Shown one piece after another: positions 1 to 32,439 of a DNA stretch of 32,439 nucleotides (within the stretch, counting starts at the first letter, position 1; each line of letters starts with the position of its first letter). Origin of the DNA: an uncultured Syntrophaceae bacterium (GTDB lineage Bacteria > Desulfobacterota > Syntrophia > Syntrophales > UBA2185); assembly GCA_903893135.1 (NCBI GenBank), contig CAITLA010000227.1, positions 1 to 32,439 of the forward strand, written 5' to 3'. The notes beneath the pieces are model-generated. The model searched no databases, was not told the DNA's origin, and saw only the letters and a program-made list of their open reading frames with translations. Both the position numbers and the translations under genes were made by a program.

Positions 1-581
1 ATTTGACCGGAATTAATCAACTTGACAGGCCGAAGCGTCCACGGCTTGGAATGAGGGCCATAAACATTCGTGGGCCGTATTACCACGACGGGCAGTTTTC
101 TCTCCCGGTGATATGCCCATACGATTTCCTCAGAGGCGATTTTTGTGTCGCAGTAGAGATTGCCGCAAGGCTCATAGGCAGTGTTTTCATCTGCTCCGTC
201 CGGAGGATTGAGTCCGTATACGGCTACACTGCTCATGTGAATGAATTTCTTGGCACCTGCTTGAACGGCAGCCTTAAGGATGTTCTCCGTCCCTTCGACA
301 TTTACTTGATAGAATTTTTTCTTGACGCCTGTCATACGGACCAAAGCGGCGCAGTGAAACACAAGATCGCACCCCTCGATGGCCTTACGTAGAGATTGCG
401 GATCGAGAAGATCCCCCTCAACAATTTTCAGGGGCAACTTCTCCAGACGCTTCGCTTTCCTGGGGTTGCGCACCAGAGCGCGAACACGGACGCCTTCTTC
501 AGTCGCCAATCTTTCCGCCAGCCGACCGCCGATGAAGCCCGAGGCGCCTGTCACCAAAGCAGACAAACCACGAATTTCCAT
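1..581 (-). CDS. NAD-dependent epimerase/dehydratase (extended SDR), 3' end cut by window
   Basis: The reverse strand is open from an ATG at 581 to the window edge, giving 193 residues. The start is preceded by a GGGAGGA ribosome binding site. The N-terminus has a Rossmann nucleotide-binding motif, TGASGFIGGRL at residues 11-21, an acidic turn (EGDLLD) and HCAA at 76-79. The SDR catalytic residues are visible: SS at 117-118 and Tyr143-x3-Lys147 in LYCDTK. RPTNVYGP at 169-176 is typical of nucleotide-sugar epimerases, dihydroflavonol reductases and hopanoid-associated epimerases. This is an oxidoreductase or epimerase of the extended SDR family, but the substrate-binding C-terminal half lies outside the window, so the substrate is unknown. 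It begins 38 bases after polA on the same strand and is probably cotranscribed. Confidence 0.85.
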   Translation of the reverse strand, partial: MEIRGLSALVTGASGFIGGRLAERLATEEGVRVRALVRNPRKAKRLEKLPLKIVEGDLLDPQSLRKAIEGCDLVFHCAALVRMTGVKKKFYQVNVEGTENILKAAVQAGAKKFIHMSSVAVYGLNPPDGADENTAYEPCGNLYCDTKIASEEIVWAYHRERKLPVVVIRPTNVYGPHSKPWTLRPVKLINSGQ

Positions 582-619
582 TACTCCTCCCAAATAATTC
601 TTTTCTTCAATTCCACATC

Positions 620-3304
620 TCACCCATGTGACTCATCCCAGTTCCTTCCCGAAGCGATATCCACCTTGAGAGGCACTTTCAGTTTGATTACCTCTTCCAT
701 CTCTTTCTTGACCAGGGCCATTACTTCTTCCTTCTCATTGGAATGAGCTTCAAAGACCAGTTCATCGTGGACCTGCATGATCATACTTGCCCTGAGGCGC
801 CTCTTCACAATCAGGTTTGAGATATTGATCATGGCCACTTTAATAAGATCGGCCGCCGTTCCCTGAATCGGTGTGTTGATTGCCATGCGCTCGGCGAACT
901 GCCTCACAGGGGCATTGCTGCTGTTTATCTCAGTAAGATAGCGGCGTCGGTTGAGAAGCGTGCTAACGAACCCGTCTTTCCGTGCATTAGCGATGATTGT
1001 ATCGAGAAAGGCTCTCACCTCCCGATACTTGTTGAAATATTCGTCGATATAAGCCTGAGCTGTCTTCTGCGGCACATTAAGTTCCTTGGATAGACCGAAG
1101 GCGCTCATACCGTAGAGGATGCCGAAATTGATAACCTTGGCCTGCCGTCTCATTTCCACCGTCACTATTTCCGGGAAGACGCCGAAGATATTCGCCGCTG
1201 TTGCGGTATGGATATCAGCATCATCCATGAAGGCGTCGATCAAGACTTTGTCATCGGAGAGGTGTGCAAGTATGCGGAGTTCGATCTGAGAGTAATCGGC
1301 GGAGACAATCTCCCAGCCGTCCGGCGCAATGAAGGCCTGCCTGATTCTTTTTCCCTCCGGTGTTCTGATGGGGATATTCTGCAAGTTGGGATTGCTGCTG
1401 GAAAGCCTGCCCGTGGCGGTCACCGTCTGGTTGTAAGATGTGTGGATGCGGCCGGTGTCCTGGTTGATTAGTGATGGCAGGGCATCGATATAGGTCGATC
1501 TCAGCTTCGCCATGGTCCGGTATGACAGGATTTCTGCGGGCAGTTCGTGGCTCCGGGCGAGGTTGGTTAAAACTTCAATGTCCGTCGAATGTCCCTCTTT
1601 CGTTTTCCTCCCTTTAGGGAGACCGAGCTTTTCGAAGAGAACCACCTGGAGCTGTTTCGGCGAACTGATATTGAATTTTTCTCCTGCCAACTGGTAGATC
1701 TTTTCTTCAGTAAGAGACATCAGTTGCTCGATCTCTCTCGACATCGCCGTGAGGAGCTTTGTATCAACGAGGACACCTTTTTTCTCCATGACGGCAAGAA
1801 CGGAAATGAGAGGCATCTCCACCTCATAGTAAAGGTCTTTGAATCCTTCTTCTGCAATTTTCTCATGCAGGGCTGCGGCAAGTACCAAGACGGCATCGGC
1901 CCTCCGGCACGCGTAATCCCTGACCTTCTCAACAGGGATAACGCTGAAAGGAACAGCCTTGGCGCCGCTCCCGATTAAATCCTTTGGATGCGTAATCTGC
2001 CTGCCCAGGTGATCCCTGACTACATCTGCCAGCTCGAAGTTGTGCTTTGACGGATTCAGTATGTAGGGGGCCACCATTGTGTCGCACCCAAGACCTTGCA
2101 GATCCACGCCTCTTCTGGCCAGGATGATCATGGCATTCTTCATGTCGTGACCGTGCTTCTTGATGCCTTGACTGGAAAGGGAGGGTGTCAGGCCTTTCAG
2201 GACATCGCGTGATTTGAGCTGCTGCGGAACACCCATGTATGCGTGGGAAAGCGGGATGTAGAAGGCTTCTGCCGGAGACATGCAGATAGAGATACCGACA
2301 ATATCGGCAAGCATAGGTGCATCCATACTCGCGACAATATCAAAAGCAAATTCTTTCACATTCACGAGCCGTTCAATCAAGGCCGCGAATTCAGCTTCCG
2401 TGAGGAGGAGACCATATTGCCCTTTGATTGATTCATCTTTGATTTTCAGTTCCTGAAGGAGCGATGAGAATTCAAATTCCTTGAACAGGGGCTGCAATAC
2501 CTCATTGTCAGGCCCTGAATAGCGGGCACTTTCAAGGTCAAGATCAAAGTCCGCGTCCGTCTTGATTTTGGCGAGACTGTGGCTCATTCTGGCCTGGTCG
2601 GCGAATGAACGCAAACTTTCGCGGGTCTTCGGGTTTCGCACCTTATCGATGTTTTGAAGAACTCCCTCCACGGATCCGAATTCCTCAATCAGGCGCTGTG
2701 CGGTCTTCGGACCAATGCCGGGAACGCCCGGGATGTTATCCGATTGATCACCCGTGAGGCCAAGAATCTCTATCACTTTCTCAGGGCCGACGCCGAATCG
2801 TTCCTTGACGGCTTCCACGTCGTAGGTCTTGTTCTTCATGGTATCGATCATCATGATATTATCGGAAACAAGTTGCATCATGTCTTTGTCGCCTGAGACG
2901 ATGACCGTCTTGATATTTTTATCCGCGTACTTTCTGGCCAGAGTCCCGATAATGTCGTCCGCCTCCAGTCCCTGTCTTTCCAGGACTGGTATGGAAAAGC
3001 CGTGAAGAATGTCCTTGATGTAAGGTATCTGCAGTATCAGGTCATCGGGCGTGGGCCTTCTCGTGGCCTTGTACGCCTCGAAGGCCTCATGGCGGAAGGT
3101 GGGGCCCTTGACGTCGAAGACAACGGCGATGTACTCCGGCTTCCAGTCCCGCAGCAACTTCAGGAGCATCGTGGTAAAACCATAGATGGCATTGGTGGGG
3201 AAACCTTTGGAATTGGACAATTCTCTGATTGCATAATAGGCGCGATAGACATAATTGCTGCCATCAATTAAGAACAGGGTAGGTTTTTCAGCTTCTTCTG
3301 TCAT
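620..3304 (-). CDS. polA: DNA polymerase I
   Basis: This 894-residue family-A DNA polymerase fills gaps and removes RNA primers in replication and repair. The N-terminal 5'-3' flap nuclease spans about residues 8-290 (LFLIDGSNYVYRAYYA, EADDIIGT, TGDQSDNIPGVPGIGPK). The polymerase domain (about 500-894) has motif A (DYSQIELR), motif B (RRQAKVINFGILYG) and motif C (VHDELVFEA). The middle 3'-5' exonuclease domain (about 300-490) is present but degenerate. The E. coli DTE motif reads D322-I-V324, the D424 position is Asn390 and the D501 position is Arg468, so proofreading is probably absent, as in Taq polymerase. The length is close to the usual 880-930. It follows the heme gene ahbB by about 70 bases that hold a palindromic repeat, so it may be read from the heme operon or from its own promoter. 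Confidence 0.97.
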   Translation of the reverse strand: MTEEAEKPTLFLIDGSNYVYRAYYAIRELSNSKGFPTNAIYGFTTMLLKLLRDWKPEYIAVVFDVKGPTFRHEAFEAYKATRRPTPDDLILQIPYIKDILHGFSIPVLERQGLEADDIIGTLARKYADKNIKTVIVSGDKDMMQLVSDNIMMIDTMKNKTYDVEAVKERFGVGPEKVIEILGLTGDQSDNIPGVPGIGPKTAQRLIEEFGSVEGVLQNIDKVRNPKTRESLRSFADQARMSHSLAKIKTDADFDLDLESARYSGPDNEVLQPLFKEFEFSSLLQELKIKDESIKGQYGLLLTEAEFAALIERLVNVKEFAFDIVASMDAPMLADIVGISICMSPAEAFYIPLSHAYMGVPQQLKSRDVLKGLTPSLSSQGIKKHGHDMKNAMIILARRGVDLQGLGCDTMVAPYILNPSKHNFELADVVRDHLGRQITHPKDLIGSGAKAVPFSVIPVEKVRDYACRRADAVLVLAAALHEKIAEEGFKDLYYEVEMPLISVLAVMEKKGVLVDTKLLTAMSREIEQLMSLTEEKIYQLAGEKFNISSPKQLQVVLFEKLGLPKGRKTKEGHSTDIEVLTNLARSHELPAEILSYRTMAKLRSTYIDALPSLINQDTGRIHTSYNQTVTATGRLSSSNPNLQNIPIRTPEGKRIRQAFIAPDGWEIVSADYSQIELRILAHLSDDKVLIDAFMDDADIHTATAANIFGVFPEIVTVEMRRQAKVINFGILYGMSAFGLSKELNVPQKTAQAYIDEYFNKYREVRAFLDTIIANARKDGFVSTLLNRRRYLTEINSSNAPVRQFAERMAINTPIQGTAADLIKVAMINISNLIVKRRLRASMIMQVHDELVFEAHSNEKEEVMALVKKEMEEVIKLKVPLKVDIASGRNWDESHG

Positions 3305-3328
3305 CGCGTACTTTCATTCATTACTATT

Positions 3329-3365
3329 CCCCACTTTGTAAAAGGGGGGCAGGGGGGATTTAAGC
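3329..3365. repeat. G/C-run palindromic repeat, copy 1
   Basis: The spacer between ahbB and polA contains a CCCC-n-TTTG run, then AAAAGGGGGG, a two-base linker and AGGGGGGATTT. The first half can fold into a short C-run/G-run hairpin. The same layout recurs twice in inverted orientation at 11137-11220, so it is a dispersed intergenic element rather than a gene-specific signal. Similar elements are common in deltaproteobacterial genomes (recalled, not searched). Confidence 0.6.
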
Positions 3366-3373
3366 TCACTCGC

Positions 3374-3820
3374 TCACAATTCAAACGTCGCATCGATCTT
3401 GAAAATCTGTGTGGCAGTCATGCTGATGACATCCGTTACGCCCGTTTTGTCGCGTATTTCGCCAAGGGATTTCTTCAGCGTCTCCTCATCTGAGGCAATG
3501 AAAGTGAACCAGACATTGTATTCATGGCTTCTTCGGTAATTGTGCGTGACGCCGGCATAGGAGTTTACAACCGCGACGAACTTTTTCAATTTTTCTTTGG
3601 GAACCTTGGCGGCGCACAGGGTGCTCGCATAGCCCATCTTTTTGGAATCAAAGACCGCCCCGATCCGGCGGATGATTCCTTCTTCCTTTAAATTCTTGAT
3701 ACGCTTAAGAACCTCATCCTCACTAAGGCGTACCTTATCGGCTACTGCCTTAAAGGGTTCTTCAACTACAGGGAAGTCCTTCTGGATGACATTCAAAATT
3801 TGTTTGTCGATGCTATCCAT
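3374..3820 (-). CDS. ahbB: Siroheme decarboxylase subunit (AhbB-like, Lrp/AsnC fold)
   Basis: This 148-residue protein has an N-terminal Lrp/AsnC-type winged helix (IDKQILNVIQ, LSEDEVLKRIKNLKEEGIIRRIG) followed by a ferredoxin-like domain. GVTHNYRRSHEYNVWFT (about residues 90-106) is the signature of the AhbA/AhbB/NirDLGH family, which decarboxylates siroheme to 12,18-didecarboxysiroheme. STLCAAKVP and the FKID ending are closer to AhbB than to AhbA as I remember these families. AhbA and AhbB normally act as a pair, and no AhbA gene is in the window. The gene shares one base with the upstream ahbD stop/start junction, which supports a heme biosynthesis role over a regulator role. A plain Lrp-type regulator is the alternative but fits the HNYRR signature poorly. 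Confidence 0.88.
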   Translation of the reverse strand: MDSIDKQILNVIQKDFPVVEEPFKAVADKVRLSEDEVLKRIKNLKEEGIIRRIGAVFDSKKMGYASTLCAAKVPKEKLKKFVAVVNSYAGVTHNYRRSHEYNVWFTFIASDEETLKKSLGEIRDKTGVTDVISMTATQIFKIDATFEL

Positions 3821-4914
3821 TATCTTTTCGGTTCATAGATACAGAATGGTTCGGGGGCTAAGTAATCTCCTGTAATCTCATAGGCCCGCGCGCGGCAGCC
3901 GCCGCAGACTTTGATGAATTCACAATGGCCGCATTTGCCTTTGTATTTGTTCAAATCACGGAGGTCTCCAAATATCGGGGAGCTGTTCCAGATGTCCTCG
4001 AATCCCTTTTCTCTGATCCGGCCGCAATCGACCTCCAGATAGCCGCAGGGCTGCACCTGTCCTGTATGAGAGATGAAGCAGAAGGAGCTTCCACCCAGAC
4101 AACCGCGCGTCAATGTATGCAAAGGATTTCCTGACCTCTGACCCCTCATTCCTGATCCCTCATCCCTGACCCCTTTCCCCTGTCGTCTCTGCTTCAGGAT
4201 GCGGTAATAATGGGGCGCGCATGTAGCCTTTAGTTGTATCGGGCAATTGAGGCTTGCCTCGTAGAACCAGTTGAGTGTTTTTTCGTAATCTGCGGGAGAT
4301 ATGGCCTGCTCAGCCATCTCTTTTCCGCGGCCGGTGGGAACGAGGAGAAAGATATGGTGTGCGGCAGCGCCTAATCTGATGGCCAGACCCATGATACCGG
4401 GGAGTTGATCTAGATTGGCTTTAGTTATAGTCGTGTTGATCTGGAATTCCATGCCGGCTTTTTTCATTGCTTCAATTCCGGCCAGCGCTCCGTTAAAGGC
4501 GCCAGCCACCGTACGAAAGGCATCGTGACTTTCTGCATTCATGCCGTCGATGCTGACGCTGACGCGCTTAATGCCCGCTCTGAGCATGTTTCCGGAAATC
4601 TGTTCTGTGACCAAGGTTCCGTTGGTAGCGAGAACCATACGGAGTCCTTTCTTGTCTCCGTAGGCGGCAATGTCAAATATGTCGGGACGGAGGAGCGGTT
4701 CCCCGCCGGTCAGGATGATCACGGGTTTGCTTACGGCTGCAATCGCGTCCAGGAGACGCAATCCCTCGGCTGTCGTGAGTTCACCGGCATAAGGGCCGTA
4801 TTTGGCCGATGCCCGGCAGTGGACGCAGGCGAGGTTACAACTCCTGGTCACTTCCCAGGCAACCATGCGCAACTCATGGGGGAGCAGGGGGAGACGGTTG
4901 GTCTTACTTGCCAT
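3820..4914 (-). CDS. ahbD: Heme b synthase (Fe-coproporphyrin III decarboxylase), radical SAM
   Basis: This 364-residue radical SAM/SPASM enzyme carries out the last step of siroheme-dependent heme synthesis, the oxidative decarboxylation of two propionates of Fe-coproporphyrin III to vinyl groups. The 4Fe-4S/SAM motif is Cys26-x3-Cys30-x2-Cys33 (CNLACVHC), followed by [12 protein letters not shown]-terminal SPASM-type cluster region contains [19 protein letters not shown] and a final Cys near the end. [28 protein letters not shown] and TRGCLGG match what I recall of AhbD rather than AhbC or NirJ. The start overlaps the end of hemB by 11 bases, and the stop overlaps ahbB by one. A loop near residues 247-262 is made of a tandem DNA repeat and looks like a recent in-frame expansion. 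Confidence 0.92.
4132..4173. repeat. Three 14-base tandem units inside ahbD
   Basis: On the plus strand the units TGACCTCTGACCCC, TCATTCCTGATCCC and TCATCCCTGACCCC lie end to end at 4132-4145, 4146-4159 and 4160-4173, with more degenerate repeat-like sequence after them. Three 14-base units total 42 bases, so the reading frame of ahbD is kept. They encode a Gly/Arg/Ser-rich loop between the [11 protein letters not shown] and TRGCLGG motifs, a region that is variable among AhbD proteins. Confidence 0.75.
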
Positions 4915-5884
4915 TTCTTAAAATCTTTGCTGCCTCCGTGGCAAAATAGGTGATGATGATATCCGCGCCGGCCCTCTTGATGGAGGTGAGCGCTTCCATC
5001 ATCGCCTTCTCTCCGTCCATCCAGCCAAGTTTGGCCGCTGCCTTGATCATGGAGAACTCGCCGCTCACATTGTAGGCCGCAATGGGCAGGTCGAACTCCT
5101 CCCGTGCGCGGCGGATGATATCGAGGTAGGGCAGGGCGGGTTTGACCATAATTATATCGGCTCCTTCTTCAACATCGAGGCTTATCTCGCGGATAGCCTC
5201 ATCTCCGTTGGCCGGATCCATCTGGTAGGCCTTGCGGTCACCGAATTGTGGGGCGCTTTCAGCGGCCTCACGGAAAGGGCCGTAGAAGCAGGAGGCATAT
5301 TTGGCGGAGTAGGCCATGATCGGCAAGTTCTCGAAACCGGCTTCATCCAGGGCTTCCCGGATGGCGCCGACCTGGCCGTCCATCATGGCAGACGGGGCAA
5401 CCATGTCCGCACCTGACTTTGCGTGAGACACGGCAGTTTCCGCTATGACTTCGAGCGACGCGTCGTTGTCCACTTCGCCCTTCTCGACCATCCCGCAGTG
5501 ACCATGGCTCGTGTATTCGCAGAGGCACACATCGGTAATGACGATAACGTCGGGAACTTTGTCTTTGATTCTTCTGACTGCCTGCTGAACAATGCCGTCT
5601 TTCATGAAGGCCCCGGATGCCACCTCGTCCTTTTTCTCCGGGATGCCGAAGAGGAGGACGGCAGGGATACCCAGGTCTTTCGCCTTCTGCACTTCTATTA
5701 CCAAATGGTCAACGGACATCTGAAAATTTCCGGGCATAGAACTGATCGGTTTTTTCACATCCTTTCCGAAGGTCGCAAAAAGAGGATAAACGAAATTATC
5801 GACGGATAGCTTCGTCTCCCGTATCATCCTCCGGAAATTCTCGTTTTTTCTCAACCGCCGCGGTCGGTAAGCAGGAAAATACAT
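4904..5884 (-). CDS. hemB: Delta-aminolevulinic acid dehydratase (porphobilinogen synthase)
   Basis: This 326-residue enzyme condenses two 5-aminolevulinate molecules into porphobilinogen. The Schiff-base lysines are Lys195 (MAYSAKYAS) and Lys248 (IMVKPALPY). The cysteine cluster [14 protein letters not shown] (Cys120, Cys122, Cys130) indicates a zinc-dependent active site. [16 protein letters not shown] near the N-terminus and [16 protein letters not shown] near residue 275 are family signatures. The length matches the usual 320-340. The ATG at 5884 has an AGGAGGG site about 12 bases upstream, rather distant. It lies 29 bases after cobA-hemD and overlaps ahbD by 11 bases, so translation of the two is probably coupled. 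Confidence 0.97.
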
Positions 5885-5913
5885 GATTTATTCCAACCCT
5901 CCTTTTATTGCGT

Positions 5914-7434
5914 TCATACTTTTTTGCTGAAATATTTCGTCAGTGTTTCGACCAGGCCCGGTATGGTATATCGTTCCTGGATTATGTCCACGGGAAGGCC
6001 GGCCTTCTTGACGGCTGCGGCTGTGACCGGTCCGATACAGGCGATCTTGACTCCCTTCGGTGTCACATAATCACGTCCCATTATTTCCATGAAATTCTCA
6101 ACCGTCGAAGGGCTGGTAAATGTGATGACGTCCACCTTCCCCTCGTTCATCAATGATGCAAGCTCCGCTTTATCTTTTCCCGAATTTACTGTTCGATATG
6201 CTGTTACCACATCGACCTTTGTCCCAAGTTTCGCAAGTCCTTCAGGAATGACATCGCGAGCCGTTTCGGCTCTGGGGAGCAGTATCCTGCTTCTCCTCAA
6301 ATTGATCTTCTCAAACGCCTTGACCACCCCCTCGGAAATGAACTCGTCAGGCACAAGATCAACCCGGATGCCTAAATGTTCAAGCTGGGCCGCTGTAGCC
6401 GGCCCGATGGTGCAAATCCGGAGTCTTTTGAGATCCCGGATATCTCGTCCGAGTTCTTTCAGACGCCTCAAAAAGAAGACCACGCCGTTGGCGCTGGTGA
6501 AGATGATCCACTGATATGCCGAGAGTTCAGCGATGGCCTGGTCGAGACCATCGTAACTGACAGGAGGGACAATTTTGATTGTCGGGAAATTTATCACCCG
6601 TGCGCCCTCTGCATGGAGAAGGCTTGTGAATTCTTCGGACTGAGCCTCGGGTCTCGTGATGACGATGCCTTTGCCGAAGAGCGGCTTTGTCTCATACCAG
6701 TTCAGCACGCTCCGAAGATCGACGACGCTCCCCACCACCAAAATAGCCGGAGGAGAAAATTGTTTTTCCTCCGCTTTCCCGGCAATGTCGCTGATGGTTC
6801 CTGTCAGGGTCTCCTGATTTTCCGTCGTCCCCCATCGGATAAGGGCGGTGGGGGTATCCGCGTGCTTGCCATGAACCATCAGATTGGCCGTAATCCGGCC
6901 GAGATTCTTGACACCCATGAGAAATACAATAGTGCCGATTCCCGCCAGACACTTCCAATCGATATCGCTTTCTTCTTTTGTCGCGTCCTCATGGCCTGTC
7001 ACAAAGGCGACTGTGGACGTATGGCCGCGATGCGTGAGCGGGATGCCCGCATACGCCGGGACCGCAGCGGCGGACGTTACACCCGGAACTACCTCAAAGG
7101 GGATGCCGGACTGCGCCAGGATTTCCGCCTCTTCCCCGCCGCGCCCAAAGATGAACGGGTCTCCGCCCTTGACTCTCGCGACAATATTTCCCTGCCTCGC
7201 CTCTTCAAGGAGGAGTCGATTTATTTCATCCTGCGGAAGGGTATGCTCTCCCCCTTTTTTCCCCGCGTAGATCAGGCGCGCAGACTCCTTCGCCTGATGA
7301 ACGATCTCCTCGCTCACAAGGTAGTCGTAGATGATGACATCAGCTTCCTTGAGGCATCTCAAGCCCTTTATCGTAAACAGTCCGGGGTCTCCCGGACCGG
7401 CCCCGATGATATAAACTTTACCCTTGTTCGCCAC
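5914..7434 (-). CDS. cobA-hemD: Fused uroporphyrinogen-III C-methyltransferase / uroporphyrinogen-III synthase
   Basis: This two-domain protein has about 506 residues. The N-terminal half (about 1-245) is the SAM-dependent methyltransferase making precorrin-2 (IGAGPGDPGLFTIKG, YAGKKGGEH, VARVKGGDPFIFGRGGEE, PGVTSAAAVPAYAGIPLTHR). The C-terminal half (about 255-500) is HemD, which cyclises hydroxymethylbilane to uroporphyrinogen III (VITRPEAQSEEF, IIFTSANGVVFF, ITFTSPSTVENF). I chose the GTG at 7434 because an AGGGG site lies just upstream and the Rossmann motif follows directly. An in-frame ATG at 7482 adds 16 residues that look unlike the family and has no ribosome binding site. The start lies inside the end of hemC (17-base overlap). 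The fusion couples ring closure to methylation and so directs flux to siroheme and on to Ahb-route heme. Confidence 0.95.
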   Translation of the reverse strand: MANKGKVYIIGAGPGDPGLFTIKGLRCLKEADVIIYDYLVSEEIVHQAKESARLIYAGKKGGEHTLPQDEINRLLLEEARQGNIVARVKGGDPFIFGRGGEEAEILAQSGIPFEVVPGVTSAAAVPAYAGIPLTHRGHTSTVAFVTGHEDATKEESDIDWKCLAGIGTIVFLMGVKNLGRITANLMVHGKHADTPTALIRWGTTENQETLTGTISDIAGKAEEKQFSPPAILVVGSVVDLRSVLNWYETKPLFGKGIVITRPEAQSEEFTSLLHAEGARVINFPTIKIVPPVSYDGLDQAIAELSAYQWIIFTSANGVVFFLRRLKELGRDIRDLKRLRICTIGPATAAQLEHLGIRVDLVPDEFISEGVVKAFEKINLRRSRILLPRAETARDVIPEGLAKLGTKVDVVTAYRTVNSGKDKAELASLMNEGKVDVITFTSPSTVENFMEIMGRDYVTPKGVKIACIGPVTAAAVKKAGLPVDIIQERYTIPGLVETLTKYFSKKV

Positions 7435-8368
7435 AGAAAAGCCCCTTTCTGTAAACATCATCAAGTATCGCCTGTCCGCCATTCGACAGGATTCTTTCCG
7501 CGAGTGATGTCCCCAAAACCTCGGCGTCTTCGCTCACGCCTCTTACTTCATCTCTTATCATCTCTCTGCCGTCAAGACTTCCCAGCAGTCCCGTAACGGT
7601 CAGGTCGTTGCTTTCCTTAACCCCGTAGGCAGCCACGGGCAATTGACATCCCCCGCCCAGTCTCTTCAGAAATGCCCGCTCGGCGCTCACCTCTACCCAT
7701 GTACGGGCATGATTGATAAATGAGACGGCGCGGCGGACGGCTTCATCGTTGGTTCTCAATTCTATACCGAGCGCGCCTTGGCCTACGGCGGGAAGCATTA
7801 TTTCCACCGGTATGACCTGGGTGATGCGGTCCGCCCATCCCATCCGCTTCAGCCCCGCTGCCGCCACAATGATGCCGTCGAGGCCGTCCGTTTGAATCTT
7901 TCTTATGCGTGTGTCGAGGTTGCCGCGCAGAGGAACGAGTTCGATCTCTGGAAAAAGGTGAAGGAGCTGGAAGCCCCTCCTCAGGGAACCCGTGCCGATG
8001 CGGGCGCCGACCGGCATATCCTCGAGCCTTCTTTGGTCTTTCGAGATCAGCACGTCTCGCGGGTCTTCCCTTTCCGACATTACGCCGATCTCCAGACCAT
8101 CCGGGAGATCCATGGGCACGTCCTTCATGCGATGGACGGCGATATCAATTTCATCCAGAAGGAGGGCATCCTCGATCTCTTTCACAAAGAGTCCCTTTCC
8201 ACCCACTTTCGCCAGAGGCACGTCCTGCAGGATATCTCCCTTTGTCTTGATCACTACAGTTTCGACGGCCACCGCGGGTGTCTCTCTCCTCAACCTCTCT
8301 GCAACCCAATTGGTCTGCGTCAGTGCGAGAAGGCTTCCCCGTGTTCCGATTCTCAGTATGCTTCTAAT
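7418..8368 (-). CDS. hemC: Porphobilinogen deaminase (hydroxymethylbilane synthase), probable AUU start
   Basis: This enzyme polymerises four porphobilinogens into hydroxymethylbilane. The dipyrromethane cofactor cysteine is Cys241 in LGGGCQLPVAAYG. Other motifs are GGKGLFVKEIEDALL, AVHRMKDVP, IGTGSLRR, LRGNLDTRIRK and LPAVGQGALG. The conserved N-terminal strand IGTRGSLLALTQTNWV is encoded upstream of the first ATG/GTG/TTG-type codon (the TTG at 8293), so the gene must start further up. Between the in-frame stop at 8381-8383 (the hemA stop) and that strand, the only candidates are ATT (8368), ATA (8359) and CTG (8356). A GGAGA site lies 7 bases before the ATT, giving a product beginning MRSILRIGTRGS, 316 residues long and normal for HemC. 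A sequencing error changing ATG to ATT is the main alternative. Confidence 0.93.
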   Translation of the reverse strand: MRSILRIGTRGSLLALTQTNWVAERLRRETPAVAVETVVIKTKGDILQDVPLAKVGGKGLFVKEIEDALLLDEIDIAVHRMKDVPMDLPDGLEIGVMSEREDPRDVLISKDQRRLEDMPVGARIGTGSLRRGFQLLHLFPEIELVPLRGNLDTRIRKIQTDGLDGIIVAAAGLKRMGWADRITQVIPVEIMLPAVGQGALGIELRTNDEAVRRAVSFINHARTWVEVSAERAFLKRLGGGCQLPVAAYGVKESNDLTVTGLLGSLDGREMIRDEVRGVSEDAEVLGTSLAERILSNGGQAILDDVYRKGLFCGEQG

Positions 8369-8380
8369 GTGCCTGTCTCC
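8366..8380 (-). promoter_or_regulatory. Ribosome binding site and non-canonical start of hemC
   Basis: On the minus strand GGAGA occupies 8380-8376, directly after the hemA stop codon. Seven bases later comes ATT (8368-8366), in frame with hemC. No ATG, GTG or TTG occurs in this frame between the hemA stop and the conserved first beta strand of HemC. The spacing favours ATT over the CTG (8356) or ATA (8359) codons. Confidence 0.6.
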
Positions 8381-9649
8381 TCATTTATCATCCAGTGCGA
8401 ACAGCCTTCTGATGGCTGCGACGTAAGGCAGCGCGCTGTTATCCTTGCTTTCCTCCTTCAGTCCGACAATCGGATCGTGAAGCACCTTGTTGATAATGGA
8501 ATTCGCCATGATTTCTATATTTCTTTTTTCATCTTCCGTCAGATTTTCCATCCAGGTTGAGGATTTTGCAATCTCTCCTCTAATGATGCCATCCATTTTT
8601 TCCCGGAGTGAGATGATCGTCGGCACTACTTCCAGGGCGCTGTACCATTCCAGATACTTTGTCACCTCTTCGTCTATAATGGCTTCCGCCTTCTCGGCCT
8701 CTTTCTTCCGGCTTTTCAGGTTGCTGTCCACAATATCCTGAAGGTCGTCGATATTGTACAGGTACACATTATCGATCTCCCCCACCGCGGGGTCAATATC
8801 TCTGGGCACGGCAATGTCGATAAGAAAGAGGAGACGGTTCTTGCGCCTGCGGATGGCCGCTTCGATCATAGATGGCGTAAGCACGTAGCCGGGCGCTCCT
8901 GTCGAGGTTATTACAATATCAACATCGCGTAGTTTTTCCGGGAGCATATCAAACTCTATGGCGGTGCCATGAAAATCTTCGGCCATCTTCACTGCCCGGG
9001 CATATGTTCTATTGGCGATGAACATCTTTCCCACCCTGCGGCTGATAAGGTGTTTTGCCGCAAGCTCCGACATTTCCCCGGCTCCTACGAGAAGAACATT
9101 CCTCCCCTCAAGAACGCCGAATATTTTCTTTGCGAGCTCCACGGCGGCGAAACTGACGGACACGGCATTGTTGGCAATACCCGTTTCGCTTCTCACCCTC
9201 TTTGCCACCCTAAAAGCGTGATGGAGAATCTTGTTCAGTATTACACCGGTTGCGTTATGCTCAACGGCTGTGCGGAACGCATCCTTGATCTGCCCTAAAA
9301 TCTGCGGCTCTCCCATGACCATGGAGTCTATGCTCGAAGTCACGCGGAACAGATGGCGCACCGCTTCATGGTCAAAGTGCAGATAAAGGCATTTGTTCAT
9401 CTCTTCTGCGGACAGATTGCCGTGATGAAAAATAAAAGCCCTCAGCCTCTCCACAGCGCTTTCACTGTCTGCGGCATTTGCCAGGACCTCTACGCGGTTG
9501 CAGGTGGCAAGATACAGCCCTTCCTTTATTTCCGGGATGTTCATTATTTCCGTGAGATGGTTGATATCGTCCCCGCAGGATAGAGAAAGGCGCTCCCTGA
9601 TTTCGAGGGGGGCAGTTTTATGGTTCATGCCGATAAGAATGATATTCAT
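8381..9649 (-). CDS. hemA: Glutamyl-tRNA reductase
   Basis: This 422-residue enzyme reduces glutamyl-tRNA(Glu) with NADPH to glutamate-1-semialdehyde, the first committed step of C5 tetrapyrrole synthesis. The nucleophile is Cys50 in LATCNRVEV. The N-terminal signature is NHKTAPLEIRERLS. SMVMGEPQILGQIKDAF, RVRSETGI and the NADPH-binding VLLVGAGEMSELAAKHL are all present, followed by the helical dimerisation domain to the C-terminus. It starts 4 bases after ccsA/hemX, and its TGA stop sits directly before the hemC ribosome binding site. The next enzyme, glutamate-1-semialdehyde aminotransferase (HemL), is not in the window. Confidence 0.97.
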   Translation of the reverse strand: MNIILIGMNHKTAPLEIRERLSLSCGDDINHLTEIMNIPEIKEGLYLATCNRVEVLANAADSESAVERLRAFIFHHGNLSAEEMNKCLYLHFDHEAVRHLFRVTSSIDSMVMGEPQILGQIKDAFRTAVEHNATGVILNKILHHAFRVAKRVRSETGIANNAVSVSFAAVELAKKIFGVLEGRNVLLVGAGEMSELAAKHLISRRVGKMFIANRTYARAVKMAEDFHGTAIEFDMLPEKLRDVDIVITSTGAPGYVLTPSMIEAAIRRRKNRLLFLIDIAVPRDIDPAVGEIDNVYLYNIDDLQDIVDSNLKSRKKEAEKAEAIIDEEVTKYLEWYSALEVVPTIISLREKMDGIIRGEIAKSSTWMENLTEDEKRNIEIMANSIINKVLHDPIVGLKEESKDNSALPYVAAIRRLFALDDK

Positions 9650-9653
9650 GGTG

Positions 9654-10469
9654 TTATATGAATCTATGAGCAGTTACAAAGAAGAGGCTGACCAACACAA
9701 GCGAAATCAAGAGTGCAGCAAATGCCAGCAGCGTGAAAAGCGCCGCCTTATGTCCTTTCCAGCCCATGGCGAGTCTTTGATGCAGCAGTACTGCATAAGC
9801 AAACCACGCCGCCAGCGTCCATGTCTGTTTGGGGTCCCATTGCCAGAGGCTGCCCCAGACGCTTCTCGCCCATATGGAACCCACCAGGATGCCGAGAGTG
9901 AGCAGCGAAAACCCCAGCATGAGGCACATATGATTAATCCTGTCCATGTCTGTAAGTGAAGGCAGTACCTTGCTGAAGCTGCTCACCTTCTTATTCTTTA
10001 GTAAACCTTCCTGGATGAGATACATAGCGCCCGCGCAGGTGGCCAGAGCAAAAAGGGCCTCTCCCGTTACGGAGAGTATCACGTGAACCGGCACCAGGTT
10101 GCTCTGGAGTGCAACGGGAATGGAAACATATCCTCCCAGGTCTTTCGAAGCAGCGATCATGAGCAGAAAAGTCACGGGAGAGACGAAGGCGCCCAATACC
10201 CTGGTTTTCGTCTTCAATTGGAAGGCAAGATAAATGCCGGTCATGGCCCAGGCAAAAAAGGAAATGGTCTCATGGAAGCTGATCACAGGATTCTGACCGG
10301 TTTTGATAAATCTGAATGCGAAAAACAAGGTATGGAAAGCAAAGGCTGAAGATAAAACCCATGTGGAAACTCTGGCTACTAGGACCCTTCTGATATACAG
10401 GGAGACTAAGTATCCTAAGGCGCTTAGAAGGTAAACAACAAGAGCCACCCTGAAAAAAATGATATCCAT
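9654..10469 (-). CDS. Cytochrome c assembly family membrane protein (CcsA/HemX-like)
   Basis: This 271-residue integral membrane protein has about eight hydrophobic helices. It contains the tryptophan-rich WGSLWQWDPKQTWTLAAWF segment (about residues 210-228) of the CcsA/CcmC/HemX family, which handles heme at the membrane for cytochrome c maturation. Conserved histidines sit in FHTLFF, FHETISFF and VHVILSVTG. Proteins of this size placed directly before hemA are often called HemX and are thought to influence HemA level or heme export. The full CcsA maturase partner (CcsB/ResB) is absent, so either role is possible. I chose the ATG at 10469, which overlaps the sirC stop as TGATG; a TTG at 10472 is the alternative. 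Confidence 0.85.
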   Translation of the reverse strand: MDIIFFRVALVVYLLSALGYLVSLYIRRVLVARVSTWVLSSAFAFHTLFFAFRFIKTGQNPVISFHETISFFAWAMTGIYLAFQLKTKTRVLGAFVSPVTFLLMIAASKDLGGYVSIPVALQSNLVPVHVILSVTGEALFALATCAGAMYLIQEGLLKNKKVSSFSKVLPSLTDMDRINHMCLMLGFSLLTLGILVGSIWARSVWGSLWQWDPKQTWTLAAWFAYAVLLHQRLAMGWKGHKAALFTLLAFAALLISLVLVSLFFVTAHRFI

Positions 10470-11116
10470 CAATCACCAACTGTTATATTTTCACCGGTAA
10501 TGTCGTAAATGATTTTTTTTACCTTTTCCCAGCTCTTATCTCTTATGTGCTTCAGGATGTCTGAATGTACGACCGATTCAAACAGGCGCCTGTTCTCGTC
10601 GGAGGAACGCCCCTTCACAACTAACTTTTCTCTCAGTTGTCCCATCACCTCAAGGAGGGTTTGATATTCCGTCCCGAAGTGCTGTTCCATCTCTTCCCTC
10701 AATTTCTTCGCCAGGGCCGGGCTTTTTCCTCCGGTGGATATGGCGATCAAAAGGTCTCCCTGCTTGAGGAGGGACGGGAGGACAAAATCACATTTGTCGG
10801 GGTCATCCACAATATTGACGAGTATCCCCTTATCTCTCCCATCGCGGGAGATCTCCGCGTTGACGTCATCCCGGTCCGTGGCGCCGATTACCAGGAAGGC
10901 ATCATCCATAAAGGCCTTGTCATAATCGGCATCGATGTGATTTATTCTGCCTTCTTTTTTCATCGTTTCAAGGCCGGGTGTCAGCGCCTTACCAATAACG
11001 ACGACGCTGGCCCCGGAGTCAAGAAGCCGCTCCACTTTCCTCTCGGCGACATCGCCTCCGCCCACGACTACGCATCTTCTATCTGTGATATCCAGAAATA
11101 ACGGGTAATATTTCAC
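10469..11116 (-). CDS. sirC: Precorrin-2 dehydrogenase / sirohydrochlorin ferrochelatase (CysG N-domain, Met8p type)
   Basis: This protein of about 215 residues oxidises precorrin-2 to sirohydrochlorin with NAD+, and in bifunctional members also inserts iron to make siroheme. The NAD motif is VVVGGGDVAERKV near the N-terminus, followed by NIVDDPDKCDFVLPSLLKQG with the conserved Asp, and STGGKSPALAKKLREEME. The GTG at 11116 gives the usual MKYYPLFLD beginning and has GGAAGGA with 6 bases of spacing. An ATG at 11122 is in frame but overlaps that site. It is the first gene of the heme operon as seen here and overlaps the next gene by one to a few bases. With CobA-HemD it supplies siroheme to AhbB and AhbD. 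Whether it chelates iron or only dehydrogenates cannot be told from sequence alone. Confidence 0.92.
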   Translation of the reverse strand: MKYYPLFLDITDRRCVVVGGGDVAERKVERLLDSGASVVVIGKALTPGLETMKKEGRINHIDADYDKAFMDDAFLVIGATDRDDVNAEISRDGRDKGILVNIVDDPDKCDFVLPSLLKQGDLLIAISTGGKSPALAKKLREEMEQHFGTEYQTLLEVMGQLREKLVVKGRSSDENRRLFESVVHSDILKHIRDKSWEKVKKIIYDITGENITVGD

Positions 11117-11136
11117 TGCCATTCCTTCCCAGCGAC

Positions 11137-11220
11137 TCCCCCTTTGCAAAGGGGGATTGAGGGGGATTTTGCAATGGGTTCGCTTAAATCCCCCCTGCGC
11201 CCCCCTTTCAAAAAGAGGGG
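11137..11220. repeat. Inverted pair of G/C-run palindromic repeats, copies 2 and 3
   Basis: Copy 2 (about 11137-11170) reads CCCCCTTTGCAAAGGGGG and then a G-run ending in ATTT. Copy 3 (about 11185-11220) is the same element in reverse orientation. The pair is separated by about 15 bases and can fold into one long cruciform-like structure between the divergent sirC and prmA genes. The elements match copy 1 at 3329-3365 in layout. They lie just upstream of the heme operon start codon, so they would be in or near its leader. Confidence 0.65.
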
Positions 11221-11303
11221 CAGCAAGAGACAGATTCTGTTTTTGGACTAAGACGAAAGAATCAATTGCAAGCTATCACGAAGACCCCTAAAATTCAAGC
11301 TGC

Positions 11304-11332
11304 TTGAAATATCATCGAAAAGAGGATATAGA
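11304..11332 (+). promoter_or_regulatory. Candidate sigma-70 promoter for prmA
   Basis: TTGAAA (11304-11309) and TATAGA (11327-11332) are separated by exactly 17 bases. The predicted transcription start, near 11339, is about 30 bases before the prmA ATG. This is a good match to the vegetative consensus but is based on pattern only. Confidence 0.55.
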
Positions 11333-11369
11333 TAGATATCTAATCGTTTCAGGTCAGGGAGGGACGAAA

Positions 11370-12329
11370 ATGCCAGAACTAACCGGGCTAACCGGAGAAA
11401 AAAAGGGACAATGGCTGAAGATCGAACTGTCCGTATCACCGCTGCTGATCGATGCATTGTCGAACTTCCTTACTGAAATAGGCATCCCGGGAGCATTTCA
11501 GGAAGAACTGGCGTCCCAGTCCCCGGGAGACTTTGGGCTGTCTGAAACGAGAGAGGTACTTAAAGCGTATTTACCCTTTGATGGGCGGTTGGAAGACCGT
11601 ATCGCTTCCCTGAAGACATATTTAGACAGCGTCTCCGGGCTCTTCCCAGGGATGGAGGAACCCCGCCTTTCCATGGAAATAGTTGCAGATCAGGATTGGG
11701 GGGAAGAATGGAAGAAATATTTCAAGCCCCTGCGAGTGAGCAAGAACATTGTTATCAAACCGACCTGGGAGAGATACACCCCCGCAGGCCGGGACATTGT
11801 CATCGAGATAGACCCCGGGATGGCATTCGGAACGGGTCAGCATGCTTCGACGAGGATGTGTCTGGAAGCGATTGAGGACATCCTTCTGAAAGACAGGGGC
11901 ATCAAGAAGTGGAGGGTTCTCGACATCGGGACAGGTACAGGTATCTTGGGCATCTCCTGTGCAAAGCTGGGTGCGGAAAGAGTGGTATGTGTCGACATCG
12001 ATAAGAAGGCTGCTTCCATTGCCCGCGAGAATGCGATGATCAATAACGTGGCAGACAGAGTGGAAATCATCAATCGCGATGTCAATACCATTAATGAGCC
12101 ATTTGATCTTATCGTCGCCAACCTCACGGCCAAGATACTGATACGTCTCCGCGACCACTTAATGTCCTTGATTGAAAAAGATGGTTATCTGGTGATTTCA
12201 GGCATCGTTGATCAGAATAAAACTGATATTGAATCGCATTTCTTGAAGGGCACATTTGCAATTCACCAGATCATCACGGAAAAGGAATGGGTTTGCTACG
12301 TTTTTCAAAGAAAAGGAAATCAACCTTGA
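11370..12329 (+). CDS. prmA: Ribosomal protein L11 methyltransferase
   Basis: This SAM-dependent enzyme of 319 residues trimethylates lysines and the N-terminus of ribosomal protein L11. The N-terminal alpha/beta recognition domain (WLKIELSVSPLLIDALSNFL, QDWGEEWKKYFKP) is followed by AFGTGQHASTRMCLE, the SAM-binding VLDIGTGTGILGISCAKLGA, and the VANLTAKILI motif where the family has N-x-x-A/N. The ATG at 11370 follows GGGAGGG by about 7 bases. An upstream in-frame ATG at 11304 lies inside the predicted promoter and has no ribosome binding site. It is the first gene of a plus-strand group with rsmE and an RDD protein; the prmA-rsmE pair is a common arrangement. Confidence 0.95.
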   Translation: MPELTGLTGEKKGQWLKIELSVSPLLIDALSNFLTEIGIPGAFQEELASQSPGDFGLSETREVLKAYLPFDGRLEDRIASLKTYLDSVSGLFPGMEEPRLSMEIVADQDWGEEWKKYFKPLRVSKNIVIKPTWERYTPAGRDIVIEIDPGMAFGTGQHASTRMCLEAIEDILLKDRGIKKWRVLDIGTGTGILGISCAKLGAERVVCVDIDKKAASIARENAMINNVADRVEIINRDVNTINEPFDLIVANLTAKILIRLRDHLMSLIEKDGYLVISGIVDQNKTDIESHFLKGTFAIHQIITEKEWVCYVFQRKGNQP

Positions 12330-12409
12330 GTGCCGCAAAAGAGCTTTTGGCATTATAATGCGGTCCAACCTTCTACCCAATTTCCCATTGTTTTGTGAGG
12401 GAATAAACC

Positions 12410-13183
12410 TTGACAGTGCCGAGAATATATTTCCCCGGGATTATGGGGAAGGGCGAGCCATTTGAACTTGGAGGAGAGAACCTCAGGTATGTTAAGTCCG
12501 TCCTCAGGATGAAGAAGGGAGACCATCTGATTATTTTTGACGGCGCCGGATGGGAATACGAAACTGTGATAAAAAACTTCTCCGCCGATGGCATCAACGT
12601 AGAGGTCTTGGGAAAGAATAGGATAGAGGACGATGCTCCAAGAATTACCGTTCTTCAGGCCCTCCCCAAGGCGAACAAGATGGATTCCATAATCCGGAAG
12701 GCGACGGAATTAGGCGCTCACAGGATCATCCCCTTTCGGTCGGCAAGATCCGTTCCGCAATTAACGACGGACAAAGCCCGTGTCAGGGTATCGCGGTGGC
12801 GAAGTATAGCCACCGAGGCGGCCAGACAGTGCGGGAGAGCCGATATACCGGAAGTTAACGACATGCTATCCTTTGAAGAGATGCTTGCATCTGCGGAAGG
12901 GGGGGCGCTGAAGATTGTTTTCTGGGAAGAAGAATCTGAAAGAGGCATAAAAAAACTATTGCGTGACAATAGATATGAAGGAGAGAAAGACATCACCGTC
13001 ATGATAGGCCCGGAGGGGGGATTATCAAGAGAGGAAGTGGAGAGCGCCGTGAAAAGGGGATTCATATCTGTGAGTCTGGGCAGGAATGTATTGAAGGTGG
13101 AGACGGCTGCTGTCACTATTCTTTCCATCATTCAGTATGAATTGGGTATCTTTGGAGGAGAGCCGGAAGGGGGTAAGCTGTAG
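12410..13183 (+). CDS. rsmE: 16S rRNA (uracil1498-N3)-methyltransferase
   Basis: This 257-residue SPOUT-class methyltransferase modifies U1498 of 16S rRNA in assembled 30S subunits. It has an N-terminal PUA-like domain (VPRIYFPG, YVKSVLRMKKGDHLIIFDG), then the trefoil-knot SAM domain with QALPKANKMDSIIRKATELG, IGPEGGLSREEV and SLGRNVLKVETAAVTIL. The start is TTG at 12410, chosen because GAGGGA lies 7 bases upstream; GTG at 12416 is an alternative. It follows prmA by 80 bases, and its TAG stop overlaps the GTG start of the RDD gene by one base. Confidence 0.95.
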   Translation: MTVPRIYFPGIMGKGEPFELGGENLRYVKSVLRMKKGDHLIIFDGAGWEYETVIKNFSADGINVEVLGKNRIEDDAPRITVLQALPKANKMDSIIRKATELGAHRIIPFRSARSVPQLTTDKARVRVSRWRSIATEAARQCGRADIPEVNDMLSFEEMLASAEGGALKIVFWEEESERGIKKLLRDNRYEGEKDITVMIGPEGGLSREEVESAVKRGFISVSLGRNVLKVETAAVTILSIIQYELGIFGGEPEGGKL

Positions 13184-13710
13184 TGGTGGAAGATCGTTAC
13201 GGTGGCTTCTGGCGAAGAGCGATGGCGTTTTCCATCGACAAGATTATTCTCTTTTTCACTTCGCTCTTCATCCTGTTCGTAGGCGTGCTGGCATTGAATA
13301 TCAGCTTTCTGACTCACTACCGCGATATGTTGCCGGAGAGATTTGCAGAAGTGACCATCACCTTTGTGTTTATTTACCTGCTTATGACCGTCTTTATAAG
13401 TATGTTTTATTTTACATATTTTCACGGCGCCGCTGGGCAGACGCCCGGGAAGATGATCTTTGGCCTCAAAATGGTTCAGTCAACAGGAGAACAAATGACC
13501 TTCGGTCTCGCTTTTCTCAGATGGGTGGGATATATCATCTCGGCCGTTGTCTTTTACCTCGGGTTTGTCTGGATCGCATTTGATGCGAAGAAACAGAGCT
13601 GGCATGACAAGATAGCGGGGACAGTTGTCATCCGTGTCAAGAATATCGTTGATGGGCCGGCATATACGCCCGATGAAAAAGGCCTTGACAAGGAAGGGGA
13701 TTTTTTATAG
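13183..13710 (+). CDS. RDD family membrane protein
   Basis: This 175-residue protein has three hydrophobic segments (about residues 19-45, 65-88 and 112-135). The RDD-type motifs are an Arg in FWRRAMAFSIDKI near the N-terminus, then GAAGQTPGKMIFGLKMV, LRWVGYIIS and the closing QSWHDKIAGTVVIRV. RDD proteins are small inner-membrane proteins, some proposed to be transporters; the specific role is not known. The start is GTG at 13183, overlapping the rsmE stop; GTG at 13186 is also possible. It ends 35 bases before the tRNA-Phe gene, and its last codons contain the likely tRNA promoter. Confidence 0.85.
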   Translation: MVEDRYGGFWRRAMAFSIDKIILFFTSLFILFVGVLALNISFLTHYRDMLPERFAEVTITFVFIYLLMTVFISMFYFTYFHGAAGQTPGKMIFGLKMVQSTGEQMTFGLAFLRWVGYIISAVVFYLGFVWIAFDAKKQSWHDKIAGTVVIRVKNIVDGPAYTPDEKGLDKEGDFL

Positions 13711-13711
13711 A
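13685..13711 (+). promoter_or_regulatory. Candidate promoter for tRNA-Phe
   Basis: A perfect TTGACA (13685-13690) and TATAGA (13706-13711) are separated by 15 bases, slightly short of the ideal 17. They overlap the end of the RDD gene. A start near 13718 would leave a leader of about 28 bases before the tRNA, reasonable for a tRNA transcript. Confidence 0.4.
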
Positions 13712-13745
13712 CGAGACTTCCACTCAATGACATAGCAAGCTGGGA

Positions 13746-13821
13746 GGGTCGGTAGCTCAGTCGGTAGAGCACTGGACTGAAAATCCAGGTGTCGGCAGTT
13801 CAATTCTGCCCTGACCCACCA
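13746..13821 (+). tRNA. tRNA-Phe (GAA)
   Basis: The 76-base cloverleaf has an acceptor stem GGGTCGG/CTGACCC (one G-T pair), D arm TAGCTCAGTCGGTAGAGC, and anticodon stem CTGGA/TCCAG with loop CTGAAAA, giving anticodon GAA. The T arm is GGCAG-TTCAATT-CTGCC, and the CCA end is encoded. It is intact and therefore functional after the integration event at its 3' end. Its 3' 46 bases are duplicated at 17144-17189. Confidence 0.97.
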
Positions 13822-13822
13822 T
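13777..13822 (+). repeat. Direct repeat / attachment site copy within tRNA-Phe (att 1)
   Basis: The stretch from the anticodon loop to one base past the CCA end matches 17144-17189 at 44 of 46 positions. The two differences lie in the T loop (TTCAATT here, TTAGATT there). This is the classical signature of site-specific integration into a tRNA gene that leaves the tRNA intact. Confidence 0.9.
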
Positions 13823-13829
13823 TGAAATG

Positions 13830-13869
13830 AAGGGGGTTAACCAATCATGGTTAGCCCCTTCTTATTTTT
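13830..13869 (+). terminator. Rho-independent terminator after tRNA-Phe
   Basis: A stem of 12 pairs with one bulged G (arms 13830-13842 and 13849-13860), a six-base loop and a following CTTATTTTT form a good intrinsic terminator. It lies inside the integrated segment, so the current terminator of the tRNA was supplied by the incoming DNA. It also abuts the convergent end of the M28 peptidase gene. Confidence 0.75.
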
Positions 13870-16828
13870 GTATGAGAAATGTTTTTTTCCTGTCAAGGCG
13901 TTTCGCCTGCCCCCCTATAAAAGGCTCTTCGGTAGCTGCTCGGGAGACGGCTTCGATGGCAATTGCTGTCACGGCAGCTCCATAGTCAAGGTCAATGTTG
14001 GTCATCGTATCATGGCTATCATGATATCCGTGACGGCTGATGTCATAATTCTCCATGAAAAGAACTACCGGTATACCTGCATCAGAGAAGATCTGGGCAT
14101 CTGTATTATAAAGCGTACTCTTGGGATCACGAGGTAAACGAATTTCACCATCAAGTTTCAGATGTAACGCAATTTTCGGGACCGTCTTTTCATCAGAACT
14201 TCGCTTTCCTCGAGTACATCTGCGACGGGACGGCCTCATATTCCAAATATCAGTAGAGGCGTTCCATATTTCATTGGCCATATGGGCTTGATAAGCCAAC
14301 CATAACGACTCCTCTCCCATTCCGGGAGATATTTGAAATTTGTCACGTTCACTATCATTGTTATGTGCAACCATATCAAGAATGAACGCGCCCTGAATTT
14401 GAACATCGGAGAGATCTTTTTCTTTATCCTTTGATAAGCGTAATTTCAGTGTACCCTCTATAAGGTGTTGGCAGAGATTGCGTGCTCCGAGACAGTCTGA
14501 TGGGAATTCCTCACCGGTCAGATGGATAAGCCAGATGTCGCAACCGAGCTTTCCCTCCTTGCTGAGTTCGCAAAAGATCGGAGCAGCACGCATCAGCGCA
14601 GCGGTTGCGGAGTGGTTATCATCTGCCCCGGCCGACGCAAGACGCGCGCCGGAACCACCTTGCTCCTTATAATAAATATCTTCCATGTATGCCGTGTCAT
14701 AATGATCCGCCATGATAACCGCCCGATGGCGATCACGTCCTGGAACCACCATTAGGAGATTTCGTTCCTCAAGCCGCCCCAACTGGTCATTTGCCCAACC
14801 TCCCCACCAGTCAAAGTCAAAATCAGTTTTCCATCGGAAAGGTAGGTCTCCCACCAGTGCCTTTCCCTGCATTCCGCATTCAGCGACGACCCGCCTATAG
14901 TAGGTAAGCAAGTAATTCCCAAGCCCTTCCAGGTCTCGATGATGATGCTTCAACATCCTTTGAGTCACAGTGTCCAGGATGCAGTCAGAATTGGCTGTAT
15001 TCGTATATTCACCGGTCGATAGATGAAGGATATCCTTCCAATATCGCGCTTCAAAAGAACGAACAGCAGTACAGCCAAAAGTCAGCGAGGCCGGCAGTCT
15101 TTTTCTTCCCGAAATTGGCAGAATCGGCTTTTTGTGTTCGATCTGATCATGTAATTGATTGGCAAGCATTTGACCTTTTTCTTTATTGCCCGCAATCTCC
15201 GGCAAAGATTCGAGCCATGCATCAAGGGTCATATTTTCCGGCAGCATCAATATCTGTCTTGCAAAAGTGCAAGGAAGCTTTCTATTGCCGATGAGTTCGT
15301 GCGCTTCCAACAGATTCAGCGCTCTTGTAACTGTTTTCCGCTCATGTTTTTTATCTTTGAAAAGTTCAATGACGGCCATATGCGCGTTTCGTCTGTAAAG
15401 GCTCGGCCAGAGTTCGATTGGATGATCTAAATCAACACGCTGCTTTGCGTTATAGGCAGTAAGATATCCCATAAGAGTGTCATGTAACACGGCTGGCTTA
15501 TCCCTATTGTGGGGCACGTAGGCTATGAGAGGGCGATGCCAGTAGACTTGGTATGATCCTATGCACATCGGTGGATATTGAAATCTGTATCCGAACAGAC
15601 CACCTTGATTGACTGTCTTGATGGCAGCATTAATTTCGGCTCTCGTAGCGTCTGGGCCATCGAGCAATAGCTGATAGTCCTGAGTCCAGATCTGGCTGTT
15701 GCGCGCCATGGGTTTGCCATACAGATCCAGGTCTTTTGGATTCGTGCTGAAAAGCACGTTGGCGATATGATCCTGACGTCCGGGAGTCGCAAGCTCATCT
15801 TCGTAACGGTGCACCTTTGCCCAGCGATGGGTTCGCTGGAAGGTACTTCTAATCGGTCCGAAGTCTTCATTGGGCAAAAGATGGTTGAGCCGTGGTATAT
15901 GCATCCAGCCGGATTGAGGCACACGAAGTCCATAAGGAGATTCATGACGCTCCACAAGACTCAACAAGGGAATTTGGTTGGCCATCGTTAATTCACGTTG
16001 CATTTTGATATAACCGGGGATACCCCAAAAAAGCAAGCTGCCCGGGAAAGGCAACAAGTTTAGTTCCCCCCCGAAATAGGCCCTTTTCAAATCCGCTGGA
16101 AGTCCCTCGAATGGTTCAAAGCTCAAGAGATATTTAACACCCTTTAATGACATTCCCCGGCGCCAGATCAAGGGCGATGCCCAGACTGGCCGCAGATTAT
16201 TATGTGGATCATCATCCTCAACAAAAATGCGAAAGCCGATACCATGGAGATCAGATAATTTCTCGAAAGGTTCGCCGTAGGCAGCATGGAGAAGAGTTCT
16301 AATAAAATCCATTGCTCTTTCTGATGGGAGCTCACTGCCGTCAGAGATGAAAAAACTCTTCCAGAAAGGACGGACGGGCCCCCGCTCACTGCCACCAAGG
16401 AATGTCCAACGTCTCCTGCCCTTGTCGTCATGGGTGAGAGAAAGAGCAAGCGGCAGAAGCAAAACGAAGCGTTCATGATTTAACGCTCCTGCCTGCTTAG
16501 CAAGCTCCGGGGGCCAGTAGGGGTTATTGACTAGTTTGTTCTTGGCAAGGTGTTTAGTGGGTTCCCCGCGAGCCAGATGAACCAGAGACTCCAGAACCTG
16601 ATGGGCGATATTTTCCAGCCCCGGACGCAATTCGTAATACTCTTCAAACTCTGTGACCGGGAAACCATAAGGGTTCTCTTCGGAGAAGAAGTCGTATATC
16701 CTTCCACCGTAAGGCCTACAGCCCAAATGGATAGGCGGCATAAACTCAGAATAAGCCGCTATAGGGTGTTGCCCCTGTCCAGTGAACGAACAACTTCTTG
16801 TCAGATTCTTCCAACCCATGAGTGGCAT
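13862..16828 (-). CDS. Large M28-family metallopeptidase-like protein, single gene of the tRNA-Phe island
   Basis: This 988-residue protein has a C-terminal (about 690-965) domain with the complete co-catalytic zinc site of M28 aminopeptidases. The residues are His709-x-Asp711 (MADHYDT), Asp736/Asp737 (SAGADDNHS), the Glu773-Glu774 pair (HLTGEEFPSD), Asp818 (ILDMVAHN) and His936 (GYHDSHDT). An active di-zinc peptidase is thus likely. The first 650 residues match nothing I recognise; they include Trp- and Pro-rich stretches (YWPPELA, FWGIPGYIK, MCIGSYQVYW). No signal peptide or membrane segment is seen, so it is probably cytoplasmic. The ATG at 16828 has a GAGG site 7 bases upstream. It is the only gene between the two att copies. 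Its substrate and role are unknown; defence, toxin processing and nutrient use are all possible. Confidence 0.75.
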   Translation of the reverse strand: MPLMGWKNLTRSCSFTGQGQHPIAAYSEFMPPIHLGCRPYGGRIYDFFSEENPYGFPVTEFEEYYELRPGLENIAHQVLESLVHLARGEPTKHLAKNKLVNNPYWPPELAKQAGALNHERFVLLLPLALSLTHDDKGRRRWTFLGGSERGPVRPFWKSFFISDGSELPSERAMDFIRTLLHAAYGEPFEKLSDLHGIGFRIFVEDDDPHNNLRPVWASPLIWRRGMSLKGVKYLLSFEPFEGLPADLKRAYFGGELNLLPFPGSLLFWGIPGYIKMQRELTMANQIPLLSLVERHESPYGLRVPQSGWMHIPRLNHLLPNEDFGPIRSTFQRTHRWAKVHRYEDELATPGRQDHIANVLFSTNPKDLDLYGKPMARNSQIWTQDYQLLLDGPDATRAEINAAIKTVNQGGLFGYRFQYPPMCIGSYQVYWHRPLIAYVPHNRDKPAVLHDTLMGYLTAYNAKQRVDLDHPIELWPSLYRRNAHMAVIELFKDKKHERKTVTRALNLLEAHELIGNRKLPCTFARQILMLPENMTLDAWLESLPEIAGNKEKGQMLANQLHDQIEHKKPILPISGRKRLPASLTFGCTAVRSFEARYWKDILHLSTGEYTNTANSDCILDTVTQRMLKHHHRDLEGLGNYLLTYYRRVVAECGMQGKALVGDLPFRWKTDFDFDWWGGWANDQLGRLEERNLLMVVPGRDRHRAVIMADHYDTAYMEDIYYKEQGGSGARLASAGADDNHSATAALMRAAPIFCELSKEGKLGCDIWLIHLTGEEFPSDCLGARNLCQHLIEGTLKLRLSKDKEKDLSDVQIQGAFILDMVAHNNDSERDKFQISPGMGEESLWLAYQAHMANEIWNASTDIWNMRPSRRRCTRGKRSSDEKTVPKIALHLKLDGEIRLPRDPKSTLYNTDAQIFSDAGIPVVLFMENYDISRHGYHDSHDTMTNIDLDYGAAVTAIAIEAVSRAATEEPFIGGQAKRLDRKKTFLIQK

Positions 16829-17143
16829 TTTATTTCCTCACTTGTCCCTTGGACATTTACCACAGTTGAAATAAAAGTTCTACTTGAGCAGGGGTTCCCC
16901 GTTTCTTGAGCCATGCTTGCTTCTCCCCATGATACAGAGGCCTTTCTCCGTTTGCTGCACGGTGTCACTGCCGTACTATAATATTTTGTTTTCACATATC
17001 AGATTTTTCCTGGTGTTGCATCTCGATTATTGCCATGAGAATTTTTGTATGCCTATTGTGAAATCAGTTTTAACAGTTTCAGGAAGGAAGCCATCATTAT
17101 TTATAAAAATCTTCCCGACTTCCTCACTATTGCTATTTTTCGT

Positions 17144-17189
17144 CTGAAAATCCAGGTGTCGGCAGTTAGATTCTGCCCTGACCCACCAT
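17144..17189 (+). repeat. Direct repeat / attachment site copy (att 2), tRNA-Phe 3' fragment
   Basis: Forty-four of 46 bases match the 3' part of tRNA-Phe, from the anticodon loop through CCA. The 5' half of the tRNA is absent, and the T loop lacks the TTC motif, so this is not a working tRNA. With 13777-13822 it brackets a 3.37-kb segment. Confidence 0.9.
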
Positions 17190-17221
17190 GAATTCATCCG
17201 CGGGAGAGATTCTGCGGTTTA

Positions 17222-17239
17222 TGCGCCCGGAGGGGCGCA
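17222..17239. terminator. GC-rich hairpin beyond att 2, possible original tRNA terminator
   Basis: TGCGCCC-GGAG-GGGCGCA forms a perfect 7-bp stem 33 bases after the att copy. There is no T-run, so it is a weak terminator candidate. Its position relative to the displaced tRNA end suggests it could be a remnant of the original downstream signal, or the terminator of the recombinase gene, which ends at 17351 on the minus strand. Confidence 0.35.
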
Positions 17240-17350
17240 CGTGGCGTGGGTTGGCTAATTAAGTTGACCGGAGAAGCCAGCCTGAAGCAGTTTAAAGCCA
17301 TGATATTAGTCTTTTTCTCCGTTCGGTATTTTGTCGGTCCACTTAGAAGA

Positions 17351-18985
17351 TCAAGCGAAACGCAAGAGCTGATGCTGTTGCGCCCAGTCCAGAGGTAAGT
17401 CAATCCGTTTGGTGAGTTTTTCAACGTTAAGATCGGCAGGCTGCCGCCCCGCTATGATACTCTCAGTAATGTCAGGGGCAAGAAAAGCGAGATTCATTAC
17501 CCGGGAAACATAGCTCTTGTCCACGCCTTCCCGTGATGCGATTTCAGCCATGCTGTGCACCCGTCCCGATACCAGATCATTGAACCATTTATGGGCGCGA
17601 ACAATGGTTTTCAGCAAACGCTGGTCAACTCTGGCCGGTCCGGTACCACCAATTATCAGCCGCATCTCAATTCCCCGTCGTTTTAGCTTCATCGGGATAT
17701 CGCGAATGATGGTTACAGCGTTGGCGTCCATCTCTGGTACCACCAGCGATGCCAGAGACAGCGTGAGACGTATCCCATCCTGCCGCAACTCCACGCGCTG
17801 GACGAATCTGCCGATTAAGTCTGCAGTATCGGGTTGTATCTTTGCGGCCGCATTGAGTGCAGAGGGAATGTGGTGTGCTGCGATTCCCGATTCCTGTAAC
17901 GCGGCAGTAGTGGCAACATCATCAAGGAGGATATCTAATACTGCATGCGCGATCACTTGCTCAATTTCCTGCCCCGGTAATCGCCAACCGTTTGATGAAG
18001 CATCTTTCGGGTCTGCCGCAAGGCTTTGTGAGATATAATAGCGGTAGCGCCTTCCCTTTTTATTAACGTGGACGGGTCTCAGGTGCTTGCCTGAGACGTC
18101 GAACAATTTTTTGGTTAGCGGACAGGAGGTGGCATTACGTGAACGTGTTTTATGTTCTACCGAGTTGCTGGCCATAAGCTGCTGCACCTGTTCCCATAGT
18201 TCCTGATCGATGATCGCTTCATGCTGACCTTGATGGCAGGTTCCTTTATGGCGTATCTGCCCTATATAGATCGGGTTGGAGAGAATCCCGTAGAGGATCC
18301 CCCGCGAGAATGGACAACCGCCTTTGTGTCGACGGATTTTGGAATGAATCCCCTGTCTGTCGAGATCTTCTTTAAGCAGGCGGACACATCCAAGCTCCAG
18401 GTAGCGACGGTATATATGCTGAACGGTTTGGGCTTCCTTGGCATTGATCAGCAGTTTGCGATTCTTGACGTCGTAGCCGAGTGGAACGAATCCGCCCATC
18501 CACATCCCCTTTTTCTTGGAGGCGGCAATTTTATCTCTGATACGTTCGCTGGTAACTTCCCGTTCAAACTGTGCGAAGGAGAGTAGCACATTCAGTGTGA
18601 GTCTTCCCATTGAACTAGTAGTATTGAACTGCTGTGTGACCGAGACGAATGAAACACTATGCTTATCGAAACGCTCGATGATTTTGGCGAAGTCGGCTAA
18701 TGATTTGGTCAACCGGTCCACTTTATACACGATCACTACATTTACTTTCCCGGCCTCAATATCTTCCAGCAATTGTTTCAATGCCGGGCGCTCCATATTG
18801 CCGCCACTGAATCCACCATCGTCATAGTGCGTCTTAATAGCTTGCCAACCCTCATGCTTCTGGCTGGCAATATAAGCTGTACAAGCTTCCCGCTGCGCAT
18901 GGAGGGAATTGAAATCCTGCTCGAGCCCCTCTTCTGAGGATTTGCGTGTATAGATTGCGCAGCGAAGTATTGGTTTGGTATTCAT
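17351..18985 (-). CDS. Large serine recombinase
   Basis: This site-specific recombinase has 544 residues from the ATG at 18985, which follows GGAGG closely. The resolvase catalytic domain (about 1-150) contains AIYTRKSSEEG with the nucleophilic Ser, DDGGFSGGNMERPALKQLL, VYKVDRLTKSLADF and the LSFAQFEREVTSERIRDKI long helix. A recombinase domain (about 170-270; GYDVKNRKLLIN, NPIYIGQIRHKG) follows, then a ribbon-like region whose zinc cysteines are missing (LFDVSGKHLRPVHVNKKG). A C-terminal helix-turn-helix (MAEIASREGVDKSYVSRVMNLA) closes it. This architecture belongs to the proteobacterial family found beside DUF2924 and DUF3489 genes. It lies just outside att 2, and serine recombinases do not usually target tRNA genes, so its link to the tRNA-Phe duplication is unclear. 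Confidence 0.93.
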   Translation of the reverse strand: MNTKPILRCAIYTRKSSEEGLEQDFNSLHAQREACTAYIASQKHEGWQAIKTHYDDGGFSGGNMERPALKQLLEDIEAGKVNVVIVYKVDRLTKSLADFAKIIERFDKHSVSFVSVTQQFNTTSSMGRLTLNVLLSFAQFEREVTSERIRDKIAASKKKGMWMGGFVPLGYDVKNRKLLINAKEAQTVQHIYRRYLELGCVRLLKEDLDRQGIHSKIRRHKGGCPFSRGILYGILSNPIYIGQIRHKGTCHQGQHEAIIDQELWEQVQQLMASNSVEHKTRSRNATSCPLTKKLFDVSGKHLRPVHVNKKGRRYRYYISQSLAADPKDASSNGWRLPGQEIEQVIAHAVLDILLDDVATTAALQESGIAAHHIPSALNAAAKIQPDTADLIGRFVQRVELRQDGIRLTLSLASLVVPEMDANAVTIIRDIPMKLKRRGIEMRLIIGGTGPARVDQRLLKTIVRAHKWFNDLVSGRVHSMAEIASREGVDKSYVSRVMNLAFLAPDITESIIAGRQPADLNVEKLTKRIDLPLDWAQQHQLLRFA

Positions 18986-19431
18986 GCAACCTCCTTCTTC
19001 TTCAGCCCGAAAAACAGAGGACCGGACCAACGTGCACCGGTAATGGCGCGCGCCACTTCGGAGAGCGAGCGGTAGCGTTTGCCATTACACCGCACACCGT
19101 CCTCCATTATGATTACCTCATAAGTTACGCCATGCCATTCACGCAACAGCCGTGTGCCGGGTCTAATGCTGATTATCTGCTGCTGTCTCGATACATTGTC
19201 TTCTGCAGCCTTTTCCAGAAAGCGGCGAGTGGCAGGTTTCACTCCGCCCAATTCCTGTTCCTGCATACGGTGAGCGATGGCATGCATCAGAAAATTATTC
19301 CGGACGCCGACAGGTGGTTCTGTACCATATAGAGTCCGCCATTTTGCTATTAGCGCGTTGCGGTCAAGGGCAGGAATGCCTTCTAATTCGCTGGCAAGCC
19401 TTCGCGTATTGAGGGATGAACGATGCTTCAT
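18982..19431 (-). CDS. DUF2924 domain protein
   Basis: This 149-residue protein has the DUF2924 pattern: an N-terminal helical segment with LIAKWRTLYGTEPP, then FLMHAIAHRMQEQELGG, and a C-terminal region with GTRLLREWHGVTYEVII and GKRYRSLSEVARAITG. The last segment resembles small DNA-interacting RAMA/SAB-like domains. Its stop overlaps the recombinase start in an ATGA junction, and its ATG overlaps the stop of the DUF3489 remnant in the same way, so the three were one operon. Function is unknown; constant linkage to serine recombinases suggests an accessory role such as directionality or regulation (inference). Confidence 0.85.
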   Translation of the reverse strand: MKHRSSLNTRRLASELEGIPALDRNALIAKWRTLYGTEPPVGVRNNFLMHAIAHRMQEQELGGVKPATRRFLEKAAEDNVSRQQQIISIRPGTRLLREWHGVTYEVIIMEDGVRCNGKRYRSLSEVARAITGARWSGPLFFGLKKKEVA

Positions 19432-19559
19432 ATGGTTCGGGCAGCGATACGATAGATTCGCCCACGCTCTTCTTTTTCAGAGGCGACGGAGAGTCCTAGG
19501 CGCTTTTTCAATACACCGGACATCATTCCGCGGACACTATGCCGTTGCCAGTCGTGAGT
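19428..19559 (-). pseudogene. C-terminal remnant of a DUF3489 protein
   Basis: On the minus strand an open frame ending at 19428 encodes DWQRHSVRGMMSGVLKKRL and then GLSVASEKEERGRIYRIAA, the C-terminal signature of DUF3489 proteins that usually precede DUF2924 and the recombinase. The frame runs up only to an in-frame stop at 19599, no start codon fits, and the typical N-terminal half is missing. The TGA overlaps the DUF2924 ATG. The break in homology near 19557 marks a deletion or insertion junction; the divergent methyltransferase frame overlaps it. Confidence 0.8.
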
Positions 19560-20768
19560 GAAGAAAATACCAAATCTATTTCTCGGCTTGTCGAGCGATT
19601 AGAGCATCTATCTGCAGCTAGTGCCAATTTCGATTTCCTCCTGATTGATCTTCGTCATCATATTCAGACCCCAAAACATCTTTCAGAATTTATCAGAAGA
19701 CATGCACGGCGTTTTTTTTCAATAGTGCGTCGTCTACTTATTTCTGATCGGTATTGTTGTATTTTAGTCAAGACACAGGGTCCGGGCGGCGAAGGCTTCC
19801 CTCTTCCTTGGTCAGTAGCACTCAGTGCACGGGATTGCCTGAAACTGCGCGATGAGAAAATAGCACTAGAAGAAGATACGGGCCGCGTTTTTTATTGTTT
19901 GATTTTTCAATCAACAGACGATTCACGTCCTGCAAGTCATTTAGTTCCTTCTTCACTCAAAACTACCATCCCTGAGCAGCCCGTACCACCGTGGATTATT
20001 CCAAAACCCCCGCCACGGAAAAAAAGCGAGATTCTCCATCCAGCTAAGTATCCAGAAACTCTTGTATCGCAATTCATTGAGCTTTTCACCAAACCAATGG
20101 ATAATGTCCTGGATCCAATGGTTGGTACTGGCAGCACGGTAATTGCGTCAATAAGATCGGGACGAAATGGCTACGGTGTGGACCTCATTCCCAGCTTTGT
20201 GGAAATTGCACAAAGGCGTGTTGAAGCTGAATCACATCAGACGCTTTTTGCCGACTTCTCTAAGCAGGCACAAGGTTTTATTTTCCAAGGTGATGCTACG
20301 CGTTTGAATGAAATAACTGCTCTGCAAGGAATTTCATTTCACTATGCTATCACAAGTCCACCATATTGGTCTATGTTGACAAACCCCGGAAGCGAGAATC
20401 AGGAAGCAAGGCGAAAGAAGAATCTACTGTTGGCATATTCTGATGAAGAAAAAGATTTAGGCAACATATGGGACTATGAACGATTCCTAGATATGCTCGA
20501 ATCTGTTTACTTACAGGTTGCACAAAAACTGAAACCGGGAGGCCACCTAACGGTTGTTGTTAAGAACGTCAAGCGCGAGCACATCGTTTATCCACTAGCA
20601 TGGGATTTGACTGCGCGATTGTGTAGTAGAAATAATGCCTATGAATATGTCGGCACAACCCTATGGTGCCAAGATGATGTGGGCATCAAACCTTTTGCAG
20701 TGGGTATACACTGGGTCAGCAACACATTGCACCACTATTGCTTGCACTTTAGAAAACGAAAAGTTTAA
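19539..20768 (+). CDS. DNA methyltransferase (N4-cytosine or N6-adenine type), possibly N-terminally clipped
   Basis: This 409-residue protein has a SAM-binding motif I, DPMVGTGST (192-200), preceded by the motif X-like HPAKYPETLVSQFI and followed by GRNGYGVDLIPSFVEIAQRR. The catalytic motif IV is TSPPYW (272-277); Ser-Pro-Pro-Tyr favours N4-cytosine methylation. Motif I before IV differs from the common beta order. Residues 31-125 resemble the last part of a second methyltransferase fold: YERFLDMLESVYLQVAQKLK and later residues align loosely with HLSEFIRRHARRFFSIVRRL. This suggests a missing N-terminal half. No ribosome binding site precedes the ATG at 19539, which lies inside the DUF3489 remnant; the GTG at 19554 is an alternative start. 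No restriction endonuclease is next to it. Confidence 0.8.
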   Translation: MPLPVVSEENTKSISRLVERLEHLSAASANFDFLLIDLRHHIQTPKHLSEFIRRHARRFFSIVRRLLISDRYCCILVKTQGPGGEGFPLPWSVALSARDCLKLRDEKIALEEDTGRVFYCLIFQSTDDSRPASHLVPSSLKTTIPEQPVPPWIIPKPPPRKKSEILHPAKYPETLVSQFIELFTKPMDNVLDPMVGTGSTVIASIRSGRNGYGVDLIPSFVEIAQRRVEAESHQTLFADFSKQAQGFIFQGDATRLNEITALQGISFHYAITSPPYWSMLTNPGSENQEARRKKNLLLAYSDEEKDLGNIWDYERFLDMLESVYLQVAQKLKPGGHLTVVVKNVKREHIVYPLAWDLTARLCSRNNAYEYVGTTLWCQDDVGIKPFAVGIHWVSNTLHHYCLHFRKRKV

Positions 20769-21012
20769 TCATTAACATTTCAGTAAAGCCTTCTCTTATC
20801 TGTCAATTTACATTATTCGTCGATAATATTTTTACGAAAATGCATATTCTCTTAAAAATACCCTTGTAAACCTCTAAAGAATGGCTTCTTTCTGAAATTC
20901 CCATGCCGACACATCGGTTACGAAACAAGAATGAAAATTAATTTTCAACGGAAATCGATAAGCTAAGGAGAAAACGGGATATCCAATCTGTCAAATACAA
21001 ATCGCCAGTTCC

Positions 21013-21041
21013 GATAACGGGATCAGTTAATTGATAACGGG
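21013..21041. repeat. Two direct copies of GATAACGGG, 20 bases apart
   Basis: GATAACGGG occurs at 21013-21021 and 21033-21041. The start-to-start distance of 20 bases is close to two helical turns, the layout of a dimeric regulator site. It lies about 150 bases upstream of the candidate promoter of the BadI-like gene. Confidence 0.45.
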
Positions 21042-21048
21042 TAGAAAG

Positions 21049-21114
21049 ATGCAACAACCAGGAAGAGCTTTTTCAATCTTTCATACTTGCGCACATCTTC
21101 CTGAACTGTTGCAT
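21049..21114. repeat. Imperfect inverted repeat
   Basis: Arms 21049-21066 (ATGCAACAACCAGGAAGA) and 21096-21114 (its complement apart from a change of three to four bases in the centre) are separated by about 30 bases. It could be a hairpin, the remains of a mobile-element end pair, or a recombination site. Confidence 0.55.
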
Positions 21115-21187
21115 TTCATATTTTGCCCTTATAAGCTACATTACAATCCATAATCGTTATCGCTGAAAATGAAAAAGGTAGAGCCAA

Positions 21188-21219
21188 TTGACCCTGCCTT
21201 TAATCTTTTTGGGTATAAT
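21188..21219 (+). promoter_or_regulatory. Candidate promoter upstream of the BadI-like gene
   Basis: TATAAT (21214-21219) is a perfect -10 element. TTGACC (21188-21193) is a good -35 element but lies 20 bases away, which is long. The leader to the gene would be about 135 bases and includes short palindromes. Confidence 0.4.
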
Positions 21220-21359
21220 TACCCTCCGCTTGCGGCGAAAAGTGCTATGTTTATGTATGTCGGAAAGCCAAGGCAAATCAATTGCCCTTTTTTAGGGGGC
21301 GCTAGACACCCCGCTGCTTGTGGCGGAGAGCTTCATTAAATATTAACCGGAGGTGAGAA

Positions 21360-22157
21360 ATGGAATTCAAGGAAGTTATCTATTCGAAAAAAGATGGGGT
21401 TGCTACGATCATGATCAATCGTCCGGAGAAGTACAATGCGTGTACGCCGGTAACGATTTATGAACTAACCCAGGCCCTCACTGATGCCTGGGTAGATACG
21501 GGCGTGGGGGTAGTGGTGCTCACCGGAGCAGGAGACAAGGCATTCTGCACGGGAGGTGACCAGTCGCTCCGTGACAAAAGCGGCTACATCGGAACGATTG
21601 CCGCTCTGCCCCTGGAAGTGGGCTGGCAGCAGGTGTCGCTCCTGATCCGCACGATTCCCAAACCGGTCATCGCCCGCGTCAACGGATTCGCCATCGGCGG
21701 AGGAAACGTTTTTCAGGTGGTCTGCGACCTCTCCATCGCCTCCGAGACTGCCCAATTCGGTCAGGCGGGACCCCGCGTGGGAAGTTTCGACCCGGGCTAC
21801 GGCACGGGTGATCTCGCTCGCGCCGTGGGAATGAAGAAAGCCAAAGAGATATGGTATCTGTGCCGCCGTTACACGGCAAGGGAAGCGCTGGAGATGGGTC
21901 TCATCAATGCCGTGGTCCCCCCGGATAAACTCGATGAAGAAGTAAATAAGTGGTGTCAAGAACTACTGGATAAAAGCCCGACGGCCCTAAAGATGCTTAA
22001 GTACTCTTTCCATGGTGAGACGGATGGCGTGATGGGGATCTCCAACCTGGGCGTCGGTGGCCTCAGCATGTACTATGAGACGGACGAGTCGCTCGAAGGC
22101 AAGACCGCCTTCATGGAAAAAAGAAGACCGAACTATACCAAATACCGGAGCAAGTGA
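21360..22157 (+). CDS. Enoyl-CoA hydratase superfamily, BadI/MenB-like (2-ketocyclohexanecarboxyl-CoA hydrolase-like)
   Basis: This 265-residue crotonase-fold protein has oxyanion-hole segments at AFCTGGDQS (61-69) and NGFAIGGGN (108-116), and the MenB/BadI signature GPRVGSFDPGYG (137-148) with its Ser-x-Asp. KEIWYLCRRY and the MYYETDESLEG ending also fit this group. BadI opens the ring of 2-ketocyclohexanecarboxyl-CoA to pimelyl-CoA; MenB does the reverse-type ring closure in menaquinone synthesis. KPVIARVNGFAIGGGNV, DPGYGT and the TDES ending are closer to BadI as I remember it, and no men genes are nearby, so ring cleavage is favoured. The ATG follows GGAGGTG by 6 bases. It converges with the BKACE gene across a strong hairpin. 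Confidence 0.82.
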   Translation: MEFKEVIYSKKDGVATIMINRPEKYNACTPVTIYELTQALTDAWVDTGVGVVVLTGAGDKAFCTGGDQSLRDKSGYIGTIAALPLEVGWQQVSLLIRTIPKPVIARVNGFAIGGGNVFQVVCDLSIASETAQFGQAGPRVGSFDPGYGTGDLARAVGMKKAKEIWYLCRRYTAREALEMGLINAVVPPDKLDEEVNKWCQELLDKSPTALKMLKYSFHGETDGVMGISNLGVGGLSMYYETDESLEGKTAFMEKRRPNYTKYRSK

Positions 22158-22182
22158 GACACAGGAGATCGTGTCCCTTCCT

Positions 22183-22237
22183 GCCGCTGTCTACCGCCCC
22201 CGGCATCCCCCGGGTTCCGGGGGCGGTAGACAGCGGC
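22183..22237. terminator. Perfect 21-bp stem-loop between convergent genes
   Basis: Arms 22183-22203 and 22217-22237 are exact reverse complements with a 13-base loop. A T-run (22253-22259) follows after a gap on the plus strand. It sits between the BadI-like gene and the BKACE gene, which end towards each other, so it probably blocks read-through in both directions. Confidence 0.7.
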
Positions 22238-22330
22238 GGGATCGCATGAGAATTTTTTTATGTGACGAATGAGTGGTGAGTTGGAAAATAGAGGCCCCCA
22301 CCCTGACTGCGGATGGGGACGCTTAGTCCT

Positions 22331-23254
22331 TCAGAAATTTACTTTGTCGATTCCTTTGAGATGCAGGATCTTTCTTGCTTCGTCGGGTGTGGCTGGTTCT
22401 ATTCCAAGCTCACGTGCTATGCGCGCGATCTTGGCGACCTGTTCCGCATTACTCTTCGCCATCCGGCCTTTATCGAGATAAAGGTTATCCTCAAGACCTA
22501 CGCGGACATTTCCGCCTATAAGCAGGGACTGCGTGCAGATGGGAAATTGCGCGCGGCCCGCCACGCAGACGGAAAATTCAAAATCACCGATCTGCTTCTT
22601 CGCATAATCGACAAGGAACAGCAGATTTTCCGAACTCGGCGTGATGCCGCCCAGGACGCCCATAACGAACTGTATGTAAACTGGCTTCTTGACATATCCG
22701 GCTTCGATCATGAAGGCGACATTGTTTACCATACCGGAATCGTAAATCTCAAACTCCGGTTTCGTTCCGTTCTCGGCGAAAATCGCGCAATATTCCTTCA
22801 TGGACTTAAAGGTGTTCGCAAAAATAAAGTCTTCAGTCATACCCAGATATTGTTTCTCCCAGGGATATTTGTATTCCTTGAATCTGGGGATCACGTGGAA
22901 AAGAGCGAAATTGATGGACCCCGCATTGAAGGAGGCCAGTTCCGGTTTATACAGGGTAACGGGCGCCACCCGCTGTTCGACGGTCATACCCAGTCCTCCG
23001 CCGGTTGTGATGCAGACGACAATGTTGCACCGGCTCTTTATCTTCGTGATAATCTGTTTCATCAGTTCCACGTCCGGCACAGGCATACCCGTCTCCGGGT
23101 TGCGCGCGTGGACGTGGCACACGGCAGCGCCTGCCTCGTAAGCCCGCACGGCTTCGTCCGCGATCTGCTGAGGCGTGATGGGCAAATATTCCGACATCGT
23201 CGGGGTGTGAATACTTCCGGTAATGGCCGCGGTGATAACAGCTTTTTCTTTCAT
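22331..23254 (-). CDS. Beta-keto acid cleavage enzyme (BKACE, DUF849 family)
   Basis: This 307-residue TIM-barrel zinc enzyme exchanges acyl groups between a beta-keto acid and acetyl-CoA, giving acetoacetate and a new acyl-CoA. The prototype is 3-keto-5-aminohexanoate cleavage enzyme (Kce). The zinc ligands are His47 and His49 in CHVHARNPETG, with the later Glu in NVRVGLEDNLYL. PASFN-like (ELASFNAGS) and MGVLGGITPS are other family motifs. Start ATG at 23254 has AGGAG about 9 bases upstream. It shares the strand with the acyl-CoA dehydrogenase upstream (about 93 bases apart). In this setting it may remove a two-carbon unit or activate an intermediate; the actual keto acid is unknown. Confidence 0.9.
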   Translation of the reverse strand: MKEKAVITAAITGSIHTPTMSEYLPITPQQIADEAVRAYEAGAAVCHVHARNPETGMPVPDVELMKQIITKIKSRCNIVVCITTGGGLGMTVEQRVAPVTLYKPELASFNAGSINFALFHVIPRFKEYKYPWEKQYLGMTEDFIFANTFKSMKEYCAIFAENGTKPEFEIYDSGMVNNVAFMIEAGYVKKPVYIQFVMGVLGGITPSSENLLFLVDYAKKQIGDFEFSVCVAGRAQFPICTQSLLIGGNVRVGLEDNLYLDKGRMAKSNAEQVAKIARIARELGIEPATPDEARKILHLKGIDKVNF

Positions 23255-23347
23255 CTCTACCTGCTCCTTTTCAAATTGTCATGTTAACTGGACGAAATTC
23301 CCGCTAATCTTATCGTTTATTTAAACTTCGGACGAGTATCTATAATT

Positions 23348-24613
23348 TTACCAGCCCTTAATCCACATTTCGTCATCTTCGTAGACTTTTTCATCGTCCT
23401 TGTCGGCGTCCTCAGCATCTATCTCGATCATGCGGCCGGGATTGGCGTCTTTGAGGATCTCCCGATAGAACTCATGCTGGATGAGAAGGTTCATAATATC
23501 ATTTGTCCCCGTCCATATCTGGATGAGACGGGCGTCCCGCACCATCTTCTCAATAGGGAATACGCTCGTGTAGCTGATCCCCCCGACGATCTGCATAGCC
23601 AGATTGCAGACATCCCAGGCGGCATCGGTGGCGCATTTTTTTGCTTCGCTCACCATCCTCCGGGCGGTGGGCATACCGGCATCGACGCTCTTGGCCGCTG
23701 CAATTGTGAGGGAGCGGGCCGCATCCAGTTGCGTGATGGCATCGGCGACTTTAAAACTGACTCCCTGGAAGTTTCTGATCTTCTGGCCGAAGGCCTTCCT
23801 GCGGTCGCTGTATCTCACGGCCACTTCGAGGGCGCCGCGTCCCATTCCCAGCGAGGCGCCTGCCGAGGTCAATCGTTCGGGAATCATCATAGTGTTGAAG
23901 ATATTTGCGCCTTCGTTGAGCCCACCAATCAGGTTTGAAGCGGGAACTTTGACATCCTTGAAAATGAGACGTCCTGTTCCACCGCCTCTGGTGCCCAGGA
24001 GCTTGTACAGGTACTTTGCCTCCACCCCCTCCCGTTCTTTTTCAATCAGAATGAGGCTGATCCTCTCATGAGGTTTGCCCTGCGGATTGGTGTTGCAGTA
24101 GACGAGAAAGAAGTCGGCGCCATCTGCGGCAACAACGAAACGCTTCTGTCCCTTGACGGTAAAATATCCATCTTTCAATTCCGCGCTGGTCGTTGCACCA
24201 AAAAAGTCGGACCCGCCGCGGGGTTCGGTCAGGGCCTCGGCGGATATGAGATCTCCCTTCAGCATCGGTTTGAGAAACTTTTCCTTCTGTTCTTCCGTCC
24301 CATAGACATTCAACGCTTCGCCCACAATGGAAGGCATGGCGAAGGCGCAACCGAGGGCGGTGCCCAGAACGCCGATTTCCTCCAGTGCCGCAATTTCGCC
24401 TGTCCAGGACATACCGCGGCCACCGTACTTTTTGGGAAATCTCAGACCCAGGAGATTTCTATTGCCCAAATCCTTCACGTACTCCCGTGGGTAGCGAATC
24501 TCATCCCGGTCCATTTTCTTGAGAAGATCCGGCGATACGTTGTTCTTGACGAAATCCCGGACCTCTTGTTTCAAGGCCAACTCTTCTTTGGTTAAGAATA
24601 CATCTTGAAGCAT
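23348..24613 (-). CDS. Acyl-CoA dehydrogenase (first of three)
   Basis: This flavoprotein of 421 residues should oxidise an acyl-CoA at alpha-beta and pass electrons to electron-transfer flavoprotein. The FAD/substrate motif is ALTEPRGGSDF (127-137); C-terminal family motifs are RKAFGQKIRNFQ and QIVGGISY. The MCAD/SCAD catalytic Glu (usually in YEGT) is replaced in IWTGTNDIM. A Glu is found instead at residue 246 in PERLTSAGASLG, the position used by isovaleryl-CoA and long-chain dehydrogenases. The C-terminal tail is unusually acidic (about residues 398-417). The ATG at 24613 has AGGAG about 8 bases upstream. It is the first gene of a minus-strand pair with BKACE. Confidence 0.92.
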   Translation of the reverse strand: MLQDVFLTKEELALKQEVRDFVKNNVSPDLLKKMDRDEIRYPREYVKDLGNRNLLGLRFPKKYGGRGMSWTGEIAALEEIGVLGTALGCAFAMPSIVGEALNVYGTEEQKEKFLKPMLKGDLISAEALTEPRGGSDFFGATTSAELKDGYFTVKGQKRFVVAADGADFFLVYCNTNPQGKPHERISLILIEKEREGVEAKYLYKLLGTRGGGTGRLIFKDVKVPASNLIGGLNEGANIFNTMMIPERLTSAGASLGMGRGALEVAVRYSDRRKAFGQKIRNFQGVSFKVADAITQLDAARSLTIAAAKSVDAGMPTARRMVSEAKKCATDAAWDVCNLAMQIVGGISYTSVFPIEKMVRDARLIQIWTGTNDIMNLLIQHEFYREILKDANPGRMIEIDAEDADKDDEKVYEDDEMWIKGW

Positions 24614-25266
24614 AGCAATTCTCCTTTCGTAAAATGTGATGCAGTTGTAAAAAGTTCGTTTTCACTTTTCTTGAGAATCCCATGGAGAAAGAAAAGCGAT
24701 TTTTTTTCTCCAATGGCAGGAATTAGGATTTGACACAGCCTGCGGGATATTATAGCTTTCATCCCTGATGATTTGAGGTTTTATAAATTCCAAGGGACGA
24801 TCATGAAGTCGGACGACAGAGGCGATTTTGTGATTCCTCCCCTCAAATAAGGCGGACCGGAGGATATTATCCGGGTTCGCTACTGCTTTACCTGCCGGGA
24901 GACATTCCCTGGCGATCACGAGAGCATCTTTATAATTGTTTGGCAAATGTAGGGACGTAAGCTTCTTAGACATTTCTTCTTAGCATCTGATTTTGAAGGG
25001 GATGATTGCTCGTTAAAAACTCTTAAGACATCGCCTGAGATTTATACTTCAGTTTGTTTTGAAAGTCAAACCGTGGCGTCAAACTATCAGGAATTTCCGA
25101 ATAAGAATGCCCGTCGCTTTGGTTATGGCCATAAAAATGGTGAATATCAAAGCGTTGGACTGGTACAGGCGCGTGGGTGCGTCGCTTGCTGCCTCTATTC
25201 TGTGAAATGCCTGAAGATACATTTTTGCCCGCATTTAATCGTTAATCGGAACAAGGGAGGATGAGG
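24614..25266. other. Divergent spacer between acyl-CoA dehydrogenase operons
   Basis: These 650 bases separate the minus-strand dehydrogenase/BKACE pair from the plus-strand operon and should hold both promoters. I see a long hairpin (24680-24716) and no clear sigma-70 pair. A 103-codon minus-strand frame (24662-24973) has only a weak ribosome binding site, no recognisable family and a C-terminus made by the hairpin; I do not call it a gene. A 63-codon plus-strand frame (25073-25264) is similarly unsupported. Confidence 0.55.
24680..24716. other. Long hairpin in the leader of the first acyl-CoA dehydrogenase
   Basis: CCATGGAGAAAGAAAA and the A/T-rich complement to 24716 pair over about 16 positions, with one bulged A, one G-T pair and a GCGA loop. 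On the minus strand it is roughly 65 bases before the dehydrogenase ATG. It could act as an attenuator or terminator of upstream transcription; the pairing is seen, the function is inferred. Confidence 0.5.
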
Positions 25267-26427
25267 ATGGATTTTGATCTGAGTGATGAGCACCGGATGC
25301 TGAGGGACAGCATTGCTAATTTTGCGGAGAAGGAATTAAAACCCATTGCCGAAGAGATCGATCGTGATGACCACTGGCCGGAAGGGCTCTGGCAGAAGCT
25401 CGGTGATTTGGGGATTATGGGAATTACGGTAGACCCTCTATATGGAGGGGCGGGCGCAGATATTTTATCGGCCGCTTTGGTCGGTGAAGAATTGGCGAAG
25501 GCCTCCGCGGCGGTCGCTCTGTCCTGGGGCGCCCATGCGAACCTGTGCTGCAACAATCTGAACAGCCATGCCAGTGACGAGCAAAAGAGAAAGTACCTGC
25601 CTCCTCTTTGTACGGGTCAGCATATCGGCGCTTTGGGATTGACAGAGCCCAATGCCGGTTCCGATGCGGTGAATATTCAGACAACGGCGAAACGAAACGG
25701 GGATCATTACGTAGTGAACGGAACCAAGATGTTTATTACCAATGGACCCATCGCTAACACTATCGTGCTCTATACGAAGACCGATAAAGGGTCTGGTGCC
25801 AAGGGGATTACAGCATTTATCCTGGATACGAAATTTCCGGGATTTTCCGTGTCCAAGAAATTGAACAAGGTCGGCAATCGGGGATCGGCGACAGGCGAGC
25901 TAATACTTCAGGATTGCATCATCCCTGCGGAAAATATCATCGGCGAGGAGAATAAGGGCATTGCGGTGATGATGGGGGGATTGGATGTAGAGCGGGCATT
26001 TTTCGGAACCTATGCCCTGGGCATCGCGGAGGCTGCCTTTGCGGAATCGATTAAATACGCGAAGGAAAGGGTGCAGTTCGGAAAACCCATTGCGTCGTTC
26101 CAGATGATACAGCAGAAACTCGCGGATATGTATACAGGGATCGAGGCCGCGCGCCTGCTCTGTTACAAGGCAGCTATTCTGGCCGATTCGGCGAAGAAGG
26201 GCGGAAAGGGAACAGCCGTCCATCAGATTTCTGCTGCTGCCATTCTGTTTACGGCCGAGATGGCCTGCCGGGTCTGTGAAGAGGCCGTTCAGATTCACGG
26301 AGGATACGGGTATTGCATGGAATATCCGGTGCAGCGGTTCTGGCGTGATGCAAAGCTGGGGACCATCGGGGGGGGAACGTCAGAGATCAGAAGGCTCATC
26401 GTGGCGCGCGAAATTCTCGGCATGTGA
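25267..26427 (+). CDS. Acyl-CoA dehydrogenase (second of three, isovaleryl-CoA dehydrogenase-like)
   Basis: This protein of 386 residues has the acyl-CoA dehydrogenase motifs LGLTEPNAGSDA, TKMFITNGP, RVQFGKPIASFQ and QIHGGYGY. The candidate catalytic Glu is in LDVERAFFGTYALG (isovaleryl-CoA dehydrogenase position), while the MCAD position is Gly (IGGGTSEIRR). I chose the ATG at 25267 rather than 25261 because GGGAGG ends immediately before 25261, leaving 6 bases to 25267. It is the first gene of an operon with MaoC, two thiolase-like proteins, DUF35 and a CoA-transferase. It is clearly paralogous to the dehydrogenase at 31343 (shared WGAHA-x-LC, KYLPPLC and YAKERVQFGKPIA). Confidence 0.93.
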   Translation: MDFDLSDEHRMLRDSIANFAEKELKPIAEEIDRDDHWPEGLWQKLGDLGIMGITVDPLYGGAGADILSAALVGEELAKASAAVALSWGAHANLCCNNLNSHASDEQKRKYLPPLCTGQHIGALGLTEPNAGSDAVNIQTTAKRNGDHYVVNGTKMFITNGPIANTIVLYTKTDKGSGAKGITAFILDTKFPGFSVSKKLNKVGNRGSATGELILQDCIIPAENIIGEENKGIAVMMGGLDVERAFFGTYALGIAEAAFAESIKYAKERVQFGKPIASFQMIQQKLADMYTGIEAARLLCYKAAILADSAKKGGKGTAVHQISAAAILFTAEMACRVCEEAVQIHGGYGYCMEYPVQRFWRDAKLGTIGGGTSEIRRLIVAREILGM

Positions 26428-26475
26428 GGCCGGCCATTTATAATAATTTCAAAAAGGGAACAGGGAGGTGCGTCC

Positions 26476-26928
26476 GTGGAGAAAAATTATTTTGAGGACT
26501 ACGCAGTAGGTGAGGTATTTGTATCACCGGGAAGGACAATTACGGAGACGGACATCGTCTTGTTTTCCGCCTTCACCGGGGACTGGCATCCCCTGCACAC
26601 CGATGTGGAATACGCGGCAAAGACACCTTTCAAGGAGAGGATCGCCCACGGCATGTTGGGGCTCGTTGTCGGTATGGCCTTGCCGTTCCGCCTGGGGCCT
26701 CATGTAGTTCTGCCGAAGAGCTTTATCGCATTTTACGGCATGGAGAACGTCCGTTTTACGGCTCCCGTGAAGATCGGCGATACCATTCGTTGCGAGGTGA
26801 AAATAAAAAGTCTCACGGAGAAAGATGCAAAGAGGGGGATTATCGAGGCGGAAAATATAATTAAGAATCAACGCAACGAGGATGTTATTGTTTACACCAC
26901 CAAGATCCTGGTTGGAAGGAAATCATAA
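26476..26928 (+). CDS. MaoC-family (R)-hydratase
   Basis: This 150-residue hot-dog-fold protein has the hydratase-2 motif with catalytic Asp36 and His41 (TGDWHPLHTD), then EYAAKTPFKERIAHGML and a C-terminal VRFTAPVKIGDTIRCEVKI strand pair. It should hydrate a 2-enoyl-CoA to a 3-hydroxyacyl-CoA. The start is GTG at 26476, with GGAGG 7 bases upstream. It lies between an acyl-CoA dehydrogenase and a thiolase-like gene, so dehydrogenation, hydration and carbon-carbon cleavage would follow in gene order. Confidence 0.92.
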   Translation: MEKNYFEDYAVGEVFVSPGRTITETDIVLFSAFTGDWHPLHTDVEYAAKTPFKERIAHGMLGLVVGMALPFRLGPHVVLPKSFIAFYGMENVRFTAPVKIGDTIRCEVKIKSLTEKDAKRGIIEAENIIKNQRNEDVIVYTTKILVGRKS

Positions 26929-26952
26929 AATAGAAAGAAAGGATATGAAGGT

Positions 26953-28095
26953 ATGGCGAAACAAGTTGCTATTGTAGCGGTTGCGCAGAATGCCGGAGCC
27001 GAATCAAAAGACAACTTCTATGACCAGGCCTACGCGGTCACGAAGGAGGTCTTGGATAAGGCGGGAATGACGAGGGACGAGATCGGCACCGTCGTCAGTG
27101 CATCGTCCGACGTCTTTCACGGCGGCATCTCCTGCGCCAATTCTTACTATTGGGAAACAACGGGGGCCTTCCTGAAGAACGCCTCACGTCAGGACGGAGA
27201 ATCCCTTTTCGCCCTATTTTACGGCGCCATGCGGATCATGACCGGCCATTATGACACGGCACTGGTCATCGGCCTCTGCAAGGGATCCGAAAATCCTCCC
27301 AACGATACATGCACGCTCATGTATGCCGATCCCTTTTATCAAAGAGGAGTGGGGCTGACGGAGACGATGGCGGCGGCCTTTCAGATGAGGCTATACATGG
27401 AAAGATACGGCATCACGGCAGAGCAGTGCGCCAAGGTGGCTGTAAAGAATCTCGGAAATGGCCTGAGAAACCCCTATGCCCATAAGAAGGGACGCTATAC
27501 GGTCGATGACATTCTGGGGTCAGAAAGGCTGATCGATCCTTTGACCGCTCTTCAGGTAGCGCCGAAATCAGAGGGAATGGTAGCGCTCATTCTCGCCTCG
27601 GCGAAAAAGGCAAAGGAAATAGCGGGCAAACCCGTATGGATTAAGGGTTTCGGAAGCTCTTTGGACAATTATTATCTTGGTGACCGTGACCTCTTGAACG
27701 GGCAATTGAAGAATGCCGCGGACAGGGCCTACAAAATGGCTGGTATCACTGATCCACAGAAAAAGATCGACGTGGCAGAAATCACGGAACCCTATGCCTT
27801 CCAGGAACTGCTCTGGTACGAGGGATTAGGATTTTGCGGAAAAGGAGAGGGCGGTCGTCTGATCGACAGCGGCTTCACCGGGATGAACGGGCAGATCCCC
27901 GTCAATCCCTCCGGCGGCGTTTTGGCTAACAATCCCTACGTGTCGAGAGGACTCCAACGCGTCGTGGAGGCTGTTCTGCAAATCAGAGGCGAGGCCGGAG
28001 AGAGGCAGGTTCCCAAGACTGTAAAGACGGCCTTAGCGCACGGTACTCACGGCTATGCCGGCCAGTGTCACGCCGTGGCCATTTTAGGCAGATAG
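26953..28095 (+). CDS. Thiolase-like protein A, catalytic Cys missing
   Basis: This 380-residue protein has the SCP2/lipid-transfer thiolase fold. By alignment with the next gene, the nucleophilic Cys of thiolases is replaced by Gln80 (KNASRQDGESL). The usual His of the HDxF motif is replaced (EITEPYAFQEL, giving TEPYAF), and the GHPxGATG loop reads NNPYVSRG. Thus the classical Cys-His-His thiolase chemistry cannot run in this subunit. It probably forms a heteromer with the next protein, either as a structural partner or with a different, retro-aldol type chemistry. It starts 24 bases after MaoC with AAAGGA about 9 bases upstream. Confidence 0.88.
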   Translation: MAKQVAIVAVAQNAGAESKDNFYDQAYAVTKEVLDKAGMTRDEIGTVVSASSDVFHGGISCANSYYWETTGAFLKNASRQDGESLFALFYGAMRIMTGHYDTALVIGLCKGSENPPNDTCTLMYADPFYQRGVGLTETMAAAFQMRLYMERYGITAEQCAKVAVKNLGNGLRNPYAHKKGRYTVDDILGSERLIDPLTALQVAPKSEGMVALILASAKKAKEIAGKPVWIKGFGSSLDNYYLGDRDLLNGQLKNAADRAYKMAGITDPQKKIDVAEITEPYAFQELLWYEGLGFCGKGEGGRLIDSGFTGMNGQIPVNPSGGVLANNPYVSRGLQRVVEAVLQIRGEAGERQVPKTVKTALAHGTHGYAGQCHAVAILGR

Positions 28096-28107
28096 GGGGT
28101 GGAGCAT

Positions 28108-29274
28108 ATGGGACGACCAGTAGCCATAATAGGTGTAGGACAGACAAAACACGGAAGAAGAATGGATGTCAGTTATCCGGAGCTCGTGAGAGAAGCCGTC
28201 ATGGCTGTGTTTAATGAAACGGGACTGACGCCAAATGACATAGATGGAGTTGTATCCGGTACCATGCCTTCCATGATGGAAGGGATCGCCCTGACGCATT
28301 TCTATTTTGCCGATGCCATGCAGGCCGCGGGAAAGCCGATTATGAAGACAGAGACCTGCGGATCGACGGGGGTATCCATCGCCCATACGGCCTATTACTG
28401 GGTCGCATCAGGCATGGCCGACCTTGTCCTGGCCGTGGGTCATGAAAAGATGAACGAGGGGAACAGCCAGGCAACCATGACGACGGTGGCCGAGCCATTC
28501 TATCAGAGGTATTTCATATCCGGCGCGCCAGGTGTTTTTTCCATGCAGTCCCAGATGTGGATGGACCGCTATAATATACCGGAAGAGAAAATACGCGATG
28601 CCGCCGCCTTCATATCGGTTACCCATCATGACAGCGCCTTCGACAACCCTTATGCGCACATCAAGATGAGGGTCACCATGGACGAGGTGAAAAATGCGCG
28701 TATCATTACCTATCCGGTTCGTCTCCTCGATGTATGCCCGAACTCTGACGGCGCCTGTGCGGTCATCTTCGCTTCCAGGGATATGGTGAAGAAGCTGGGG
28801 CGAAAGCCGGCGTGGGTCAAGGGTGTCGGCTACCGGGGTGAAGAGTATTTCTTCGGCGACAGCGACAAGGTGGTCTGGGAAAGCGCGATCCAGGCGGCAA
28901 AGCAGGCTTACGACCAGGCAGGAATAAAAAACCCACGAAAGGAACTGGATGTGGCAGAGGTCTACAATCCCTTTACATTCCAGGAAATGCTTTTCTACGA
29001 ATGCTTCGGGTTTTGCGAACCGGGAGAGTCACCGGACCTCGTGCTGAAGGGAACCTTCTCGAGGAAAGGGGAGCTCCCCTGCGATCCTTCCGGCGGTACC
29101 TTATGCACGAACCCCATCGGGGCGACGGGTCTCATCCGGGTTGCCGAGGCGGCCCTGCAGGTGACAGGCAAGGCCGGAGATCATCAGATACCCAAGGCGA
29201 AATTGGCGCTCTCCCATGCGATGGGAGGCGTGGATCAATTCAACGGCATTATGATTCTCGGATCAAAGCTATAG
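28108..29274 (+). CDS. Thiolase-like protein B (lipid-transfer/SCP2 type), Cys retained
   Basis: This 388-residue thiolase-fold protein is paralogous to the preceding one. The nucleophile-position Cys84 is kept (KTETCGSTG). The HDxF motif reads VYNPFTFQEM (His to Asn), and the GHP loop reads TNPIGATG (His to Asn), so the acid/base residues differ from standard thiolases. SHAMGGVDQFNG closes the fold. I chose ATG at 28108, with GGGGGTGGAG in front; a GTG at 28099 is in frame. The following DUF35 gene is the usual partner of such proteins, as in BbsAB, archaeal acetoacetyl-CoA thiolase and Ltp2-ChsH2. It may therefore be a thiolase or an aldolase. Confidence 0.88.
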   Translation: MGRPVAIIGVGQTKHGRRMDVSYPELVREAVMAVFNETGLTPNDIDGVVSGTMPSMMEGIALTHFYFADAMQAAGKPIMKTETCGSTGVSIAHTAYYWVASGMADLVLAVGHEKMNEGNSQATMTTVAEPFYQRYFISGAPGVFSMQSQMWMDRYNIPEEKIRDAAAFISVTHHDSAFDNPYAHIKMRVTMDEVKNARIITYPVRLLDVCPNSDGACAVIFASRDMVKKLGRKPAWVKGVGYRGEEYFFGDSDKVVWESAIQAAKQAYDQAGIKNPRKELDVAEVYNPFTFQEMLFYECFGFCEPGESPDLVLKGTFSRKGELPCDPSGGTLCTNPIGATGLIRVAEAALQVTGKAGDHQIPKAKLALSHAMGGVDQFNGIMILGSKL

Positions 29275-29291
29275 GAAACAGGGAGGATGAA

Positions 29292-29756
29292 ATGGAAGCG
29301 AAAGAATACAGGACATTAAAAACAGAAATACGTCTGCCATATGAGCTGGCATACGGTGCTACGTGGACACGCTTTTTCGAAGGTCTCAAAAATAAGACGA
29401 TCTTTGGAACGAAGTGTACGAAGTGTGAACGTATCCTCGTTCCGGCCCGCAGCTTTTGTCCACGCTGCTTTGTTGATGCCGAAGAGTGGGTGGAGGTCTC
29501 ACAGGTAGGTACTTTAATTGCCTGGTGCTACACGAATTATAAATACTTTGGGATGCCCACAGAACCTCCCTTTATCGGGTCGCTCATCAGGCTGAACGGA
29601 ACGGACGTAAATTTTCTCCACCTCATGGGAGGTTTCGATCTCAACAATTTTGATGAGGTCAAAAAAACAATAAAGAGCGGGATGAAGGTGGAGGCAGTCT
29701 GGAGCGATGACAGAAAAGGACACATTATGGACATCAAGTACTTTAGACCTCTGTAA
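29292..29756 (+). CDS. DUF35 zinc-ribbon / OB-fold protein
   Basis: This 154-residue protein has a rubredoxin-like zinc ribbon with Cys42-x2-Cys45 and Cys56-x2-Cys59 (KCTKCERILVPARSFCPRC), followed by an OB fold (VSQVGTLIAWCYTNY, PPFIGSLIRLNGTD, GMKVEAVW). DUF35 proteins bind thiolase-like partners and are thought to channel acyl-CoA between active sites. Start ATG at 29292 has GGGAGG 5 bases upstream. The frame is open upstream into the thiolase gene, but that extension is a shadow. It is placed 17 bases after thiolase-like protein B. The N-terminal 30 residues before the ribbon contain an amphipathic helix typical of the family. Confidence 0.92.
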   Translation: MEAKEYRTLKTEIRLPYELAYGATWTRFFEGLKNKTIFGTKCTKCERILVPARSFCPRCFVDAEEWVEVSQVGTLIAWCYTNYKYFGMPTEPPFIGSLIRLNGTDVNFLHLMGGFDLNNFDEVKKTIKSGMKVEAVWSDDRKGHIMDIKYFRPL

Positions 29757-29920
29757 CGGGAAGGGGATTTCGTACTGTATATTGGGCAAGAACATGTGTG
29801 TGCATGAAGAAAAATCGTAAGAAAGGTGGTGATTGTGCAAAGGTCGGTCAGAGACGGCATCTAGCAGGATAAGAGGAAACATTACGGAAACATAAAAATA
29901 GAGAAAAAAGGGGGAATATT

Positions 29921-31252
29921 ATGAGTTGGCAGGATTATTATAAGAGTCGAGTAATGTCGGCGCAGGACGCGGCGAAGATCCTTCAGTCAGGAGATTGTTT
30001 CTGGTTTCCGCTGTTGATGGGTCAGCCGTCCATGCTCATTCCGGACGCCATTGCAGACAGGAAAGATGAACTCAAAGATGTGGAGTGGATCACGTGCCTG
30101 ACCTTGAGACCATACAAGCTTTTCAAACCCGAATACCGTGAGACATTCACATTTCTCAGCGGATTTTACAGCACCCCGCATATGCAGCAGATGGCCGCCT
30201 CGGAATGGTCCAACTTTATTCCATACCAGAGTTCAGACGCCGGTGTGAAATACTCGCATAGAAAGCGCATTTACAAGCGACGCACGGGCATCATCACCCA
30301 GGTCACCCCACCGGACGAACACGGATACGTCAATCTTGGCCTGGATACCTTCTATACAGAAGCTGTTATGGACCAGAGCGAGTGGGTCATTGCCGAAGTC
30401 AATCCCAACATGCCGAGAACTTATGGCCAGACGAACTTCCATGTCTCGAGATTTACCGCCTTCGTCGAGAACCCCAACCCCATTATCGCCGTTCCCACGC
30501 CCCCGGCGACCGACCTCGAGGTTAAAATGGCACAGAACGTGGTGGCTCTCCTGAAGGACAGAGACTGCATCCAGGTCGGCATCGGCGCCGTACCGGCCAT
30601 GATCAGCAATCTTCTTGAAAATTCGGGCCTTAAAGACATGGGCATTCATACGGAGATGATGCCAGCCGGGACCCACAAGCTTGTTGAGAAGGGGGTTGTC
30701 ACCTGCAAGTACAAAAAGGTCAATCCCGGCAAGATCGTTCTGGCCTTTACCCTGGGCGATAAGGAACTCTATGACTGGATAGCGAACAACCCCATGTGCG
30801 AGTTCCGGCCGACCTCCTATGCCAACTATATCCCCGTGATCGCCCAAGAGGACAACATCGTAGCCATCAACGGGTCCATCGAGGTGGATCTCACCGGTCA
30901 GGTCGTCTCGGAGTCCGTCGGCAATCTCATGAGAACGGGTACAGGCGGCCAGCTCGATTTTGTGATCGGTGCTTTCTGGTCCAAGGGCGGCCGGGCGATC
31001 AATCTGGTGCCCGCCACGACCATGAACGACACCGTATCACGAATCGTCCCCTACATTGCACAGGGGGCTCGCGTGACGGTTCCCCGCCATTATACGGGAT
31101 ACGTGGTCACGGAATACGGTGCCGCGGATCTCTACGGACGGTCGGAACCGGAACGGGCAGTGGAACTGATCAAGATCGCCCACCCGAAATTCCGGGAAGA
31201 GCTGGAAAAGGCCGGCCGCGAGCGGGGACTGATAAAGAAAAAGATTTTTTAG
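29921..31252 (+). CDS. Acetyl-CoA hydrolase/transferase family CoA-transferase (4-hydroxybutyrate CoA-transferase-like)
   Basis: This 443-residue protein has two CoA-transferase domains. GIGAVPAMISNLL (221-233) and GIHTEMMPAG (241-250) are the motifs of the 4-hydroxybutyrate/acetyl-CoA hydrolase group, where the Glu of the second (Glu245 here) forms the glutamyl-CoA intermediate. NGSIEVDLTGQV and GTGGQLDFVIGA follow. It would activate a carboxylic acid by moving CoA from acetyl-CoA or a product acyl-CoA, or recover acetate. Start ATG at 29921 follows AAGGGGG by 7 bases. It lies after a 164-base spacer in which I see no gene. It ends just before a strong palindrome. Confidence 0.92.
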   Translation: MSWQDYYKSRVMSAQDAAKILQSGDCFWFPLLMGQPSMLIPDAIADRKDELKDVEWITCLTLRPYKLFKPEYRETFTFLSGFYSTPHMQQMAASEWSNFIPYQSSDAGVKYSHRKRIYKRRTGIITQVTPPDEHGYVNLGLDTFYTEAVMDQSEWVIAEVNPNMPRTYGQTNFHVSRFTAFVENPNPIIAVPTPPATDLEVKMAQNVVALLKDRDCIQVGIGAVPAMISNLLENSGLKDMGIHTEMMPAGTHKLVEKGVVTCKYKKVNPGKIVLAFTLGDKELYDWIANNPMCEFRPTSYANYIPVIAQEDNIVAINGSIEVDLTGQVVSESVGNLMRTGTGGQLDFVIGAFWSKGGRAINLVPATTMNDTVSRIVPYIAQGARVTVPRHYTGYVVTEYGAADLYGRSEPERAVELIKIAHPKFREELEKAGRERGLIKKKIF

Positions 31253-31268
31253 TCTTTAAAGAGGGAAA

Positions 31269-31294
31269 AAAGAGGCATCCGCGGATGCCTCTTT
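31269..31294. terminator. 26-base perfect palindrome between CoA-transferase and third dehydrogenase
   Basis: Positions 31269-31294 are a perfect palindrome that folds into a hairpin with almost no loop (GAGGCATCC is the arm core). A short T-rich stretch (CCATTTTG) follows. It lies 16 bases after the CoA-transferase stop and about 48 before the next ATG, so it likely terminates or weakens transcription into the last gene. Confidence 0.65.
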
Positions 31295-31342
31295 CCATTT
31301 TGCTTCTACATCATAAGGTCTGTGGCCACGGAGGGAGAGAAT

Positions 31343-32439
31343 ATGCATCTGGAATTCACGGAAGAACAAAAAATGCTTCGCGAGAGCGTGAAGACGTTCG
31401 CGGAAAAAGAAGTGGCGCCCCTGGCTTATGAAATAGATCGGGATGAAAGATTCCCCATCGAAAGCTTCAAGAGACTGGCTGAGATGGGTTTGTTGGGCGT
31501 TACCGTTCCTGCCGAGTACGGCGGCGCAGGAGCGGGCTATACTGAGATGTGCATTATCGGTGAGGAGCTCGGTGTAGTCTGCTGTTCCACGTCCGCGACC
31601 TGGGGCGCTCACGCGGATTTGTGCGTCGATAATATCCGCCGCAACGCCAATCGTGCACAGAAGAAAAAATATCTGCCACCCCTGTGTGACGGGAGCAAGA
31701 TCGGCGGTCTTGCCATGACGGAGCCGTCTTCCGGATCCGATGTCCTCTCCATGAAGCTCAGGGCGGAGAGAAAAGGAGATTCTTTCATCTTGAACGGATC
31801 AAAAATTTTCATCAGCAACGGTCCGGTGGGAGATATCTTTGTGATATACGCAAAAACATCTCCGGAAAAGGGGGCGCATGGGGTCTCGGCATTTATTGTA
31901 GAGAAGGAGTTCCTTGGTTTTTCGCGGGGAAAGAAATTTGAGAAGATGGGATGGCGCGGTTCGCCGACGGGTGAGCTGGTTTTCGAAGATTGCCATGTCC
32001 CGGCGGAAAATGTGTTGGGAGAGGAGAATAAAGGTGTTGATGTTCTCATGAGCGGACTCAACACGGAAAGGATTCTCCTGGGCGCCCTGTCCCTGGGTAT
32101 CTCCCGTGGGGCTTTCGAATGTGCCCTCAAATATGCGAAGGAGAGGGTCCAGTTCGGCAAGCCCATCGCAGCCTTTCAGCTGATCCAGAGCAAGCTCGCC
32201 GATATGTCGATGGAAATTGAACTCTCCAGGCTGATCACGTACAAGGGGGCCGCCATGGCGGATCGGGGCCTCAAGCGGGAGTTGAACCTGATTGCGGCTT
32301 ATGCGAAGCTCTTCACATCTGAAGCTGCCATGAGGATCACGACGGAAGCCGTGCAGATCTTAGGCGGCTACGGGTATATGAAAGAATTTCCCGTGGAGCG
32401 GATGATGCGGGATGCGAAATTGCAGACCATCGGTGGAGG
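31343..32439 (+). CDS. Acyl-CoA dehydrogenase (third), cut by window end
   Basis: The plus strand is open from ATG at 31343 (GAGGGAGAG just upstream) to the window edge, giving 365 residues; about 15-20 are missing. It has LAMTEPSSGSD, GSKIFISNGP, YAKERVQFGKPIAAFQ and QILGGYGYMKEFPVERMMRDAKL. The candidate catalytic Glu is in LNTERILLGALSLG, at the isovaleryl-CoA dehydrogenase position. It is the closest relative in the window of the dehydrogenase at 25267 and probably arose by duplication. Substrate is unknown. Confidence 0.93.
   Translation, partial: MHLEFTEEQKMLRESVKTFAEKEVAPLAYEIDRDERFPIESFKRLAEMGLLGVTVPAEYGGAGAGYTEMCIIGEELGVVCCSTSATWGAHADLCVDNIRRNANRAQKKKYLPPLCDGSKIGGLAMTEPSSGSDVLSMKLRAERKGDSFILNGSKIFISNGPVGDIFVIYAKTSPEKGAHGVSAFIVEKEFLGFSRGKKFEKMGWRGSPTGELVFEDCHVPAENVLGEENKGVDVLMSGLNTERILLGALSLGISRGAFECALKYAKERVQFGKPIAAFQLIQSKLADMSMEIELSRLITYKGAAMADRGLKRELNLIAAYAKLFTSEAAMRITTEAVQILGGYGYMKEFPVERMMRDAKLQTIGG

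Follow-up and report, generated by a model that had tools for sequence, protein, structure and literature searches.

A putative heteromeric thiolase-fold aldolase in an operon of a Syntrophaceae bacterium

Introduction

What is the function of an operon that encodes acyl-CoA dehydrogenases, a hydratase, two thiolase-like proteins and a DUF35 protein, and no 3-hydroxyacyl-CoA dehydrogenase? We analyzed such an operon in the genome of an oxygen-independent Syntrophales bacterium (Syntrophaceae), on a stretch of 32,439 nucleotides (hereafter the window). The original prediction for this locus was that hydration would be followed directly by retro-aldol cleavage. The active site of one thiolase-like subunit supports this idea, as it carries the Gly and Tyr of steroid aldolases rather than the Cys and His of thiolases (PMC12329534). 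On balance, we lean toward a dehydrogenase-free pathway that would shorten a beta-branched acid through retro-aldol cleavage by the two subunits (A and B) and the DUF35 protein.

Results

The predicted gene order of dehydrogenase, MaoC hydratase, two thiolase-like subunits, DUF35 protein and CoA-transferase was correct, as were its coordinates, and a second dehydrogenase gene lies further 3':

25261..26427, + strand: ACAD1, isovaleryl-CoA-dehydrogenase-type acyl-CoA dehydrogenase by its solved relatives and catalytic Glu
26476..26928, + strand: MaoC-type (R)-hydratase, GTG start (PF01575, E=9e-26; GDWHPLH motif)
26953..28095, + strand: subunit A, thiolase-like, Ltp4-like partner (TEPY, NNP, no Cys; Thiolase_C_1)
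28099..29274, + strand: subunit B, thiolase-fold putative aldolase subunit, Ltp3-like, GTG start (Gly88, Tyr289 in YNPF, Asn338)
29292..29756, + strand: DUF35 protein, zf-ChsH2 zinc ribbon and OB_ChsH2_C (Pfam, above cut-offs)
29921..31252, + strand: CoA-transferase, butyryl-CoA:acetate type, with a score under the family cut-off (TIGR03948; PF13336, PF02550)
31343..32437, + strand: ACAD2, second dehydrogenase, GLNxER motif; its 3' end lies outside the window

The intergenic gaps from ACAD1 to the DUF35 gene are 48, 24, 3 and 17 bp, and ACAD2 is whole in two related loci (L018 and L003). The A-B pair is kept in 27 of the 28 close matches among 60 relatives, and A and B are adjacent in 32 related loci; every fetched locus in which both sides are present keeps the pair. 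B12-dependent mutases near A-B (L022, L027, L017) were considered as a clue to the substrate and dropped, as the models name generic mutases only.

Both subunits have a thiolase fold (Thiolase_C_1, E=9e-34 for A and E=3e-34 for B; single-chain AlphaFold models, pTM 0.88 and 0.90). In an alignment of the catalytic columns, eight thiolases have C/H/H at the nucleophilic Cys, the HDxF His and the GHP His. B has Gly88, Tyr289 and Asn338 at these positions, a G/Y/N set that it has in common with Ltp3-like proteins of Tsukamurella, Streptomyces and Rhodococcus. TcLtp2 and one Ltp2-like protein have G/Y/Y, and CtSal has G/Y/Q (PMC12329534). Thus, all three residues of the DUF35-thiolase signature are replaced in B and none is kept in A, which has TEPY and NNP at the motif positions. 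Gly88, Asn338, Pro291 and Phe292 of B are invariant among 33 homologues, and Tyr289 is a Tyr in 32 of them. Cys87 was ruled out as a thiolase nucleophile because it lies one residue before the nucleophile column, which Gly88 occupies in ungapped alignments to 7YVY, 6ESQ, 6HSJ and BbsB.

These alignments confirm the catalytic losses described in the original prediction but extend them: the Cys is not missing from one subunit only, since B lacks the nucleophile too. That A has no Cys near the position stands; however, in our alignment the thiolase Cys column of A falls on a Ser and not on Gln80, the residue named there. A match between the pocket residues and ordinary thiolases had been named as evidence against an aldolase, and at the aligned columns they differ.

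Gly at the Cys position is also found in the steroid aldolases Ltp2 and Sal, and the Tyr at the HDxF-His position is their catalytic base (PMC12329534). Their second catalytic residue (Tyr344 in Ltp2, Cys304 in Sal) is not kept in B, which has Asn338 and Pro291 instead. In a tree, B with the Ltp3-like proteins and A with the Ltp4-like proteins each fall on one side of a branch, with support of only 71/83 and 61/60, respectively. B is not placed with Ltp2, and a single origin of the Gly/Tyr pair was rejected (AU test, p=0.003).

The best solved relatives of ACAD1 are isovaleryl-CoA dehydrogenases (4O5M, 385 bits; 1IVH, 368 bits), and by sequence ACAD1 is of this type. It keeps the aligned Glu of GLDxER together with IGxGTSE, which replaces IxEGT and leaves no Glu at that position; unlike the situation for the known enzymes, there are two copies in this operon. 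We see about an even chance that the substrate is beta-branched, because ACAD1 resembles isovaleryl-CoA dehydrogenase, has the catalytic Glu and shares this motif with ACAD2 (GLNxER). The Glu is present in 34 of 35 dehydrogenases near A-B versus 3 of 10 further off, a contrast whose p-value is optimistic as the loci are related.

The solved relatives of the hydratase are MaoC/(R)-enoyl-CoA hydratases, including Shy MaoC (8VWR). The DUF35 protein (154 aa, a single DUF35) has a CxxC...CxxC zinc ribbon and an OB fold; its solved relatives are 3IRB and the DUF35 domains of Sal-Shy (9MYR), 6ESQ and Ltp2-ChsH2 (6OK1), so it belongs to the family that serves known aldolases. The CoA-transferase matches PF13336 and PF02550 and scores 289.5 bits against TIGR03948, for which the cut-off is 674.8.

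Is the missing dehydrogenase simply encoded nearby? As predicted, the window holds no 3-hydroxyacyl-CoA dehydrogenase gene. A conserved dehydrogenase in relatives would have weakened the aldolase reading, and a scan with GxGxxG-bearing query proteins found none within 8 kb of A-B across the 32 loci. The nearest is at a distance of 8.2 kb and occurs in just two loci of the same genus, which have a conventional dehydrogenase and thiolase about 8 kb downstream. By itself, absence from the cluster is weak evidence because the genome has eight PF00725 matches elsewhere.

Discussion

Why would an operon for acid breakdown lack this dehydrogenase? MaoC hydratases yield (R)-3-hydroxyacyl-CoA, which is not a substrate of the 3-hydroxyacyl-CoA dehydrogenase type of enzyme. 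Moreover, the alcohol formed by hydration of a beta-branched substrate would be tertiary, and no dehydrogenase could oxidize it, which would explain the missing gene. In the pathway we propose, the CoA-transferase would, judging from its family, activate the acid, and ACAD1 or ACAD2 would desaturate the acyl-CoA to a 3-methyl-2-enoyl-CoA; for this step the family and Glu of ACAD1 are read from its sequence, and the substrate is conjectural. MaoC would then hydrate the product to a tertiary 3-hydroxyacyl-CoA, and the A-B-DUF35 complex would cleave it to a ketone and acetyl-CoA. In this final reaction, the 3-hydroxyl would be deprotonated by Tyr289 of B, the role that this Tyr has in Ltp2 and Sal, and B would need no Cys because no acyl-enzyme forms. 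A may serve as a structural partner or shape the pocket, standing in for one monomer of the homodimer that thiolases usually form, and the DUF35 protein would wall the pocket. Isovalerate would yield acetone and acetyl-CoA, and longer 3-methyl acids would yield methyl ketones. We regard it as probable that A-B-DUF35 has retro-aldol activity. That isovalerate itself is the substrate seems unlikely; it could take the usual route, since the same genome has an HMG-CoA lyase gene next to a carboxyltransferase-like gene. Our literature search returned nothing relevant on a route from 3-hydroxy-3-methylbutyryl-CoA to acetone.

Could the complex instead cleave a different substrate? A dicarboxylic or carboxylated 3-hydroxyacyl-CoA, for example, would make it an analogue of HMG-CoA lyase, with a beta-keto acid product that passes to a BKACE enzyme. 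BKACE genes turn up in 13 loci, in two of which (L023 and L019) they lie inside the operon, and one proposal for Ltp3-Ltp4 has the branch carboxylated first and cleavage leaving a carboxylate that needs re-thioesterification (PMC6678751). However, the BKACE gene in the window is on the opposite strand and is missing from other close loci, its product scores just under the cut-off of the 3,5-dioxohexanoate enzyme model (428.8 versus 430 bits) and may belong to an unrelated pathway, and no carboxylase gene was recognized among the annotated recurrent neighbor clusters. We consider such a substrate unlikely.

Two further readings dispense with retro-aldol cleavage, and we give each of them little credence. 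A-B-DUF35 might be a divergent thiolase that cleaves 3-ketoacyl-CoA, with the dehydrogenase encoded away from the cluster, as for BbsAB; such genes are present elsewhere in the genome. Thiolases are the top structural matches of A and B, ranking above aldolases in Foldseek searches with both models, and BbsB is the best solved relative of B in a single-sequence search; yet BbsB retains all three catalytic residues that B has replaced, and A is without the triad. Alternatively, the complex might run in the forming direction, either by aldol condensation of an acyl-CoA enolate with a ketone or aldehyde or by acyl transfer like that of PhlABC, for example in acetone assimilation. Aldol reactions are reversible, and the DUF35-thiolase complexes PhlABC and MucABC perform acyl transfer. 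PhlC-type catalysis, however, appears to use a Cys, which B lacks (9SKM is the C88S variant of a relative), and the dehydrogenases, the CoA-transferase and the sigma-54-type activator that adjoins the operon in 10 loci look catabolic.

If retro-aldol cleavage of a beta-branched substrate is correct, what would it mean? Missing dehydrogenases in such clusters would not be gaps, and aldolase subunits would be encoded by many genes of anaerobes, haloarchaea and actinobacteria whose sole annotation is "thiolase domain-containing protein". Peat syntrophs would have a concrete anaerobic route for beta-branched acids. Ltp3-Ltp4, which is needed for the breakdown of branched sterols and is mechanistically uncharacterized, would become approachable through a small homologue. 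Tentatively, and with more doubt than confidence, we suggest a more general case: in strict anaerobes, beta-branched acids would be shortened through hydration followed by retro-aldol cleavage, with neither the carboxylase/HMG-CoA-lyase route nor a 3-hydroxyacyl-CoA dehydrogenase. The enzyme would be a heterodimeric aldolase of thiolase fold, its Gly/Tyr site having evolved independently of the one in Ltp2, and it would release a ketone such as acetone; in the reverse direction, it could fix ketones by joining them to acetyl-CoA.

How does the system compare with those already known? Like A-B, Ltp2-ChsH2 (6OK1) and Sal-Shy (9MYR) combine a thiolase fold, a DUF35 partner and a preceding MaoC hydratase. 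In those aldolases, however, one thiolase-like subunit forms a homodimer and DUF35 is fused to MaoC, whereas here there are two subunits and separate genes. The benzoylsuccinyl-CoA thiolase BbsAB (7PXP), which is also anaerobic, and the archaeal complex 6ESQ share the thiolase fold and the separate DUF35 subunit; unlike B, they keep Cys/His/His and thiolyse ketoacyl-CoA.

A known relative of the pair is Ltp3-Ltp4 of sterol-degrading actinobacteria, a heteromeric aldol-lyase that is reported to act on C24-branched sterols (PMC6678751, citing Wilbrink 2012). The pairing of two thiolase-like subunits, which the original prediction took to be new, is therefore already on record there. We found no description of this operon setting in the literature searched, and the open-access literature yielded no paper about DUF35 thiolases from syntrophs or sulfate-reducing bacteria; what appears new is the anaerobic setting and the dehydrogenase and CoA-transferase context. 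Both systems have two adjacent divergent thiolase-like subunits and a DUF35 protein, the arrangement that defines the Ltp3-Ltp4 type, and the order is DUF35-Ltp4-Ltp3 for Rv3521-Rv3522-Rv3523 (PMC6678751, PMC6429209, Wilbrink 2012). B is 36-41% identical to Ltp3-like proteins, and those of L048 and L047, named by gene order and similarity, have Gly/Tyr/Asn and YxPF as in B; A is only 29% identical to an Ltp4-like protein. DUF35 is in tandem in L048 and L047 (two OB stretches; two examples, perhaps not defining) and single here. The hosts of Ltp3-Ltp4 are aerobic sterol degraders, unlike the anaerobic setting here, and for both pairs the presumed cleavage site is beta to a branched carbon.

Operon structure and conservation

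The window corresponds to contig C227 of a Syntrophaceae-type genome of 2.96 Mb, and near-identical loci are present in fen Syntrophaceae MAGs. The operon starts at 25261 and has the following order:

25261 onward, plus strand, acyl-CoA dehydrogenase ACAD1
next, plus strand, MaoC (R)-hydratase
26953-28095, plus strand, thiolase-like subunit A
28099-29274, plus strand, thiolase-like subunit B
next, plus strand, DUF35 protein (zinc ribbon and OB-fold)
next, plus strand, CoA-transferase
last, plus strand, acyl-CoA dehydrogenase ACAD2, its 3' part beyond the window edge

Intergenic gaps in the ACAD1-DUF35 stretch measure 3-48 bp. Pfam and NCBIfam assigned every operon gene to a family above chance. 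In the NCBIfam search no model matched A or B at its curated cut-off, which leaves both without a named function.

A scan of 84,980 genomes yielded a set of 32 loci. A, B and DUF35 are adjacent and in this order in every locus of the set with complete sequence. Counting the window, 21 loci have MaoC, 13 have BKACE and 13 have the CoA-transferase. Among 60 relatives there were 28 matches above 670 bits, and an A-type gene directly adjoins 27 of them. Together with the conserved order, this indicates that the A-B pair is a unit under selection and not a chance neighbourhood.

Active sites of A and B

Catalytic columns were read from an alignment with solved family members. Eight ordinary thiolases, including BbsB and the archaeal acetoacetyl-CoA thiolase, carry the Cys, the His of HDxF and the His of GHP. 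The original prediction had proposed comparing the pocket with BbsAB and Ltp2; B has Gly88, Tyr289 (YNPF) and Asn338 instead of the thiolase residues. Gly88, Pro291, Phe292 and Asn338 do not vary across 33 homologues; Tyr occupies position 289 in 32 of them and Phe in the remaining one. At the same columns the steroid side-chain aldolase TcLtp2 has Gly, Tyr294 and Tyr344. Tyr294 is its catalytic base, and the related CtSal has Gly, Tyr302 and Gln352, of which Tyr302 is essential and Gly, according to the authors, excludes thiolysis (PMC12329534). Because B shares the Gly and Tyr of these enzymes, its sequence is that of a putative aldolase subunit without any of the thiolase set. It differs from Sal and Ltp2 at the second catalytic residue, the candidate acid for protonating the enolate: Cys304 (Sal) and Tyr344 (Ltp2) are replaced by Pro291 and Asn338. 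The three columns hold Ser, Thr and Asn in A, which thus, as aligned, has neither residue set. Loss of the nucleophilic Cys had been assigned to A only. The loss in A holds, but B lacks it too, since its Cys87 lies one residue before the nucleophile position.

Substrate class and the absent dehydrogenase

The nearest solved relatives of ACAD1 are isovaleryl-CoA dehydrogenases (385, 381 and 368 bits). ACAD1 aligns with their catalytic Glu (GLDxER) and has Gly at the catalytic-Glu position of butyryl- and medium-chain enzymes; the roles of these two alternative positions in acyl-CoA dehydrogenases are known. The ACAD2 motif is GLNxER. A GLDxER-type Glu occurs in 34 of 35 dehydrogenases within 2.6 kb of A-B versus 3 of 10 farther away (Fisher p = 2e-5, which is optimistic because the loci are related). 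The operon dehydrogenases suggest a branched substrate. Hydration of a 3-methyl-2-enoyl-CoA would give a tertiary alcohol. Oxidation to a ketone is impossible for a tertiary alcohol, so retro-aldol cleavage would be the direct next step, which is also the proposal for C24-branched sterols.

We checked whether a dehydrogenase co-occurs in homologous clusters. Using 3-hydroxyacyl-CoA dehydrogenase (3HCDH) proteins from the same genome and one haloarchaeal protein as queries, we found that none of the 32 loci has a 3HCDH gene less than 8 kb from A-B. The only true matches lie 8.2 kb downstream in two same-genus loci, past an opposite-strand gene and adjoining a CoA ligase and an ordinary thiolase. 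The genome carries other 3-hydroxyacyl-CoA dehydrogenases, so an operon without one says little by itself. Stronger support comes from the acyl-CoA dehydrogenases, which point to a branched substrate, and from MaoC: the alcohol that MaoC hydratases yield has the (R) configuration and is not a substrate of 3HCDH enzymes. The originally predicted hydration followed by direct retro-aldol cleavage is likely right, given the Gly and Tyr of B and the lack of a conserved 3HCDH nearby. The sequence data establish gene order, residue identities, conservation and the family of each protein, from which all reaction steps, the substrate and the role of A are inferred.

Neighbouring genes

Three other regions of the window were annotated:

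3374-11149, minus strand, haem biosynthesis cluster
17351-20768, large serine recombinase, DUF2924 protein and DNA methylase
22331-24613, minus strand, BKACE and a third acyl-CoA dehydrogenase

The haem cluster (NirDL-like siroheme decarboxylase, radical SAM/SPASM protein, HemB, HemC, HemD/methylase, HemA and precorrin-2 dehydrogenase) resembles that of the alternative (Ahb) route. The recombinase region, which separates this cluster from the acyl-CoA genes, is probably a mobile element. With 428.8 bits, BKACE falls below the cut-off of 430 set for the 3,5-dioxohexanoate:acetyl-CoA enzyme model. An HpaB-family gene separates BKACE from the third dehydrogenase in same-genus relatives (L003, L004, L018, L011) and is absent from the window. 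In ten loci (L006, L009, L011-L015, L017, L020, L032) a large, divergently oriented sigma-54-type activator sits immediately upstream of the operon; the window lacks it and has other sequence there.

A second, more divergent A'-B'(-DUF35') system adjoins the first at L022:14387-17306, L025:7814-10799, L026:12257-15175 and L030:6236-8637; in its B' the motif is YDPF, and Ser and Asn stand where B has Cys87 and His373. B12-dependent acyl-CoA mutase genes adjoin A-B-DUF35 at L022:17536-19651, L027:11723-16245 and L017:2980-4875. All three loci encode the large subunit, and in L022 and L027 the small subunit has a gene of its own; the models name no substrate. In L009, a Betaproteobacteria HGW-12 MAG, B is 86% identical to the Syntrophaceae protein; a misbinned contig is a more likely reason than transfer. 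Plasmids of Rhodococcus, Streptomyces, Simplicispira, Cupriavidus and Haloterrigena (L046, L047, L049, L050, L051) carry heteromeric thiolase-like pairs with DUF35 as well; their bacterial B-type proteins have the Gly/Tyr/Asn signature, and the haloarchaeal one has Phe for Tyr.

Relation to known systems

The original prediction that a two-subunit version would be new was too strong, since Ltp3-Ltp4 is already described as a heteromeric aldol-lyase that acts on branched side chains of sterols (PMC6678751). This is the nearest described system. The M. tuberculosis genes run Rv3520c (F420 oxidoreductase), Rv3521, ltp4, ltp3 (PMC6429209). On the Tsukamurella plasmid (locus L048), an F420 oxidoreductase gene is followed, after five others, by DUF35 and 359-aa and 390-aa thiolase-like genes. 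The 390-aa product shares 36% identity with B and also has its signature (YVPF and SNP), and the B-type proteins of the S. clavuligerus and Rhodococcus loci are 40-41% identical to B. By order and similarity, we term these proteins Ltp3-like. DUF35 is tandem in two actinobacterial loci but single in the window operon; it is also doubled in L019-L021. In the tree, B groups with Ltp3-like proteins (71/83) and A with Ltp4-like proteins (61/60), both with weak support, and Ltp2 groups with thiolases (100/99). A single origin of the Gly/Tyr pair was rejected (p = 0.003), a value to be read with care because of long branches. We regard the operon as an anaerobic form of a known kind of system that has been little studied, with a beta-branched acid as its probable substrate.
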